This document shows, in pieces, positions 1 to 64,000 of a stretch of DNA of 64,000 nt. Made by a program: the position numbers and the translations under genes. Origin of the DNA: Asticcacaulis biprosthecium C19 (GTDB lineage Bacteria > Pseudomonadota > Alphaproteobacteria > Caulobacterales > Caulobacteraceae); contig NZ_GL883077.1 in assembly GCF_000204015.1 (NCBI RefSeq), forward strand, positions 163,833 to 227,832, in the 5' to 3' direction. The number at the start of each line of letters is the position of its first letter. The stretch's first letter is position 1. The notes beneath the pieces were generated by a model that was given only the letters and a program-made list of their open reading frames with translations, was not told the DNA's origin and did no database searches.

Positions 1-136
1 GACATTCGGGCACTACTGTTTCTGGCCGAACCAACCCATCACCCCCACTCTCTCCCCTCAAGTGGGGAGAGGGAGTTGTTCATGATCTCCATCAAACTGA
101 TGGAATACTTCTGCCGACTCACGCCATTTAGTCGCC
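1..136. repeat. Left-edge gap with CTCCCC/GGGGAG hairpin repeat
   Basis: Non-coding lead-in to addB. It holds a hairpin, CTCTCCCC-TCAAG-TGGGGAGAG, at about 50-72. The same core recurs at about 7130-7210, 41700-41735 and 58255-58290, usually followed by AGAAGAAAG or a close variant. This is a copy of a dispersed intergenic repeat. No gene is seen here. Confidence 0.6.
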
Positions 137-3136
137 ATGAGCGATGATCTCTTCGCACCGTCACCGGACCCGCGCTGGTTCACCATTCCGTCGGGACGGC
201 CGTTTCTCGACGACCTGGCGCGTGGCCTGTGCCGGTCGCTGGGTAAAGACCTCCCCGAAGCCCAGATTCTTACCCCGACCCGGCGCGGCGCCCGCGCCAT
301 GGCCAGGGCCTTTTCCACCCAGACCCGCGGCGGCGCCCTGCTGCTGCCCCAGATCCGCGCCATCGGCGATCTCGACGAAGGCGAACCACCCTTCGACCTC
401 GAAGCCCTGGGGCTGGACCTGCCGTCGGCCATCTCATCTCTGCGCCGCCGCTTTGAGCTGGCGCGGCTGATCACCGAACACTATAAGGGCCTAGAAGGCC
501 GTAACGTCTCCGGCAAACTGGCGCTGGAACTGGCCGACAGCCTGGCCAAGTTCTTCGACTCGCTCGCCCTGGAAGAGGTCGACGCCACCGACCGGCTGCA
601 CAGCCTGGTCACGGGCCAGGGCGGCGACCAGTACAGTCTTGATAGCTGGGCGCAACACTGGCAGGTCTCGGCGCAGTTCCTGGCCATTGCCGTTGAGGCC
701 TGGCCCAAACGCCTGAGCGAACTGGGCATGATGGACCCGTCCCAACGCCAGGTCACCCTGATCCGCCGGCTAATTAATCAGTGGACGGAGCATCCGCCCA
801 AAACGCCCCTGATCCTGGCCGGCACCACCGGATCGGCGCCGTCCACCGCCGATCTGGCCAAGGTCGTCGCCGCGGCCTCTATGGGCGCCGTGGTCCTGCC
901 CGGGCTCGATCTGTCCCTGGCTGACGATGCCTGGGACCAGATCGAGGATTCCCACCCCCAGGGCACGATGAAGCGGATGCTGGACCGCCACAACGTCGCC
1001 CGCGCCACCGTGCGCGTCTGGCCAGTGTCGCTGGAAGACGACCGCCGCAAGGCCAATGCCCGCCGCCGTCTGCTCAACGAAGCCCTGCGGCCGGCCGAAG
1101 CCACCAAGGACTGGCGCGACCAGATCGCCGCATTGCGTGCCGAAAGCGACACCGCCATCGACGATGGTCTGGACGGCCTGACCGAAATCAACGCTGCCCG
1201 TGACGAAGAGGCCGCCACGGTCATCGCCCTGCTGATGCGTGAGACGCTTGAAACGCCCGGCAAGACGGTCGCCCTGGTCACGCCCGATCTGACCCTGGCA
1301 CGACGCGTGTCGGCACGCCTTACCCGATGGGGGCTTCAGGCCGACTCATCAGCCGGTGAACCCTTGGCCAACAGTCCGACCGGTCGCTTCCTGCTCGACC
1401 TGCTGACCCTTCTGCAAACACCGTGCGACCCCGTCGCCATTCTGTCGCTGTGGGGTCATCCCGCCTGCCTTTTCGCCACCGACCCCGGTCGCACCCACGT
1501 CGAGATGTACGGTCTGCGTGGCGCCACACCCAACGATATGGACTCGGTCCGCGCCGCCCTTATCGAACGCAACCGCGCCACCGATCTGTGGGATCGCTAC
1601 GCCGCGGCCATTCTGCCGGTCGCCGAGATGCCGATCTCCGACCTCGGCGAAGCCGCGACCCGCATTACCCGCCTGGCGGAAAGCTTAAGTCTCGACGACG
1701 GCCAGGCCCTATGGACGGGAGCGGCCGGAGCCAGCGCCGCCGAACTGCTGGCCGGGCTGATCCGTGAAGGTGCCGGCTACACCGTCGACACCCTGCGCGA
1801 TGTTGCCGATATCCTGGGTCAACTGATCCGCAACGGCAAGGTCCGCACCGGCGGCAACACCCACCCGCGCCTGCTGATCCTGGGGGCCATCGAAGCCCGC
1901 ATGGTCACAGCCGACCGGCTGATCCTGGCCGGACTGGAAGAGGGCGTCTGGCCTCAGGCGCCCGATCTTGACCCCTTCCTGTCGCGGCCGATGCGCGCAG
2001 CCCTGGGCCTGCCCTCGCCGGAGCGCCGCACCGGCCTGTCGGCCCACGACTTCGTCCAGGCCGCCTCGGCGCCAGAATGCTTTTTGGTCACGCGCCACCG
2101 CCGTGAAGGCGAACCCCAGGTCCAGTCGCGCTGGCTGTGGCGGCTGCAAACCCTGTGCAAGGGCGCCAAGGTCGACATCCCCAGCGACGGCAGGTGGCTG
2201 GACTGGGCGCGCGCACTCGATCGCGGTCTGAGCGACAAACCCGCGGCGCTGAAGCCCGCGGTGCGGCCCAACCCCAAGCCCCCGGTCGAAGCGCGGCCCA
2301 AAAAGCTGTCGGTCACCGAGGTCGAGGTCTTCATCCGCGACCCCTACGCCATCTACGCCAAGCACGTCCTGGCCTTAAGACCGCTTGACCGGCCCAACGA
2401 GCCCGTCGAGGGGCGTCAGCGGGGGACCGCCATCCACAAGAGCCTGGAACGCTTCGTCACCGAGGACACACCGCTTGGTAAGGCCGGCATCGACCGATTG
2501 TGCGACCTGCTGCACGAGGAACTGGCTGCCACCCGCCTGTCACCGGCGCAGATGGCGCTGCAAAAGCCGCTGCTGCCGGGCATGGCGGCTGAATTTATCC
2601 GCTTCGAAGCCGATCGTCGTGCCCACCGCCCGAAGCTGCATATCGAACAGCGCGGCGAGCTGAAAATCGGCGACTTCACCCTGGTCGCCAAGGCCGACCG
2701 GATCGAACTGCGCGACGATGGCGTCGATATTCTCGATTTCAAGACCGGCGCCGCCCCCTCCGCCAAGGCCGTGGCGGCCGGCTTCTATCCGCAGCTCACC
2801 CTGACGGCGGCCATCCTGAAACAGGGTGGCTTTGCCGATATCCGCGCCGACCGGCCGTTAGGCGACCTGCTCTATGTCCGCGTCTCCCCCGACGTCACCA
2901 AACCGCAATCGGCCGTCCAGAAGGGTCTCTTCGCCCACGATCTGGCCGATGCGGCGCTGAACAGTCTGCGCCGGCGGATTTTCGCCTATGCCGAAGCCGA
3001 CAAGGGCTATCTGTCGTGGACGGCGCCGCAGTTCCTCAAGACCCGCGCCGGCGATTACGACCAGTTGGCGCGGTTGTACGAATGGTATGTTCTGGGGACG
3101 GAAGATGCCGAAGAGATAGCGGAGGAAGAGGCATGA
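137..3136 (+). CDS. addB: AddB, double-strand break repair helicase/nuclease subunit
   Basis: AddB is the partner of AddA in the AddAB (RecBCD-type) enzyme that resects double-strand ends before RecA loading. The 999-residue length fits alphaproteobacterial AddB. An N-terminal PTRRGARAMARAF segment (about residues 47-59) is typical of the family. The C-terminal third carries a PD-(D/E)XK nuclease of the RecB/Cas4 type, with GTAIHKSLERF near residue 763 and the catalytic ILDFKTG near residue 864. No true helicase Walker A is seen, as expected for AddB. The stop overlaps the addA start (ATGA at 3133-3136), so the two are translationally coupled. The ATG at 137 is the first reasonable start; what lies upstream is repeat DNA. 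Confidence 0.93.
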   Translation: MSDDLFAPSPDPRWFTIPSGRPFLDDLARGLCRSLGKDLPEAQILTPTRRGARAMARAFSTQTRGGALLLPQIRAIGDLDEGEPPFDLEALGLDLPSAISSLRRRFELARLITEHYKGLEGRNVSGKLALELADSLAKFFDSLALEEVDATDRLHSLVTGQGGDQYSLDSWAQHWQVSAQFLAIAVEAWPKRLSELGMMDPSQRQVTLIRRLINQWTEHPPKTPLILAGTTGSAPSTADLAKVVAAASMGAVVLPGLDLSLADDAWDQIEDSHPQGTMKRMLDRHNVARATVRVWPVSLEDDRRKANARRRLLNEALRPAEATKDWRDQIAALRAESDTAIDDGLDGLTEINAARDEEAATVIALLMRETLETPGKTVALVTPDLTLARRVSARLTRWGLQADSSAGEPLANSPTGRFLLDLLTLLQTPCDPVAILSLWGHPACLFATDPGRTHVEMYGLRGATPNDMDSVRAALIERNRATDLWDRYAAAILPVAEMPISDLGEAATRITRLAESLSLDDGQALWTGAAGASAAELLAGLIREGAGYTVDTLRDVADILGQLIRNGKVRTGGNTHPRLLILGAIEARMVTADRLILAGLEEGVWPQAPDLDPFLSRPMRAALGLPSPERRTGLSAHDFVQAASAPECFLVTRHRREGEPQVQSRWLWRLQTLCKGAKVDIPSDGRWLDWARALDRGLSDKPAALKPAVRPNPKPPVEARPKKLSVTEVEVFIRDPYAIYAKHVLALRPLDRPNEPVEGRQRGTAIHKSLERFVTEDTPLGKAGIDRLCDLLHEELAATRLSPAQMALQKPLLPGMAAEFIRFEADRRAHRPKLHIEQRGELKIGDFTLVAKADRIELRDDGVDILDFKTGAAPSAKAVAAGFYPQLTLTAAILKQGGFADIRADRPLGDLLYVRVSPDVTKPQSAVQKGLFAHDLADAALNSLRRRIFAYAEADKGYLSWTAPQFLKTRAGDYDQLARLYEWYVLGTEDAEEIAEEEA

Positions 3137-6100
3137 ACGCCGTTAATCCGCAAAATCCAAATCCGCAAAATCCAAATCCGCAAAATATAGCCGCCGATCC
3201 GAAGGCGTCTTGCTTCCTGACCGCCAATGCCGGATCGGGCAAGACCTCCACCCTGGTCAACCGTGTGGCGCGCCTGCTGCTGAGCCGCGCTGATCCGGCG
3301 CATATCCTGTGCGTCACCTATACCAAGGCTGCCGCGGCCGAAATGCAGGAACGCCTGTTCCAGCAGTTGGGCGGGTGGGCTGTTGCCGACGACGAGCAGT
3401 TGATCGGCGACCTGGAACGCATTGGCGAGCCCACCCACGACCTGCCGCGTGCCCGTGCCCTGTTCGCCAAGGCGCTGGAGACGCCGGGCGGGCTGAAGAT
3501 TCAGACCATCCACGCCTTCTGTGAAAAGCTGCTGCGCCGGTTTCCGCTCGAAGCGCAGCTATCGCCGGCCTTCAAGGTGCTGGACGATCTGCTCGCCGAC
3601 GACCTGGCCGACAAGGCCAGCACCGCCGTCCTGACCCTGGACGCACCGGGTCTCGAAGCCGTTGCCGAGACGCGCGATCGGTTGATCCGTAAACTGAAGG
3701 TCATGGGTTTCGAGAAGCTGCTGGGCCAGTTTATCCACCAGCACGACGCGCTGCAGGAGCGTTTTAGACATCTCGAAAACCAATCGGAGGACTGGCAATC
3801 TGCTCTGTTCCATAGCCTCGGCCTCGACGGGGTCTGCACGTCACAAGAATGCCTCGATGCCTACGCCAACACTCTGGAATGGCACCTCCTGGAAGATCTC
3901 GGCCAGACGCTTCTGAGCGGTACCACCGCCACCAACCAGAAGGCCGGCCAGGCCTTCCTGGACCTGTATGAAAGCAAGATTTCCGGCAGGCCGTTCGAGT
4001 TCGAAGAGATTCGCGGCATATTCCTGACGCAGGCCGGCACGCTCCGCAAAAGCATCTACACCAAGGGTACCGCCCCGGCCGATGCGCGCTATCTCGACCG
4101 CATGGCTGAGGAGGCTGTGGCCTTGGCCGACCGGCTGAAGGCAGTGGAGATCGCCAGCAATACGCTGGATGCCTTGCGGCTGTTTGAAATTTTCAGCTTT
4201 GTGTACCTGAGCGAAAAGCGCGGTGAAGGGGCGCTCGATTTTACCGACCTGATCACCTATACAAAAAAGCTTCTGGATGACCCGACGCACGCGTTATGGG
4301 TACTGCATAAGCTGGACGGCGGACTGGACCACATCCTGGTCGACGAGGCCCAGGACACGTCGGAAGAACAGTGGATCATTGTCGATGCCCTGTCGTCGGA
4401 TTTCTTCTCCGGCGAAGGTGTCACACGCACGATTCGCACCCTGTTCGCCGTCGGTGATGAGAAGCAGTCCATCTATGGCTTCCAGGGCGCCGACCCACGC
4501 GAATTCCTCAAGGCGCGCGGCCAGATCAGCCAGCGCGCGCACGACGGCGGCGCCAATCTGGTCGAGCCGCAATTGATCGACTCCTGGCGGTCCTTGCCGG
4601 AAATCCTGGGCTTCGTCGATGCCGTCTTCAAGGCCGATGATGTCCAGCATGCCTTGAATTTCTCCTCCGACCCCATCCAACATATCGCCCGGCGTAGCGA
4701 CGCCTCGGGCGTGGTTGAGCTGTGGCCCGTGGTCCGGCCGATGGCAGCAGTGGAAACCACCGCCGATGACGACGACGAACAGGCGGCGCTGGACGATCCC
4801 GGTCGCAACCCACCCTCCAAGCGCCTGGCCAAACAGATCGCCGCCACCATCCGCTCCGAGATCACCGCCGGACGCACCATCTATGACAAGGCGCTGAAAC
4901 GCCGCCGCACCGTCCATGCCGGTGACGTCCTGATCCTGGTACGCAAGCGCGACCACCTGTTCGAGCATATCATCCGTGAACTGAAGATCGCCGGAGTCGC
5001 CGTTTCCGGCGCCGACCGCCTGAAGCTGGGCGACCATATCGCGTTCCAGGATCTGCGCGCTCTCTTGCGGGTATGCCTGCAGCCGATGGATGCCCTGTCC
5101 CTGGCCTGCGTCCTGCGCTCGCCGCTCTGCGACCTGTCGGAGCAGGACCTGTTCGACCTGGCCCACGACCGGCAAATGCCGCTTTGGTCCGCCCTGCTGC
5201 ACCACCCGGCCACGGAAGGCCCCGTTCATGATGCGCGTATCTTCCTGCTATGGGCCCAGAAGGCCGCCTGGCAACTGACCGCGTTCGATTTCCTGGCGCG
5301 CGTTTTGAACCGCCGCGACTTCGCCGGCCGCAGCGTTCGCCAGCGTTTTCTGACCCGGCTGGGCGACGAATGCGAAGACGTGCTGGACGAAACCCTGGCC
5401 CTGGCGCTCAAGGGCGAGGGCTCCGGTGCCGTGGCGCTGAGCGCCTGCCTCGACCTGTTCGAATTCCAGGCCTCGCAGATCAAACGCGAACAGGAGGAGG
5501 GCGGTCATGCCGTCCGGGTGATGACGGTGCACGGCTCCAAGGGGCTGGAAGCGCCATGGGTCATCGTTCCGATCGGACCGCAATACGGCGCGCGCAAGGA
5601 GGATCTGATCCTGACCGGCGAAGACGGACAGATGTATCTCTGCGCCGGAGGTAAAAAGGCCGATACGGCGGTGACGGCCGATATCCGCGATGGCCGCGCT
5701 CTGCGCGAAGAGCAGGAAAGCTTGCGGCTGTTTTACGTCGCCCTGACCCGGTCGCGCGACCGCTTGACGGTCTGCGCCTATACCGGCACGAAACCGGCCA
5801 CGACCGGCAACTTCCCGTCATGGTACGACCTGGCGTCGGACGCCTTCGACCGGCTGGAGACCACCTCCGAGGTCATGCCCCTGGTCAATCCGTTCGACGA
5901 CGGCGAATATTATAACGAGGCCCTGGTCCGGGTGCACGGCCAGCACAGCGAGGCCCTGACCGCGCAGGCGCGTCTTCGTGAGCCCGAAGTTCCGTTGCCC
6001 GACTTCGCGCTGGCCATGGTCACCCATGACGACATCGAGACTGAACGCTGGGCGGCCATTTCGCAGATGGGCGACGAGGACCGCACCGAGACCGAAATCG

Positions 6101-6657
6101 CGCCCTCGCCGCTGCAAACCCTTGGCAGTCTGGGGCGGTACCGCCGTGGCAATCTGATCCACAAGCTGTTCGAAATCCTGCCCGATATCGCGCCGGACAA
6201 CCGCATGGCCATCGCGCAGCGCTATCTCACCCGCCAGGCCGATCTGACCGATGCCCAGCGCGAGGAAATGACCGACGCCGTCATGACGGTGCTAACCGAT
6301 GCCCGCTTTGCCGAGGCCTTTGGTCCGCAATCCCGTCCAGAAGTTGCCCTGGCCGGACAGGTCGGCGTCAATCCGCGCGGCGAGGCCATTATGCTGTCGG
6401 GCCGGATCGACCGGCTGGTGGTCACGGACGACCGCGTGGTGATCATCGACTACAAGTCCAACCGCCCGGCGCCCGACCGCGCCGAGGATGCGGCGGTGGC
6501 CTATCAACGCCAGATGGCTGGCTATGTCGCCCTGCTGCGTCAGGTCTATCCGGATCGCGCGGTCGAGGCAGCTTTGTTATGGACAGATGGCCCGCGCCTG
6601 ACGCCGATGCCCGAGACTTTAGTGCAGCTTAGGCTGGAAGAGATTCTTTCTCGCTGA
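3133..6657 (+). CDS. addA: AddA, UvrD-type helicase/nuclease subunit
   Basis: Motor and nuclease subunit of AddAB, 1174 aa. The Walker A motif ANAGSGKTS lies at about residues 31-39, motif II VDEAQDT near 403, the late helicase motifs TVHGSKGLE near 796 and YVALTRSRDR near 868, and the C-terminal nuclease motif IIDYKSNRP near 1103. I start it at ATG 3133, which overlaps the addB stop and follows GGAGGAAGAG; the frame stays open upstream but that part lies inside addB. The extreme N-terminus is unusual: a 15-bp unit, CAAAATCCAAATCCG, is repeated twice (3151-3180) and partly again, encoding an Asn-Pro-Gln-rich stretch before the Walker A motif. Confidence 0.94.
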   Translation: MNAVNPQNPNPQNPNPQNIAADPKASCFLTANAGSGKTSTLVNRVARLLLSRADPAHILCVTYTKAAAAEMQERLFQQLGGWAVADDEQLIGDLERIGEPTHDLPRARALFAKALETPGGLKIQTIHAFCEKLLRRFPLEAQLSPAFKVLDDLLADDLADKASTAVLTLDAPGLEAVAETRDRLIRKLKVMGFEKLLGQFIHQHDALQERFRHLENQSEDWQSALFHSLGLDGVCTSQECLDAYANTLEWHLLEDLGQTLLSGTTATNQKAGQAFLDLYESKISGRPFEFEEIRGIFLTQAGTLRKSIYTKGTAPADARYLDRMAEEAVALADRLKAVEIASNTLDALRLFEIFSFVYLSEKRGEGALDFTDLITYTKKLLDDPTHALWVLHKLDGGLDHILVDEAQDTSEEQWIIVDALSSDFFSGEGVTRTIRTLFAVGDEKQSIYGFQGADPREFLKARGQISQRAHDGGANLVEPQLIDSWRSLPEILGFVDAVFKADDVQHALNFSSDPIQHIARRSDASGVVELWPVVRPMAAVETTADDDDEQAALDDPGRNPPSKRLAKQIAATIRSEITAGRTIYDKALKRRRTVHAGDVLILVRKRDHLFEHIIRELKIAGVAVSGADRLKLGDHIAFQDLRALLRVCLQPMDALSLACVLRSPLCDLSEQDLFDLAHDRQMPLWSALLHHPATEGPVHDARIFLLWAQKAAWQLTAFDFLARVLNRRDFAGRSVRQRFLTRLGDECEDVLDETLALALKGEGSGAVALSACLDLFEFQASQIKREQEEGGHAVRVMTVHGSKGLEAPWVIVPIGPQYGARKEDLILTGEDGQMYLCAGGKKADTAVTADIRDGRALREEQESLRLFYVALTRSRDRLTVCAYTGTKPATTGNFPSWYDLASDAFDRLETTSEVMPLVNPFDDGEYYNEALVRVHGQHSEALTAQARLREPEVPLPDFALAMVTHDDIETERWAAISQMGDEDRTETEIAPSPLQTLGSLGRYRRGNLIHKLFEILPDIAPDNRMAIAQRYLTRQADLTDAQREEMTDAVMTVLTDARFAEAFGPQSRPEVALAGQVGVNPRGEAIMLSGRIDRLVVTDDRVVIIDYKSNRPAPDRAEDAAVAYQRQMAGYVALLRQVYPDRAVEAALLWTDGPRLTPMPETLVQLRLEEILSR
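3145..3186 (+). repeat. 15-bp tandem repeat inside addA 5' end
   Basis: Two exact copies of CAAAATCCAAATCCG (3151-3165 and 3166-3180), flanked by partial copies, encode a repeating Asn/Pro/Gln peptide just ahead of the AddA Walker A motif. The unit is a multiple of three, so copy-number change would keep the reading frame. Confidence 0.8.
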
Positions 6658-6720
6658 GCCTCGCGTTGATTTCACCTGCAACACCTCCTACATTCGGTCA
6701 AAGTTCGAAAGGAGCCAATG

Positions 6721-7047
6721 ATGGCGACGCATAAGATTACCGATGATAGCTTTGAGGCCGATGTTCTGAAGTCGAGCACCCCTGTTCTGGTGGACTTCTG
6801 GGCCGAGTGGTGTGGACCGTGCAAGCAGATTGCCCCCATCCTGGAAGAGTTGTCGGAAGGTCTGGGCGACAAGATCAAGATCGCCAAGCTGAACATCGAA
6901 GACAGCCCGATGACACCGTCGCGTTTCGGCGTCCGCGGCATCCCGACCATGATCCTGTTCAAGGACGGCCAGATGACCTCGATGAAGGTCGGCGCTCTGC
7001 CCAAGGCAAAGTTGCTGGAATGGCTGAACGAATCGGGCGTGGGGTAA
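6721..7047 (+). CDS. trxA: Thioredoxin
   Basis: Small cytoplasmic dithiol oxidoreductase, 108 aa, the usual length of thioredoxin 1. The redox motif WCGPC is at about residues 29-33 in a FWAEWCGPCKQ context, and the cis-proline loop GIPT is present. Two ATGs are adjacent (6718 and 6721). The Shine-Dalgarno GGAG at 6711-6714 leaves 6 nt to the second and only 3 nt to the first, so 6721 is preferred. It lies 60 bp after addA on the same strand, an arrangement I recall from Caulobacter, and is convergent with folC. Confidence 0.95.
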   Translation: MATHKITDDSFEADVLKSSTPVLVDFWAEWCGPCKQIAPILEELSEGLGDKIKIAKLNIEDSPMTPSRFGVRGIPTMILFKDGQMTSMKVGALPKAKLLEWLNESGVG

Positions 7048-7268
7048 GGTTTTAAGGGGACCTCTCCGCTTCGACGCGTTTCGCCCCATAAGGGGGCTCA
7101 CTTGCTCAGCATGGCACGGGCCACCCCGCTCCCCATCAAGATGGGGAGGAGAAGAAAGAATAGGTATACGCCTACTTCCTTCTCCTCCCTACCGAAGGTG
7201 GGGAGGTGGCGAGCAAGCGTCGCCGGGCCGAAGGCCTGCGGCAAGCGCGTCGAGACGGAGGGGTCCTC
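7048..7268. repeat. Convergent gap with CTCCCC/GGGGAG repeat
   Basis: Gap between trxA and folC. GCTCCCCATC-AAGATGGGGAG (about 7128-7150) is followed by AGAAGAAAG, and a second copy points the other way (CTTCTCCTCCCTACC...GGTGGGGAGG, about 7180-7208). Together they form a large inverted structure around GGTATACGCC. The element belongs to the dispersed repeat family also seen at 1-136, 41578-41735 and 57840-58290. It may act as a bidirectional terminator, but no U-tract is obvious. Confidence 0.6.
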
Positions 7269-8567
7269 TTACGAAGGCCAGGTCGCTTCTGACATGGCTA
7301 GCACATCTCCCGCCAGATACAGCGAACCACAGATCAACACGCGACACGGCTCAGCCGGTAAAGACTCGATCACCTGCAAAGGGCTCTCGGCTGCAAAGGC
7401 CTTGAGCCCTTTTGCTTTCGCCGCCAACGCCAGTACTTCGGGCGCGATCACCGCCTCGCTGGAAAAACCAACACAGGCAAAATCGGCCTCAACCCCGGCA
7501 AAGGCGCCGAAGAACTCACCCGCATCCTTGGTGTTGATAAGTCCGCAGATCAGGTAAAGCGGCTTGGCGTCGCGTGCCTGCATCCGATCGATAAAGTCAC
7601 GCAGGGCCCGCGCCGCATGGGGATTGTGCCCGCCGTCCAGCCACAGGTCCGACCTGGCCGGCAGGGCTTCAAACAACGGCCCGGCCTTCAAAGCCTGCAA
7701 CCGTCCCGGCCACACCGCTGTCCGCAGCCCGGTGTCGATGGCTTCCGGCGACCAGCCCAGGAGCCGCGCCGCCTTGATCGCCACGGCCGCATTGCCAATC
7801 TGATGCTCTCCCGGCAGGCGCGGCAATGACAGATCCAGCAGGGCGTCTTCATCCTGAAACACTAATCGGTCGCCTTCGCGCCAGGCATCGAAGCCTTCGC
7901 CGGCAAACTCCAGCGACACGTTCAATTTCAAGGCCTGCCGTTCCAGCGCGGCACGAGCCTCATCAGCCTGGCGCGCCGACACGGCCGGCACGCCGCGCTT
8001 GAAGATACCCGCCTTTTCGCGGGCGATCTGCGACAGTTCTTCGCCCAGGAAGTCCTTGTGGTCGTAATCGATAGGCGTAATCAGGGCCAGCTTCGGCCGC
8101 GCCACGATGTTGGTGGCATCGAGATTCCCGCCCAGCCCGGTCTCCAGCAGCAGCAGGTCGGCCGGCGTTTCCGAAAAGGCCAGAAAAGCCGCCGCCGTGG
8201 TGGCTTCGAAGAAGGTCAGGGGCTCGCCGCCATTGGCCTTTTCAATTCGGTCCAGCGCATCGGCCAGGGTCTCGTCGGAAATCAGCGTCCCGGCAAGCCG
8301 AATGCGCTCAGCGAAGCGAACCAGATGCGGCGAGGTATAGACGTGCACGCGCAAACCTTGCGCTTCGGCCATGGCGCGCAGCAGCGCCAGGGTCGAACCC
8401 TTGCCATTGGTGCCGGCGACATGCACCACCGGCGGCAACCGGTCCTGCGGGTTGCTCAGCGCCGCGCACACCCGCAACATCCGGTCGAGATTGAGGTCGA
8501 TCCGTTTGGGGTGCAGGGCTTTCAGGCGCTCCAGCGGGGCATCGAACGGCAGCAGGCGGTCGGTCAT
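7269..8567 (-). CDS. folC: Bifunctional folylpolyglutamate / dihydrofolate synthase
   Basis: FolC adds glutamate to dihydropteroate and to tetrahydrofolate. It is a 432-residue Mur-ligase family protein. The ATP-binding P-loop GTNGKGST is near residue 51, the LLETGLGGNLDATN segment that follows is highly typical, and the C-terminal domain has LWLDGGHNPHA. The start is the ATG at 8567. It is the last gene of a minus-strand series (trpF, trpB, trpA, accD, small membrane protein, folC). The accD-folC pairing is widespread in proteobacteria, but here a small membrane-protein gene lies between them. Confidence 0.94.
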   Translation of the reverse strand: MTDRLLPFDAPLERLKALHPKRIDLNLDRMLRVCAALSNPQDRLPPVVHVAGTNGKGSTLALLRAMAEAQGLRVHVYTSPHLVRFAERIRLAGTLISDETLADALDRIEKANGGEPLTFFEATTAAAFLAFSETPADLLLLETGLGGNLDATNIVARPKLALITPIDYDHKDFLGEELSQIAREKAGIFKRGVPAVSARQADEARAALERQALKLNVSLEFAGEGFDAWREGDRLVFQDEDALLDLSLPRLPGEHQIGNAAVAIKAARLLGWSPEAIDTGLRTAVWPGRLQALKAGPLFEALPARSDLWLDGGHNPHAARALRDFIDRMQARDAKPLYLICGLINTKDAGEFFGAFAGVEADFACVGFSSEAVIAPEVLALAAKAKGLKAFAAESPLQVIESLPAEPCRVLICGSLYLAGDVLAMSEATWPS

Positions 8568-8585
8568 GCCGCCGGTTTAGGACGA

Positions 8586-9017
8586 TTAGACGTGTGTGTC
8601 GAGCGCGACGACACCATCCTTATCGGGCCGCCGGATCAGCCAAGCTATCAGGGCGCATCCGGCCGCCCACAGGCTGCACAGAATAGTATTTTCCAGCCGC
8701 TCAGCACCGATTCCTACTACATAGCCGTAGATAAAGCCGGCTATTGCGCCAACCAAAGCATAGATGATTAGGCTTCGCTGTTTCAAAGCGCTGAGGATGG
8801 CGTGCCCCACCAGGCCAACAGGTAAGGCGAACATGGCGACCATGTACGACCCTAATAGCAGCATGGAGCCATAGGTTTCAGGGAATTCCGAATCGAGATT
8901 TTCGGACACCATACCGGTAAAGGGCAAAGCGACGGCCGTACTGACCACCACACCTAAGGCCAGTCCAGCCAAGGTTTTGATCACACGACTCGCTTTGATC
9001 TGACGAATCATCGCCAT
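8586..9017 (-). CDS. Small membrane protein of unknown function
   Basis: A 143-residue protein with about four hydrophobic segments: TLAGLALGVVVSTAVALPF, LLLGSYMVAMFALPVGLVG, LIIYALVGAIAGFIYGYVV and ILCSLWAAGCALIAWLI. I do not recognise a family. It lies between accD and folC with 19 and 18 bp gaps, so it is probably transcribed with them. Two in-frame ATGs (9017 and 9011) follow a G-rich stretch and either may be used. The name of the neighbours gives no firm clue to its role. Confidence 0.75.
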   Translation of the reverse strand: MAMIRQIKASRVIKTLAGLALGVVVSTAVALPFTGMVSENLDSEFPETYGSMLLLGSYMVAMFALPVGLVGHAILSALKQRSLIIYALVGAIAGFIYGYVVGIGAERLENTILCSLWAAGCALIAWLIRRPDKDGVVALDTHV

Positions 9018-9036
9018 CGCCCCCCGGCCGTTCCAC

Positions 9037-9966
9037 TTACGCCGCCTTGCGACGGCCGCCCATCAGCATCGACATCAAAGCACCCAGCACTTCCGGCAGT
9101 TCGGAGCGTGGCACCACGCGGTCGACCATGCCTTTTTCGACCAGGTATTCCGAACGCTGGAAGCCTTCCGGCAGCTTTTCACGGATGGTGGTCTCTATGA
9201 CGCGCGGACCGGCGAAACCGATCAGGGCGCCAGGCTCGGCGAGATGGATATCGCCCAGCATCGCGTACGAAGCGGTCACACCACCGGTTGTCGGGTCGGT
9301 CAGAACAACAATATAGGGCAGTTGCGCCGCCTTCAGCTCCTGAATGGCCAGGGTGGTGCGGGCCATCTGCATCAGCGACAAAGCGCCTTCCTGCATGCGG
9401 GCGCCGCCGGCCGCCGTATAGGCAACCATCGGGCATTTGCGCGCCACGGCTTCGCGGGCTGCCGTGATAAAGCCTTCACCGGCCGCCATGCCCAGCGATC
9501 CGCCCATAAAGGCAAAGTCCTGAACCAGCACGACGCAGGGCGTACCCTGAACCGTGCCATAGCCGGCGGCCATGGTGTCCTGTTCGCCGGTCGCGGCGCG
9601 GGCGGCCTTCAGCCGTTCCGAATAGGGCTTGCCGTCGGAAAAATGCAGGGGGTCTTCGTGGACGCCGGGCAGCGGAATATCGCTCCACTTGCTGTCGTCA
9701 AAGGTGAACTTCATGCGCGCGTCAGGACCGATGCGCATATGGCGGCCCGAAGGCGTCACCCACATGGCCGCTTCCAGGTCCGAGCGGTAGATCATATCGC
9801 CGGTGTCGGGGTCCTTGACCCACAGGTTCTCCGGCGTTTCCCGCCGGCTGACCAGTTTGGAGACACCGGGGGCAATCTTGGCCAGCCAGCCTCCGCGTTC
9901 GCGGCGTTCAGGTGGTTTTGCCGTCATGGGCAGTTTCGGACCCTTGGTCGTGTCAGCCATAGCCAT
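9037..9966 (-). CDS. accD: Acetyl-CoA carboxylase carboxyltransferase subunit beta, zinc ribbon degenerate
   Basis: AccD with AccA transfers the carboxyl group from biotin to acetyl-CoA in fatty acid synthesis. The 309-residue protein keeps the crotonase-like core (GGSLGMAAGEGF, GGARMQEG, TDPTTGGVTASYAMLGD, FAGPRVIE). The N-terminal ribbon (about residues 45-72), which normally holds two CxxC pairs, contains no cysteine: the segment reads WVKDPDTGDMIYRSDLEAAM and then WVTPSGRHMRIG, so Asp, Thr and Gly stand where metal ligands are expected. The rest of the ribbon aligns well, so this is substitution and not truncation. A similar partly degenerate ribbon may be general in Caulobacterales (from memory). 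Confidence 0.93.
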   Translation of the reverse strand: MAMADTTKGPKLPMTAKPPERRERGGWLAKIAPGVSKLVSRRETPENLWVKDPDTGDMIYRSDLEAAMWVTPSGRHMRIGPDARMKFTFDDSKWSDIPLPGVHEDPLHFSDGKPYSERLKAARAATGEQDTMAAGYGTVQGTPCVVLVQDFAFMGGSLGMAAGEGFITAAREAVARKCPMVAYTAAGGARMQEGALSLMQMARTTLAIQELKAAQLPYIVVLTDPTTGGVTASYAMLGDIHLAEPGALIGFAGPRVIETTIREKLPEGFQRSEYLVEKGMVDRVVPRSELPEVLGALMSMLMGGRRKAA

Positions 9967-9981
9967 ACTATCTGCTACTCC

Positions 9982-10833
9982 TTAACGCGCCGAACGCACA
10001 GCCTGGGCCAAAATTGCGGCCTTTTCCAGCACTTTCGCGCTCGCGGCTTGCGAATCGGGTAACTTTTTTGTTGGCTCTAACGCTTCGCTCCTTGAGAGCG
10101 CTAACTTGATTTCGTCAACAAGTGCTGAACCAACCACAGCACCATCCGCAATTCGGGCAACTTCCGCGGCCCGTTCCGCCGTCCGAATGCCAAAACCAAC
10201 CGCCACCGGCAGTTGCGCCGCCTCACGGACCTTGGCGACCTCGTCCTGAATGGCCGCGACGTTGATTTCCTTGACGCCCGTGACGCCGGTCACCGACACG
10301 TAGTAGACAAAGCCACGCGTCCGCTTGACCAGGGTTTTTAGCCGTTCGGTATCGCTGGTCGGTGTAACGAGGCGAATCAGGGCGACATCCTGCGCATCCA
10401 GGGCGTCCGCCAGGCCATCCGCCTCTTCCGGCGGACAGTCGACGACGATCATGCCGTCGGCCCCGACCTGAGCCATCCTTGCCGCCCAGGCGTCATAGCC
10501 CAGAAATTCGACCGGATTCATGTAACCCATCAAAATGAGCGGCGTGGTTTCGTCGACCTCACGAAAACGGCGAACCAGCTCGAAAACGTCCCGAATCTTG
10601 GTTCCGGCTTTTAGAGACCGTTCGGCGGCGTGCTGAATGGTCGGCCCCTCCGCCATCGGATCAGAGAACGGGAAGCCCAGTTCGATCAGGTCGGCACCCG
10701 CCGCCGGCAGGCCTTTCAAAATCTCGAACGTGGTGTCGAGATCGGGGTCGCCCGCCATGACGTAGGCGATGAAGGCGGCGCGGTTCTCGGACTTCAGGGC
10801 TGCGAAGCGGGCATCGATACGTGAGACGGTCAT
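9982..10833 (-). CDS. trpA: Tryptophan synthase alpha subunit
   Basis: TrpA cleaves indole-3-glycerol phosphate to indole, which is channelled to TrpB. It is 283 aa with a TIM barrel. The catalytic Glu lies in [16 protein letters not shown] near residue 52 with the catalytic Asp following it, and the phosphate-binding [11 protein letters not shown] and [10 protein letters not shown] segments come near the C-terminus. The ATG overlaps the trpB stop (ATGA on the minus strand, 10830-10833), giving translational coupling. accD follows after 15 bp. Confidence 0.96.
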
Positions 10834-12056
10834 GCTGAAATCCCTCCCAGGCCAAGGCGTTTCGACACCGTGGCGATATCCTTGTCACCACGACCGGACA
10901 GGTTCAGTACGACAATGCCGTCCTTGCCGATTTCGCGCGCCAGTTCGCCGACGCGGGCAATGGCGTGGGACGATTCCAGCGCCGGGATAATGCCTTCCAG
11001 CTTCGAGGTGAGCTGGAACGCTTCCAGCGCCTCGTCGTCGGTCGCCGTGATGTAACGCGCGCGGCCCGTCTTGAACAGGTGGGCGTGCTCCGGGCCGATA
11101 CCGGGATAGTCGAGACCGGCAGAGATGGAATGGCCTTCCAGGATCTGGCCGTCATCGTCTTGCAAGAGGTAGGTGCGGTTGCCGTGCAATACGCCCGGAC
11201 GGCCGCCGTTCAGCGATGCCGAGTGGCCGTTATAAACCTCCAGCCCATGACCCGCCGCTTCGACGCCGACAATCTGCACGGTCTCATCGTCGATGAAGGG
11301 ATGGAACATGCCGATGGCGTTCGAACCACCGCCGATACAGGCGATGACGGCGTCGGGCAAGCGGCCTTCCTGTTCCAGGATCTGCTCGCGCGTTTCTTTC
11401 CCGATGACCGTCTGGAAATCGCGAACCATTTCCGGGTACGGATGCATGCCGGCCGCGGTACCAATCATATAGTAGGTGTCGTCAACATTGGTAACCCAGT
11501 CGCGCAAGGCTTCGTTCAGGGCATCCTTCAAGGTGCCGTTGCCGGCCGTGACCGGCGTGACCTCGGCGCCCATCAGCTTCATGCGGAAGACGTTCGGCGC
11601 CTGACGCTCGACATCGGTCGCGCCCATATAGACCACCAGGGGCAGATCGAATTTGGCGCACACCGTGGCCGAGGCGACGCCGTGCTGGCCCGCGCCGGTT
11701 TCGGCAATGATCCGCGTCCGGCCCATGCGCCGCGCCAGCAGGATCTGGCCGATGCAGTTGTTGATCTTGTGCGCGCCGGTGTGGTTCAGCTCTTCGCGCT
11801 TGAAGTATATCTTCGCGCCGCCGTGGTGGGCTGTCAGGCGCTCGGCCAGATACAGGGGCGACGGGCGACCGACGAAGTGCTTCAGCAGGCTGTGATACTC
11901 GGCCCAGAAGGTGGGATCAGCCTTGGCGCTTTGCCAGGCGGCGTTCAGCTCCAGCACCAGTGGCATCAGGGTCTCAGGCACATAGAGACCGCCGAATTCC
12001 CCGAACCGGCCCTTGGCATCCGGTTGGGAATAGGTGTTGGGACGCAGATCGTTCAC
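10830..12056 (-). CDS. trpB: Tryptophan synthase beta subunit
   Basis: PLP enzyme condensing indole with serine to make tryptophan, 408 aa. Lys97 in HTGAHKINN is the PLP lysine. The glycine-rich phosphate-binding loop [12 protein letters not shown] and the C-terminal LSGRGDKD are present. It is the full family length of the TrpB1 class. The gap to trpF upstream is about 100 bp, long enough for a separate promoter, though no clear box was seen. Confidence 0.97.
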
Positions 12057-12160
12057 TGCAAAGAATCCTTCTGACGTATAGCTTCTGATGCCGCGACTAC
12101 GTCCGGCTTGCCGACTTAGATCAAGCCAGACCTGGCTGCGCGCGTTTTAAAGAAAGCGGG

Positions 12161-12811
12161 TTATAGCGACTTTACGGCTTTAAGGAAGCCGGAAATGAGT
12201 CGCTCATCCTTAACGCCAGGCGCCGATTCAACCCCTGAGGATACATCCACCCCCGGCGCGCCGCTCAAACGGAGAGCCTGCGCCACATTGTCCGAACTGA
12301 GCCCGCCGGCCAGAAGCCACGGCGTCTTCCCTGGCCAGGCGCGCATCAGCGGCCAGTCGAAGCTTAAGCCCATGCCGCCCGGCAGGTCGGCACCGTTGGG
12401 CGTCTTCGCGTCGAACAGCAGATAGTCGGCGACCGCGTCATAAACGCACGCCTGCGCGATATCGTCCGCGGTTTCGACGCTGATCGCCTTGATCACCGGC
12501 AAGCCGAAGGTCGCACGCACCTGTGCCACCCGTTCGGGGGTTTCGTGCCCGTGCAGCTGGATCAGATCTGGCTTGGCGGCGTGGGTCAAAGCCTGCAAAA
12601 GTTTATCATCCGGATTAACCAATACGGCCGTCAGGAGTGTGGTCATACCTTCGGCGCGAATCACCTGCATCAGCTCAGCCATTGACGCTTGCGTCAAATG
12701 ACGGGGACTTTTCGCAAAGTGGATAAAACCAAGGAAGTCCGCACCACTATTGACCGCCGTCCGCGCGGCAGAAAGCGTCGAAATACCACAAATTTTCGAC
12801 AAAACCGTCAT
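12161..12811 (-). CDS. trpF: Phosphoribosylanthranilate isomerase
   Basis: TrpF performs the Amadori rearrangement in tryptophan biosynthesis. It is a 216-residue TIM barrel with the catalytic Cys in KICGI at the N-terminus, LIQLHGHE in the middle, and the C-terminal WLLAGGLSSDNV and GVDVSSGVESAPGVKD phosphate-binding segments. The ATG at 12811 follows GGAG with 9 nt spacing. It heads the minus-strand trp/acc/fol series and is divergent from the glucokinase-like genes across a 119-bp AT-rich gap. Confidence 0.95.
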   Translation of the reverse strand: MTVLSKICGISTLSAARTAVNSGADFLGFIHFAKSPRHLTQASMAELMQVIRAEGMTTLLTAVLVNPDDKLLQALTHAAKPDLIQLHGHETPERVAQVRATFGLPVIKAISVETADDIAQACVYDAVADYLLFDAKTPNGADLPGGMGLSFDWPLMRAWPGKTPWLLAGGLSSDNVAQALRLSGAPGVDVSSGVESAPGVKDERLISGFLKAVKSL

Positions 12812-12930
12812 AATGCGAAGCTCCAGGTCAGACCTTTAGTAAAAATCAACAAATCGATTTTAATTTTACCTAATAACAAAGCTGGCGCGTACATGGCCAG
12901 CTGTCAAAAAGTGTTTGAGGGCAGGATATC
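12812..12930. promoter_or_regulatory. AT-rich divergent promoter region trpF / glucokinase-like
   Basis: A 119-bp gap between two divergent genes, visibly AT-rich around 12836-12882. Promoters in both directions are expected here. A TTAA-N7-TAAT sequence resembles a CtrA box but is imperfect. Confidence 0.4.
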
Positions 12931-13884
12931 ATGGGCGAATATGTATTGCTGAGCGATATCAGCAACGGGCTGTGCCTTAAACTGGCCCTGGCGCGGCGCG
13001 GCGAACGACCCGACAACACACAGCAGTTCCCGTGCGAAACCTGGGAGGATTTCCAGACATCGATCACGGGGTTTCTAAAGGCCCACGACAATCCCCACCT
13101 GATGGGCGCGGCCATCTCTGCCGGCGGCTGGGAAGACCGCGGCACCATGGCCATGCCGAACCACCGCTTCTCGCTTAACCGCGCCGAGGTCCGCGAATTC
13201 CTCAATATCCAGCGCCTGAACCTCGTCAATGACTGCGTTGCCAAGGCTCTGGCCATTCCGCGCCTGGCCAGCGACGAACGGCTCAAGATCTGCGGCGGCG
13301 AGGCCCTGGAAGAACAGGTCATGGCGGTCATCAGCACGCACCGTGGATTGGGCCAGGCCGCTCTGGCGCCCGACGGCATGGGCAACTGGACCGCCATGCC
13401 CTGCGAAGGCGGTCACTCGGACCTGACGCCCGTCACCGACCTGGAATGGAAGGTATGGAAGATCCTGCACGACAAGTATAACGGCCACGTCTCGCGTGAG
13501 CGCGTCATCTCCATCCCCGGCTTGCGCGATATCTGGCAGGCCCTGGCGAAAATCGACGGCGAAGACGGCGCCATTGTGCCCGAGGCCGAAGTCATCATCA
13601 GCCGCTGCCGCGCCGGCGATGCCCGCTGCCGCCAGGTCATCGACCTGAGCATGGGCTGGTTCGCCGCCTTTGCTTCAGACGTCGCCCTGATCCTGGGTGC
13701 GCGCGGCGGGGTTTACCTGGCCGGCGACCTGATGGACATGATCGGCGACCAGCTCAATATCGACGCCTTCGTCGCCCGCTACAGCGACAAGGGCCGGCTG
13801 AGCACCTATGTCAGCGAGATCCCGGTTTATCTCGCCACCGCCCGCGACCTGGAAGTCATCGGCCTGGCGACCCTGTTCGATTAG
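12931..13884 (+). CDS. Glucokinase-family protein, ATP-binding motifs lost (copy 1)
   Basis: A 317-residue homologue of the E. coli-type glucokinase (Glk, hexokinase fold); the whole chain can be aligned by eye from memory. The first phosphate loop (normally DxGGTNxR) reads SDISNGLCLKL, and the second (normally GAGTGLG) reads ISTHRGLGQ, so both ATP phosphate loops are altered. Sugar-side residues seem kept: Asn-Asp in LVNDC (Asp is residue 101, equivalent to catalytic Asp100), Glu and His in CEGGHSD, and Glu in HVSRERV. It may bind glucose without phosphorylating it. It lies 8 bp ahead of a paralogue of the same design, in an apparent operon. Automated pipelines will probably call it glucokinase. 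Confidence 0.8.
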   Translation: MGEYVLLSDISNGLCLKLALARRGERPDNTQQFPCETWEDFQTSITGFLKAHDNPHLMGAAISAGGWEDRGTMAMPNHRFSLNRAEVREFLNIQRLNLVNDCVAKALAIPRLASDERLKICGGEALEEQVMAVISTHRGLGQAALAPDGMGNWTAMPCEGGHSDLTPVTDLEWKVWKILHDKYNGHVSRERVISIPGLRDIWQALAKIDGEDGAIVPEAEVIISRCRAGDARCRQVIDLSMGWFAAFASDVALILGARGGVYLAGDLMDMIGDQLNIDAFVARYSDKGRLSTYVSEIPVYLATARDLEVIGLATLFD

Positions 13885-13892
13885 GATACCAA

Positions 13893-14840
13893 ATGTCCGA
13901 CCACGTCCTTCTCTGTGATATCGCCATCGGCGCCGAGGTCGAGTTGGCCCTGACGCGCCCAGGCTCGCGTCCGCCGGAGGCAACCCCCTATTCCTGCCCC
14001 GATCGGGCCTCGTTCGATGAGGCCCTGCTCGACTTCCTGGCTCAGAACGGTCAGCCGGGCTTGATGGGCGTGGCGATATCGTCGCGCGGATGGGAACGCA
14101 AGGGCATGCTGCAACTGCCTCAGGAGGGCATGTCGATCGTTCGCGACGACATACGCGCGCTTTTGGGTGTTCAGCGCATCAATCTGGTCAACAATTTCGT
14201 CGCCCGCGCCCTGGCCATTCCGCGCCTCAACAGCCACGAGGTCGAAAAGATATGTGGCGACGAGCCGATCGACGAACAGGTGATCGCTGTCCTGGGTCCC
14301 CACCATGGCCTGGGCCTGGCCGCACTGGCGCCGGATGGCGCCGGTAGCTGGACCGCCATACCCTGCGAAGGCGGCCACTCCGACCTGCCCGTGACCACCG
14401 ATCGCGAATGGCAGGTGCGCCAGGTCTTTGCACGCCGCCACGGCCATGTGGCGCGCGAATATGCCATTTCGCTGGAAGGCCTGGTCCATGTCTGGGCAGC
14501 CTTGAGCGAACTGGACGGCGACGAGGTTGTGCGCAAATCGCCGGAAGAGATCGTCGCCCTGGCCAGTATCGGCGATTCCCGAGCCCTCGAAGCGGTCCAG
14601 TTAAGCATGGGCTGGCTGGCGGCCATGGCGTCGGATGTCGGCCTCATCCTGGGCGCGCGCGGCGGGATCTATCTGACGGGCGATCTGATGGACCTGATCG
14701 GCGATCTGTTCGACGCCGACGCCTTCTGCCAGCGCTATACCGCCAAGGGCCGGCTGAGCGGCTATGTCGCCGAGATCCCGGTCTACAAGACCCTGGCGAA
14801 CCAGTTGGAAATCATCGGTCTGGCGACATTGTTCGACTAA
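13893..14840 (+). CDS. Glucokinase-family protein, catalytic Asp replaced by Asn (copy 2)
   Basis: A 315-residue paralogue of the preceding protein; long stretches are shared (AREY/RERV region, ILGARGG-YL-GDLMD, AKGRLSGYVAEIPVY, EIIGLATLFD). The first phosphate loop reads CDIAIGAEVEL and the second LGPHHGLGL. At residue 101, where the catalytic base should be, it has Asn (LVNNF; codon AAT at 14193-14195) while copy 1 keeps Asp. The sugar-binding EGGHSD is intact. By sequence this is a pseudokinase. The pair may form a heterodimeric sugar sensor; that is inference. The start follows the copy 1 stop by 8 bp. Confidence 0.8.
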   Translation: MSDHVLLCDIAIGAEVELALTRPGSRPPEATPYSCPDRASFDEALLDFLAQNGQPGLMGVAISSRGWERKGMLQLPQEGMSIVRDDIRALLGVQRINLVNNFVARALAIPRLNSHEVEKICGDEPIDEQVIAVLGPHHGLGLAALAPDGAGSWTAIPCEGGHSDLPVTTDREWQVRQVFARRHGHVAREYAISLEGLVHVWAALSELDGDEVVRKSPEEIVALASIGDSRALEAVQLSMGWLAAMASDVGLILGARGGIYLTGDLMDLIGDLFDADAFCQRYTAKGRLSGYVAEIPVYKTLANQLEIIGLATLFD

Positions 14841-15128
14841 GCGCTTTGCCCGCCCGGAAAGATATCATCGCGGCCTCCCCGAAGCCGTGAAGGACAGCCC
14901 TCTTCCCCGGCCCCTTCACAAATGATTTCGCGTTAACCTTTCCCCTCGACTCGCCTGTCCCGTTTGGTAACCTTGTGTCTGACTTGGGTGCAGGACCACC
15001 TTCACCCACAGGGCGACAGAATTTGTCCCCAAATATCACCTACCAGATGTAGACGTTAAGCTGGCATTAACCACAATTTGTGGTGATATGGGTCCGGCTT
15101 CGGCCTCAGTTTCGATTCGGGATTACCA
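14841..15128. promoter_or_regulatory. nrdB upstream region with CtrA-type box and palindrome
   Basis: A 288-bp gap. It contains TTAA (15056-15059), a 7-nt spacer and TTAAC (15067-15071), an exact match to the CtrA full site. Overlapping its right half is ACCACAA-T-TTGTGGT (15070-15084), a perfect inverted repeat with a 1-nt centre. GANTC sites are at 14948-14952 (GACTC) and 15114-15118 (GATTC), the latter 11 bp before the nrdB ATG. Together these fit cell-cycle control of ribonucleotide reductase. Confidence 0.6.
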
Positions 15129-16187
15129 ATGACCACGTCACGCCTCCTGTCCGCGTCCAGCGCCGGCCTCCTGACCCCCAGCCACAGCTACAAGCCGTTC
15201 CGCTATCCGTGGGCCTTCGAGTACTGGCGCAAGCAGCAGCAGGTCCACTGGATCCCGGAAGAAGTGCCGCTCGGCGAGGACTGCAAGGACTGGGCGTCCA
15301 AGCTTAGTGATTCCGAACGCAACCTGCTGACTCAGATCTTCCGCTTCTTCACCCAGTCGGACATCGAGGTCCAGGACAACTACCTGGAACGCTACGGCCG
15401 GGTGTTCAAGCCGACCGAAATCAAGATGATGCTGTCGGCCTTCGCCAATATGGAAACCATCCATATCGCGGCCTATGCCCTGCTGCTCGAAACCATCGGT
15501 ATGCCCGAGTCCGAATTCGGCGCGTTCATGGACTATGAGGCCATGCGCGACAAGCACGACTTCATGGGCACCTTCGGCGTCGATACCGAAGCCGATGTGC
15601 TGCGGACTCTCGCCATGTTCGGCGGGTTTACCGAAGGCCTGCAACTGTTCGCCTCGTTCGCCATGCTGATGAACTTCCCGCGCTTCAACAAGATGAAGGG
15701 CATGGGCCAGATCGTATCGTGGTCGGTGCGCGACGAAAGCCTGCACTGCGAAGGCATCATCAAGCTGTACCATGCGTTCGCCAAGGAAACGAAGGCGCTG
15801 ACCAAGTCGGTCCAGGACGACATCATCGACTGCTGCAAGACCGTGGTAACGATGGAAGACAAGTTCATCGACCTGGCGTTCGAGATGGGCCCGGTCCAGG
15901 GCATGACTCCGGACGATATCAAGGCCTATATCCGCTATATTGCCGACTGGCGGTTGCGTCAGTTGAATCTGCCGGAGGTCTATGGCGGCGTGAAGGAAAA
16001 CCCGCTGCCGTGGCTGCAGGTTCTGTTGTCGGGCGTCGAGCACGCCAACTTCTTCGAAGCCCGCGCCACCGAATATTCCAAGGCCGCCACAACCGGCCAG
16101 TGGACCGGCAATCAGGGCGTCTGGGGCGCTTTTGACCAACTGATGAAGAAGCGCACCGAAGGTTTGAAGACGGGGCTCGGCGTCTAG
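15129..16187 (+). CDS. nrdB: Ribonucleotide reductase class Ia, beta (R2) subunit
   Basis: NrdB houses the diiron-tyrosyl radical cofactor that starts reduction of ribonucleotides by NrdA. It is 352 aa. The spacing METIHIAAY reproduces the E. coli E115-xx-H118-xxx-Y122 arrangement, with the radical tyrosine in place. TEGLQLF supplies another Glu ligand, and DESLHCEG matches E238-xx-H241. The ATG at 15129 follows GGATTACCA. No nrdA is found in the window. The upstream gap carries a CtrA-type box and a nearby GATTC. The downstream end runs into a series of hairpins. Confidence 0.95.
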   Translation: MTTSRLLSASSAGLLTPSHSYKPFRYPWAFEYWRKQQQVHWIPEEVPLGEDCKDWASKLSDSERNLLTQIFRFFTQSDIEVQDNYLERYGRVFKPTEIKMMLSAFANMETIHIAAYALLLETIGMPESEFGAFMDYEAMRDKHDFMGTFGVDTEADVLRTLAMFGGFTEGLQLFASFAMLMNFPRFNKMKGMGQIVSWSVRDESLHCEGIIKLYHAFAKETKALTKSVQDDIIDCCKTVVTMEDKFIDLAFEMGPVQGMTPDDIKAYIRYIADWRLRQLNLPEVYGGVKENPLPWLQVLLSGVEHANFFEARATEYSKAATTGQWTGNQGVWGAFDQLMKKRTEGLKTGLGV

Positions 16188-16461
16188 AGCGTAATGCGTT
16201 TTGGTAGAATCAAAACGCCGCTCCAGATCTTTGTTTTGACGCGCAATTTTTTCGAAAAGTGCTGCACACTTTATCGGATTGCGCTTTAGTTTACGGCTTT
16301 CTTATCTTTGTCGTCACATCGCCAACTGAAAATTTATCCGTGTTCGGATAATATCAAAACTTCCTGTTGAACTTGAAAAATTCAACAGGCCCAAGGACCC
16401 GAGGATTGAACATCTGAAGCTGAAAAGCGGAAAGATTTGTTCGATAAATCCTCGGGTCTCT
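16188..16461. repeat. Cluster of four hairpins after nrdB
   Basis: Convergent gap holding four separate inverted repeats. GCGTTTTG / CAAAACGC (16196-16218, 7-nt loop) is a type common in alphaproteobacterial intergenic DNA. TTATCCG / CGGATAA spans 16334-16351 and CCTGTTGAA / TTCAACAGG spans 16363-16389. A perfect 12-bp stem, GACCCGAGGATT (16396-16407) / AATCCTCGGGTC (16447-16458), closes a 39-nt loop whose edges, GAACA and TGTTC, can extend pairing. The last may be a terminator or a small structured RNA. Confidence 0.65.
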
Positions 16462-17430
16462 TCATATCTGGCCTCCATACATTTGCATTATATCACCGCG
16501 CAGACGCGTCGTCAGTTGCGTCAGCCAGCTCGTGGCCGGTTGCGCCGCCGGCTGGGGCGCGTCGAACCTGTCAATCCGATAGACCTCGCCGCCGTAGCGC
16601 GTGGTGTCGATAAACCGGCAGTCGCCCGACCTGCGCTCATAGACATACACGCCCGCCCGGCCCGACGCTGCCCGAACCTCGCTGTCGGGAAACAGCAACG
16701 GCGGCAGAGGCGTGCGACGGCTGCGGCTGTCGGTGCGGTGGACGCTCTTGCCGATCACGATCCAGTCGTCGTCAATATATAGCCCCCGCGCATAGCCGAA
16801 GACGCTTAAGAGCCGGCGCGGCCCCTGTCCGGTTTCCAACTCGAACAGGCTGCCCGTCGCCGAGTCCAGCACGTAGAGCAGGCCGTCGCGGCTGGTGACG
16901 CTGTGCGGGTCGGTGAAACCGTCGAACAGGACCTCGCCGCTCAGGACGTCGAAGACGCAGCCGATGCGTTTGCCGGTGTTGCGCCGGGCGCCGAACTGCG
17001 ACGCAACAAGCCGGCCCTTATGGACGCACAGGTCGTTGATATGCAGGGTGTCATTGTCGTCGCTCTGGTTCGGGTTGACGCAGTCGAGCGGCTTCAGGTC
17101 GGGGCTGAGGCGCCAGATCTCGTTGCGCGCCGTGCGGACGCTGTAGAGGTGGCCCTGGAAGGCGACCAGGCCGTGCAGGTCGCAATGGAACGGGCCATTG
17201 GGCAGGTATATGGCGCGGTTCAGGTTCTCATCGGTGACGGCGAAACTGTAGGCGCGTGACTGCAGAGAGATGATGATCCGGTCGCCCAGCCTGACCCAGC
17301 CGGTGGCGCCGCGCAGTTTCGGTTTGAGCCGGTAGGCGGCGGGGGTGATCTTTCCTGTCGTGTCGACCTGGAGCAGGTGGGTGGTGGACTTACCGGTGTT
17401 GCACAGGGAAACGAGGAAGGATGGCGGCAT
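16462..17430 (-). CDS. Predicted beta-propeller protein, TIGR03032-like
   Basis: A 322-residue protein from the ATG at 17430, chosen because a GAAAGG sequence lies upstream and the longer frame has no support. The repeated blades (HLYSVRTARNEIWRLSPD, GLLYVLDSATGSLFELE, VYVYERRSGDCRFID) suggest a beta-propeller, resembling proteins annotated TIGR03032/DUF4915. There is no signal peptide at the chosen start. The function is unknown to me. It stands alone and is convergent with nrdB. Confidence 0.65.
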   Translation of the reverse strand: MPPSFLVSLCNTGKSTTHLLQVDTTGKITPAAYRLKPKLRGATGWVRLGDRIIISLQSRAYSFAVTDENLNRAIYLPNGPFHCDLHGLVAFQGHLYSVRTARNEIWRLSPDLKPLDCVNPNQSDDNDTLHINDLCVHKGRLVASQFGARRNTGKRIGCVFDVLSGEVLFDGFTDPHSVTSRDGLLYVLDSATGSLFELETGQGPRRLLSVFGYARGLYIDDDWIVIGKSVHRTDSRSRRTPLPPLLFPDSEVRAASGRAGVYVYERRSGDCRFIDTTRYGGEVYRIDRFDAPQPAAQPATSWLTQLTTRLRGDIMQMYGGQI

Positions 17431-17786
17431 CGAAGGACCTTTCGCGGGAAGATTACAAATCCGTAATCCGCCCGCGTGGTGCAAATGGGGTGGCCCTGTT
17501 TCAGAAAGATTTCAACTTCGTGGTTCGTGTTGCACGTGTGAAATTAATGGGAGACTTATGGCAATTGTACGACCTCCGCACAGCCTTCTTACCTGCGGCC
17601 GGCTAATCTAGGCCCATCGCCGAGGACCCTTGATGGGACACCCGGCGGGTCTAAAAGCGCCAGGAAGACGATGTCGGGATATTAACGGATCTTCCCCCCG
17701 GTCCGTGACGCGTCGTCTTCCTGGCCGCTTGTTGTGTGGACGGTCTGAGCCTGCAATTCCCCACAAGCCGCCGAGGATGGTGTCGC
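17431..17786. other. Gap without a supported gene
   Basis: About 350 bp upstream of the beta-propeller gene. A short plus-strand frame at 17421-17606 is open, but it starts inside the 5' end of the minus-strand gene and has no family features. Nothing else was identified. Confidence 0.4.
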
Positions 17787-17924
17787 CTAAATCGACATTC
17801 GGAAGCGGAACACCGTTTCTTCATCCGTCGATTGTACCGTCAGTTCGCCCCCGTGCGCCTTGGCGATTTCGTCCAGGACCAGGGGCACCGCATCGATGCG
17901 CTCAATCGCAGCGAGGTCGTTCAT
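17787..17924 (-). pseudogene. Possible remnant of a histidine-kinase ATPase domain C-terminus
   Basis: A 45-codon minus-strand frame from ATG 17924 to TAG 17787. Its second half, VLDEIAKAHGGELTVQSTDE followed by TVFRFRM, resembles the last strands of HATPase_c domains (typically LVxxIxxAHGGxLxVxSxxGxGTxFxFxLP). No G-box, N-box or H-box precedes it and the frame closes a few codons upstream. It is probably the decayed tail of a kinase gene; an unrelated small protein is possible. Confidence 0.35.
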
Positions 17925-18001
17925 AGCGGCACCACGACAGGATGAACCCGCATGTCAAACACAACGAGGCCCGCGGCCATGTCGTTGCGCATTTCGGATG
18001 A

Positions 18002-18313
18002 TCAGGCGTAGATTCCGGTCGTTTCCGCTTCAAAACCGAGGGCCTGCGCCGCCGCCACAACCGAGTCGGAACCGGCGACGCTCAGCCGGGCAACGCCGAC
18101 CGCACGCAGTTGCGCCGCCAGGTTGGTGCCGGCGAACAGATCGGCGCCGTGACTTTCGATCACCCAGTCAGGAAAGCGCGGGGTCACGCCTTCCGACGCC
18201 CCAACGAAAACCACCTGTGTCCCCTCGGCCCGCGCGCTTTCGACCATCTCAACGACGGCCGCGCCCGGCAACAGGGCGCCGATGACGATCAGGGCATGAC
18301 GGTTGGTACTCAT
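18002..18313 (-). CDS. Small isochorismatase-like protein, likely non-catalytic
   Basis: A 103-residue protein with a strong ribosome binding site (GGAGGAG, about 5 nt before ATG 18313). The second half (DLFAGTNLAAQLRAVGVARLSVAGSDSVVAAAQALGFE) resembles the C-terminal half of isochorismatase/cysteine hydrolases, but the nucleophile Cys expected after the VAG strand is absent (GSDSV). It is about half the usual family length. Whether it is a decayed hydrolase or a small scaffold protein cannot be told. Confidence 0.5.
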   Translation of the reverse strand: MSTNRHALIVIGALLPGAAVVEMVESARAEGTQVVFVGASEGVTPRFPDWVIESHGADLFAGTNLAAQLRAVGVARLSVAGSDSVVAAAQALGFEAETTGIYA

Positions 18314-18603
18314 GATACTCCTCCTGGAGAACGCGACAGGCCCAAAACTGACGAAACAGGGAGGAAAGCCATCCCCCGTCCGTCCTGGGCGGGGGTGGAT
18401 GGCTGAATGGGTCCTAAAGGATCACACAACCACCCGACGCCCCGCGGATCGCGGTCGCTTTACGGGCTACGGTTGTTGTGAACATCGAGGTCATGTCATC
18501 ACGCTAACACGACTCGCGACATGAGTCTATCGCATCGCAACACGATCACGGGCTGTTGAAAGATGGCCGGTGACGCGTTACATCTGATGGTGAGGATTGG
18601 GGA
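18314..18603. promoter_or_regulatory. Divergent gap, promoter region presumed
   Basis: A 290-bp divergent gap between the small isochorismatase-like gene and the TPR operon. Promoters for both must lie here. No clear operator, hairpin or CtrA box was seen. Confidence 0.3.
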
Positions 18604-21600
18604 ATGTTTTCTATGTTGAAACAGGTTGTTCTGGCATCGGTGGCAATGGCGCTGGTCCTCGCGCCGAGCTATGCCTACTGCAGCGATGCGCTCGAATTCG
18701 GTCCCGCCGGAACGTGGATCAAGCCGTTGCCCGCCGTGCGCGAGACGAAGCTCGAGCCGGGCGCGCCCGCCGCCTTCCTGGGCATGGATATTCAAAGCCG
18801 GTTCGGCGACGGCGACGACCACTATATAGATATCGCGCTAAAGATTTTGACGCCGCAGGGCCTGGCCTTTGGCCGGCCGACGGCCTACTGGAACCCGCAG
18901 ACCGATACGGTTACCATCCACAAGGTGCATATCCTGCGCGGGGACCAGGTCATCGACGTCCTGGCCCAGGGGCAGACCTTCACCACGTTGCGCCGCGAGA
19001 GCAACCTCGACCGCCAGATGCTGGACGGAAACCTGACCGCCGTGCTCCAGACCGAGGGCCTGCAGGTCGGCGATATCCTCACCTATTCCCTGACCATCCA
19101 CCGCAAAGATCCGGTGCTGCGCGGCAAGTCTGAAACCCTGTCTTCCTACAACAGCGCCACTGCCATCGGCCGCGTCACCTATCGGGCTGTGTGGGACGGC
19201 GGTAAGCCGATGCGCTGGAAGGCGACCTCCGACCTGTCCGACATCAAGGTGAAGAAGACGGCGGCTGGCACCGAACTGAGTCTCGAACTGAAGGACTACA
19301 AAAGTCCCGAGGCGCAGCCGCGCGTCCCCGACCGCTACAAGCGCTTCGGCCAGTTGCAACTGACCGAATTTGCCTCATGGCCGGATCTGTCGGGCATGAT
19401 GGCGCCGCTTTACACCAAGGCCTCCACGCTGGCCCCGGAGTCGCCGCTACGCGCCGAGGTCGACAAGATCCGCGCCGCTTACACGACACCCGGCGAGCAA
19501 GCGGCGGCCGTGCTGCGGCTGGTGGAGGAACAGGTGCGCTACGTCTATATCGGCGCCAACCAGGGCAACTATGTCCCGGCCGATGCCGATCTGACCTGGC
19601 AGCGCCGATATGGTGACTGCAAGGGCAAGACGGCGCTGCTGCTGGCCCTGCTGCGCGAGCTGGGTATCGAGTCCGACGCCGTTCTGGTTTCGACCAAGGG
19701 CGGTGACGGCATGAACGAGAGCCTGCCGCTTATCGAACTGTTCGACCACGTCATCGTTCGCGCCGTCGTAGAGGGCAAGACCTACTGGCTGGACGGCACA
19801 CGCATGGGCGACACACGGCTGGATCAGGTGCCGGTACCGGCCTATGCGTGGGGCCTGCCGGTTAAGGCCGCGGGCGGCGACCTCGTGGCGATCACCCCGC
19901 CGTCACCCGCCAAGCCGCTGCAGGAAAAGTCCATGCGTGTCGATGCCTCGGGCGGATTGGACGCGCCGGCGCCCTTCACCGCCGAGGTCATCACCCGTGG
20001 CGACCCGGCTTTGGCCATGCACACGGCCATGACGACCTTGTCGAAGGAAGAGTTCGACAAGCAGATGAAAGAGACGATGAAGGACAACGAGGACTTCACG
20101 CTCGACACCATCACCACCGACTGGGACGCCGTCACGGGCGAGTTCCGTATCCGGATGGACGGAAAGGCCAAGATGAACTGGTGGTCACCCGGTTCCGGCA
20201 AGCCGCGCCAATATGCGATCGATGGGTCCTATGTCGGCGGCGGCTTCGACCTGGAACGCAAGGACGGTCCGGCCAAGGACGCTCCGGTCAGGCTGGTCTT
20301 TCCGCACTATGAAAAGACCAGCGCCACCGTCGTCCTGCCGCAGAAGGGCAAGGGCTTCGCCATCGCCGGCGAGGCGATCGACACAACCCTGGCTGGCTAT
20401 GCCATGAAGCGGAGTTTCCAGCTCAAGGACGGCGTCTTCACCATGGAGGTAAGCGAGCGCACCGTCGCCCCTGAGGTGGCGGCAGCGGAAGTTCTGGCCG
20501 CCGAAGCCGAACTGGATCGGCTGGGCAGCACGCAGGTCTATCTCCAGATGCCGTTTGACTACAAAGCGACCGCCACCGATGTCACGGCGGCGGGCAAGGA
20601 CGACCCCAAGACGGTGGACGACTATGTCGCCCGGGCCGAGACCCGGTGGACCGGTGGCCAGCTCGAGGCGGCAATCGCCGATCTGGACTCCGCGCTAAAG
20701 CTGGACCCGAAATCGGCCAAGGCCCTGGTCCTGCGCGGCCAGATCAAGGACAAGGCCAAGGACTACGATGGTGCCCTGGCCGACTATGCCGCGGCCCTGG
20801 CCATCGACCGGCGCAATACCAACGCGTATACTGGACAGGCCTTCGTTTACTGGCGGCGCTTGGACTATCCGGCGGCGATCGACGCGGTGACGCGGGTCCT
20901 GGACATCAATCCGGCAGATCCGGCGGCGCGCTACCTGCGCGGGCTAATCCTGCTGGAAAAGGGCGACGCCGTTCGGGCCCTGGACGACGCCCTGGCCAAT
21001 GTCATGATGCAGCCGGACTCCATCGAAGCAACGCTGTTCCTGGCCACGGCGTATCAGGCCAACATCCAGTACGACAAAGCGGTGGAGGTGTTACAGGCCG
21101 CTATCACGAAGAACGACAAGGACGCCCGGCTCCATGCCGCCTTGGGTGAGGCGTTCCTGCGTTGCGCCACCCAGGCCGAATGCGACTCCAACCGGCCAAA
21201 GGCGGTCGAGGCCTACAACAAGGCCATCGCCCTGGAGCCGTCGGTGGATCTGTATCTGAACCGCGCTCGGGTGCGGCCGGAATCCGAACGTGCCGCCCGG
21301 TTTTCCGATATCGACGCCGCCCTGGCACTGCAGCCGGATTCAACCAAGATCCTGCTGACGCGCGGCCAGTTTTACCGGTCGTACAAGGATTACGACCTGG
21401 CCCTGGCCGATGCCGACGCCATCCAGGCGCTGGAGCCCGACAGCACGGAGGCCTACAGCCTGCGCGCCAATATCTACGCGGACCAAGGTAATAACGACGC
21501 CGAGTTCATCCAGCTGGATAAGGCGCTGGCCTTGAAGCCCGAGGATCCCGACCTGCTCAACAATGCCTGCTGGTCGCGCGCCACTTCTGGCCGCGAACTG

Positions 21601-21897
21601 GCGAGGGCGCTGGAGCTGTGCAACGCGGCGTTGACGGTCCAACCCCGGTCCGGTCAGGTCCTGGACAGCCGCGGCATGGTCCATTTGAAGATGGGCAAAT
21701 GGGACGAAGCCCTGGCGGATTACGACGCCGCCGTCACCGTGGCCAATGGCGGCCCCTTCGCCTCGGCCTGGTACGGCCGTGGCATTGCCAAGATGCGCAA
21801 GGGCCTCACGAAGGAGGGCAAGGCCGACCTGGCCGAGGCCAGGCGCCAGTCACCCGGTATCGAAAAAACTTACGCCGAGGACGGCATCAAACCTTAA
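18604..21897 (+). CDS. Exported DUF3857 / transglutaminase-like / TPR protein
   Basis: A 1097-residue protein with an N-terminal signal peptide ending near ALVLAPSYAYCSD. Residues about 30-260 match DUF3857. A transglutaminase-like domain follows with an apparent catalytic triad: Cys in RRYGDCKGKTALL (about 340), His in LFDHVIVRA (about 381) and Asp in YWLDGTRMGD (about 400). The C-terminal 400 residues are TPR repeats. One TPR turn carries a close cysteine pair (RCATQAEC, codons near 21163-21183). Such proteins are thought to act in the periplasm, but the substrate is unknown. A 23-bp gap leads to a second TPR protein with a related C-terminus. ATG 18613 is an alternative start. Confidence 0.8.
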   Translation: MFSMLKQVVLASVAMALVLAPSYAYCSDALEFGPAGTWIKPLPAVRETKLEPGAPAAFLGMDIQSRFGDGDDHYIDIALKILTPQGLAFGRPTAYWNPQTDTVTIHKVHILRGDQVIDVLAQGQTFTTLRRESNLDRQMLDGNLTAVLQTEGLQVGDILTYSLTIHRKDPVLRGKSETLSSYNSATAIGRVTYRAVWDGGKPMRWKATSDLSDIKVKKTAAGTELSLELKDYKSPEAQPRVPDRYKRFGQLQLTEFASWPDLSGMMAPLYTKASTLAPESPLRAEVDKIRAAYTTPGEQAAAVLRLVEEQVRYVYIGANQGNYVPADADLTWQRRYGDCKGKTALLLALLRELGIESDAVLVSTKGGDGMNESLPLIELFDHVIVRAVVEGKTYWLDGTRMGDTRLDQVPVPAYAWGLPVKAAGGDLVAITPPSPAKPLQEKSMRVDASGGLDAPAPFTAEVITRGDPALAMHTAMTTLSKEEFDKQMKETMKDNEDFTLDTITTDWDAVTGEFRIRMDGKAKMNWWSPGSGKPRQYAIDGSYVGGGFDLERKDGPAKDAPVRLVFPHYEKTSATVVLPQKGKGFAIAGEAIDTTLAGYAMKRSFQLKDGVFTMEVSERTVAPEVAAAEVLAAEAELDRLGSTQVYLQMPFDYKATATDVTAAGKDDPKTVDDYVARAETRWTGGQLEAAIADLDSALKLDPKSAKALVLRGQIKDKAKDYDGALADYAAALAIDRRNTNAYTGQAFVYWRRLDYPAAIDAVTRVLDINPADPAARYLRGLILLEKGDAVRALDDALANVMMQPDSIEATLFLATAYQANIQYDKAVEVLQAAITKNDKDARLHAALGEAFLRCATQAECDSNRPKAVEAYNKAIALEPSVDLYLNRARVRPESERAARFSDIDAALALQPDSTKILLTRGQFYRSYKDYDLALADADAIQALEPDSTEAYSLRANIYADQGNNDAEFIQLDKALALKPEDPDLLNNACWSRATSGRELARALELCNAALTVQPRSGQVLDSRGMVHLKMGKWDEALADYDAAVTVANGGPFASAWYGRGIAKMRKGLTKEGKADLAEARRQSPGIEKTYAEDGIKP

Positions 21898-21920
21898 AGC
21901 GTGTGCGGGGAATAAAGCTT

Positions 21921-23504
21921 ATGTGGAAACGGATCTTGTGGTCGTCAGCCGCCGGCATCATGCTCCTCGGTGCGCCGGTTACCGGGCTGGCGGCGCAGGT
22001 CAAACCGCCGGCGGCGACCTCGCAAAAGGTCGATAAGGCCGCCGCCGCACGGGGCCAAGCCGCTAAAGCTTACGAATGGCTTCAGGCCGGCCAAACAGAC
22101 CAGGCCAGGATCGAGGTCGAAAAGGCGCTCAAGACAGATCCGCGTTCTTCCGTGGCCTACAGTGTACGCGCCATGATCCGCATGAACTCCAAGGATCTGG
22201 ACGGCGCCCTGGCCGACCTGACGACCGCCCAGGGTCTGAGCCCAAACGACGCCCAAAACTACTTCCTGGCCGCGGTGATCTATATGCAGCGCGAGGATCT
22301 GCCGCGCGCCCTTACGGCCGCGAACAAGGCGGCCGATCTGGCGCCGGATGATGCCATGGCGCAAGGCATGCGCATTGTCCTTCTGGGTGTCACCGGCGAT
22401 ACGGCGCAGGCCGAGGACAAGGCCGTAGCCTGGTTCACCGCGCAACCCAATTCACCGGAAGCCGCGCAGGTTCTTGCCGGTATCTATGCCGAGACCAACC
22501 GCTACGACAAGGCCATCGAGGTGGCTCGCGCCGGGATATCCAGGAACCCGGACACTATCGGCCTGCTCGACAGCCTGGCAGAGTACCTCTCAGGGTGCAA
22601 GGGCACGATGACGACCTGCGCCGCCCAGCGCAGCGAAGCCGGAACCGTTTACGGCAAGGCTGTCGCCGCGGCCCGTGCCGGCGTTGCGCGACAACCCGAT
22701 CATGTAGAAGGCCTCGACGATCTGGGGCAGCGCCTCACCGAGTGCAAGGACACAACCGTGCCCTGCGCCACCCAACGCGCCGAGGCGCTGGAGGTGTTCG
22801 GCAAGGCGATCGCCAAGGCGCCGACGGCCGATCTTTATGTTCGCCGCTCGCAGGCCCGTCCGCAGACGGACCGAGACGGCAAGTTTGCCGATCTCGATGC
22901 CGCCCTGGCGCTGGAGCCGGATTCGGAGTTCATTGTGGTGACCCGCGGCGCCACCTATTATAATTACAGGGAGTACGACAAGGCTCTGGTCGATATCAAC
23001 GCGGCCATCGCCATGGACCCGGAAGACGACGAAGCTCTTTCCTTGCGGGTGCGCCTGTATGAGCGCAATGGCAATCTCGACGGCCAGCTCCAGGACCTCG
23101 ACGCGCTAACCCGGATGCTGCCCGACACGGCTGAGCACTTCAATGCGGCCTGCTGGCTGCGCGCCACCCATAAGCGCGAACTGGACAAGGCTCTGGAGCA
23201 ATGCAATGCGGCGATCACCCTCAAGCCTGCTGACCGCGCCATGACCGACAGCCGCGCCATGGTGTACCTGCAGATGGGCAAATGGGACGAGGCCATCGCC
23301 GACTATGACGCAGCCATGGCGGAAAAAACCTATGCCATCGGTCTCTACGGCCGTGGTATCGCCAGGCTGGGCAAGGGACTGAAGAAGGAAGGCAAGGCCG
23401 ACATCAAGGCCGCCCGCAACCTCGACAAGACGATCGAAACCACCTTTGCCGGTTACGGTATCGGCGACACGCCCAAAAAAATGAAGGCGGGAAAGCGCCT
23501 CTGA
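21921..23504 (+). CDS. Exported TPR protein, paralogous to the preceding C-terminus
   Basis: A 527-residue protein starting at ATG 21921 after GGGGAATAAAGCTT; the frame is open further upstream but that part overlaps the previous gene. The signal peptide is WKRILWSSAAGIMLLGAP..GLAAQ. The remainder is tetratricopeptide repeats. Its C-terminal about 220 residues match the preceding protein closely (LDAALALEPDS, NAACWLRATHKRELDKALEQCNAA, YLQMGKWDEAIADYDAA, YGRGIA), indicating duplication. Two TPR turns contain cysteine pairs, CKGTMTTC and CKDTTVPC, probably disulfides in the periplasm. It was presumably recruited as a protein-interaction partner of the transglutaminase protein. Confidence 0.8.
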   Translation: MWKRILWSSAAGIMLLGAPVTGLAAQVKPPAATSQKVDKAAAARGQAAKAYEWLQAGQTDQARIEVEKALKTDPRSSVAYSVRAMIRMNSKDLDGALADLTTAQGLSPNDAQNYFLAAVIYMQREDLPRALTAANKAADLAPDDAMAQGMRIVLLGVTGDTAQAEDKAVAWFTAQPNSPEAAQVLAGIYAETNRYDKAIEVARAGISRNPDTIGLLDSLAEYLSGCKGTMTTCAAQRSEAGTVYGKAVAAARAGVARQPDHVEGLDDLGQRLTECKDTTVPCATQRAEALEVFGKAIAKAPTADLYVRRSQARPQTDRDGKFADLDAALALEPDSEFIVVTRGATYYNYREYDKALVDINAAIAMDPEDDEALSLRVRLYERNGNLDGQLQDLDALTRMLPDTAEHFNAACWLRATHKRELDKALEQCNAAITLKPADRAMTDSRAMVYLQMGKWDEAIADYDAAMAEKTYAIGLYGRGIARLGKGLKKEGKADIKAARNLDKTIETTFAGYGIGDTPKKMKAGKRL

Positions 23505-23579
23505 GGAAACGCCTTCCCGCCCGTTTGCCGCGTCCATCCGGCGGGAAGGATACGACAATCTCGTGAAGTGTAAGGTGAA

Positions 23580-23804
23580 CTAGTGCGTATGGTCCTTGGT
23601 TTTATCAACCGCCTCGTCAGTCCACTTGTCGATCTGACGTTCGGCCTCATCCTGAGCCACGCCATAGCGTTCCTGGATCTTGCCGGACAGGATTTTGCGG
23701 TCGCCTTCGATCACGTCGAGGTCGTCATTGGTCAGCTTGCCCCAGGCCTTCTGCACGTTGCCGCGCACTTGGTCCCAGCTGCCTTCAAGTCGATCACGGT
23801 TCAT
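23580..23804 (-). CDS. CsbD family stress protein
   Basis: A 74-residue protein of the CsbD type. The N-terminal MNRDRLEGSWDQVRGNVQKAWGKLTNDDLDVI is the family hallmark, and the C-terminus is highly charged (DKWTDEAVDKTKDHTH). CsbD proteins are induced by general stress in many bacteria; their molecular role is unclear. A good ribosome binding site, AGGAG, lies upstream. It is a single gene between the TPR operon and the glycoside hydrolase gene. Confidence 0.9.
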   Translation of the reverse strand: MNRDRLEGSWDQVRGNVQKAWGKLTNDDLDVIEGDRKILSGKIQERYGVAQDEAERQIDKWTDEAVDKTKDHTH

Positions 23805-23926
23805 AGCTAACTCCTATAAATTCAGTGGCTTGTAAGGGCTACAGAGTTACCGTTGCGGACCTAAAGTTTCGAGGTCTTAAGGCTTCGGTTCCATAAAAAG
23901 GCCATAAGCCTTGCCAGATCGATCTA

Positions 23927-23950
23927 TATTTGTATGATGACATACAAATA
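23927..23950. promoter_or_regulatory. Palindromic operator, GntR-type candidate
   Basis: TATTTGTATG-ATGA-CATACAAATA is a perfect inverted repeat with 10-bp arms (23927-23936 and 23941-23950). It ends 15 bp before the ATG of the glycoside hydrolase gene. The TTGTATG...CATACAA pattern resembles sites of GntR/FadR-subfamily sugar-acid repressors. No GntR gene lies in the window. Confidence 0.6.
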
Positions 23951-23965
23951 AACTGGGAGACGTTC

Positions 23966-25543
23966 ATGACCAAGATTACGCGCCGCCATCTGGTCGCCGC
24001 TTCCGTGCCCCTGGCTCTGGCCAGTGCCGTGCAGGCGGCCGAGCCCGTCCCCGCGGTCGAACGCTGGGGCATTTTCGAACAGGCCTTCGAAGGACCGAAA
24101 AACGGCAATCCGTTCGACGACGTCGCGCTGTCGTCCGTCTTCCGCAGCGGCGAGCAGAGCCTGACCGTACCTGGCTTTTACGACGGAAACGGCGTCTACA
24201 AGGTGCGTTTCAGCCCGCCGCAGACCGGTGACTGGGCATGGCGGACCGTGTCGAACGTACCGGGGCTGAACAACCGCACAGGTGCGCTTTTGGCAACGCC
24301 GCCTTCGCCCGGCAATCATGGCCCGATGCGGATCACGCCCGACGGTTATCACTTCGCCTATGCCGACGCCACGCCCTACCGCCAGATCGGCACCACCGCC
24401 TATGCCTGGGCCCAGCAGTCCGATGCCCGCTGTGCCGAGACCCTGGCCACGCTGAAAGCCTCGCCGTTCAACAAGATGCGGATGTGCGTCTTTCAGAACG
24501 TCGCCGCCGAGCCGATCGAACCGTTCGCTGTTACTGGCAAGGGTGACAAGGACTGGGACCCGTCGCGGCTGAACCCCTTGTTCTTCCAGCGCTTCGAAAA
24601 ACGTGTGGCGCAACTTCTGGAACTGGGTATCGAGGCCGACATCATCCTGTTCCACCCTTATGACAGCAAGCACGGCTATGGCGATATGGCCCGCGCCGAC
24701 GACGAACGGTATCTGGCCTATGTGATTGCGCGGCTGGGCGCCTATCGCAATGTGTGGTGGTCGCTGGCCAACGAGTTCGACCTGGTCAAGACCAAGTCGC
24801 CGGCCGATTTCGATCACCTGGGCCAGTTCGTGATGGACCACGACCCGCATGACCGGCTGCGCTCGATCCACAACTGCAAGGCCATTTACGACAACACCAA
24901 ACCGTGGATCACCCACAGCAGTATCCAGAACGGCTCGGCAGTGACCGACGATACGCGCGCAGAGATCTACCGCAGCATCTGGGAGAAGGCGGTGATCTTC
25001 GACGAGGTCTGCTACGAAGGCAAGATCGAACTGCGCTGGGGTAACCTGAGCGGCGAAGACGTGGTAATGCGGTTCTGGCACGGCCTGATCGCCGGGACCT
25101 ATGTCGGCCATGGTGAGACCCTGACGGCGCAGAACCTGAGCGCGGACGATTCGTGGACCGGCAAGGGCGGGAAACTTTTGGGTGAATCCGCGCCGCGCCT
25201 GGCGTTTTTGAAACAGGTCATGGAGGATGGGCCGAAACCCGGGATCGATCCGGTCGACAAGTGGTGGGACCGCCACATCGGCGGCCGGGCGGGTCAGTAT
25301 TATCTGCGTTATTTCGGGGTCGAGGCGCCTTCGGAGTGGGCCTTGAACCTGCCGAAGAACGAGTTGGTGGGCGGTGAGCAGTTCCGGGTGGATGTGTTGG
25401 ACACGTGGAACATGACGGTGACCCCGGTCGACGGTGTGTTCACGGTTCAGAAGAAGAACATGTACGACTTTTTTGATCCCGCGCGGCCGGTTGTGGCCCT
25501 GCCTGGACGCAAGTGGATGGCGGTTCGGGTGGTAAGGGTTTGA
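23966..25543 (+). CDS. Putative secreted glycoside hydrolase (DUF5060/DUF4038-type)
   Basis: A 525-residue exported protein. The N-terminus, MTKITRRHLVAASVPLALASAVQAA, looks like a twin-arginine-type signal. A small beta-domain of DUF5060 type follows (VPGFYDGNGVYKVRFSP..GDWAWRT), then a TIM-barrel of DUF4038/apiosidase-like type with FHPYDSKHGYG, WWSLANEFDL (probable acid/base Glu) and VIFDEVCYEG (probable nucleophile Glu). The family acts on plant cell-wall side chains; the specific sugar is not predictable. The start at 23966 follows GGGAG. A palindromic operator sits directly upstream. The last codons form part of a large nested palindrome (25531-25774). Confidence 0.7.
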   Translation: MTKITRRHLVAASVPLALASAVQAAEPVPAVERWGIFEQAFEGPKNGNPFDDVALSSVFRSGEQSLTVPGFYDGNGVYKVRFSPPQTGDWAWRTVSNVPGLNNRTGALLATPPSPGNHGPMRITPDGYHFAYADATPYRQIGTTAYAWAQQSDARCAETLATLKASPFNKMRMCVFQNVAAEPIEPFAVTGKGDKDWDPSRLNPLFFQRFEKRVAQLLELGIEADIILFHPYDSKHGYGDMARADDERYLAYVIARLGAYRNVWWSLANEFDLVKTKSPADFDHLGQFVMDHDPHDRLRSIHNCKAIYDNTKPWITHSSIQNGSAVTDDTRAEIYRSIWEKAVIFDEVCYEGKIELRWGNLSGEDVVMRFWHGLIAGTYVGHGETLTAQNLSADDSWTGKGGKLLGESAPRLAFLKQVMEDGPKPGIDPVDKWWDRHIGGRAGQYYLRYFGVEAPSEWALNLPKNELVGGEQFRVDVLDTWNMTVTPVDGVFTVQKKNMYDFFDPARPVVALPGRKWMAVRVVRV

Positions 25544-25774
25544 ACCACGAACCACACGAACGGACACGAACTTCAGGACATGTTGGAGACTTCCGCGAAG
25601 CGGCATTTACATCAAGTGGGTCCACAGATTACACAGATTACGAGGGATTAAGAATAATCTGAGCTAATCTGTGAAATCTGTGGATCCCTTTTCTTGAAGG
25701 CGCCGCTCCGCGGCGGGTTCGGGTACTCCCTAAAGTTCGTGTCCGTTCGTGTGGTTCGTGGTCAAACCCTTACC
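25531..25774. repeat. Nested long palindrome A
   Basis: The outer arms, 25531-25573 and 25733-25774, match over about 42 nt with a single-base indel; the left arm includes the final codons of the glycoside hydrolase gene. Middle arms CCGCGAAGCGGC / GCCGCTCCGCGG follow, then inner arms TCCACAGATTACACAGATTA (25621-25640) and TAATCTGTGAAATCTGTGGA (25665-25684) with one mismatch. The motifs CCACGAACCACACGAAC and CACAGATTACACAGATT are of a kind dispersed in many bacterial genomes. The element fills most of the gap between the two genes. Confidence 0.8.
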
Positions 25775-25832
25775 GTCGTTTGACCCATTCCCAGACCGTG
25801 GTAGGTTCCGTCCAAAATAACGGAGGATCGCC

Positions 25833-27395
25833 ATGAAAGCCCTGCCCATGATCGCCGCCCTGGCGATGACCGCGTGTGTCGCCACCACCGCCCCGGCTGA
25901 CCCCGTGACCATCGAAACCGGCCAGGTCCGCGGTGTCGCCGCCGATGGCGTTGAAGCCTTCAAAGGCATCCCCTTTGCCGCCCCGCCCGTCGGAAGCTTA
26001 CGCTGGCGCGCACCGCAGCCCGCCGCCAAATGGTCCGGAGTCCGTGACGCCAAGGCCTTCGGTGCCGACTGCATGCAGGAACCTTTTCCTGGCGACGACG
26101 CGCCGCTGACCGTCAAACCGGCCGAAGACTGCCTGTACGTCAATGTCTGGCGGCCTGAGGGCGCCAAGGGAAAACTGCCGGTCATCGTCTGGATCTATGG
26201 CGGCGGCTTCGTCAATGGCGGCACCTCCCCCGCCGTCTATGACGGCTCGGCCTTCGCCCGCGACGGCGTCATCTATGTCAGCTTCAACTACCGCCTGGGC
26301 CGGTTCGGCTTCTTCGCCCACCCGGCCCTGAGCCAGGCCGACGAGGACAAGGGCTTGCTTGGCAATTATGGCTATCTCGACCAGATCGCCGCCATGCGTT
26401 GGGTTCAGCGCAACATAACAGCCTTCGGGGGCGACCCCGCCAATGTCACGGTGTTCGGGGAATCGGCCGGCGGCGGTTCAGTGCACAACCTGATGACCTC
26501 GGGCGAATCGAAGAACCTGTTCGCCCGCGCCATCATCCAGTCCGGCGGTGGCCGCGGCAACCTGATGGGCGCGCGGCGAATCCGTGACGACTTGCCGACC
26601 GCGCCATCGTCAGAGACCCTGGGCGTCAACTTCGCCAGGCAACACAATATTGCCGGCACGGATGCTGCGGCCCTGACGGCGTTGCGCGCCCTGCCCGCCG
26701 AAACTGTAACGGCCGGGCTGGGCCTGCACACCATGGGCCAGGCCGGCGACACCTACGGCGGCCCGACCCTTGATGGCCGTATCGTCAAAGAGGTGCCACA
26801 GGAAGCCTATCTCAATGGCCGGTACAACAAGGTGCCGGTGCTGGTCGGCGCCACCCGCGCGGATATCGGCCGGTTCTGGGTCAACACGCCCGACGAAGCC
26901 TATGCCAGTTTCGGCGCCCGTGCCGAGGCGGCGAAGGCCGCCTATAGCGGTGACCTGCAGACCCTCAATGCCGATATCGGCATGGACCGGCTGATGATCG
27001 AGCCGGCGCGCTTCGTCGCCGCAACCCTGACCGCTCAGGGCGTGACGGCGTGGCACTATCGCTTTTCCTATGTCGCCGAATCGCGTGCGTCCGAGTGGAA
27101 GCGCGGCGCGCCCCACGCCACCGAGATTCCCTATGTCATGGACACCCTGCCGGGCAAGTACGGCACGGCGGTAACGGCAAAGGACGCCGCCATGGCCAAG
27201 ACAGCCCATGCCTATTGGGTCAATTTCGCCAAGACGGGTAACCCCAATGGCGCTGGATTGCCGGTTTGGCAGGCCTACGATCCGGCGACTGACCCGATCC
27301 TGGATTTTGCCCTGGACGGCACGGCCAAGCCAGGGCCCGATCCGTGGAAGGCGCGCCTGGACGTGACGGCGGCGATCGCGCCTAAGTCACAATGA
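25833..27395 (+). CDS. Type-B carboxylesterase
   Basis: A 520-residue alpha/beta hydrolase of the carboxylesterase-B (para-nitrobenzyl esterase) family. The nucleophile elbow GESAGGG is near residue 210, with family motifs FKGIPFAAPPVGSLRW, EDCLYVNVWRP and WIYGGGFVNGG. The N-terminus has a signal peptide, and LAMTAC could serve as a lipobox, which would make it a lipoprotein. ATG 25833 follows ACGGAGGATCGCC. It lies downstream of the glycoside hydrolase gene across palindrome A, so it may or may not share a transcript. It could remove acyl groups from plant polysaccharides; that is inference. Confidence 0.88.
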   Translation: MKALPMIAALAMTACVATTAPADPVTIETGQVRGVAADGVEAFKGIPFAAPPVGSLRWRAPQPAAKWSGVRDAKAFGADCMQEPFPGDDAPLTVKPAEDCLYVNVWRPEGAKGKLPVIVWIYGGGFVNGGTSPAVYDGSAFARDGVIYVSFNYRLGRFGFFAHPALSQADEDKGLLGNYGYLDQIAAMRWVQRNITAFGGDPANVTVFGESAGGGSVHNLMTSGESKNLFARAIIQSGGGRGNLMGARRIRDDLPTAPSSETLGVNFARQHNIAGTDAAALTALRALPAETVTAGLGLHTMGQAGDTYGGPTLDGRIVKEVPQEAYLNGRYNKVPVLVGATRADIGRFWVNTPDEAYASFGARAEAAKAAYSGDLQTLNADIGMDRLMIEPARFVAATLTAQGVTAWHYRFSYVAESRASEWKRGAPHATEIPYVMDTLPGKYGTAVTAKDAAMAKTAHAYWVNFAKTGNPNGAGLPVWQAYDPATDPILDFALDGTAKPGPDPWKARLDVTAAIAPKSQ

Positions 27396-27459
27396 GAGTG
27401 TGACTTAGCTTCTCTGACGCCTCACGCCAAAAAGTGGCGGCCACTTTTTGGCGTGAGGC
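27382..27459. terminator. Two hairpins in convergent gap
   Basis: CTAAGTCACA / TGTGACTTAG (27382-27408) overlaps the esterase stop. A perfect 19-bp stem with a 3-nt loop follows (GCCTCACGCCAAAAAGTGG / CCACTTTTTGGCGTGAGGC, 27419-27459) and touches the stop of the minus-strand gene. This is a likely bidirectional terminator. Confidence 0.7.
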
Positions 27460-28262
27460 TAGAAAAGAGCCTTAGTGGCCTTGGGTTCGGGCGCGCACCA
27501 GCCCTGTTCGCCCAGATGCGAGGTGAATCCCACCCTCTTGTCGTCGATGGCTTCGGCGTAGAAGCTGCCACGCGTCCGATCCAGCGTAATGCGTAACGCG
27601 TCACCGCCCTTGGTCGTCATATTGACCAGGCTGTAGGTGCTGGGGCTGACCCGTGCCTGACAGCTGATGTCTTGGCAGACGGTATCGCGGACGAGTGATG
27701 TGTGAGCCGGATCGACGAAGCGGAACTGAAAGCTGGCCTCTTCGTCGGGAAAGACGGGTGACGGCACGATGGCGATGTAGAAGATGCCGGTGGAGACCGT
27801 CTTTTTGCCCCGCGACGTCGTTGTCTCGCACTTGAGATTGATTTCGGCGGGCGGCGGCGGATTGATGACCACAACCTCTTGCGCCGGAGGCGGAGGCGGC
27901 GGGGGTGGAGGAACCTCCGCGATATGGACCGGGGCGTGGGTCGTATGAACAGGCGCCGGATCAGGATGCGCTGCGTGGACCGGCGGGGCTTCGACGTGTG
28001 CCGCTGCCGTCGGCGTCAGCGCCTTGGCCATATCGGGACTCAGCGGCGTACCACCGCCCAGTTGGGTATAGGGTATGGGCGCGTCAGGCAACTTCGGCGC
28101 CGGAACAGCCGGTTTGGGTTTGGCTTTGCGCGGCTTGGGTTTCGGTTTCGGTGTGGCCTCGGCATCGCCTTCACCGGTATAGGGATGGCCGGACCCTTCG
28201 GCCAGAACGGGCGACGCCATGGCCAGCGCCGCAGTCAGCAGAAGGGCAAGGACTGATCTCAC
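27459..28262 (-). CDS. Exported proline-rich protein of unknown function
   Basis: A 267-residue protein with signal peptide MRSVLALLLTAALAMASPVLA, then a low-complexity Pro/Lys/Ala/His region (about residues 35-140, including a run of nine prolines), then a compact C-terminal domain with three or four cysteines (INLKCETTT, CQDISCQARV, EQGWCAPE). The start is GTG at 28262, overlapping the HPr stop as GTGA, so translation is coupled to ptsH. The linker may span the periplasm. No family is recognised. Confidence 0.7.
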   Translation of the reverse strand: MRSVLALLLTAALAMASPVLAEGSGHPYTGEGDAEATPKPKPKPRKAKPKPAVPAPKLPDAPIPYTQLGGGTPLSPDMAKALTPTAAAHVEAPPVHAAHPDPAPVHTTHAPVHIAEVPPPPPPPPPAQEVVVINPPPPAEINLKCETTTSRGKKTVSTGIFYIAIVPSPVFPDEEASFQFRFVDPAHTSLVRDTVCQDISCQARVSPSTYSLVNMTTKGGDALRITLDRTRGSFYAEAIDDKRVGFTSHLGEQGWCAPEPKATKALF

Positions 28263-28561
28263 GCCTCTTCCTCGAATTTGTTCTCGACCAGTTCGATCAG
28301 GGCGGCGACGACGGCCTGCGCCTGGGGGCCATCGGCTTCGATTTCGATAGTCGAGCCCTTGCCGGCGGCCAGCATCAACAGGTCGAGGATCGAATCACCG
28401 TCGACCCGGTTGCCGTCCTTAGTGACGAAGACGCGCGTGTCGTCATAGTTCGACACCAGCTTGACGAACTTGGCGGAGGCGCGGGCGTGCAAGCCTTTGT
28501 TATTGCAGATCTCGACTTCGGCACGAATGGGGGCGCTGACGGACACGGCTATTTCACTCAT
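28259..28561 (-). CDS. ptsH: HPr phosphocarrier protein of the regulatory PTS
   Basis: A 100-residue HPr. The phospho-accepting histidine is in NKGLHARASAKFV, and a Ser in DGDSILDLLML occupies the Ser46 position used by HPr kinase. In alphaproteobacteria this HPr belongs to a regulatory phosphorelay (PtsP, HPr, EIIA) and not to sugar uptake. The EIIA-Man and HprK genes lie just upstream on the same strand. No enzyme I gene is in the window. Confidence 0.94.
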   Translation of the reverse strand: MSEIAVSVSAPIRAEVEICNNKGLHARASAKFVKLVSNYDDTRVFVTKDGNRVDGDSILDLLMLAAGKGSTIEIEADGPQAQAVVAALIELVENKFEEEA

Positions 28562-28894
28562 CGGGGCGGACCTTTCGTCAGGTGCCGGTGTTATTTTCGG
28601 GCAAAAACCATGAGCGAAGGGTTAATGGAAATCAATATGGTCTTATGGAACGGCCAAAAGAAGAAAAGATTTACCACGGAACGCTCGGAAACGCCGCTAT
28701 GCGGCGACACGGAAAAAGGCACGGAATTACGGTTGAATAATCTTCCGTGCGAAGCGCCTTTTGTTCGCGTACGATAGGAAGGCGCTTCGCGCGGATCAGT
28801 GCAAAATTTCAGTGTTTTCCGTGTCGCCGCGCAGCGGCGTTTTCGTGCTTTCCGTGGTCCCCTCTTAAAACCGACGAGACATCACATCAGATTC
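28562..28894. repeat. Gap with nested long palindrome B
   Basis: A 333-bp gap between HPr and EIIA. The outer arms, 28673-28716 and 28815-28858, are 44 nt each with about five mismatches (ACCACGGAA...GACACGGAAAA against its complement). Each arm holds its own small CGCCGC/GCGGCG stem. The inner arms GCGAAGCGCCTT (28749-28760) and AAGGCGCTTCGC (28779-28790) are perfect. The build is like palindrome A at 25531-25774. It separates two genes that are usually adjacent. Confidence 0.75.
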
Positions 28895-29299
28895 CTAGCT
28901 GTCACCCGACAGCACGTAGGACGCCACGGTCACGTATTTACGACCCGCTTCCTGGGCATGGCCGACGCAGGCGTTCAACGGCTCATTCTTGCGCAGCGAC
29001 GCAAGCTTGATCAGCATCGGCAGGTTCAGTCCGGCAATCACCTCGGCCTTGGTCTGTTCCATCACCGAAATGGCCAGGTTCGATGGCGTCCCGCCGAACA
29101 TGTCGGTCAGCAGGATGACACCATCACCCGTGTCATTGCGGAAGGTCGCGTCCAGGATATCCTTGCGGCGCTGGCTGACATCGTCCTCAGGCCCGATACA
29201 GATCGCCGTCACCTGGGTCTGTGGGCCGACCACATGCTCCATCGCAGCGACGAATTCATCCGCCAGCTTGCCATGGGTGACGATCACCAAACCGATCAT
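28895..29299 (-). CDS. PTS EIIA component, mannose family
   Basis: A 134-residue EIIA-Man domain protein. I start it at ATG 29299 (MIGLVIVTHGKLADEF), because the phospho-accepting His in VTHG must be near residue 9 and the longer frame has no supporting features. DMFGGTPSNLA is the second family signature. It is a probable output or branch of the regulatory PTS with HPr. The order ChvI-ChvG-HprK-EIIA-HPr on the minus strand is common in alphaproteobacteria. Confidence 0.92.
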   Translation of the reverse strand: MIGLVIVTHGKLADEFVAAMEHVVGPQTQVTAICIGPEDDVSQRRKDILDATFRNDTGDGVILLTDMFGGTPSNLAISVMEQTKAEVIAGLNLPMLIKLASLRKNEPLNACVGHAQEAGRKYVTVASYVLSGDS

Positions 29300-29468
29300 A
29301 TTGCGCCTAGCCTCGATACTTACCCGCGCCGGGGAGCGGCAATCTAGCCCCGAACGCTTCGCACTGCAAAAAAGTTTTTTGAACGACAGCAATTTCCGCG
29401 CCATCGACGCGGGGTGTACCATTCATGTAACTATAATCATTGTGAACAAAGCATGAATATTCAAGTGA

Positions 29469-29855
29469 TCACAGCGAACGCAATCGCGTGATCAGCCGCG
29501 GCACGGCGGAGGCTTCGCGCGGATTGAGTCGCAGGGTCGGGACGTTGTGTCCCAGAATGGCTGTGATCTCGCCCTCTGGCGCCCTGGGGCCTTCGGATTG
29601 CGCCAGAACGACCAGGTGCAGACGCGTCAGGGTACGGAAGGCTGTGGGGTCGGGAACGGCCGGTGTGGCATAGAGATGGCCGCCGGACGACCAAAGCGCG
29701 GTGTGGTCGTCGCAGATCAGCATCAGACCCTTTTCGACGGCGCGCACGGCCATGTCGCTCTTGCCGACGCCCGAAGGCCCCAGGATCAGAACACCCTTCC
29801 ACGCACCCCCGGACAGGAGGCTCAGGGTGGTGGCGTGAACGACGAGTTTACTCAT
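29469..29855 (-). CDS. hprK: HPr kinase/phosphorylase, short alphaproteobacterial form
   Basis: A 128-residue protein corresponding to the C-terminal kinase domain of HprK. The P-loop GPSGVGKS is near residue 27 and LICDDHTALW follows. It lacks the N-terminal domain of Firmicutes HprK, as is usual in alphaproteobacteria. It presumably modifies HPr on serine. It lies downstream of chvG on the same strand and may link envelope sensing to the PTS relay. Confidence 0.9.
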   Translation of the reverse strand: MSKLVVHATTLSLLSGGAWKGVLILGPSGVGKSDMAVRAVEKGLMLICDDHTALWSSGGHLYATPAVPDPTAFRTLTRLHLVVLAQSEGPRAPEGEITAILGHNVPTLRLNPREASAVPRLITRLRSL

Positions 29856-30033
29856 GGACCTGCAATAAGGTAACGGGGTGTGGGGCCAAAGAACGTATCT
29901 TGGGGCCCCGCGTCTTTCTTATCTTTTCTTTTCCCTAGCCCCAAGGGGCGGGGAAAAGAAAAGATAGGAAGAAGAGTTGGGGCCACAGGCCCCCATCGCT
30001 CGCAAAAGCTATACTTTTGCTTCGCTATACCCA
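29856..30033. promoter_or_regulatory. chvG-hprK gap with long hairpin
   Basis: TATCTTTTCTTTTCCC (29920-29935) and GGGAAAAGAAAAGATA (29951-29966) form a perfect 16-bp stem, and the loop itself can pair (GCCCC / GGGGC). It could terminate or attenuate transcription between chvG and hprK, or stabilise the message. Confidence 0.6.
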
Positions 30034-31584
30034 TTACATTGTTGGAAGGGCGATGAGGAACCTCGCGCCCACGACATTCCCCTCGCCATCCGTCCGGTTT
30101 TCCGCCCAGATCCGCCCGCGATGCGCTTCAACGATCTGACGCGAAATCGAAAGCCCCAGACCGGAATTGCGCCCGAAACTCGTACCCTTGGGTCGTGACG
30201 TGTAGAACCGCTGGAAGATCGTCTCGAGATTATCCTCCGGTATCCCCGGACCATCATCCTCGAACCGGATCAACACCGGCAGCGCCGCGTCACCGTTCGT
30301 CAACGTCACCCGCACCTCGCCTCCCTCCGGCGAAAACGACCGCGCATTGTCGATCACATTGCGGAACACCTGGCCCAGAGGGCCTTCCCGGCCGCTGACC
30401 GTCGCCTGCGTCCGTTCGCGCACCAGAACCACCCCGACCTCGCCCGGCCGGTCGCCCTGGCCATACAGCGACACGATGTCGTCCAGCAGCGTTGCGACCT
30501 CCACCGGCCGGGGCGTATCCCGCGACAGCTCAGCGTCCAGCCGCGAGGCATTGGAAATGTCCGTAATCAAGCGGTCCAGCCGGCGGACATCCTGGTTGAC
30601 CACGCCCAGAAGCCGCTCCTTGGCCTTGTCGTCCTTGACCAGTTCCAGGGTTTCCAGCGCACTTCGGATCGAGGTCAGCGGATTCTTGATCTCGTGTGAG
30701 ACATCGGCCGCAAACCGGTCGATCTCTTCCATCCGCCGCCACAAGGTATCCGTCATGCTTTCCAGCGACCGCGCCAGGGTCCCGATCTCGTCCTTGCGCT
30801 CCTCCAGGTCGGGCAAGGAGATCGCCCGCGTCTGGCCGGTCCGCACGCTGTCCGCTGCCGCCGACAGCCGCTGGATCGGCCGTGACACCAGCCAGTTCAG
30901 CAGCAGCGAAGAAAACAGGGTCACCCCCAAGGCCACCAGGATGAACGGCAACATGGCCAGGCGCTGCGCCTGCACAATGCTCTCGAAGTCGTCGCGCTCA
31001 ATGGTCAGCACACCCAAAACCTGCTTGACCCGGCGAAGCGGCACCGACACCGACACGACCTTCACGCCGCGGTCGTTGCGCCGCACCGTCGCCACCTCGG
31101 CGCCGGCCAGGGCCATCATCACCTCCTGGCGCAACTCGGCTTCGGCTGCCTTGCGCACGGCCGCCTGGCCGGCCGAGGCGTCCTTGGACGGTGCCTTGCC
31201 CGCTTCCTGGGCCGGCGGCAGTTCAATGACCTCGACCGTATCCATGACCAAGGCTGAATCGACAATCGGATTGCCCTGCTCATCGAACAGCCGGGCGCGC
31301 TGCTCCGCCGGAATGAACCGGGCCAGCAGCTGAGAGGCATAGTGCTGATCGAGATATGGCTCCGGCACGCCCGAGGTCGCCGCCTCGGCAATCACCTCGC
31401 TCATCTGCAAAGCCTGGGCGGTCAGTGACTCCTTCTGGGCGGTGATCAGACCCTGGCGCAGCTCATTGAGCACCAGGGCACCGATCACCAGGACCAGAAG
31501 GCCGACAATGTTCAGCCCGAAAATCAGCCGTCCCAGCCGCGACTGGCCGAACGGCAGCTTCTTGTACCAGGGCTTTGCGGACAT
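30034..31584 (-). CDS. chvG: Sensor histidine kinase ChvG
   Basis: A 516-residue membrane histidine kinase. TM1 is LIFGLNIVGLLVLVIGALVL near residue 20, followed by a periplasmic stimulus-sensing region of about 210 residues with a Pro/Ala-rich insert, and TM2 near residues 205-225 (FILVALGVTLFSSLLLNWLV). HAMP, the H-box FAADVSHEIKNPLTS (phospho-His) and HATPase boxes (NVIDNARSF, FEDDGPGIPEDN, GLGLSIS) follow. ChvG/ChvI responds to envelope or acid stress in alphaproteobacteria. The response regulator gene lies upstream on the same strand, 108 bp away. Confidence 0.93.
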   Translation of the reverse strand: MSAKPWYKKLPFGQSRLGRLIFGLNIVGLLVLVIGALVLNELRQGLITAQKESLTAQALQMSEVIAEAATSGVPEPYLDQHYASQLLARFIPAEQRARLFDEQGNPIVDSALVMDTVEVIELPPAQEAGKAPSKDASAGQAAVRKAAEAELRQEVMMALAGAEVATVRRNDRGVKVVSVSVPLRRVKQVLGVLTIERDDFESIVQAQRLAMLPFILVALGVTLFSSLLLNWLVSRPIQRLSAAADSVRTGQTRAISLPDLEERKDEIGTLARSLESMTDTLWRRMEEIDRFAADVSHEIKNPLTSIRSALETLELVKDDKAKERLLGVVNQDVRRLDRLITDISNASRLDAELSRDTPRPVEVATLLDDIVSLYGQGDRPGEVGVVLVRERTQATVSGREGPLGQVFRNVIDNARSFSPEGGEVRVTLTNGDAALPVLIRFEDDGPGIPEDNLETIFQRFYTSRPKGTSFGRNSGLGLSISRQIVEAHRGRIWAENRTDGEGNVVGARFLIALPTM

Positions 31585-31692
31585 TCAGAAGGTTTCCAGA
31601 CCAGATACTCCAAAGTGCTAGCACTTTGGCAAGGGCGCCAAAGAACGTCGTTGGCCGCCCGAGCTTTCGCGAGGAGCCATGCGGCGCTTGAG

Positions 31693-32403
31693 CTAAATCT
31701 CGCGATACCGATAACCGACGCCGTACAGGGTCTCGATCGAATCGAAGGTGTTGTCGACGGCGCGGAACTTCTTGCGCATGCGCTTGACGTGGCTGTCGAT
31801 GGTGCGATCATCGACATACACCTGGTCGTCATAGGCCGCGTCCATCAGGTTATCGCGGCTCTTCACGAAGCCCGGGCGCTGGGCCAGGGCATGCAGCAGC
31901 AGGAATTCGGTAACGGTCAGCCGCACCGGCTTGCCGTCCCAGGTGCATTCGTGGCGCGCCGCGTCCATGACCAGCTTGCCGCGCTTCAACGACTTGGCGT
32001 TCAGCGCCTCGGTCACTTCCGGCGCCTCGCCCTGCTCGACAATGCCGGCCCGACGCAGGACCGCCTTGACGCGCTCCAGCAGCAGACGCTGCGAGAACGG
32101 CTTGTGCATATAGTCGTCGGCGCCGAGATTAAAGCCCAGGACCTCGTCGATCTCATCGTCCTTGGAGGTCAGGATGATGACCGGCAGGTTTGATGTCGCG
32201 CGCAGGCGTCGCAGCACTTCCATGCCGTCCATGCGCGGCATCTTGACGTCCAGGATGGCCAGGTCGGGCGGATCCTTTTCCAGCGCCTGGAGGCCAGCAG
32301 CCCCGTCATAATAGGCCTGGATGGTATGGCCGCCGCTTTCGAGCGCCAGGGACACGCTGGTCACAATGTTCTCGTCGTCGTCAACCAAGGTAATTCTGGC
32401 CAA
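31693..32403 (-). CDS. chvI: Response regulator ChvI, probable TTG start
   Basis: A 236-residue OmpR-family regulator. The receiver domain has the acidic pocket VDDDE, phospho-Asp in [13 protein letters not shown] and Lys in MHKPFS. A winged-helix DNA-binding domain follows ([43 protein letters not shown]). The receiver begins [11 protein letters not shown]. The codon in front is TTG (32401-32403), preceded by GGAG at 32411-32414 with a 7-nt spacer, so I place the start there; the upstream ATG at 32442 would add residues without support. It is partnered with ChvG. Confidence 0.93.
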
Positions 32404-32636
32404 AGCTCGTCTCCATTTCGGCAGGTGGAACCTGCGATACATAATCCGATTGCGCCGGATTTCAATCAAACCCGAACGCGCCCGCGTCCGTAACTAGTGA
32501 TCACATCCTACGCGCGTTCTTTTCAAGGCGTCAACGCGGCTGCAATTCGGTCTTATTGGGGCAATGATGAGACCTCAATGATGCCTTAATGCCTATTGTG
32601 TAAGTTTTGAAAGAATATCCGCTTTGCGAGTACATT

Positions 32637-34358
32637 ATGTCGAGTTCCGGCCGTAATCAGGTTCACTACGAAGTCTTCAGCCGCAAGACGCCGGCTTCGT
32701 CGTGGGTGCTGCAGATGGCGACCGAAGACCGCGCCCTGGCGCTGCAGAACGCCGAAGACATGATGCCCCACTCCGCCGGGGTCAAGGTCAACAAGGAGAT
32801 GATGGACGCCGGGACCGGCGAGTTTTCCAGCGCCACCATCTTCAACAAGGGCGCCCCCGAAGCCAAACGCAAGGTCAAGCTGGCGCCCGAGACCGATACC
32901 ATCTGCGTCACCCCCCAGGATCTGTACAATCTCCACGCCCGCGAAAAGATCGCCCGGCTGCTGGAAGACTGGCTGAAACGCAACCAAATCACGCCCTTCG
33001 AACTGCTTCACCGCCCCGACCTTGTCGAGAAGCTGGATGCCTCGGGCACCGAACTGCAGCACGTCGTGCAAAAGCTGGCCATTCCGGAATCGCAGGAGAC
33101 CGGCCAGGACCTGCATGACCTGATGCGGCGGTGGCGCGCCCTGATCGACAGAGCCTGCACCCGCGTCATCGAAGACGGCCGGCGTAAGGTCTTCCCCGAA
33201 GTCGATGCCGCCAATTTTCTCGCTGTCGTCGACAAACTGGATGACCATGGCGAACGCGCCTATGTCCTGGGCGGCGGCATCTGCAAGTTCATCGCCAAGA
33301 CCGCCAACAGCGGTCCGGCCGCCAAGCTGGGCGCCCTTCTCACCCTGGGCAAGCAACTGAGCGAAGACCTGGGTGGCCGCGAATGGGCGCTTCAGGTGCT
33401 GGAAGTCCCTGTGTCGGAGCTGTTCGGCACCCGTACCTCGATGAATGAACTTCTGGGCTACGAGGCTGACCTAGGCGATGCCATGGCGGTGATGACTCGA
33501 ATGGCCGCCGGCCCCGCAGTCGACCTGATCGCCAAGATCGATCCGCGCGTCGGCAAGATGATTCCGCCGTTGACCGGCGCCCTTGCTGGCTATCACGAAC
33601 TGATGGCCAAGGACTGCTTTCCGCACCTGAGCCAGAACATCTCCAAGCGGCTGATGACCGAGCTGAAGGGGCCGCGGCGACTGAAGCCCGGCAACCCCGA
33701 GGCAGAGATCGAGACCCTGCGCGCCCTGGCCCTGTGCCTGACCGCTGCCGGCAAGGAACAACACGAGCGCGACGACATCAAGGAAGCCTTTATCGAGCGC
33801 TCCAAGATGCTGGTCTCAACCGATTTCGTCGAAAGCCTCACCCGTTCCGGCAAGACCTCGGCCGAAGAGGTCGAACGCCTGATCTGGCTGTGCGAAAACG
33901 TCGTCGGCGCCTCGAACAAGCGCCAGGCGGCGCGATGGGTCATCTCGGCCGTAGGGGCGCTCAAGTTCGAGCGTGACATGCGCGATACCAACACCTCGGC
34001 GGCGCACCGGCTGCAACTTCTGGCCCATATGCAGCGGCGCATTAAGAACGCCGCCCTGATGGAAAAGGACACCGAAGAGGCCTGCACCAAGCTGGGCCAG
34101 GTCGGCGGCATGATTGCGCAGGACGTGCAGCTAATCCCGCATCTTCTACGCGCGCCGGGCGGTCCGGTGCAGAAACTGACCCTGCTTCTCGGATTTGCCT
34201 CCGGCATGGCGGCGCCTCTCGGTTCGGTCAGCGACCAGGCCAAGACCGAAGCCATGAAACTGTTCCGCATGCCGGAACTGCGGCAGATGCTGGGTGAGAA
34301 TCCCAACGCCCTTGCGGAACTGAAGCCCATGATGGTCGCGGCCGGGATGGCGGCTTAG
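32637..34358 (+). CDS. Conserved protein of unknown function next to chvI
   Basis: A 573-residue protein, largely helical, with no signal peptide and no membrane segment. I start it at ATG 32637 (MSSSGRNQVHYEVF); a TTG 30 bp upstream is in frame. The N-terminal about 90 residues look like a small separate domain (VHYEVFSRKTPASSWVLQ, EDMMPHSAGVKVNKEMMD); the rest has no motif I recognise. In many alphaproteobacteria the gene divergent from chvI is pckA, but this is not PEP carboxykinase (no P-loop). A role linked to the ChvGI/PTS neighbourhood is only a guess. Confidence 0.7.
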   Translation: MSSSGRNQVHYEVFSRKTPASSWVLQMATEDRALALQNAEDMMPHSAGVKVNKEMMDAGTGEFSSATIFNKGAPEAKRKVKLAPETDTICVTPQDLYNLHAREKIARLLEDWLKRNQITPFELLHRPDLVEKLDASGTELQHVVQKLAIPESQETGQDLHDLMRRWRALIDRACTRVIEDGRRKVFPEVDAANFLAVVDKLDDHGERAYVLGGGICKFIAKTANSGPAAKLGALLTLGKQLSEDLGGREWALQVLEVPVSELFGTRTSMNELLGYEADLGDAMAVMTRMAAGPAVDLIAKIDPRVGKMIPPLTGALAGYHELMAKDCFPHLSQNISKRLMTELKGPRRLKPGNPEAEIETLRALALCLTAAGKEQHERDDIKEAFIERSKMLVSTDFVESLTRSGKTSAEEVERLIWLCENVVGASNKRQAARWVISAVGALKFERDMRDTNTSAAHRLQLLAHMQRRIKNAALMEKDTEEACTKLGQVGGMIAQDVQLIPHLLRAPGGPVQKLTLLLGFASGMAAPLGSVSDQAKTEAMKLFRMPELRQMLGENPNALAELKPMMVAAGMAA

Positions 34359-34371
34359 CGCCGCTTACGCT

Positions 34372-35310
34372 TTACGCGGCGCTCTTTAAGGCCTCGGGCT
34401 GGACCCGGGCGATCAGGGCGGTGAGCTCCGCGACCTCGGCTTCGCTGAGATCGCTCAGCGGCGTGCGCACCGGACCGGCCGGCCGACCGATCACCTGCAT
34501 GCCCGCCTTGACGATGGAGACAGCGTAGCCCTTGCCCTTGTTGCGAAGGGCAATGTACGGCATGACAAAATCGCGCAGACCGGTCAGGACCGCCTGCTGG
34601 TCTTCCGCGCGCACCGCGTTGTAGAAGCCCAGCGCCCAGTCCGGCAGGAAGTTGAAAATGGCCGAGGAATAGGTGGTCACGCCCATCTTCAGATAAGGCG
34701 CGGCGAAGGTTTCCGCCGTCGGCAACCCGCCGATATAGGTCAGGCGGTCCCCCATGCGGGTGAAGATGCGGGTCATCAGCTCGATATCGCCGACCCCGTC
34801 CTTGTAGCCGACCAGGTTGGGATTGCGGTCACACAGGCGCGCCAGGGACTCGTCTTCGATAATGCCATTGTCGCGGTTGTAGACAATGACACCCAGCTTC
34901 GTCGCTTTACAGACGGCATCGATATGGGCTTCGAAGCCGTCCTGCTTGCCGCTGATCAGATAGGGCGGCAACAGGAGGATGCCATCGGCGCCGCTCTGCT
35001 GCGCTGACTGGGCCAGTTCGATGGCGATCTGGGTTCCGTACCCGCAGCCGGCCACCACCGGCACCTTGCCGCGTGTTTCCACCACGGCGGCAGCCACGAC
35101 ATCGCGGACTTCGGTCAGGCTCAGCGAAAAGAACTCCCCCGTGCCGCCGGCGGCGAACAGGCCGGCCAGGGGCTTTTCCAGCATCCAGGCGCAGTGGTCG
35201 CGATAGGGGGCTTCGTCGAAGCGGTTATTGGCATCGAAGTGGGTCACCGGGAAGGACAGCAGCCCCGTACCAATCGTATGCGCCATCTCCTTGGGGCTGA
35301 ACCCTGCCAT
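34372..35310 (-). CDS. kdgD: 5-dehydro-4-deoxyglucarate dehydratase
   Basis: A 312-residue member of the DHDPS/NAL TIM-barrel family. KdgD dehydrates and decarboxylates 5-keto-4-deoxyglucarate to 2,5-dioxopentanoate (alpha-ketoglutarate semialdehyde) in oxidative glucarate/galactarate or galacturonate breakdown. [18 protein letters not shown] at the N-terminus is typical of KdgD. The Schiff-base lysine is in [10 protein letters not shown] and the catalytic Tyr is in GVIVYNRDN. It is divergent from an MFS transporter of the glucarate/hexuronate class. The downstream semialdehyde dehydrogenase is not in the window. Confidence 0.9.
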
Positions 35311-35539
35311 TACGGCCTCCGTGTAAACATGTCGTTGTGGTTGACGCCAACGCTACCGACAAGCCCGGTCACGGTCCATGACAAAGGCGGCATCGATCGA
35401 TGCGTGGAACGCAATGAAGGGTGCGATCTTGTGCTCCCAAAGCCGAAAAATCTGTGCCTAATTACAGATAACGAAATCATCCGGATGGCCAGGCGGATTG
35501 CCAGCGATACACGGGTGGTATGAATGCAGCGAGTGAAAT
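35311..35539. promoter_or_regulatory. kdgD / MFS divergent control region
   Basis: A 229-bp divergent gap with two palindromes: GCATCGATCGATGC (35390-35403, perfect) and ATCTGT-N8-ACAGAT (35450-35455 / 35464-35469). Either may be an operator of a sugar-acid regulator. It does not contain the TTGTATG-type site found at 23927. Confidence 0.45.
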
Positions 35540-36862
35540 ATGACCCCGTCCGATGCGATCCCCGCACCAAAACCGTCTTACGCCCGCTACTGGCTGATCG
35601 CGCTTTTGTTCGTCATCACGACCATCAACTATGCCGACCGATCGACCTTCTCCATCGCCGGTTCGGCGGCGTCGGAAGCGCTGAACCTGTCGCCGGTCCA
35701 GATGGGGTTTATTCTGTCGGCCTTCGGCTGGGCCTATGTCGCCGCCCAGGTGCCGGGCGGCGCCTTGCTGGATCGCTTCGGCGTCAAACGTGTCTATATC
35801 GGCGCCATTGTCCTGTGGTCGATCTTCACCGCCCTTCAGGGTTTCGTCGGCTTTATCGGCGGATTGTCGATCGTGGGGTCTTTGTTTGCCCTGCGATTCC
35901 TGGTCGGCTTGGCCGAGGCGCCATCGTTTCCCGGCAATGCTCGTATCGTCGCCGCCTGGTTCCCGGCGGCAGAACGCGGCACCGCCTCTGCCATCTTCAA
36001 TTCGGCGCAGTATTTCGCGCTGGTCGCCTTCGCGCCGCTGATGTCGTGGCTGGTGCATGATTTCGGCTGGCGCAGCGTCTTTTTCTTCATGGGCGGGCTG
36101 GGCATCATTGCCGCGATGGTCTTCGCAAAATTCATCACCGGTCCGGACAAGCACCCGATGGTCAATGGCGCTGAGCTCCAGGTTATCCAGGCCGGCGGCG
36201 CCGTTAGCATGGAGGCCCGCGTCGCCGGTACCAAGGGCGGCTTCAGCCTGGCGCGGCTGAAGTTCCTGCTGACCAACCGCATGCTGCTGGGCATCTATCT
36301 GGCCCAGTACTGCATCAACGTCCTGACCTATTTCTTCGTCACCTGGTTCCCGATCTACCTGGTCAAGGAACGCGGGCTGAACATCATCCAGGCCGGTTTC
36401 GCCGCCGCCGCCCCGGCCCTTTGCGGCTTTATCGGCGGCCTGGCCGGGGGCATCATCTCCGACTACCTGCTGAAAAAGACCAACAATATAAGCCTGGCGC
36501 GCAAGATCCCGATCTTCATCGGCATGGCGCTGGCCCTGGCCATCATTCCCTGCGCCTGGGCCGGCCAGGAATGGGTGGTCATCGCGCTCATGGCGGTCGC
36601 CTTCTTCGGTAAAGGTATCGCCTCACTGGGCTGGGCCGTGGTGTCGGACGTGTCGCCGAAGGAGTTCATCGGCCTGACCGGCGGGGTGTTCAACATGTTC
36701 GGCAATGCCGCGGGGATCGTCACCCCGATCGTTATCGGCTATATCGTTGCGGCGACCGGTTCGTTCGACGGCGCCCTGATCTATGTAGGCATCCATTGCG
36801 TGGTGACCATGCTGGCCTTCGGGCTGATCACCGGTAAGATCGCCCGCCTGAAGATCGACTGA
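35540..36862 (+). CDS. MFS transporter, anion:cation symporter type
   Basis: A 440-residue major facilitator with about 12 membrane segments. The opening RYWLIALLFVITTINYADRSTFSIAGS and the GWAYVAAQVPGGALLDRFG segment are characteristic of the ACS family, which includes glucarate, galactonate and hexuronate importers. Divergent pairing with kdgD supports glucarate or galactarate uptake. An exported enzyme-like gene follows after 7 bp. Confidence 0.88.
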   Translation: MTPSDAIPAPKPSYARYWLIALLFVITTINYADRSTFSIAGSAASEALNLSPVQMGFILSAFGWAYVAAQVPGGALLDRFGVKRVYIGAIVLWSIFTALQGFVGFIGGLSIVGSLFALRFLVGLAEAPSFPGNARIVAAWFPAAERGTASAIFNSAQYFALVAFAPLMSWLVHDFGWRSVFFFMGGLGIIAAMVFAKFITGPDKHPMVNGAELQVIQAGGAVSMEARVAGTKGGFSLARLKFLLTNRMLLGIYLAQYCINVLTYFFVTWFPIYLVKERGLNIIQAGFAAAAPALCGFIGGLAGGIISDYLLKKTNNISLARKIPIFIGMALALAIIPCAWAGQEWVVIALMAVAFFGKGIASLGWAVVSDVSPKEFIGLTGGVFNMFGNAAGIVTPIVIGYIVAATGSFDGALIYVGIHCVVTMLAFGLITGKIARLKID

Positions 36863-36869
36863 GGCCGCC

Positions 36870-38705
36870 ATGATCCACCGTCGCGCCCTGCTGCTCAGCG
36901 CCTGCGCCGCTGCCGTCGCCCTGCCGGCCCGCGCTTCCGCCGTCGTCATCGATACCCCGATGCCGCCGCCCGACTGGGCGCTGCTGCAGCGCGAGGCCCT
37001 GCGGGTACAAAGCGAAGCCGTCGAGGCGTTTTACGGCAAGTATTTCGACGACCGTGGCTATTTCCAGTGTTTCGAACGCTGGGGCGCCAATGACGGGCCG
37101 GACGATGCCATCGAGAACTGCAATGACTGGCCACACCTGCATGCCCTGGGCGGGTCCGACCGCGTGCTGGAGCTGTACAAACGCGCCTGGGAAGGCCATC
37201 TCAAGCAATATACCGAGGCGCGAACCGTCGAGACGCCGATCGCGCGGGACGGCATGTATCATCGCGAATTCCCGGTGATGAACGACTGGCAGCACCTGTC
37301 GGAAGGGCTGTCGGTGTTCAACATCATGGGACTGTCCGACCCGCACGACGCGAAGTTTCAGGACCGCGCTCGCCGCTTTGCCGGATTTTATACCGGCGAG
37401 GACAGGCATGCGCCAAACTATGACCGCAAGCGCAAGCTGATCCGGTCGATGATCAACGGTTCCAAGGGGCCGATGTTGCGCAAGGCGACCGCCTTGGACT
37501 GGGCCGGCGATCCGTTCGATCCGTCGGGCTTCTTCATGGAGCACGGCGAATCGACCTATCAGGAAACCCTGGATCACTATGTCGACTATACCGATGTCGT
37601 TGGCGACAGCCCGCTGAACCTTCAGGCGACCGGCCTGGTGATGAACGCCTACATGATCGCCGGCGAGCGCAGGTACCGCGACTGGATCACCAACTATCTC
37701 GATGCCTGGATCCAGCGGGCAAAGGCCAATGGCAATGTCTTGCCCAGCTTCGTCGACCTGAAGGGACGGATCGGCGGCCGCAAAAAGCAGTGGTACGGCA
37801 ATGTCTATGGCTGGGGCTTTTCGCCGATCGACCCGACCACTGGCAAGCGCGAAGACCGCAACCGCGTCCCGCGTGCCATCGTCGCTTTTTTGAACGCCTA
37901 TGCGCTGACCGGCGACGACAAATACCTTCAGGTTTGGCGCGACCAGACCGACGCCATCAATGCCCAAGCGCGCACGGTGGATGGCGTGGTCCAGACCCCG
38001 ACCATGTACGGCCCCAAGGGCTGGTACAGCTATAAGCCCGGCCTTTACCGAACGAACGGTCTGGACATCTGGTACATGTCGATGCGGGCGACCGATCTGG
38101 CCCGCGCTGACAGCGATCATCCGTGGGTCAACTACCTGCAAGGGCGCAATCCCGGTTATCCGGCGGCAGCTTTCCGCGACACGCTGGAGGCCGTGCGCAG
38201 AAGAATGGATGTGCTGAGCAAGGACACAACCACGCGCGAGACGCGGCTGGCCGATGCCCTGTTGAAGTATAATCCGGCGACGGTCACGCCGTTGCTGCAT
38301 TTGATGTGCGGCGCCATTCACATCGCGCGGCCGCCGTGGTCGAAGACATCACCCGCCCAAGGCGGCGCACTGTTGTATGCCCGGCTGCGCTACTTCGATC
38401 CGGTACGCAAACGGGCCGGCATTCCTGAGGACGTCGCGGCTCTGGTCAGCGCCTTGTCGGATGAAGCGACGACAGTGACTCTGGTCAATACCCATCCGTT
38501 CCGTACACGGACGGTTGTCGTCCAGGCCGGCGGTTATGGCGAGCATCAGTTTACTGGTATGGCGGTTGGCGGGGTGGAGACGACGCTGGGCGCCAATCAG
38601 GTGAGCCTGGACCTGGCTCCGGGTTGCGGCGCTGAGGTGCGGTTCCGCCACCGCCGCCATGTCAATGCGCCAACCCTGCTGATGCCGTGGGATCGAGTGG
38701 CCTAA
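36870..38705 (+). CDS. Exported large enzyme-like protein, possible alpha/alpha-toroid
   Basis: A 611-residue protein with signal peptide MIHRRALLLSACAAAVALPARASA. The body is rich in Trp, Tyr, His and Asp patches typical of helical-toroid carbohydrate-active enzymes: ENCNDWPHLHALGG, PVMNDWQHLSEGL, MEHGESTYQETLDHYVDYTD, YGNVYGWGFSP and GPKGWYSYKPG. A beta-rich tail follows (about residues 530-600). I cannot name the family. With KdgD and the MFS importer next door it may release a uronate or sugar acid from a polymer. The stop overlaps the convergent SDR stop (TAA at 38703-38705 and TAG at 38702-38704). Confidence 0.65.
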   Translation: MIHRRALLLSACAAAVALPARASAVVIDTPMPPPDWALLQREALRVQSEAVEAFYGKYFDDRGYFQCFERWGANDGPDDAIENCNDWPHLHALGGSDRVLELYKRAWEGHLKQYTEARTVETPIARDGMYHREFPVMNDWQHLSEGLSVFNIMGLSDPHDAKFQDRARRFAGFYTGEDRHAPNYDRKRKLIRSMINGSKGPMLRKATALDWAGDPFDPSGFFMEHGESTYQETLDHYVDYTDVVGDSPLNLQATGLVMNAYMIAGERRYRDWITNYLDAWIQRAKANGNVLPSFVDLKGRIGGRKKQWYGNVYGWGFSPIDPTTGKREDRNRVPRAIVAFLNAYALTGDDKYLQVWRDQTDAINAQARTVDGVVQTPTMYGPKGWYSYKPGLYRTNGLDIWYMSMRATDLARADSDHPWVNYLQGRNPGYPAAAFRDTLEAVRRRMDVLSKDTTTRETRLADALLKYNPATVTPLLHLMCGAIHIARPPWSKTSPAQGGALLYARLRYFDPVRKRAGIPEDVAALVSALSDEATTVTLVNTHPFRTRTVVVQAGGYGEHQFTGMAVGGVETTLGANQVSLDLAPGCGAEVRFRHRRHVNAPTLLMPWDRVA

Positions 38706-39466
38706 CCCGCCGTCCAGCCGCCGTCGACCATGACCGAACTGCCTGTCATCAGGGTCGAAGCGTCCGACGCCAGCAGCAAAAGTGCGCCACTCAGTTCATC
38801 CATGCGGCCGAGACGCCCGAGCTTTATCCGGCTCAGCACAAAATCGCGCGTGCCCGGCGTGTCCAGGATCGGCCGCGTCAGGGCCGTATCAATAAAGGTG
38901 GGGCAGATCGTATTGACCCGGATGCCCTGGGTTGCCAGGTCGATGGCCATACAGCGCGTCAGGCCTTCCAGCCCCCATTTCGAAGCGCTGTAGAGACAGC
39001 GTCCAGCGCCACCGACATGGCCCATCTGGGACGAGACATTGATGATCGAGCCCGGACGACCGGCGGCGATCAGGCCGTTTGCCACGGCCTGGGCCACGAA
39101 CAAGGCCGCCTTCAGGTTCAGGTCCAGCACGGCGCCGTAGTCGTCTTCGGTAATGTCCGTGATCGGACGAATGCGGTTGGTGCCGGCATTGTTCAACAGG
39201 ATGTCGAACGGTCCACGCGCCGCGATCTCCGTCTGCATGCGTGGAATATCGCCGACATCGAGCGCGAAAGCCTCGGCTTCGAAACCGGCCGCGCGGATCT
39301 CGGTCGCCACGGCCTCGACCTCGTCGGCGGACCGGGCGCACAGGGTGACCTTGGCGCCCGCCTGGGCAAAGATCGCCGCCGCCGAAGCGCCGATGCCGCG
39401 CCCCGCTCCGGTGACCAGGGCGGTTTTGCCGTCCAGCCGGAACGAGGGTAGCGGCGGCAGGCTCAC
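38702..39466 (-). CDS. Short-chain dehydrogenase/reductase
   Basis: A 254-residue SDR. The cofactor loop is [10 protein letters not shown], followed by NNAGTN, the catalytic Ser in NVSSQMG and the YxxxK pair in CLYSASKWG. The start is GTG at 39466 overlapping the thiolase stop (GTGA). It is the last gene of the SDR-thiolase-SDR operon and probably oxidises a hydroxyacyl or alcohol intermediate; the substrate is unknown. Its 3' end overlaps the convergent neighbour by 4 bp. Confidence 0.9.
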
Positions 39467-40641
39467 GGGAAGACCTCAAACAGGCCGGCCGCGCCCATGC
39501 CGCCGCCGACGCACATGGTGACGACGACATAGCGGACACCGCGGCGGCGGCCTTCGATGAGGGCGTGGCCGACCATGCGCGCACCCGACATGCCGTAGGG
39601 ATGGCCGATCGAAATCGCGCCGCCATTGACGTTCAACTGTTCCGCCGGAATGCCCAACCGGTCGCGGCAATAGATAACCTGGACAGCGAAGGCTTCGTTC
39701 AACTCCCACAGGCCAATATCGTCCATCGACACGCCGAACTTTTGCAGCAGGCGCGGAATGGCGAAGACCGGGCCGATGCCCATCTCGTCGGGCTTGGTGC
39801 CCGCCACTGCCATGCCGACATAGCGGCCTAACGGGTGTAAACCCCGGCGCTCGGCCAGGCTGGCCTCCATGACCACGCAGGCCGAGGCGCCGTCGGATAA
39901 TTGGCTGGCATTGCCGGCGGTGACCGTTCCGCCAGGGAGGGCGGTTTTCAGAGCGGCCAGGCCTTCGGCGGTCGTATCAGCGCGGGCACCTTCATCGCGG
40001 CTCAGGGTGATTTCGCGTTGGCTGGTTTTGCCGGTCGTCTTGTCGGTGACCTGCATGGTGGCGGTCATCGGCACGATCTCGGCATCGAAACGGCCGGAGG
40101 TCTGCGCCGCGGCGGTGCGTTGCTGCGATTCCAGGGCATAGGCGTCGCAGGCCTCTCGGGTTATGCCGTAACGCGCGGCGACGATTTCGGCCGTTTCCAG
40201 CATCGGCATGTAGGCGTCGGCCTGCATCGCGGCCAAAGCTGGGTCGGCATCGATGCGCAGGGCTGGCGTCTGGACCTGGGAGATGGATTCGACCCCGCCG
40301 GCGACGACGATATCCATGCGGTCGACAATGACCTGCTTGGCTGCCGTGGCGATGGTCATCAGGCCCGATGAACATTGCCGGTCGAGCGTCATGCCGGGGA
40401 CGTCGACCGGGAAGCCGGCCCTAAGCGCCGCCATCCGGCCGATGGTCTGTTGGGAGCCCTGCGGCAGAGAGCAGCCCAGGATACAGTCCTCGATCTGCGC
40501 GGCGTCGATGCCGGCGCGCGCCACCGCGGCCGTCAAGGCATGGGCGGCCAGGGTGGGCGAGGGGGTCAGGTTGAACGCGCCGCGATAAGCCCGCCCGATC
40601 GGGGTGCGGGCGGTGGCGACGATGACGGCTTCTCGGTTCAT
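39463..40641 (-). CDS. Thiolase (acetyl-CoA acyltransferase)
   Basis: A 392-residue thiolase. The nucleophile Cys is in [10 protein letters not shown] near residue 91, with GGVESIS, the His in [13 protein letters not shown] and the second catalytic Cys in [11 protein letters not shown]. It cleaves beta-ketoacyl-CoA. It overlaps the neighbouring SDR genes at both ends (39463-39466 and 40638-40641), so the three are a tight operon. In this setting it is probably the last step of side-chain or fatty-acyl oxidation. Confidence 0.93.
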
Positions 40642-41531
40642 TTCGCCATCACCTCATCGGCGGAGGTCAGGCCGGCGCTCAAGACTTCGCGTTCGGCCTG
40701 GAAGAAGCCGTAGGCTGGGACGAAGTCGCCACCGCGGTCGGAAATGCCGTCCCATTGGGCGATGGCCTGTTCGCCGGCATCGTTGGCTGCGCCGATAAAC
40801 CGGCCCTGCGACAGGGTGATTTCGGCGCGAGCGAAATGGCCGGCGCCGGCGCAGACAATGGCGCGGGTGGGGGCTTCGTCGCGGACCAGAGGCAGCAGGG
40901 CCGGGCTGACGCGGGACGGATCGAGCAGGTCCAGGCTGGCGGCAGACAGGACGGCGCGCGTCATCTGCGTGGCGGCTGAGGGCGCCAGGGCATTGACCCG
41001 GATGTTGTATTTTTCGCCTTCGATGGCCAGGGTCTGCATCAGCCCGACCACGCCCATCTTGGCCGCGGCATAGTTGGCCTGGCCGAAATTGCCGTACAGA
41101 CCCGACGACGAGGTGGTCATGACAATGCGGCCATAGCGCTGCGCGCGCATGATGTCCCAGACGGCCTTGGTGCAGATGACGGCGCCCATGACGTGCACGT
41201 CCAGCACCAGGCGGAAATCGTCCAGGGTCATCTTGGAGAAGCTCTTGTCGCGCAGAATGCCGGCATTGTTGACCAGAATGTCGATACGGCCCCAACAGTC
41301 CATGGCTTGATCGACCAGGGACGCGATGGCGGCTTCGTCGGTGACCGAAGCGGCAATGGCGATGGCCTCGCCACCGGCGGCGGTGATTTCGGCGGCGACC
41401 GCGTCTGCGGCAGCCTGGGTGAGGTCGTTGACGACTACCTTGGCGCCCTGCCCGGCCAGATATAGGGCATGGGCCCGGCCCAATCCTCCGCCCGAGCCGG
41501 TCACAATGGCCACGCGTCCTTGAAGCAACAT
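40638..41531 (-). CDS. SDR of the multifunctional 3-hydroxyacyl-CoA dehydrogenase type
   Basis: A 297-residue SDR resembling the dehydrogenase domain of MFE-2 type enzymes. It has [42 protein letters not shown] (a hallmark of this class), [20 protein letters not shown] (catalytic Ser, Tyr, Lys) and the [10 protein letters not shown] segment. It probably oxidises a 3-hydroxyacyl-CoA before the thiolase. ATG 41531 follows GAGG with 7 nt spacing. It is first in its operon; the TetR-type palindrome at 41764-41788 lies upstream. Confidence 0.88.
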
Positions 41532-41577
41532 GCATTATCCTCCGAATATTCTGTGACTCCGCTTACGTCCTCCTCCC

Positions 41578-41735
41578 CTGTTTACGGGGGAGGTGGATCA
41601 TGGCGTAGCCATGAGACGGAAGGGGCTATTCCACTGACAGTAAGCCCCACCCACGGCTTCCTTGCGCTTCGAGCGCAATTCGCTCTTCGCTCACCCCCCT
41701 CCCCGCAAGCAGGGAGGGAGAAGAAAGATTTTATC
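41578..41735. repeat. Dispersed intergenic repeat, about 150 bp
   Basis: TGTTTACGGGGGAG and the following about 130 bp match, in reverse orientation, the sequence at about 57860-58007: shared words include TTCCACTGAC, CTTCCTTGCG, GCGCAATTCGCTC and GACGGAAG. The distal end (CCCTCCCCGCAAG then AGGGAGGGAGAAGAAAG) matches the CTCCCC/GGGGAG repeats elsewhere. It was not assigned to a known element. Confidence 0.7.
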
Positions 41736-41763
41736 CAACCACTGAAAGTCTATATCATTTTTT

Positions 41764-41788
41764 ATTCACTCACAAGAGAGCGAGTGTT
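41764..41788. promoter_or_regulatory. Predicted TetR operator, copy 1 (upstream of SDR-thiolase operon)
   Basis: On the minus strand this reads AACACTCGCTCTCTTGTGAG and then TGAAT, and agrees in 21 of 25 positions with 49558-49582 upstream of the TonB receptor operon. Internally it is an inverted repeat, CACTCAC-N6-GCGAGTG. The position, upstream of the SDR operon and beside the tetR gene, fits an operator. Confidence 0.65.
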
Positions 41789-41820
41789 TATTTCGTAGTC
41801 TGGCAGGGATGTGCCGGCCT

Positions 41821-42498
41821 CTATCGCTTCTGGCAGATGGCCAGGAATCCCGCCGCCATAAAGGCTGCCATGCGCTTTTTCACCGCCACGAAGTCGTCGG
41901 ATTTACACAGTCCTCCCGACAGCTTGTCGATGCGGCCGGTCCGCGCCAGGGTCAGCAGCAGCGCACCCGTCACAAAGTGATAGCCCCAGAAAATGTCCTC
42001 TTCGGCGCAGTCGGGAAGGGCCTTTTTTAGCAACCCGATCAGGCGCAGCACCACCGGATCGAAATGCTTGTCCATCAGTTCCGCGCCCCATTCCGGGGTG
42101 TTGGCGACCTGAGCGCCCAGGGCGGCATAGTTCTTCCAGCTCTCTCCGCCCTCGATATAGAGGTCGAGGTCGGTATCCAGAAAGGCGTGCAGCGCCCCTT
42201 CGATAGTCGGCTTGCCGTTGGTGGCGGTATCGTATTCGTCAAGCGCCGTCATCCGCCGTTCGCTGGTCACCGAAGCCCGGCGCGCAAACACGGCGTCGAA
42301 CAGCTTCTTCTTGTCCTCGAAATAGTAGTTCAGCAGGGTGTGGTGCACCCCTACCCGTTGGGCGACATCCTTGAGCGTCACGCCATACAGGCCGTGTTTG
42401 GAAAACAGGTGTTCGGCCGCGTCGAGGATCTGCTCGATCATATCGGCGCGTTGTTCAGCCTTGGTACTGCGGCGTTTGGGTTTGATATCTTCTGGCAC
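41821..42498 (-). CDS. TetR family transcriptional regulator
   Basis: A 225-residue TetR regulator. The N-terminal helix-turn-helix is IEQILDAAEHLFSKHGLYGV followed by TLKDVAQRVGVHHTLLNYYFEDKKKLFDAVF. The C-terminal ligand domain resembles regulators of fatty-acid or aromatic catabolism only in general. The start is GTG at 42498. It lies between the two catabolic operons on the same strand. The shared 25-bp palindrome in front of both operons is the obvious candidate for its site; the ligand might be an acyl-CoA or a pathway intermediate. Confidence 0.9.
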   Translation of the reverse strand: MPEDIKPKRRSTKAEQRADMIEQILDAAEHLFSKHGLYGVTLKDVAQRVGVHHTLLNYYFEDKKKLFDAVFARRASVTSERRMTALDEYDTATNGKPTIEGALHAFLDTDLDLYIEGGESWKNYAALGAQVANTPEWGAELMDKHFDPVVLRLIGLLKKALPDCAEEDIFWGYHFVTGALLLTLARTGRIDKLSGGLCKSDDFVAVKKRMAAFMAAGFLAICQKR

Positions 42499-42542
42499 GC
42501 TTCACTTTTCCGCCTTTGCCGGGCCAAGGTCAAGTCATGACC

Positions 42543-42706
42543 GCTAGTGGTCCGATTCCAACATTTGCTTCGCGCTTTCCGCTTACGCCGGGCAAATGTT
42601 GGAATCGAAAGACCACTAGCCACTTTATGACTGAAGTGGAGCTTTGAATTTGACGTTTGAACAAGCGTAGCGGCGAGTCGGATTCAAACGTCAAATTCGC
42701 TCCACT
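42543..42706. repeat. Paired long hairpins
   Basis: Hairpin 1: GCTAGTGGTCCGATTCCAAC plus ATTTGC (42543-42568) pairs with 42592-42620, with a small bulge. Hairpin 2: AGTGGAGCTTTGAATTTGAC plus GTTTGAA (42635-42661) pairs with 42683-42706, also bulged. Both have loops containing GCGTAGCGGCG or CGCTTTCCGCTTACGCCG, so they look like two members of one repeat family. The right arm of hairpin 2 supplies the last codons of the acyl-CoA ligase gene. They probably end its transcript. Confidence 0.7.
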
Positions 42707-44262
42707 AGGCCATACTCGCTTCGCAGGCGTATCTTATCGATCTTACCGGTAGATGCCAGAGGCATGTTCGGTACACGGACGACTTCGTCGGGGATCCACC
42801 AGCTTGCCACACGGCCTTTCAGCGGCGCCAGAAGGGCTTCGTCGGTCAGGGCCTGGTCGTCGCGCATCTCGACCAGCAGGACCGGGCGTTCACCCCATTT
42901 CGGGTCGGAACGGCCGATGACCGCCGCCAGCGAAACTTCGGGCAGGGCGCCGACCACGGCTTCGATTTCGGCCGGATTGATCCATTCTCCGCCCGACTTG
43001 ATCAGGTCCTTGGCGCGGCCGGTGATCATCAGATGGCCGTCGTCATCGATGCGCGCCAGGTCGCCGGTAGCGAACCAGCCATCGGCATCCGTGGCGCAGT
43101 GGTCGTGGCCGAAATAGCGTTCGATCACCGCAGCGCCGCGCACCCGCAGATGGCCATCGACACCGCGTTGTTGCGGCAGGGCGCGGCCTTCGGCATCGGT
43201 GATCAGCAGGTCGACCCCGATGGCAGGACGGCCGGACAGGGCCGCCTGGCCCGGATCGCCAGGTGCCGCCACCGTGCCCGACGGTGACAGCTCGGTCATG
43301 CCCCAACTGGTCTGGACGATGACGCCCAGGCGATCCTGTACGCGTTCCATCAGGGCCGGAGCCAGGGGCGCGCCGCCCATGATGATGCGTTTCAGGCTGG
43401 GGAGGTCGCCGCCTTCGGCTTCCAGGTGTTCGACCAGGCCCAGCCATACCGTCGGCACGCCGACGGCCACCGTGACATCTTCCTGGCGGATCAGGCGTGC
43501 CAGACTGGCGCCGTCGGAATGGCGACCGGGCAGGACCAGTTTCCCGCCCACGGCCGGGACAGCGAAGGGCAGGCCCCAGGCGCTGGCGTGGAACATCGGC
43601 ACGACCGTCAGGACGTTGTCGCGGCCGGATAACGCCATGACATCGGTTTGCAACAGGCGCAGGGTGTGCAGGAAGCTGGAGCGATGGGTGTAGGTGACGC
43701 CCTTGGGTGCGCCGGTCGTGCCCGAGGTAAAACACAGCCCCGACGGCGCGGTTTCGTCAAACCCGCCCCAGGGATGGTGGTCGGGCGTGGCGGTGATCAT
43801 GGCCTCGAACGAATGGCCGGCCTCGGCCGGACCATCAATGACCAAAAGGCGTTGCAAGCCCGGCACGCGGGCCGCCACCTGGCGGGCCAACGGCATCAGG
43901 TCGGCGCTGATGATGGCGATGCTGGCGCCGGACTGTTCGACCATGGCGGCCAGTTGCGTCGCCGTCAGACGCGGGTTCAGGGTATGGCATACCGCGCCCA
44001 TGCCCATGATGGCGTACCAGACCTCGACATGGGCCTGGCTGTTCCAGGCCAGGGTGGCAACCTTGGCGCCCAGTCCCACGCCCAGCCCGGCCAGGACGGT
44101 TGAGATACGCCGGCTGCGGTCGTGCAGCCCGGCATAGCCGATACGGTCGGTGCGGCCGCCGTCACGGGCGGTGACGACTTCGGCGCGGGGATGCCACTTG
44201 GCGGCGTGCGTCAGGAACTGATCGAGCGTCAGCGGGTACGCCTGCATGGAACCGTCGAGCAT
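42691..44262 (-). CDS. AMP-dependent acyl-CoA synthetase/ligase
   Basis: A 523-residue adenylate-forming enzyme from ATG 44262, which overlaps the esterase stop (TGATG); ATG 44268 is an alternative. Motifs: FTSGTTGAPKGV (A3), SWGMTELSP, DGWFATGDLARID and ITGRAKDLIKSGGEW, and the C-terminal catalytic Lys in LASTGKIDK. It resembles medium/long-chain fatty acyl-CoA ligases. It is last in the TonB receptor-MFS-esterase-ligase operon and probably activates the acid released by the esterase. The extreme 3' end lies within a hairpin repeat. Confidence 0.92.
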   Translation of the reverse strand: MLDGSMQAYPLTLDQFLTHAAKWHPRAEVVTARDGGRTDRIGYAGLHDRSRRISTVLAGLGVGLGAKVATLAWNSQAHVEVWYAIMGMGAVCHTLNPRLTATQLAAMVEQSGASIAIISADLMPLARQVAARVPGLQRLLVIDGPAEAGHSFEAMITATPDHHPWGGFDETAPSGLCFTSGTTGAPKGVTYTHRSSFLHTLRLLQTDVMALSGRDNVLTVVPMFHASAWGLPFAVPAVGGKLVLPGRHSDGASLARLIRQEDVTVAVGVPTVWLGLVEHLEAEGGDLPSLKRIIMGGAPLAPALMERVQDRLGVIVQTSWGMTELSPSGTVAAPGDPGQAALSGRPAIGVDLLITDAEGRALPQQRGVDGHLRVRGAAVIERYFGHDHCATDADGWFATGDLARIDDDGHLMITGRAKDLIKSGGEWINPAEIEAVVGALPEVSLAAVIGRSDPKWGERPVLLVEMRDDQALTDEALLAPLKGRVASWWIPDEVVRVPNMPLASTGKIDKIRLRSEYGLVERI

Positions 44263-45893
44263 CAGCATCCCGCCTTTTCGGGCAAGGGTGGAGAGACGAC
44301 GCCGACATTCCAGTTCCACGCCGTGTCACCACGGGCGCGGCGGCGGCACACCACCTCTTCGTTCAGTTCGTACATGCCGGGCAGCAGATGGGTCCTGGCG
44401 ACGGGTGTCGCTTCGAAGGCCATATAGGATTTGTCGGCGCCGTAAGCGTTCCAGGCCGGTTGGCCGGCGGCCGAGGGGACGCCATCGCGCACGAACGATG
44501 CCCAATAGCCCATCACGGCATCGGAAAAGGCGGCTTCTTCCGGTGTCAGGACGACCTTGGGCCACAGGGCCGGCGTCGTGGCGTGGGTGCCGAAGACATA
44601 AGGAATTTCGCTGGCGTGGAAGGCGTGAAGGCCTGCCGCTTCGGCGGCGGGATACCCGCGGTCGAAATAGTAGAGATACGCCGATTGACCGGCCGTCGTC
44701 GTTTTGAGCGCCAGACGTTCAGCGGTCCAGCCATAGAGGGCGTCGCGGGTGGTGGCGAGCAGGCTTTCGGGGATGTTGGACGACGGGTATTGCGCCAGGA
44801 AGGCCTCGGCCAGCTCGCCGTAACGTTCTTTCACGGCGGCGATGTAGTCGGCTTCGGTCGCCGGGGCCGGCGGCGCCAGGAAGCGCAGCGAGCGGATCTC
44901 GCCGCTGTTGAAGCCGACCAGGATCGGCACCGGCGCCTGTTCGCCGCGATCGAAGACCTCGACCAGCTGACGCGGCAGGACACGGCCGTCGACGGTGCCG
45001 AACGGCAGGTAGCCCTTGGTGGGGGCTTGGTTGGTCAGGGTTTCGGCGTCCATACCGCGCAGGGCGGCCAGATCCTTGGCGCCCAGTTGCGATTGCAGCC
45101 ACACCCCGATGGCTTCGGCGGGTTCGGAACCGTAGCGCTTGGCCTTCAGTTCCGGCGTCGAAATCATATAGGCGCTTTGCAGGATCGCCTTGTGGAACAG
45201 GCCACTCGCCGGCGGTGAGGCCAGCAGGTACATGACGCTCAAGCCACCGGCCGATTCCCCGGCGATGGTGACATTGCCGGCGTCGCCGCCGAAGGCTGCA
45301 ATGTTGCGCTGGACCCAGCGCAGGGCCTCGATCTGGTCCATCAGGCCGTAATTGCCCGAGATGTTGTAGGGCGATTCCGAGCTCAGCTGCGGATGAGCCA
45401 GGTAGCCCAAGACGCCCAGGCGGTAGTTGATCGACACGACCACAATGCCCTGTTTGGCCAGGGCGGCGCCGTCATACATGGCTTCATGGCTGTAGCCGCC
45501 GGTCAGAGAGCCGCCGTGAATCCACACCATGACGGGGGCGTTCTTGGCATTTTCCGGCGCCCAGACGTTCAGGCTCAGGCAGTCTTCGCTCATGCGCTCG
45601 GGCGGGTTGGCATAGATGCTGGCCACACGCGGCTTGGGCTGATAGCAGGCCGGGCCGAACTGCGACGCATCGCGGACGGTCTTCCACGGCTTTGCGGCGA
45701 CCGGGGCCTTCCAACGGCGCCAACCGATGGGCGCCTGGGCATAGGGCAGGCCGCGATAGATGTTCAGGCCGTCTTCGGTGATGCCTTTGACGGGGCCAGC
45801 CAAAGACTTAACAACCGGCGCCTTGACCACAGGCTCGGCGAACGCGGCCGGGGCGAAGAACAGGGCAAGCGCAGGGAGGAGGAACTTGATCAT
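44262..45893 (-). CDS. Secreted type-B carboxylesterase
   Basis: A 543-residue carboxylesterase with signal peptide MIKFLLPALALFFAPAAFA. Motifs: NIYRGLPYAQAPIGWRRWKAP, EDCLSLNVWAP, WIHGGSLTGGYS (oxyanion region) and the nucleophile elbow GESAGGLS near residue 215. It is about the same length as the esterase at 25833 and a distant paralogue of it. The start overlaps the MFS stop by 4 bp. In this operon it should hydrolyse the imported ester in the periplasm. Confidence 0.92.
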   Translation of the reverse strand: MIKFLLPALALFFAPAAFAEPVVKAPVVKSLAGPVKGITEDGLNIYRGLPYAQAPIGWRRWKAPVAAKPWKTVRDASQFGPACYQPKPRVASIYANPPERMSEDCLSLNVWAPENAKNAPVMVWIHGGSLTGGYSHEAMYDGAALAKQGIVVVSINYRLGVLGYLAHPQLSSESPYNISGNYGLMDQIEALRWVQRNIAAFGGDAGNVTIAGESAGGLSVMYLLASPPASGLFHKAILQSAYMISTPELKAKRYGSEPAEAIGVWLQSQLGAKDLAALRGMDAETLTNQAPTKGYLPFGTVDGRVLPRQLVEVFDRGEQAPVPILVGFNSGEIRSLRFLAPPAPATEADYIAAVKERYGELAEAFLAQYPSSNIPESLLATTRDALYGWTAERLALKTTTAGQSAYLYYFDRGYPAAEAAGLHAFHASEIPYVFGTHATTPALWPKVVLTPEEAAFSDAVMGYWASFVRDGVPSAAGQPAWNAYGADKSYMAFEATPVARTHLLPGMYELNEEVVCRRRARGDTAWNWNVGVVSPPLPEKAGC

Positions 45894-47182
45894 GACGGTT
45901 CACCGGTAGGAGTCAGGCCGTGTTTGCGCAAAGATCCGGCCAGGACCATGAACAGGACGGCGGCCAGCACATAGAAGGGCACCAGCGTGTAAAAAGCCAG
46001 TTGCAGCGAATGATCGGGCGAGACGGCGCGCAGCCAGTCGGAAGCGGCGCCAAGATAGGTCGGCCCCAGCCCCAGGCCGATCAGGTTCATGACCAGCAGC
46101 AGCAGGGCACCGGACATGACGCGTTGGTGCGGGGCGACGGCTTCCTGGACCAGGGCGACGGCGGGGGACAGATAGAAGTAGTTGAAGACCATCGGCCCGA
46201 TCAGGAACAGGATGGCGGTCTGCCAGTCGGGCGCGTGGACGAAGCCGATGAACGGCGGAATGGCGCACAGCAGGCCGATGGCCGGGATCCAGGCATAGGC
46301 CGACTTGGCGCGCGGGGCAAAGGTGTCGACCAGCCGGCCGGAGATGATCATGCTGGCGCTCATGCCGAGCCCGACGACCAGGGCATACCAGACGGCGACA
46401 TCGGGCAGGGCCATGTCTTTTTCGCGCATCAGCAACAGGGTGGTGAAGTTGAGCGAAGCGTAGGTGACGAACTGGACCGCGCCGCAGGCCAGGGCCGTCA
46501 GCACCAGGACCGGGCGCGAGAAGAACATCCGCAGGGTCGGCCAGAAGCCGGCCTTTTCCGTCGGGGCAACCGTAACCTTATCGAGGCCGCCACGCTTGGG
46601 TTCGCGCACGGTGAGAAACACGACCAGGGCCATGACGATGCCAACGATGCCCAGCACGATAAAGGCGTAGCGCCAGCTATAGGCGGCGGCAATCGAGGCG
46701 CCAAAGGCCACACCCAAAGCCTGACCGACTGGCGGCCCCAGGTTAAACAGGCCAAAGGCAAGGCCACGGCTGCGCGACGCGAAATAGTCCGAGATGATGG
46801 CGTAGGACGGCGGCACCCCGCCGGCCTCCCCTACCCCCACCGACATGCGGGCGGCGACCAATTGCGGATAGTTGGCCGACAGACCGCAGGCGACGGTGGC
46901 AGCGCTCCACAGGCCGCAGGCCAGAGCGACCACCTTGGTGCGGTTGGTCCGGTCGGCCAGCCAGCCGACCGGGATGGAGATAAAGCAGTAGAAGACCGCG
47001 AAATAGAGGCCGGAAATCATCCCCAACTGCCCGTCGCTCACGCCCAGCTCGTCCTGGATCGGCTTGGCCAGTATGGACAAAAGCTGACGATCCAGGAAGT
47101 TCAGGACATAGACCAGGAACAGGACGAACAGCACGAACCAGGCATAGCCGGCCGGTTTCGTCGTTTGGGGACTCATCTCCAT
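45890..47182 (-). CDS. MFS transporter, spinster-like type
   Basis: A 430-residue transporter with about 12 membrane segments. FLDRQLLSILAKPIQDELGVSDGQLGMISGLYFAVFY at the N-terminus and SVGVGEAGGVPPSYAIISDYF are typical of the spinster-like MFS proteins that accompany TonB receptors in sphingomonads and Caulobacter. It starts 2 bp after the receptor stop and overlaps the esterase start. It could move either the ester product across the inner membrane or another pathway compound. Confidence 0.9.
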   Translation of the reverse strand: MEMSPQTTKPAGYAWFVLFVLFLVYVLNFLDRQLLSILAKPIQDELGVSDGQLGMISGLYFAVFYCFISIPVGWLADRTNRTKVVALACGLWSAATVACGLSANYPQLVAARMSVGVGEAGGVPPSYAIISDYFASRSRGLAFGLFNLGPPVGQALGVAFGASIAAAYSWRYAFIVLGIVGIVMALVVFLTVREPKRGGLDKVTVAPTEKAGFWPTLRMFFSRPVLVLTALACGAVQFVTYASLNFTTLLLMREKDMALPDVAVWYALVVGLGMSASMIISGRLVDTFAPRAKSAYAWIPAIGLLCAIPPFIGFVHAPDWQTAILFLIGPMVFNYFYLSPAVALVQEAVAPHQRVMSGALLLLVMNLIGLGLGPTYLGAASDWLRAVSPDHSLQLAFYTLVPFYVLAAVLFMVLAGSLRKHGLTPTGEPS

Positions 47183-47184
47183 GG

Positions 47185-49482
47185 TCAGAAGTCCGCCACC
47201 AGACGCACACCCACCGTCCGCGGCGTCAGGCGGGCATAGCGGCTGGTGAAGAAGGTTTCCGGGTGGACATAGACCACGGAGTCGCTGTTGGTCAGGTTTT
47301 CGACATAGAAGCCGACGGTATAGTTATCCATGGCGATGGCCAGGGTGGTGTTCACCAGGGTGTAGGCGTCGGTATAGTCGAAGGTCGGCATGGGCACGGT
47401 CGGCTTGCCCGGGGTGTTGGGGAAGGTGTTGGGGAATTCACCGACGTGGGAGATGGCCAGCGACCAGTTGGCGCGGGCCTTGGGCGTCAGGTCCCAGGCA
47501 TAGTTGACATAGGCCGTTCCCTGGAATTTCGGGCTCGACAAGGGCGTTCCCAAAACGGCGCCGGAATAGGCGGCTTCCTGGGCGGTCAGCTTGTCGACTT
47601 CGGACTTATTGACAGAGCCGTTCAGCCCGATGACAAGGCCGCGTCTGGGATACGCATGCAGCTCCCATTCCAGGCCCTGGCTGGTGGCGCCGCCGATATT
47701 GGTGGCGAACTGGACACCGTCGGAGACGCGGTTGGCCTGGACCTGGATGTTGCGCCAGTCGATCCGGTAGAGCGCCAGGCTGCCACCCAGCTTGCCGCCG
47801 AACCAGCGGCCCTTGGCCCCCAACTCGTAGTTGGTCAGGTCGTCGGAATCGGCGCCGTCGGGAATGATCAGGTCGTTCGGATCGGTCAGGCTGACCCGGC
47901 CGGCCAGGGCGTTGATCACCGGTGTGCGGAAGCCCGTCGACACCGCCGCATAGGTGGTCAGATTGTCATGGGGCTTATAGGACAGGCTGAGGCGATAGGA
48001 CGGCTTTTCGCCCTTGGCTTCGCGGCCGGTCGCGGTCGGGGTGGCGACGCGGTTGAGGTAGCCGGTATTGCCTGGGAAGACATAGCCGGCCGCGCCATAA
48101 AACGCGTAGGTGTAGTAGTTGGGCGCAGAGAAACCGCCGGCATCGGTAAAGCCCTGGGCCGACAGGCTGCCGTAGCGCAGGCCGCCTGACACCCATAGTT
48201 TGTCCGAGAAGCGATAGGTCAGGTCGCCATAGATGGCCGTTTCCTTGGAATCTGCGTGGCTGTAATCCATCAGGTAATATTCACCCTCGGTATTACGGAT
48301 GTTGTAGGTGGTCAGGAAGTCCTGGCGCGAACGCAGGAAATATTCGAGATATTGCCGGCGTTCCAGGTAGAAGCCGCCCAGAACCCAGTCGAATTTTCCG
48401 CCCGGATCGGAGACCAGGCGCGCTTCCTGGACGACGGTGCGGCGATAGCCATAGGCGTCCAGGCCGAACGGAATGGCGCCGCCAAACGTGCCAGCCAGGT
48501 CGACCACGAACTTCTGGTCGAAGTTCGAATAGTTGCTGGAGCTCATGAACTTGGCGCCGTCGAACTGATAGTCGACGGTGACATTGTAAGAGGTGAATTT
48601 TCCGGTGAACAGGTCGGGCTTGTCCGAGATCTTGACGTACTTGCCCAGGTTCGGGCTGGTCATGCCGGAATCCTGCGGATTGCTGTTCTCGTGCGAGGCG
48701 GTGGCGCGGATCGACAGGCGCTCGGTCGGCTTCCACATCAAGCTGACGCGGCCGCCGGTATCGATCAGCGAATTGGCCTTTTCGGTCCCCGTGCCGATAT
48801 TGGTGATGTAGCCGTCCTCATCGCGGTGGAACAGCACGGCGCGCAGGGCCAGCTTGCCGTCGACCAGGGGGACATTGACCATGGCGTTGTAGCGCTGACG
48901 CCAGGACCCGTTGCCGCGCACGGCGACGTCGCCCAGCACCGAGGCTTCGAATTCGCTCAGGTTCGGCGCCTTGGTGATAATGCGCAGCGCGCCGGCCAGC
49001 GAGCCTGAGCCGAAGAGGGTGCCTTGCGGTCCGCGCAGAAACTCGACTCTTTCGACATCGAACAGGTTTGGGTCGATATTGGTGGTGTTGCCGTTGGCAT
49101 TGATCGGCTGTTCGTCGATATAGATGGCGACCGCGCTTTGCAGACCGGCGCCATAGCCGGAATTGGTCGCCACGCCGCGGGCGGTGAAGTAGTTGAAATT
49201 GGCGCTGGGGCGGTTCAGCACCACGCCGGGGGTCTCGCGACCCAGGCCTTCGAAGCCGACTATGCCCTTGGCGGTCAGGTCCTTTTGCGAAAAGCTGGTG
49301 ACCGAGATCGGCACGTCCTGGGCCTTTACGGCGCGACGGGTCGAGGTGATGACGACGGCATTGTCGTCGTTGGCGGCGGCGGCATCGTCAGCCGGCGCGT
49401 CCTGGCTTAAGGCGGGTGAAGCGATGGCCACGCTGGCGGCCAGGGCGGCGGCGCAGGCCGTCCGCAAAAGAAGTCCCTTCAT
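47185..49482 (-). CDS. TonB-dependent outer-membrane receptor
   Basis: A 765-residue receptor. It has signal peptide MKGLLLRTACAAALAASVAIASPALSQ, a TonB-box-like AVVITSTRR, a plug domain (DVPISVTSFSQKDLTAKGI, ERVEFLRGPQGTLFGSGSLAGALRIITKAP) and a beta-barrel ending in ...GVRLVADF with C-terminal Phe. The class without siderophore-specific features is common for uptake of hydrophobic or sugar substrates. It is first gene of the uptake/esterase operon; the 25-bp predicted TetR operator is 76 bp upstream of the ATG. Confidence 0.95.
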   Translation of the reverse strand: MKGLLLRTACAAALAASVAIASPALSQDAPADDAAAANDDNAVVITSTRRAVKAQDVPISVTSFSQKDLTAKGIVGFEGLGRETPGVVLNRPSANFNYFTARGVATNSGYGAGLQSAVAIYIDEQPINANGNTTNIDPNLFDVERVEFLRGPQGTLFGSGSLAGALRIITKAPNLSEFEASVLGDVAVRGNGSWRQRYNAMVNVPLVDGKLALRAVLFHRDEDGYITNIGTGTEKANSLIDTGGRVSLMWKPTERLSIRATASHENSNPQDSGMTSPNLGKYVKISDKPDLFTGKFTSYNVTVDYQFDGAKFMSSSNYSNFDQKFVVDLAGTFGGAIPFGLDAYGYRRTVVQEARLVSDPGGKFDWVLGGFYLERRQYLEYFLRSRQDFLTTYNIRNTEGEYYLMDYSHADSKETAIYGDLTYRFSDKLWVSGGLRYGSLSAQGFTDAGGFSAPNYYTYAFYGAAGYVFPGNTGYLNRVATPTATGREAKGEKPSYRLSLSYKPHDNLTTYAAVSTGFRTPVINALAGRVSLTDPNDLIIPDGADSDDLTNYELGAKGRWFGGKLGGSLALYRIDWRNIQVQANRVSDGVQFATNIGGATSQGLEWELHAYPRRGLVIGLNGSVNKSEVDKLTAQEAAYSGAVLGTPLSSPKFQGTAYVNYAWDLTPKARANWSLAISHVGEFPNTFPNTPGKPTVPMPTFDYTDAYTLVNTTLAIAMDNYTVGFYVENLTNSDSVVYVHPETFFTSRYARLTPRTVGVRLVADF

Positions 49483-49557
49483 GCGTTATCTCCCATCAGC
49501 GCCGATCATTCACGCCGGGCTGTTAGGCTCAACATGCGCCGGATTTGGGGGCTTGTC

Positions 49558-49582
49558 AACACTCACTCTCTCGCGTGTGAAT
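49558..49582. promoter_or_regulatory. Predicted TetR operator, copy 2 (upstream of TonB receptor operon)
   Basis: AACACTCACTCTCTCGCGTG plus TGAAT matches the complement of 41764-41788 in 21 of 25 positions. The inverted-repeat form is CACTCAC-N6-GCGTGTG. The site is 76-100 bp before the receptor ATG, a plausible promoter position. Confidence 0.65.
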
Positions 49583-49606
49583 GTTATTGAATTTGATCTT
49601 TTCGAT

Positions 49607-49716
49607 CCGGCACAGGAACCGGCACAACATGCGCCTATTTTAAGCGATCTTGAGACATATCTAATTGATATTATGATCTATTATTTGTTAGACAACCGGC
49701 ACAGTAACCGGCACAA
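49607..49716. repeat. Two 21-bp direct repeats upstream of fic
   Basis: CCGGCACAGGAACCGGCACA plus A at 49607-49627 and CCGGCACAGTAACCGGCACA plus A at 49696-49716 differ by one base. Each is itself a tandem pair of CCGGCACA at 12-bp spacing, giving four copies (49607, 49619, 49696, 49708). The copies flank an AT-rich 68-bp segment and end 7 bp before the fic ATG. They are possible binding sites of a regulator. Confidence 0.65.
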
Positions 49717-49723
49717 TAGGCTT

Positions 49724-50911
49724 ATGGATATATCCTATATGGAACCCATGGTGCCGGAAGAGGCCGTCCGGGCGCTTGAAGACGAGGTTGTCGACCTCAT
49801 CGCCGAAGCCAATCAGCTTGCCGGCAAGGTGCATCCGATTTTGCGCGACTCCATCGGAACGCTGGTCCGATCGATGAACTGTTATTACTCCAACCTGATC
49901 GAAGGTCACGACACCCATCCGCGCGATATCGATCGAGCGCTGGCCAACGACTTTTCGACGGAACCAAAGCGGCGGGAACTGCAACAGGAAGCCGTTGCGC
50001 ATATCTATGTCCAGGGCCTGATCGACGCCGGCGATGACCCGGATATCTGGCCGGCTTCGGCCGTCTATGCGTCATGGTTGCACCAGGCGTTCTGTGAACG
50101 GCTGCCGACGGAGATGCTGTGGGTGACGAATAAGGACACCGGCGAACGGCTGGAGGTCGTCCCAGGGCAATGGCGGACCCATGATGTTCAGGTCGGACGC
50201 CACGTCCCGCCGGAACCGGACGACCTGCCGCGCTTTATGGCGCGTTTCGAAAAGGCTTACGGCGCGGCGCCGCTCAACCGGTTGCGCCAGATCCAGACCG
50301 TCGGCGCGGTACACCATCGCTTTCTGTGGATACACCCGTTCCTGGATGGAAACGGCCGGGTGGCCCGCCTTATGTCTCACGCTTTGCTGAAACGTCTCGG
50401 CATTGGCACCAGTCTGTGGTCCGTCGCCCGTGGGCTGGCGCGGCAGGAAGGCCAATACAAAAGACTGCTGGATTGGGCGGATTCTCCGCGTCAAGGCGAT
50501 CGCGATGGACGGGGCAACCTGACCCAGCAGGGCCTGGTCGATTTCTGCAAATTCTTCCTCGATACGGCGATCGATCAGATCCGGTTTATGAAAGGCCTGC
50601 TGGAACCGGACTCGCTTCTGACCCGGATGGAAATCCATGTCGAAGAGGAAATTCGCGCCAAGCGGCTTCTGCGCGGCAGCTTCGCCGTTCTGCGCGAAGC
50701 CGTTCTGTCCGGAGAAGTAGAGCGGTCTAAGATTCCGGCCTTGACCGGCTACGAAGAACGCGGCGCCCGAAAAGTCACCGCAGCCTTGCTGGAAAAAGGC
50801 ATGCTGACAGCGGCATCCCACCGCGCGACTCTTCGCCTGGCCTTCCCGACGGATGTGGTCGAACGCTGGTTCCCCAATCTTTACCCTAGCAACGCTGGGA
50901 CGAGATCATGA
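49724..50911 (+). CDS. Fic family protein with inhibitory helix
   Basis: A 395-residue Fic-domain protein from ATG 49724; the frame continues far upstream into the receptor gene on the other strand, which is spurious. The catalytic motif is complete, HPFLDGNGRVAR (near residue 205), so AMP transfer or a related reaction is expected. The N-terminal segment YYSNLIEGHDT contains S-x-x-x-E-G, the inhibitory motif of class II Fic proteins, which have this helix at the N-terminus. A winged-helix-like C-terminal region follows (about residues 300-390). The target is unknown. It is divergent from the receptor operon and lies next to an AT-rich cassette. Confidence 0.88.
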   Translation: MDISYMEPMVPEEAVRALEDEVVDLIAEANQLAGKVHPILRDSIGTLVRSMNCYYSNLIEGHDTHPRDIDRALANDFSTEPKRRELQQEAVAHIYVQGLIDAGDDPDIWPASAVYASWLHQAFCERLPTEMLWVTNKDTGERLEVVPGQWRTHDVQVGRHVPPEPDDLPRFMARFEKAYGAAPLNRLRQIQTVGAVHHRFLWIHPFLDGNGRVARLMSHALLKRLGIGTSLWSVARGLARQEGQYKRLLDWADSPRQGDRDGRGNLTQQGLVDFCKFFLDTAIDQIRFMKGLLEPDSLLTRMEIHVEEEIRAKRLLRGSFAVLREAVLSGEVERSKIPALTGYEERGARKVTAALLEKGMLTAASHRATLRLAFPTDVVERWFPNLYPSNAGTRS

Positions 50912-50987
50912 AAGCGGCTGGGTCAAAGGCTGATTGCATCGCGAAGTGCCGTGTTTGATATCGATATCACCAGAATCCCCGGGCTGC

Positions 50988-51482
50988 TTACTTGATTCCG
51001 AGAAACGGTACGATGTGCAATACCGACCAGCGGTATCTGCAAGATGCGGCATATGCTCTACAGTTGGCGAAATGTGCTCTGGCGTTAGTCAATACAGTGG
51101 CGTCGGCAGCGTGGCGAACTGGTGAACCAAACCCAGAACCGGTGATTGAAGAATAAAACGCGTTAATGTGATTGATGAAAACTTGCTCGCTAAAAATTTG
51201 CAATTGTTCGCGGTGGGCAGCGGAAATCAGGCTGTAAAGTTCGGTACGAGAAGATAATATTGCCGCACCCTCATACGGCAAATATACAGAACTTGACCAA
51301 TACTTTAAAGAAAGGTCATTAACCTTGATCAAGAGGGCAACGATTTCATCGATTTGCTTATTGTATTGGTCCGCACGCCGCTTCCTCGCCTCGACCCAAC
51401 TATTTTGGAACAGAGTTACCAGTACACTGGACGCAGAGCCCGCAAGTCCCCCCACAATCGCTGCTAATGTCGCATCATTCAT
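50988..51482 (-). CDS. Small membrane-anchored protein, fourth gene of cassette
   Basis: A 164-residue protein. The N-terminal hydrophobic helix DATLAAIVGGLAGSASSVLVTLF is followed by a charged, probably cytoplasmic helix (WVEARKRRADQYNKQIDEI) and an unassigned body; a short hydrophobic segment ends the chain (VLHIVPFLGI). I recognise no family. The ATG overlaps the stop of the DUF4325 gene (51479-51482). The surrounding DNA is clearly AT-richer than the rest of the window (26 of 60 G/C in 51241-51300). It could be the membrane effector or anchor of the cassette. Confidence 0.7.
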   Translation of the reverse strand: MNDATLAAIVGGLAGSASSVLVTLFQNSWVEARKRRADQYNKQIDEIVALLIKVNDLSLKYWSSSVYLPYEGAAILSSRTELYSLISAAHREQLQIFSEQVFINHINAFYSSITGSGFGSPVRHAADATVLTNARAHFANCRAYAASCRYRWSVLHIVPFLGIK

Positions 51483-51841
51483 GCAGTCTTGCGTCGCTCG
51501 CGGTCTGCATCCTCAATATAAGTCCAAATATCCTTTACATAATATTCATAGCCAGGGTTGGTCTGAATCAGCGCCAAACGAGATTTAAGTTCGGCGAACG
51601 AATAGCCTGCATATCTGATCAACCCGCCAAAACACTCCTCCAAGAATGAAGAACCGTATCCAAAGGCTGAATCAATTATGATACTTACTTTTTCTGATTC
51701 TCTGAGCGCCGGAACAAGAAAATCTTCTCTGAATTCCTCTCCGCTCTTGGGCCCATCCAAGCGAATACGGCCGCCCGGGAAGGGCGAAAAATCGTTGCCA
51801 ATGTCGATTACTTTTTCGACCATTTCAGCCATCAGACTCAT
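51479..51841 (-). CDS. STAS-like DUF4325 protein
   Basis: A 120-residue protein from ATG 51841 (MSLMAEMVEKVIDIG), which follows GGGAAATCT; a TTG at 51856 is also in frame. GGRIRLDGPKSGEEFREDFL, then VSIIIDSAFGYGSSFLEECFGGLIR, matches the STAS-like DUF4325 pattern. These domains often accompany GHKL ATPases and look like partner-switch components. The start lies inside the end of the ATPase gene, and its stop overlaps the membrane-protein start. Confidence 0.8.
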   Translation of the reverse strand: MSLMAEMVEKVIDIGNDFSPFPGGRIRLDGPKSGEEFREDFLVPALRESEKVSIIIDSAFGYGSSFLEECFGGLIRYAGYSFAELKSRLALIQTNPGYEYYVKDIWTYIEDADRERRKTA

Positions 51842-52925
51842 AGATTTCCCATGCAACCAATGTCCCGCCTATATCGTGTTTGTAAAGGCGTTTCTCAACT
51901 CCGCCATTTTCGCAATCGTAGAAATATTCGCCCTTTCCGCTAACAACCCTCAGAGTTCCCTTGCTAAATTTGTCCAAAAGGTTTCGCATTTCGCGAAGTC
52001 CTTTACCGCGATTTTTTTCACCCGTAGCAGACCGAGGGTTCTTAAATGCGGCTTCGATCGCGTCAGCATCACTGAAGAGTGAAGAATGTAAAAAATTCTT
52101 TAGCACTTCCCATCCGAGGCGACGTAGAGTCGCTGGTATGCCTTGACCATGGTCAAAAACCAATATCGAGAAGCGCTTTTTGTCCTCATTATAAGACGCC
52201 AAGAACCACCATCTATCAAACACTTGCTTTGGAACCTGATATTGTATGTCTTTGTAAGCCCATTGCCGAACGTTTGTAATCGCCTCGCTGATGGCGCCGT
52301 AGAGTTTGGGCGTTGCTTTTACAAAGGTTGCAATGGCCGCTACTTCCGTCATAAGGCTACGTAACGCTCGTTCCATGTCGACAATGTCTGCGCTTCGAAT
52401 TGATATGTAACGTTCTGCAGTTATCGGCGTTTGAGGCTCCGGCATATTATCTACGCCGACCAGCTCGAAAACACCGATCTCATTCAACATCCGCTTGATT
52501 CCGGGATCCCAAAAACCGTCGGCGGGTATCGTGTGCCTACCTCCGTGGATACGTTTCATTCGGTCCATTTCACTCGCAAAGAGAAGCGCACACGTCGGAG
52601 ACATGCGGCGGATGTGCTGCATTGTTACACCAATGGTCGGTGGAGAAAGCTGCACAACTTCGCGTATGGTCTGGAGAAATCCAATGGTGGCCTCACCAGC
52701 TTCTTGTAAATCAAGAACTTCCGGTGCAGAAATTGATACGTGCCCATACTGCACGTTGACTTCGGTCCCGTATTTGGCGGCAATTTCTCCCACTTTGTCG
52801 GAAAGCCCGGACTCGACGACCCTTACGTACAAGCGGTTGGCGTAATAATGATGCTTACGATTGCGCTTTTCGGCCCTCTTCGACCTGATCCTTTGCCTAG
52901 ACTCGCTTCCAGATCCCCTTTTCAT
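51825..52925 (-). CDS. GHKL/HATPase protein, anti-sigma-like, with N-terminal STAS-like region
   Basis: A 366-residue protein; ATG 52925 overlaps the upstream stop as ATGA (a GTG at 52934 is the alternative). A basic N-terminus (RIRSKRAEKRNRKHH) is followed by a region of about 180 residues with STAS-like features (VSISAPEVLDL, MSPTCALLFASEMDRMK). The C-terminal GHKL ATPase shows the N-box AISEAITNVRQWAY, the G1 box VFDHGQGIP, the G2 box NRGKGLREM and GGTLVAWEI. No His phospho-acceptor box is seen, so it is not a classical histidine kinase. DNA is AT-rich (23 of 60 G/C in 52201-52260). Confidence 0.8.
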   Translation of the reverse strand: MKRGSGSESRQRIRSKRAEKRNRKHHYYANRLYVRVVESGLSDKVGEIAAKYGTEVNVQYGHVSISAPEVLDLQEAGEATIGFLQTIREVVQLSPPTIGVTMQHIRRMSPTCALLFASEMDRMKRIHGGRHTIPADGFWDPGIKRMLNEIGVFELVGVDNMPEPQTPITAERYISIRSADIVDMERALRSLMTEVAAIATFVKATPKLYGAISEAITNVRQWAYKDIQYQVPKQVFDRWWFLASYNEDKKRFSILVFDHGQGIPATLRRLGWEVLKNFLHSSLFSDADAIEAAFKNPRSATGEKNRGKGLREMRNLLDKFSKGTLRVVSGKGEYFYDCENGGVEKRLYKHDIGGTLVAWEIYESDG

Positions 52926-53272
52926 CCGTAGCACGCCGTCCCGTCTTCATCAGGATCAAGCCTACGACCATTACCCCACTGCTCCATAGATCGTGTTCTG
53001 CGGGCACTTCCTTCCCAGCATTGCATTTCGGCGCCCAGGGCTGAAACTAGCGCCAACGTCCGTACATACCGATCTGATCCGATTCGCTCGATAGTCAACG
53101 GTTGGCGCCGCAGCACTTGCTTCAAGCTTTTTCGGCTGGCCTTAGCATCACCGAAGACACCTATCTCGGGAGCGTCAGTGTCAGTGAGGCGGATTCGCCC
53201 GTCGTCGCAGCGAATGATATCGCCGTCGACAGCATCGCGCGTAAGCGTATCCGAAAAGAAAATGTGAATCAT
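52922..53272 (-). CDS. SNase-like (thermonuclease family) protein
   Basis: A 116-residue protein from ATG 53272; a longer frame to 53428 has a low-complexity N-terminus running through a palindrome and is less likely. The staphylococcal-nuclease pattern is intact: DGDII, then RIRLTDTDAPEIG (Arg, Asp and Glu of the active site), then DRYVRTLALV (second Arg). No signal peptide is seen at this start, so it would act in the cytoplasm. It is the first gene of the four-gene cassette and overlaps the ATPase gene by ATGA. Confidence 0.75.
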   Translation of the reverse strand: MIHIFFSDTLTRDAVDGDIIRCDDGRIRLTDTDAPEIGVFGDAKASRKSLKQVLRRQPLTIERIGSDRYVRTLALVSALGAEMQCWEGSARRTRSMEQWGNGRRLDPDEDGTACYG

Positions 53273-53358
53273 GCGAGGACCTTCCCTCGCGATTGCAACC
53301 AGAAATTCAAGATTGATGCAAGGTCGCTTTTTTGTCACGGCAGGGACCTTGAGAATGA

Positions 53359-53382
53359 GAATTCTAAGAATTCTTAGAATTC
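53359..53382. promoter_or_regulatory. Perfect 24-bp palindrome
   Basis: GAATTCTAAGAA followed by TTCTTAGAATTC equals its own reverse complement over 24 bp, with three GAATTC words at 9-bp steps. It is placed between the divergent SNase-like gene and the membrane-protein gene at 53416. It may be an operator or a junction of the inserted cassette. Confidence 0.6.
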
Positions 53383-53415
53383 GGTGACACCTTATCGAAT
53401 ACGGAAATTCGCGCC

Positions 53416-53832
53416 ATGACTCAGCCACTCCAAACCCAATATGCCACCCTCAACGATCGCCGGCTCCACTTCGGCCGAGCCTTCTGGCAGAGCATCGCGT
53501 TTCATATTGCCTGCCTGATCGCGGTGGCGTTCCTGCTGCGCGGACTGAACCTGAGCACGCCGCTGCTGGGTGCGGCCGGTGCGGCGCTGGGCATGGCTAC
53601 CCTGCTCATGGCCTTTATCGCCTGGCGGCTGCAAAGGCTGGAAGTCCAGTACGAGTTCGATCTGCGCGCCATCGAGGATCACTGGATCGCCGCCGGAGAA
53701 ACCGGCATCCAGCGGCCTGCCGTCTCCGGACGGTTCGGATCGCGGCTGGCCGTCGTCGCGGCTCTCGCGCTCTTCGGTGCCGGGCTTATTGGGCTGGGAC
53801 TTGTGGTGCTGAGCGCCGGCCTTCCGAAATAA
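53416..53832 (+). CDS. Small membrane protein of unknown function
   Basis: A 138-residue protein with two N-terminal membrane segments (SIAFHIACLIAVAFLLRGL, AGAALGMATLLMAFIAW), a soluble loop and a C-terminal membrane helix (LAVVAALALFGAGLIGLGLVVL). No family is recognised. Base composition is back to the host level. The 3' end overlaps the convergent radical-SAM gene by 47 bp. Confidence 0.65.
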   Translation: MTQPLQTQYATLNDRRLHFGRAFWQSIAFHIACLIAVAFLLRGLNLSTPLLGAAGAALGMATLLMAFIAWRLQRLEVQYEFDLRAIEDHWIAAGETGIQRPAVSGRFGSRLAVVAALALFGAGLIGLGLVVLSAGLPK

Positions 53833-55339
53833 GCCGCGTCATCCTCACCGGCTTCGCCAAGGCCTCCTCATGCGCCTCCAGGCTCTCGCCCCAGAAGGCT
53901 TCGACGCTCGGCCCCTGCTTCAGCCGCTTGTCGCGAAACAGAAAGCCGAACAGTTCGTGAAACCACACCCGCCGGCCCATCTGGTAGTACCAGCGCTGGG
54001 CATGGCGCAGCTTCGGGTCGCGAAAGGTGAGCAGGCGCCACAAGGCTTTCGGCCGCGTCTGCATAATGACCTCGATGGCCTTGACCCACACAAAGACGCG
54101 CCACGGCGGCACATGGCGCGTGGCCAGGACCTGGTGCTTATAGTCCCACTTGCTCTGGTCGGTCTGGATGACCTCCCGCCCCTTGGCCAGGCCGAAAAAC
54201 GGCGTCCAGCGGTGGGGCGTGACATAGACGCTTTGGATCTGGTCCGGATCATAGGCCAGGAGCTGGCGCAGTTGCCGCCAGTAATCCCGGTCGGTTTCTT
54301 CCTCGAAGCCCACCACCCAGGTCGCCATGGACAGCATGCCATGTTGCCGCATCAGCCGGATGGCTTCGCGGTCCGTGGTGGTCGATCCGCCCTTGCGGAT
54401 CTTGCTGAGCACCGCTTCGTCGGTGTTTTCCATACCCATCAGAAAGCGTTCGACCCCGGCCTGTTTGTAGAGGTGCAGGTGGTCGCGGTCGCGCACGATG
54501 TCGTCGGCCCGCGTTGAACCGACCAGGGTGACCGAGACCTTTTCGGCAATCAGGGCTTCGAGGAACCGTTTCCACATCTTCTTCGACGAGGTCGGGTTTT
54601 CGTCGGCGAAGTTGAACACCTCCACGCCGTGGTCGCGGTGCAGCCGGGCGATTTCGGCGGCGAAGCGTTCCGGGTTGCGGTGACGCCACTGGGTCCAGAA
54701 GCCGCGCTGGCCGCAGTAGTTGCAGGGATGAGGGCAGCCGCGCGAGAACTGGACCACCACGGCGCGTTTGCCGCCCCAGTAGGAATAGCGGGCGAAGTCG
54801 ATCAGCTCCCAGCCGATGCGCCAGGCGTCAAGGTCGGCCAGCATCTCACGCGACGGCGTCTTGTGCGGGGTGCCGTCGCGGCGGAAGGCGATGCCTTTGA
54901 CGGTGGCGAGGTCGGTGTCGGAGGCCAAGGCGCGGACCAGGTCGCGGCAGGTTTCCTCGCCTTCGCCGCAGACGATGTAGTCGAACTGAGGTTCGTCGCG
55001 CAGGATGTCCTGCCAATGGTAGGTCGGGAAGACGCCGCCATAGATGACTTTGAGGTTGGGCAGGCGAGCTTTGGCGCCGGCGGCAATCTTGCCCGCGATC
55101 GGGTGGGCCGAGGTCGAGCCGGAATGGCCCAGCAGCAGCAGGTCCGGGGCATGGGCGGCGATGTTGCGGCAGATCTCATCCAGCGGCATGGGGCCGAATT
55201 CGGCATCCAGCAGGGTGACGTCGTGGCCATCATCGATCAGAGGGCCTCCATTCGACAGCAGCCCCAGCGGTGGCAGGTGGTCGTCGGGTATGCGGCTGCC
55301 GATGGCCGGATGCGGCGGGTTCACGATCAGGATACGCAT
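53786..55339 (-). CDS. B12-binding radical SAM protein, BchE-like
   Basis: A 517-residue protein from ATG 55339 (MRILIVNPPHPAIGS), preceded by GGGGGA. The N-terminal cobalamin-binding (Rossmann) domain shows LLLLGHSGSTSAHP. The radical SAM cluster motif CPHPCNYC (CxxxCxxC) is near residue 200, and the barrel ends at LMRQHGMLSMATWVVGFEEE. The layout and length resemble BchE, the anaerobic Mg-protoporphyrin ester cyclase, and related C-methylating or ring-forming enzymes. No bacteriochlorophyll genes are near, so the reaction is left open. Confidence 0.85.
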   Translation of the reverse strand: MRILIVNPPHPAIGSRIPDDHLPPLGLLSNGGPLIDDGHDVTLLDAEFGPMPLDEICRNIAAHAPDLLLLGHSGSTSAHPIAGKIAAGAKARLPNLKVIYGGVFPTYHWQDILRDEPQFDYIVCGEGEETCRDLVRALASDTDLATVKGIAFRRDGTPHKTPSREMLADLDAWRIGWELIDFARYSYWGGKRAVVVQFSRGCPHPCNYCGQRGFWTQWRHRNPERFAAEIARLHRDHGVEVFNFADENPTSSKKMWKRFLEALIAEKVSVTLVGSTRADDIVRDRDHLHLYKQAGVERFLMGMENTDEAVLSKIRKGGSTTTDREAIRLMRQHGMLSMATWVVGFEEETDRDYWRQLRQLLAYDPDQIQSVYVTPHRWTPFFGLAKGREVIQTDQSKWDYKHQVLATRHVPPWRVFVWVKAIEVIMQTRPKALWRLLTFRDPKLRHAQRWYYQMGRRVWFHELFGFLFRDKRLKQGPSVEAFWGESLEAHEEALAKPVRMTRLISEGRRSAPQVPAQ

Positions 55340-55512
55340 GCAGTCCCCCATAAGGTTGTCAGAGCCTTCGGGGTTACATGCTTCGCCGGTGAGCGGCATG
55401 AGGCGGTTATGAGGAATTGCTGAAAAGGGCCACATGACCCGGCAGACAAGGCGTGACAGACCTTCCGAAGGCGGAAATTATTTTCGCCCAATGCGCGAAA
55501 TCTTTTTCGCCT

Positions 55513-55528
55513 TTAAATTGCGGTTAAC
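55513..55528 (+). promoter_or_regulatory. CtrA-type box upstream of chemoreceptor
   Basis: TTAA (55513-55516), 7 nt, TTAAC (55524-55528), an exact CtrA full-site match, ending 69 bp before the ATG of the MCP-PilZ gene. CtrA controls motility and chemotaxis genes in Caulobacter. Confidence 0.6.
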
Positions 55529-55597
55529 TATTCCACCCCTTCCTATACCAAATAGTTACTTTGTTCATATTTCCCCAAGGTCGCCTGAGGTTCCAGC

Positions 55598-57814
55598 ATG
55601 TCATTGACTATGCGACTCACCATCCGCCAAAAGCTCTTGTTTATGGTTGGCGTCTTCTTCGTTCCCATTACCCTTATGTCCTGGCTTTTCCTGGATCAGG
55701 CGCAACGCGAAATCCGGTTCAGCTCCCGCGAAATTGACGGCGTCGCGGCGCATCTGTCGGTTCTGCCGACCTTCGATGCCCTGGCCAAACAATCGGCCAC
55801 CGGCCAGGCCGCTGAGCCGCCCGCCCGTGACATCACAGCGGCCAAGGCTATGGTTCCCGCCGCGGTTGAGGCCTTCGAAGGCGCGTCCAGCGGCGGCTCG
55901 ACCGTTGCCCGTGACAAGGCGCTCGAGGTCATCACCGCGATAGCCGACGCCTCCAACCTGACACTCGATCCCGACCTCGACACCTATTATCTGATGGACG
56001 CGATGTCGTTCAAAGCGCCCCAGGCCAACCGCGATGTCAGCGAGTTCCTGTCTGTGCTGCGGTCGGTCGATGCGACGGTTCCCGGCGCGACGCGGCGGCA
56101 ACTGGTTCTGGAACTGGGCAAGTTCCAGACCGGATGGCGCGGTCAGGTCACGTCACTGGAAAAATCTATGGACCAGGCGCCCGAACTCAAAGAGGCGCTT
56201 GGCGCCAAGACCAGCGCCTACAAGGCGGCGGCCGAAGCCTTCGATAGCCTGGCCAATCAGGCCGTGGATCAGCTGGATGCCACCCAGGCCATCGCCGAAA
56301 GCGACGTCACCGCACTTATGACGGCGTACGACGCGTATCTGGGTCAGGCGAAAATCCTGTCCACCGCGACCGCGGCGCAACTGAAGGGCCGGCTTGAGCA
56401 ACGGGTCCATCGTCTGGAGACCCGCCTCTTTGGCCTTCTGGGCATCGCCGGGGCCGCGTCGATCGTCGCCATCTTCATGGCCCTGTGGTTGTCGCGCTCG
56501 GTCATGGGCGCCATCCGCGCCATTACTGGCAATCTGCGCGATCTGGCCGACCACGATATCAATGCCGAAATTCCGGAATCGCGGCGTCAGGACGAAATCG
56601 GCGAAGTCGGCAAGGCTCTGGTCTATTTTCGCAGCAAGGTGATCGAAAAGATGGCAGACGCCAGCAGCGATGTGAAGCGCAACAGTCTGATCGTCAAAGA
56701 GAAGGAGCGGATCAACAGTCTCAGCGTCCGCGTCAAGAACTCCATTACCGACGTGATCGACGCCATTCAGATCCTGTCCGCCTCCATCAGCGAAACCACC
56801 GACGATGTCAGCGTCACCGCCCGTTCGACGCGGGAAGAGCTGTCGGCCGCGGTGCAGAAGCTGGCGACCGCCGCCGAAGACGTCACGCGCGTCTCCGAAA
56901 GCATGGGTCGGGTGTCGATGGCCTTTGCCGAGATCGAGCACAGCAGCCGGCGCAGCGCCGACCTTTCCGCTGAGGTCAATCTGGAAATCCAGAAATCCCA
57001 GCAGGTTGCCGACAGTCTGATGCAGGTGGTCGGGCGCATCGGCGACGCCTCGAAGCTTATTCACGACATCGCCCAGCAGACCAACCTGCTGGCTTTGAAT
57101 GCAACCATCGAAGCCGCACGGGCCGGCGAGGCCGGACGCGGCTTTGCCGTGGTGGCCGGTGAGGTCAAGTCATTGGCCGGGCAAACCGCCAAGGCGACGC
57201 ACGAGATCGAAGATCAGATCAACAGCGTCAGCGCCGCCGCCTGTACCATGGCGGACTCGATCGCCCAGATGCACGCCCTTCTGGAGCATGTTTCGCAGTC
57301 GTCGGCTTCGGTCGCACAATCCGTGCAACAGCAAAGCCTGGAAACCCAGGAAATACGGTCGACGCTGCAACAGGCCGCGGCCGACAACAAGGACGCCGTG
57401 GGCATCATCTACCGCTTGCCCGAAGCCACCCGAAAGACAGAAAAATCGGCCGACACCATGCGGCAGATCTCGGCGGATATGTCGCAGACCTCCACGGACA
57501 TGCAGGCGGAACTGTCTATCCTGCTGGAAGAAATGATCGATAAGCGGATGTCGGCGCGCTACGCCTCAACCGAAAAGATCGACGTCAAGTTCAAGGGACG
57601 GCTCTATGCGGGCGTCCGATTGCTGGACGTGTCCGAAACCGGCGCCCGGTTGGGAGGGATAGCCGACGCCCGTGTTGACGACGAACTGACCCTGATCATG
57701 GATGACGACGTCGAATTGGACGGCCGCGTGGCCTGGGTCGGTACCGACACGATCGGGGTCCGGCTGAACGAAGCCAAGTTCAGCCAGATGCAGATCATGC
57801 AACTGGCCGCCTGA
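55598..57814 (+). CDS. Methyl-accepting chemotaxis protein with C-terminal PilZ domain
   Basis: A 738-residue chemoreceptor. TM1 is [19 protein letters not shown] near residue 14, followed by a periplasmic sensor of about 235 residues and TM2 near 270-292 ([22 protein letters not shown]). HAMP follows, then the MCP signalling tip [20 protein letters not shown] near residue 490. After the coiled coil the chain ends in a PilZ domain with RMSAR (RxxxR, near 649) and [11 protein letters not shown] ((D/N)xSxxG, near 677), the two c-di-GMP-binding motifs. Receptor output may therefore respond to c-di-GMP. ATG 55598 follows GAGG; ATG 55610 is possible. Confidence 0.9.
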
Positions 57815-58391
57815 TTGGGCCCTGAGAGCGGAATGAGATTAGGTGGCATCGCCCGCCCCATTTACGGAGAGGGGGTTAGCGAGAGCGAATTGCGCCCGAA
57901 ACGCAAGGAAGCGGTGGCAGGGGCTTTACCGTCAGTGGAATTGCCTCTTCCGTCATCTTGCTTCGCTCGATGCCACGCCACGGGGCGCCCCGCTCCCCCG
58001 TAAACAGCTAGGCGACGCACACAAGCCATCGCAAGTCGCTCCTCCCTTTTCCTCCCCGCTCGTCGGGGAGGAAAAGGGAGGAGCGCCGCCGAGATATATC
58101 TCGGCAAGCGCAAGTCGAACGAGTGAAGCCCGCAGGGCGAAGCGAGAAAGGTGCGGTGGTGGGGTTTCTTTCTTTACTTTCAGCGCCTTGACTGTATCCG
58201 CGTATGCAAAGATACCCCACCACCATGTCGCTGCGCGCCACTTCGCTCATGGTCCCCCTCCCCAACAAGTGGGGAGGAGAAAGAAAGTGATTACAAGGCA
58301 TTATCGTGGGTGGAGACGTCGAGCGACATTTGTGCATACCCTAGCCGAAAACAGCGGAGGCGAAGATGTTTCGAGCTAAATTCATTCCGCT
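57815..58391. repeat. 577-bp gap filled with repeat elements
   Basis: No gene. Elements: about 57860-58007, an inverted copy of the repeat at 41578-41712; a perfect 21-bp hairpin, CGCTCCTCCCTTTTCCTCCC plus C at 58037-58057, paired with 58065-58085; the palindrome GCCGAGATATATCTCGGC at 58088-58105; and CCTCCCCAACAAGTGGGGAG followed by GAGAAAGAAAG at about 58259-58289. The last three are arranged like the pieces in the other gaps. The gap is convergent. Confidence 0.7.
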
Positions 58392-59549
58392 CTAGAATCG
58401 GGCGCTTAGCCGGGTCACCCACACGGTACCGGTCTGTTCCGCACCGGAGCGGCCGGGGCGATAACGCGTCACCCCTGCCGTCGAGGTCAGGCTGAGGCGG
58501 TCGTTCAGGTGCACGGCGCCGCCGATTTCGACCGACACGGCGCGTCCGCCGGTGACATCACCGCTGTTCAGGTTGACCTGGCTGACGCGCCCCAAAACCT
58601 CATAGCCGCGTCCCTTGTTGCGGTCCGTTTCCGGCATGCCGCGCCGGCGGTCATAGCTGTATCGGCCGCCATCGATCATCCACGAACCCTGGACATAGCC
58701 GCCGGAATAACGAACGTTTCGTCCGCTGCGGCGTTGCAAGTCGGTGACGACATATTGCGCCTGAACCGCCACGGGACCGCGCACGACAGCGCCTTCCAGA
58801 CTGACGGTTGTGCGTGACCGAACGTCACTCAGGGCAGGCGTCCGCACCACCACCGGGCCATAGGGTCCCGAGGCGCGCGCCGATACCCGTTCACGGCCGT
58901 CGTCGCGATTGCTGCGGCGTTCGAATCCGGCGCCGGCATGAACCTTCCAGCGATCGCCGTCGACCACCAGCCGGGTCGCCCGGCCTGCGATGCCATAGCC
59001 TTCGGCGGTCGCGCTGCCGTCTTCGTCGCGCAGAGCAGGCCCGAAATAGCCGACCGTCACGGTATGGCGACGGCCCGATTGCGACACCTGAATCCCGGTG
59101 GCGAAACCCGGCGCCAGCGCATTGGCCACGGACCGTTCCGCCAGGGATTGGTCGGACGCGCCCTGCATATCCTCCAGGCTCACCGGGGCAATCATATTGC
59201 CAGCGCGAACCTCCCAGTCGGCATGTGGGCGCAGGGCGACATAGGCGTTACGCCAGCCGCCGTCGCCGCTCAGTTCACGCTCGACGCGGTAGCGCAGCTT
59301 GTCGCCGACACGCCCGGCCACACCGACGCGCAGCCGGCGGATCGATCCGCGCACCGTGGTTTCACCGTCGTCCGGCGTGACCGATACCGCATCCAGATTG
59401 AGGCGCAGAACCGGCCGGATCCGGAACCGGCCGCTGCCCGGCGGACCGTCGTCATCTGATGGCGTGGCGGGAAAGGCGGCGGTTGCGGGGATGATCAGGC
59501 CGGCGATCGAGGCAAGGAGAAGGGTTTTAAGGCGGCGCATAAGGTTCAT
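58392..59549 (-). CDS. Outer-membrane porin-like protein (OprO/OprP type)
   Basis: A 385-residue beta-barrel protein. ATG 59549 overlaps the hydrolase stop (ATGA); ATG 59540, with AAGG at 9 nt, is an alternative. Signal peptide: MRRLKTLLLASIAGLIIPATAAFPA. The barrel has alternating strands typical of phosphate-selective porin-like proteins (FRIRPVLRLNLDAV, LRYRVERELSG, WEVRAGNMIAPVSLED) and C-terminal Phe. The substrate is unknown. It is the last gene of the apparent ECF operon. Confidence 0.75.
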   Translation of the reverse strand: MNLMRRLKTLLLASIAGLIIPATAAFPATPSDDDGPPGSGRFRIRPVLRLNLDAVSVTPDDGETTVRGSIRRLRVGVAGRVGDKLRYRVERELSGDGGWRNAYVALRPHADWEVRAGNMIAPVSLEDMQGASDQSLAERSVANALAPGFATGIQVSQSGRRHTVTVGYFGPALRDEDGSATAEGYGIAGRATRLVVDGDRWKVHAGAGFERRSNRDDGRERVSARASGPYGPVVVRTPALSDVRSRTTVSLEGAVVRGPVAVQAQYVVTDLQRRSGRNVRYSGGYVQGSWMIDGGRYSYDRRRGMPETDRNKGRGYEVLGRVSQVNLNSGDVTGGRAVSVEIGGAVHLNDRLSLTSTAGVTRYRPGRSGAEQTGTVWVTRLSARF

Positions 59550-60346
59550 CCTTGCAGCGTGGTGAGGGCATCGCCCAAGGCAGAGGCGAAGGCCTCCGTC
59601 GCGGCCAGGTCGGCAAAGTCGTGGCCAACATCGGCGGCCACGGTCAGGTGCACCCCGCCTGCCCCGGCCCGGTCCGAGCGGTATTGCTGCAAGGCCCGGG
59701 TCCATCGCCGCGCCCGCGTCAGGCGGTGGCGGCCCTGTTGCGCATCGATGGCGGGCGTGGTGTTCAAGCTGGGGTCGCGGCGGGTATCGTCACCGCCGAC
59801 CACGACATGGATGGGGACCGCATCCCATTGCGGATGAAGGGGCAGCGTGCCGATGCCGGCCGGAAAGGCCAGGCCGGCATCCGGGAAGCTGTACCAGCCG
59901 GCGGAACAGGGCAGACAGGCCGCGACGCGATCCGCATGCATCATGGCAAAGCGATGGGCGAACTGGCCGCCGCCGGAGAAACCGGTCAGAACGACGCGGG
60001 CGGTATTGATGCCCGTCCGGCCGGAAAAGTCCTTCAGCATGGCCAGCAGCGATTCATCGGCCCTGACGGCCTTACGGGGATCGACGACCTGCTGGTACTG
60101 GCCGTAGGTCGCCTTGTCGAAGACGGGCACGACCAGAGCAAACCGGCCGCTTCGTGCCAGCGCGCTGAGGCGGAACAGGTGTTCGGCGCTGTTGCGCGAG
60201 ATGCCGTGGACGGAGACCACCACCGGTGTCGCGGGCCCCGCCCCAGCCGGGACAAAGCCGAAATAAGAGGCCGCGGTGGCGGCGTGGTGAAAGAGACGTT
60301 CGGGGCGCAGAGCCTCCGAAACCGGCCAGTCGCGTTCGTGGCGCAT
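59546..60346 (-). CDS. Alpha/beta hydrolase, esterase/depolymerase-like
   Basis: A 266-residue alpha/beta hydrolase without a clear signal peptide. It has VVVSVHGISRN (oxyanion region), the nucleophile elbow GFSGGGQFAHRFA near residue 123 and the catalytic His in VGHDF near the end. It resembles polyhydroxyalkanoate-depolymerase-like esterases in the elbow region. It starts 9 bp after the ABC protein stop and overlaps the porin start. Confidence 0.8.
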   Translation of the reverse strand: MRHERDWPVSEALRPERLFHHAATAASYFGFVPAGAGPATPVVVSVHGISRNSAEHLFRLSALARSGRFALVVPVFDKATYGQYQQVVDPRKAVRADESLLAMLKDFSGRTGINTARVVLTGFSGGGQFAHRFAMMHADRVAACLPCSAGWYSFPDAGLAFPAGIGTLPLHPQWDAVPIHVVVGGDDTRRDPSLNTTPAIDAQQGRHRLTRARRWTRALQQYRSDRAGAGGVHLTVAADVGHDFADLAATEAFASALGDALTTLQG

Positions 60347-60355
60347 ATCAGGTCC

Positions 60356-61945
60356 TCAGGTATGGGGAAAAAGTTGAACAACAGGGGCAGTGACGGGGGT
60401 GGGGGCGGGCGGGGCTTCCTCAACCAGCCCGTCGTCGCTGAGACGCCAGTGGCGGGTGGCGCAATCCGCAAGGCCGCGTGTCGCGGCGGTCATGACCACG
60501 ACGCCCGGCCAATGGCGCAGATAGTCGACCATGACCTCTTGCTGGTCGGCGGTCAGACCGGCGTCGACACCATCCAGCAGCAGCAATCGCGGCCGACCTG
60601 CCATGGCGCGGACAAGGCTTGCCACAGACTCTGTTACCGGTCCCAGATCGCGGGCGAGTTCCTCCGCCGATGGGCGCGCCCGGCTACGCACGCGATAGGC
60701 CAGGTTTGTCGCCATCGCCGCCCGCAACAGGGGGACCGCAGGACTGGCAATACCGATCAGGTTGCGACGTCGCGATGGCTTGAGACCGTGAACGGGGCGT
60801 CCGTCCATGCGCACCCGTGCAGCCACCGGCCCGGCCAATCCGGCGAGACTAAGCAACAGACCGGTTCTCTGGGCAGAGCTTCCACCGTCCAGAAGCACCA
60901 CCTCACCGTTGCCGACACGGGCGGAGAAGGGCCGGGTTGTGCCCGCCGTCATCAGCGTTTCGACCGTCAGACCGGTCTCGGCGCGGCGCCTGCCACCGGC
61001 CGGCTGCGTTGACGACACGTGTTCTGACATGCGGCCGCGCAGACGCTGCCAGGCGATAAGACCGGGAACCGTCAGCTCCGCGGCGCGGGCAACGTCCGAG
61101 AGGGCGGTGGCCATCAGACCCGCCAGGCTCATCAGGCCGACCAGGTGGTGCAGGTCGATCTCACCGCCACGCACCAGCAGGGCGCCATAGCCGAAACCGG
61201 CCAGAACGATGGCCTGGCCACCAAGGGCCGAGGCTGAACGCAGGCGGCCTACGTGACCGGCACGTTGCAGCGAGATTCGGTTAAAGCCGTCGATGCGTCG
61301 CGCCATGCGCTTCATCTCGCGCTCTTCGCCGCCCATCGCCCGCACTGTGATAGCGTTACGAACCCGATCGTCGATCAGTGTCGCCAACTGTCCGCGCAAG
61401 GTGCGTTGCCGGCGGGCGCTGTCATGCAGCGGCCGGCAAATCCATAGCATCGCGACCATCGCCAGACACATGGGCGCCAACACCACCAAACTCAGGCTAA
61501 GACTCTGGAAGCCGATCCAGGCCGAGAGACAGACCATGATCAGCACGGCCACCATCCCCCGCGCTACGCCGTCGGATATCCATTGGCGCAGGGCCGTCAG
61601 GTCGCCCATGAAGGGCAACATGGTGCTGGCGTGGCTGCGGCTGGCCGCCGACAACGGCTGTTGCCGCAGGAGTGCCTCCAGGAGATGCAGGCGGATGTCG
61701 CGGGCGACATCCAGTCCCATGGCTTCGGTCGCGACGCGTTTGACCCATTCCAGTCCGGCCAGAAGGCAGGCCATCAGGCCGAACCCGATCGCCGGTGCCG
61801 GCGCCAGGCCAGTGTTGGCCGCGACGGCACGCAACATTTCGGTCAGGGCCATGGCGCCCAGTATGCCGAGGGCCGCCTGACCCAGACCGATACCCAGTAT
61901 GGCAGCGGCCAGCCACCGGCGGCGAGGGGAAAACAGGGGGGGCAT
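60356..61945 (-). CDS. ABC exporter-like protein with degenerate ATPase domain
   Basis: A 529-residue protein from ATG 61945. The N-terminal about 310 residues form an ABC-exporter membrane domain with about six segments. In the C-terminal ATPase, the Walker A (usually GxxGxGKST) reads LLDGGSSAQRTGLLLSL, with no Lys and no GKS. The LSGGQ signature is not recognisable (LGPVTESVASLVRAMAGRP), and Walker B ends LLLLDGVDAGLT, with Gly where the catalytic Glu belongs. Hydrolysis of ATP is therefore doubtful. It may work as a non-energised half or a scaffold. The order of neighbours suggests an operon. Confidence 0.75.
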   Translation of the reverse strand: MPPLFSPRRRWLAAAILGIGLGQAALGILGAMALTEMLRAVAANTGLAPAPAIGFGLMACLLAGLEWVKRVATEAMGLDVARDIRLHLLEALLRQQPLSAASRSHASTMLPFMGDLTALRQWISDGVARGMVAVLIMVCLSAWIGFQSLSLSLVVLAPMCLAMVAMLWICRPLHDSARRQRTLRGQLATLIDDRVRNAITVRAMGGEEREMKRMARRIDGFNRISLQRAGHVGRLRSASALGGQAIVLAGFGYGALLVRGGEIDLHHLVGLMSLAGLMATALSDVARAAELTVPGLIAWQRLRGRMSEHVSSTQPAGGRRRAETGLTVETLMTAGTTRPFSARVGNGEVVLLDGGSSAQRTGLLLSLAGLAGPVAARVRMDGRPVHGLKPSRRRNLIGIASPAVPLLRAAMATNLAYRVRSRARPSAEELARDLGPVTESVASLVRAMAGRPRLLLLDGVDAGLTADQQEVMVDYLRHWPGVVVMTAATRGLADCATRHWRLSDDGLVEEAPPAPTPVTAPVVQLFPHT

Positions 61946-61959
61946 GGCCCTTCTCCTCG

Positions 61960-63039
61960 TCAGGCGACGATGTCGAGCGCTTCGAAGGCGCGCAGGCACA
62001 GTTCTGGCGCCTGAAGCGGATCGCGCAACTGTTCCAGCGTGGCGACCGGCAGGCCGATGACGCTTTCCGCCTCGCGCATCGCCAGGGGCGATTGGGTCAG
62101 GCAGCCCGATATCAGCTTTAGCGGCAGGCGGTGATCGTGCAGCCAGCGTGCGGCCGCGACGGCGCCCATCGCATCCCCCGCCGCCAGGACGACGCCGTGG
62201 ACATGGCGCGCGAAATCCGCCGACTTCAGCAGGCCGTGGGTTTCGGTCTGAAGCAGACCATCGGCAATTTCGGCGATAACGATGTCATTGCCCGTCCCGG
62301 CATGGGCGATCAGGCTCTTGGCCGCCGTTACCAGTTGCTCCAGTTCGCACCCGGCTGTGGTCGCGAAACCGGCGTCGGTAAAGTCGAAGGCCGTGCGGGC
62401 GCCGGCGTCGCGCATCGACCACAGGTCACCGCCCGATCCGGTGCCGGTGATCTTGGTTGCGCCGACCCGCAGGCCGGCCCGGCTAAGGCCCCGGATGAGA
62501 CCGGCGGCCGTCGTGGTCTTGCCGGCATTCATGGAGGTTCCGACGACCACGATCACCGGAGCGGCACCCGGTTGGGCTACCGGCAAGGCGAAGCGCGAGA
62601 CATTCAGGACCCGCCCGGCCTGATCGCCCAGCAAACCGATGGGAACGATGCGGGTGGCGGCCTTCATGCGGCCGTGACGGGCGCGAACCCGGGCAGCAAT
62701 GCCACCGCCGGCGACCAGATCGCAGGGCGCCAGGCTATCGGGCACAACGGCGTCGAACTGATCCGGGGCGTAGCGGTTGCCGAAGGCGACAACGATCTCA
62801 TCACCTTCGTACATCTGCTGGCGCCGTCCCTGCGGGCTTTCGAGCGCCTGATGCTGACCGATCCTTTCCACCCGGGCGAGGAGGAGGTCGCCGGCGACGG
62901 GCGATGACGCTTTCGCGAACTGAACGGCCTCACCCAAATCGGCGCGGCGCGTGACGAACGAACGCCGGGCCAGCAGCAGTCGTTGCTGCAAGCGGTCGGG
63001 GGCGGCGGTGACAAAGACGTCTCCAATCGTATCGGGCAT
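61960..63039 (-). CDS. P-loop NTPase of unknown function (MobB/DUF1611-like fold)
   Basis: A 359-residue soluble protein. The N-terminal about 150 residues end in GDQAGRVLNVSRF. A P-loop domain follows with GTSMNAGKTTTAAGL (near residue 170), then ATKITGTGSGGDLWSMRDAG and IVIAEIADGLLQTET. GTxMNxGKTT is found in MobB-like and DUF1611-like proteins. The reaction is not known. It follows the anti-sigma gene after a 71-bp gap and precedes the ABC-like gene by 14 bp. Confidence 0.7.
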   Translation of the reverse strand: MPDTIGDVFVTAAPDRLQQRLLLARRSFVTRRADLGEAVQFAKASSPVAGDLLLARVERIGQHQALESPQGRRQQMYEGDEIVVAFGNRYAPDQFDAVVPDSLAPCDLVAGGGIAARVRARHGRMKAATRIVPIGLLGDQAGRVLNVSRFALPVAQPGAAPVIVVVGTSMNAGKTTTAAGLIRGLSRAGLRVGATKITGTGSGGDLWSMRDAGARTAFDFTDAGFATTAGCELEQLVTAAKSLIAHAGTGNDIVIAEIADGLLQTETHGLLKSADFARHVHGVVLAAGDAMGAVAAARWLHDHRLPLKLISGCLTQSPLAMREAESVIGLPVATLEQLRDPLQAPELCLRAFEALDIVA

Positions 63040-63110
63040 ACCATCCTCTCCTGTTTCTGGGGGTATGTCCTGTAGACGTTTGGCGACCGCGCCTTATTCC
63101 CGGCCTGTCA

Positions 63111-63884
63111 TCATTTTTTTTCGACCAGCGGTTTTTGCCAGCCGTTTTTGATTGCAGCAGTCTCGGCTTCGCCGTCCAACGGATCTCCGGCCATGAGGGC
63201 CTCGACAGCGCGGCCGAACACCGGATCATCCGCCGACGCTGCGGTCACATAGCCCGTGCCCTGGGCCGGCGCTGACTGGCGGGCGGCCAGGCGAATGTCC
63301 CAGCCCTTATCGCTGCGGCAGGCAATCCCGGCCGCAGCGGCCTTGGGCGACTGAACGTCAAATTCGCGGCACAGATTGCCATCTGCCGCGGGAAATGTGA
63401 GGCGCACCTGGGCCGACATACCGTGACCGATATCGACGATTTGACCGCTCTCGCGTTCATCCAGCATAGCGATGACAGGGGTTGTGCCGCGGCTGAGTGC
63501 CGTAAAGGGGTCCGCGACCGCACCGCTGCCTGGCCCAACGGCGAAACCCACGCCAAAGCCGATAATGGCGGTAATCGAGGCTGCCGCGGCCGTCGGAACG
63601 AAGTACGGCCGCAGGCGGTCCCAACGGGCCTTGCCGGGAAAGGCGAGGACACGGGCACCTGATTCCGGGACCGGGTCGGCCAGAAGGTCGTCCAGGCCTG
63701 ACGGCAGCGGACGCGCATCGATCGCGGCCAGTTCCGAGATGTAGGCACGGTCGGCCTCAGCCAGAGCGGCAAGGCGCGCCACCACCGTCTCATCCGTGGC
63801 GAGGGCGCGATCGACCGCCTCCATATCCCCGGCCTCCAGTTCGCCATCCAGGTAAGCGTTCAGAACTTCGTCGCTAATGGTCAT
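63111..63884 (-). CDS. Anti-sigma factor, membrane-anchored
   Basis: A 257-residue protein. The N-terminal anti-sigma zinc-finger-like region (ISDEVLNAYLDGELEAGDMEAVDRAL) is of the ASD/RskA type but has no HxxxCxxC motif. One membrane helix lies near residue 105 (AAASITAIIGFGVGFAV), with a periplasmic C-terminus of about 130 residues. Its ATG overlaps the sigma-factor stop (ATGA at 63881-63884), the usual arrangement for a sigma/anti-sigma pair. Confidence 0.85.
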   Translation of the reverse strand: MTISDEVLNAYLDGELEAGDMEAVDRALATDETVVARLAALAEADRAYISELAAIDARPLPSGLDDLLADPVPESGARVLAFPGKARWDRLRPYFVPTAAAASITAIIGFGVGFAVGPGSGAVADPFTALSRGTTPVIAMLDERESGQIVDIGHGMSAQVRLTFPAADGNLCREFDVQSPKAAAAGIACRSDKGWDIRLAARQSAPAQGTGYVTAASADDPVFGRAVEALMAGDPLDGEAETAAIKNGWQKPLVEKK

Positions 63885-64000
63885 GACTCTATCCTTTTCC
63901 CCCCCGGCCTTTTCCCCTGGCCTTTATCCCCGGCCTGTTCACCGGCTTGGCCAAGGCGCTCCGCCAAGGCGCCACGCGCCCGGGCCAGACGGCTCATGAT
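63881..64000 (-). CDS. ECF sigma factor, C-terminal fragment at the window edge
   Basis: Only the last 39 codons are inside the window. IMSRLARARGALAERLG is the end of sigma region 4 (usual pattern GTVxSRLxRAR). A Gly/Lys-rich tail follows and the stop overlaps the anti-sigma ATG. It is partial because the window ends. Confidence 0.8.
   Translation of the reverse strand: MMSRLARARGALAERLGQAGEQAGDKGQGKRPGGKRIES

Follow-up and report, generated by a model that had tools for sequence, protein, structure and literature searches.

Do the genes that surround a TetR-family regulator gene in Asticcacaulis biprosthecium C19 form one regulon, and what might that regulon degrade? We examined this question in a stretch of 64,000 nucleotides (contig NZ_GL883077.1, positions 163,833 to 227,832; referred to below as the window). 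The initial annotation had proposed that two operons in this stretch are linked to the TetR gene by a shared 25-bp operator and that their products carry out the uptake and catabolism of an ester.

Gene layout of the locus

The proposed gene order was borne out, with the TetR gene lying between the genes for the ligase and the first short-chain dehydrogenase (SDR1) and on the same (minus) strand as the others. The first operon begins with a TonB-dependent receptor comprised of Plug and beta-barrel domains (positions 47185 to 49482; Pfam PF07715 and PF00593). This is followed by an MFS transporter of the MFS_1 family (45890 to 47182; PF07690), a type-B carboxylesterase (44262 to 45893) and an acyl-CoA ligase of the DmdB/long-chain type (42691 to 44268; PF00501 and PF13193; PDB matches 6ihk and 1ult). 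The TetR gene (41821 to 42498) comes next. The second operon encodes SDR1 (40638 to 41531), a thiolase of the acetyl-CoA C-acyltransferase type (39463 to 40641; profile and PDB matches) and SDR2, a FabG-like short-chain dehydrogenase (38702 to 39466; profile matches).

The esterase qualifies as a type-B carboxylesterase by its match to PF00135 (352.2 bits, cut-off 27) and its GESAG serine motif. Read by eye, the translation shows the motif in the form GESAGG and what appears to be a signal peptide at the N terminus. The best NCBIfam profiles of the ligase, NF004674 and NF005426, were both below cut-off. Its open reading frame was listed from 44319, and the ATG at 44268, which adjoins the esterase stop, is the likelier start; the esterase and ligase genes overlap in many orthologous loci.

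Domain analysis of the regulator (TetR_N and TetR_C_30) gave an N-terminal helix-turn-helix domain (PF00440, 49.3 bits, cut-off 24) and a C-terminal ligand domain (PF17939, 123.3 bits, cut-off 26.3), and its AlphaFold model is all helical (pLDDT 90). The protein is proposed to repress both operons as well as its own gene. Operon 1 probably ends with the TetR gene, which would therefore be autoregulated. TetR may instead have a separate promoter, given that the gap between the ligase and TetR genes is 192 nt long and holds two perfect inverted repeats. These repeats do not match the operator described below, and the genome contains no other complete copy of their stretch; two additional hits were the repeats themselves on the opposite strand.

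A shared operator and its conservation

Comparison of positions 41764 to 41788 with the reverse complement of 49558 to 49582 confirmed the reported match, with 21 of 25 positions identical. The window contains exactly two matches to the 20-bp core at up to 3 mismatches (shuffle expectation, 0.03; two matches in 0 of 100 shuffles), and a search of the 5.4-Mb genome with the 25-mer at up to 3 mismatches returned exactly the same two sites and none with a reversed control. A looser pattern, CACTCAC-N11-GTGAGTG (up to 3 mismatches, genome wide), gave 30 forward matches versus 46 in the control; its spacing was wrong, and it was dropped as uninformative. The site proved to be shared, as claimed, but is about 28 bp rather than 25 bp in length. 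Operator A (49558 to 49585, minus strand) is an imperfect palindrome of 28 bp with 10 of 14 pairs matched and lies upstream of the receptor operon. Operator B (41761 to 41788, plus strand), also a 28-bp imperfect palindrome, is the weaker of the pair (7 of 14 pairs) and lies in the interval between TetR and the SDR1 operon, approximately 230 nt from SDR1. A shared palindromic operator, as expected of a local TetR regulon, precedes both operons.

A dyad is present at both sites, but the axis implied by the CACTCAC half-sites (read as CACTCRC-N6-GYGWGTG) is 2 bp off the conserved one. Over 116 held-out sites, 65.5% of bases were paired about the model axis (14.5) and 48.8% about the next best (12.5); pairing about the original axis (16.5) did not exceed 40%, and that axis was replaced. 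Counting dyads de novo, with no use of the earlier motif, placed TTCAC-N10-GTGAA at the top (10 of 31 loci), followed by a GC-rich dyad (7 loci), and no dyad exceeded 6 loci in 20 controls.

The site is kept in front of the orthologous operons. A site with a PWM score of at least 15 was found in 71 of 75 held-out loci, while 30 column-permuted matrices detected 0.5 loci on average and never more than 6. Sites were found before the receptor gene in 57 of 61 held-out loci and before SDR1 in 45 of 59, leaving 14 of 59 SDR1 genes with no site above threshold. That two intergenic sequences merely resemble one another by chance is thus a reading to which we attach practically no weight: two sites in a single genome are few, but the shuffles, the whole-genome search and the conservation in held-out orthologous loci all speak against it.

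The receptor and TetR genes are co-directional in 60 of 61 held-out loci, and the MFS, esterase and ligase genes lie between them in 45. The conserved core consists of the receptor, MFS transporter, esterase, ligase, TetR and SDR1. The operon membership given in the initial annotation holds for these core genes, but thiolase and SDR2 are optional members; thiolase is close to TetR in 6 of 75 held-out loci. Carriers among the best 80 of 474 loci are relatives of Caulobacter and Sphingomonas, Nitrospirillum, Kordiimonas and relatives of Steroidobacter. Within the same best 80 of 474 loci, a DUF3089 gene and a second MFS gene, both non-core, each occur in 6 loci.

To relate the site to the regulator, 149 genomes (this genome and its relatives) were scored for a TetR orthologue, defined by at least 69% identity. 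An orthologue was present in 27 of the 149. The site was detected at E<=0.05 in 26 of these 27 genomes versus 1 of the 122 that lack an orthologue (Fisher p = 9e-27). The 26-of-27 figure is partly circular, because 35 sites from TetR-positive genomes served to build the model used (R1); neither the held-out loci nor the genomes lacking the orthologue are affected by this. The motif was not frequent apart from TetR, being absent from 121 of the 122 orthologue-free genomes, and the sole exception, G021, has a weak site (E 0.028). Genomes with only TetR paralogues (up to 50% identity) had the site in 0 of 30 cases. One orthologue-positive genome, G067, had no site at E<=0.5, and the best PWM score in its TetR locus was 2.5. 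The proposal of a TetR-linked regulon for ester catabolism is supported in that the site tracks TetR and precedes the orthologous operons. The regulon is real and widespread, with the TetR gene and two matching sites kept together across many alphaproteobacteria.

In four other genomes the site marks regulon genes that lie apart from the TetR locus. Six dispersed regions were inspected, and in four of them the site was upstream of MFS, MFS, MFS-esterase and GH1-SDR2 genes, respectively; the other two (in G021 and G033:C12) contained no core gene, and G033:C12 also had no PWM site. SDR2 orthologues were found in 6 of 20 relatives searched, one of which (L217, in G033) had a site scoring at least 20 in its 3.7-kb locus. 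Thiolase homologues (56 to 73% identity) had a site scoring at least 20 in 2 of 20 loci; the site in L193 is that of SDR1, and the one in L208 lies upstream of thiolase. The operator allows candidate regulon members, dispersed ones included, to be listed in any genome, and together with its regulator it offers an entry point to a common module of uptake and catabolism. An inducible promoter for the carrier genera could also be conceived.

Proposed mode of control and predicted pathway

A simple consensus promoter scan listed neither operon's promoter. A probable promoter of the receptor operon was read from the sequence at 49531 to 49559 (minus strand). Its -35 hexamer, TTGACA (49554 to 49559), overlaps operator A by its first two bases and is separated by a 17-nt spacer from a weak -10 element, CATGTT (49531 to 49536; 3 of 6 consensus positions). 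TTGAC follows the dyad at 57 of 57 receptor sites versus 1 of 45 SDR1 sites, and CA is present at the -10 distance in 81% of 62 strong sites.

The inclusion of TTGACA, a promoter element, in the 32-bp motif might suggest that the motif is a promoter element or the site of another regulator, to which TetR is merely linked. A TetR_C_7-type gene, which recurs beside an RND efflux pump in 8 of the best 80 of 474 loci (among annotated families) and which we set aside as neighborhood, would be one such regulator. We judge this very unlikely: SDR1 sites keep the dyad without TTGAC, the TetR_C_7 candidate is found in no more than 8 of those best 80 loci, and the site is absent from nearly all orthologue-free genomes, as noted above. 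Moreover, it follows TetR in two Peristeroidobacter loci (L137 and L147), where sites flank TetR and no orthologue of the ligase, MFS, esterase or SDR1 gene is nearby.

TetR might instead act as an activator or mixed regulator at the same sites. The operon 2 site, which has no -35 hexamer following it, could sit upstream of a promoter, but the operon 1 site runs into the conserved -35 hexamer, the classical position for repression, and we regard activation as unlikely. We consider it likely that these genes form a local catabolic regulon controlled by a single TetR-family repressor, with both operons shut when substrate is absent and released by an acyl-CoA-type ligand. A TetR dimer would bind the palindrome of about 28 bp (ideal form, AACATTCACTCTCG/CGAGAGTGAATGTT) at two places and keep both operons off without substrate. 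One of these places adjoins the -35 box of operon 1, which would comprise the receptor, MFS, esterase and CoA ligase genes and most likely also the TetR gene; the other lies upstream of operon 2 (SDR1, thiolase and SDR2). The ester would enter the periplasm via the TonB receptor and be cleaved there by the exported esterase, and the acid would be carried across the inner membrane by the MFS transporter and activated by the ligase. The acyl-CoA or its product would then free TetR from DNA, inducing both operons and TetR itself. Finally, SDR1 would oxidize a (3R)-hydroxyacyl-CoA, and thiolase would cleave the resulting 3-ketoacyl-CoA. The enzyme chain put forward in the initial annotation is plausible by gene family, but its thiolase step is optional.

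SDR1 is closer in sequence to the (3R)-hydroxyacyl-CoA dehydrogenase domain of MFE-2 (1gz6, 211.3 bits; 2et6, 374.9 bits summed over two domains) than to 3-oxoacyl-ACP reductases (best, 4rzh, 164.5 bits). An alternative is that the substrate of SDR1 and thiolase is not the CoA ester formed by the ligase but the alcohol moiety of the original ester or a different compound. The broad substrates of SDR enzymes, the scarcity of thiolase near TetR and the position of SDR1 in a separate unit would agree with this, but the kinship of SDR1 with the MFE-2 domain argues for a CoA ester. We treat the alcohol-part reading as a serious, if not a likely, contender.

Searching 111 loci (5 genomes being included twice) at E<=1e-8 with query domains taken from this genome did not reveal a complete beta-oxidation cluster: acyl-CoA dehydrogenase was found in 6, ECH hydratase in 4 and MaoC hydratase in 0. 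The lack of a conserved acyl-CoA dehydrogenase and hydratase would be consistent with a 3-hydroxy acid ester as the substrate. The esterase would release the 3-hydroxy acid in the periplasm, the ligase would form 3-hydroxyacyl-CoA directly, SDR1 would perform the third step of beta-oxidation and TetR would sense a (3-hydroxy)acyl-CoA; entry at the third step means that the cluster would need no acyl-CoA dehydrogenase or hydratase. Such a dedicated route is speculative, and we hold it to be rather improbable as a whole. If true, it would imply widespread scavenging of 3-hydroxyacyl esters, for example oligomeric hydroxyalkanoates or glycolipid-type esters, by alphaproteobacteria and Steroidobacter relatives. 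The esterase-ligase-SDR1 set points to a substrate class that is directly testable.

Relationship to known systems

The best PDB match of the esterase is fumonisin B1 esterase (8s6d; E 1.3e-80), a likeness at the level of the type-B carboxylesterase family that does not imply fumonisin as the substrate. For TetR, the best Foldseek matches were NicR2 and PA3006. NicR2 (5fgl/5fhp) is the closest solved structure (sequence E 1e-20; fold TM 0.78; approximately 26% identity) and likewise regulates a catabolic pathway, although that pathway, nicotine degradation, is a different one.

The fold is also similar to that of PA3006 (2fbq; TM 0.62), which we take to be PsrA. The PsrA profile NF053516 is the best NCBIfam profile of TetR, at a score (64.9 bits, cut-off 300) that does not place it in the PsrA family. 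The PsrA operator is a palindrome of the GAAAC/GTTTC type. Unlike PsrA, the regulator described here has the operator TTCAC-N10-GTGAA and a local regulon of few operons. Control of fatty acid degradation by PsrA is reported in PMC5343134.

The regulon looks undescribed, its type of gene control being ordinary; the open-access literature, with subscription journals outside the scope, yielded no description of it, in keeping with the initial annotation. The consulted part of PMC5343134 mentions no regulon in which a single TetR controls a TonB receptor together with an esterase, a ligase and an SDR, and the word "esterase" has 0 occurrences in that paper. The system nevertheless resembles FadP, LiuQ and the other TetR catabolic regulons in that part of PMC5343134, in which a TetR factor and a conserved operator are likewise associated with genes of acyl-CoA catabolism.

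Operator sites in the window and in related loci

The initial annotation had proposed that two operons and a TetR gene are joined by a common 25-bp operator. The likeness holds, in that positions 41764-41788 and the reverse complement of 49558-49582 are identical at 21 of 25 bases. We refer to the site before the TonB receptor operon as site A (49558-49585) and to that between the TetR gene and SDR1 as site B (41761-41788). Their common 20-bp core had two matches in the window at ≤3 mismatches (0.03 expected from shuffles), and the 25-mer consensus matched only these two sites in the whole 5.4-Mb genome (reversed control, 0). A profile search of the genome returned the same two sites alone, even at E ≤ 0.5; the motif is not frequent in its own genome.

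The motif was learned from loci of ≤20 kb for 31 orthologues, using the 350-bp 5' flanks of homologues of the eight cluster genes. When exact 5-mer dyads were counted de novo, TTCAC-N10-GTGAA ranked first (10 of 31 loci), followed by CGGCG-N7-CGCCG (7 loci); in each of 20 random-position controls, the top dyad was found in 4 to 6 loci. Starting from the two window sites plus two further ones, an iterative matrix gathered 43 sites in 29 of the 31 loci (the site in L065 being weak, at 10.8 bits), with the consensus aAtATTCAC.C.CgcGAgAGTGAgTgTTGACa. Above 12 bits, 42 sites were found in 29,235 flank positions, compared with 12 in 558,245 positions outside flanks.

Held-out loci were then scanned with this matrix; of the 80 named loci, 5 come from genomes already represented in the training set, leaving 75 independent ones. 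A site of at least 15 bits was present in 71 of the 75, compared with a mean of 0.5 loci (maximum, 6) for 30 column-permuted matrices, and at 25 bits the counts were 67 and 0. The site is conserved before the orthologous operons, preceding the receptor in 57 of the 61 held-out loci having that gene and SDR1 in 45 of 59, and both in 41 loci. All four held-out loci with no site (L122, L128, L135, and L171) have their start within or past the receptor gene, which places the receptor upstream region off the contig. An Infernal search of all 80 loci gave 104 matches at E ≤ 0.05, in which some sites are counted on both strands.

Association of the site with the TetR orthologue

TetR orthologues (≥69% identity) stand well apart from paralogues (≤53%) and were found in 27 of 149 genomes, the window's own included; within its genus (G000 to G024), only 2 of 25 genomes (G000 and G007) encode one. 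A contig scan found 474 stretches encoding a relative, of which the best 80 (80 to 97% identity) were kept. Among these best 80 of 474, the nearest named relative is from Asticcacaulis sp. AC460 (97%), and record titles are mostly Caulobacter, Phenylobacterium, Sphingomonas, and Sphingopyxis, with Nitrospirillum, Azospirillum, Kordiimonas, Rhizobium, Aquibium, and Peristeroidobacter/Steroidobacter also represented. The last are gammaproteobacteria.

A profile model of the operator, R1, detected the site in 27 of the 149 whole genomes at E ≤ 0.05. The site tracks the TetR orthologue, as it was present in 26 of 27 genomes with the orthologue versus 1 of 122 without it (Fisher p = 9e-27); R1 was trained on sites of TetR-positive genomes, so the positive side of this comparison is partly circular and the negative side is not. 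The exceptions are G067, which has the orthologue and no R1 site at E ≤ 0.05, and G021, which has a site (E = 0.028) and no orthologue. None of the 30 genomes with paralogous TetR proteins only has the site.

Six further regions with dispersed sites, outside the loci analysed above, were inspected. Those in G063 and G036 each precede an MFS orthologue, and that in G109 precedes a pair of MFS and esterase genes some 10 kb away from TetR. One site in G033 (contig C4; L188:3706-5034) precedes a GH1 glycosidase gene with an SDR2 orthologue (80%) behind it, an arrangement that may hint at a glycosidic ester. The regions in G021 and on contig C12 of G033 contain no core gene. Also in G033, a site lies just upstream of a thiolase homologue (L208). 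In the Peristeroidobacter loci L137 and L147, sites flank TetR on both sides, and no orthologue of the ligase, MFS, esterase, or SDR1 was found nearby.

We also noted that the GH1 glycosidase of L188 carries an apparent export signal. Three Caulobacter loci (L116, L165, and L185) have two TetR copies, the second at 72 to 74% identity and preceded by a site. A TonB receptor of ~1015 aa lies downstream of TetR and the site in L137, L147, L149, and L166 (three Steroidobacter-type loci and one Phenylobacterium), and in L147 a DUF3604 protein lies behind it; this receptor would be an alternative outer-membrane entry route controlled by that regulator.

Operator anatomy and gene order

Across 116 held-out sites, the dyad axis falls at model position 14.5 (65.5% paired). 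The palindrome axis originally assigned lies 2 bp off this conserved axis and is not above 40% paired. In the window, site A forms 10 of 14 dyad pairs and site B 7 of 14. The right half-site continues into TTGAC at all 57 held-out receptor sites versus 1 of 45 SDR1 sites; since SDR1 sites retain the dyad but lack TTGAC, the regulator's mark is likely the dyad rather than the promoter box. Among 62 strong held-out sites, CA at the -10 distance is conserved at 81%, and CANNNT occurs at a spacing of 17 in 27. The window receptor promoter reads TTGACA-N17-CATGTT and was absent from the output of a simple promoter scan because its -10 element is weak. The site lies directly against the -35 box, a position that speaks for repression.

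All eight cluster genes are on the minus strand: the TonB receptor (47185-49482), MFS transporter (45890-47182), type-B carboxylesterase (44262-45893, its start reading like a signal peptide), acyl-CoA ligase (ORF to 44319, with a likelier ATG at 44268, at the esterase stop), TetR (41821-42498), SDR1 (40638-41531), thiolase (39463-40641), and SDR2 (38702-39466). Receptor and TetR are codirectional in 60 of 61 held-out loci, 45 of which have the MFS, esterase, and ligase genes lying between the two in that orientation, and SDR1 is directly behind TetR in 54 of 59. This receptor-to-TetR order in one direction suggests that TetR is probably autoregulated via site A. Beside this stands the window's 192-nt ligase-TetR gap, which contains two inverted repeats. 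These adjoining perfect 16-bp repeats (42553-42607 and 42646-42698; loops of 23 and 21 nt), of which no second full copy was found in the genome, could be attenuator or RNA-processing structures separating TetR from operon 1.

Flanking the cluster, a plus-strand ORF with a Fic/DOC domain (PF02661; 49193-50911) adjoins the receptor gene; its listed start is inside that gene on the opposite strand, and translation probably begins near 49725 instead. Beyond SDR2, 36870-38705 encodes a protein of 611 aa, apparently with a signal peptide, for which neither Pfam nor NCBIfam gave a match at 0.001; its neighbours are an MFS gene (35540-36862) and a gene for 5-dehydro-4-deoxyglucarate dehydratase (34372-35310).

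Content of the proposed regulon and comparison with known systems

TetR is present in all 75 held-out loci, the ligase and esterase in 64 each, the receptor in 61, SDR1 in 59, and MFS in 58, with all six core genes together in 44; thiolase (6 of 75) and SDR2 (1 of 75) are rare. When 111 loci were queried with domains from this genome itself, 6 had a match for acyl-CoA dehydrogenase, 4 for ECH-type hydratase, and none for MaoC hydratase; such queries could miss more distant enzymes. Elsewhere in this genome there are 5 acyl-CoA dehydrogenase, 7 ECH, and 1 MaoC domain matches. Either the dehydrogenase and hydratase steps are supplied by general enzymes, or the acid freed from the ester is already 3-hydroxylated, which we regard as unlikely.

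A DUF3089 protein (PF11288) that may be a second hydrolase lies after thiolase in L116 (12884-14083), between thiolase and SDR2 in L066 (2193-3386), and before SDR2 in L062 (5153-6178). Downstream of the cluster, 8 of 80 loci encode an RND efflux pump together with a dedicated regulator of the TetR_C_7 type (e.g., L141:17507-18142, L131:13073-16237, and L129:11672-13087).

In a comparison of sequences with solved structures, SDR1 scored highest against the (3R)-hydroxyacyl-CoA dehydrogenase domain of MFE-2 (1gz6, 211.3 bits; 2et6, 374.9 bits for both of its domains of this type together); its similarity to 3-oxoacyl-ACP reductases was lower (at most 164.5 bits, for 4rzh). The ligase is nearest to 6ihk and 1ult, and the esterase to fumonisin B1 esterase.

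One survey includes the TetR-family members PsrA, FadP, LiuQ, FabR, and RutR and does not contain the word "esterase" (PMC5343134). We found no description of this regulon in the open-access library searched, and it is provisionally undescribed. As a kind of system, TetR catabolic regulons are familiar. By sequence, the solved structures nearest to this TetR are NicR2 and PA3006. Its AlphaFold model (pLDDT 90.1, pTM 0.82) has a predicted fold nearest to NicR2 (TM 0.78), with PA3006 at TM 0.62 and BkaR and FadR among those lower in the list.
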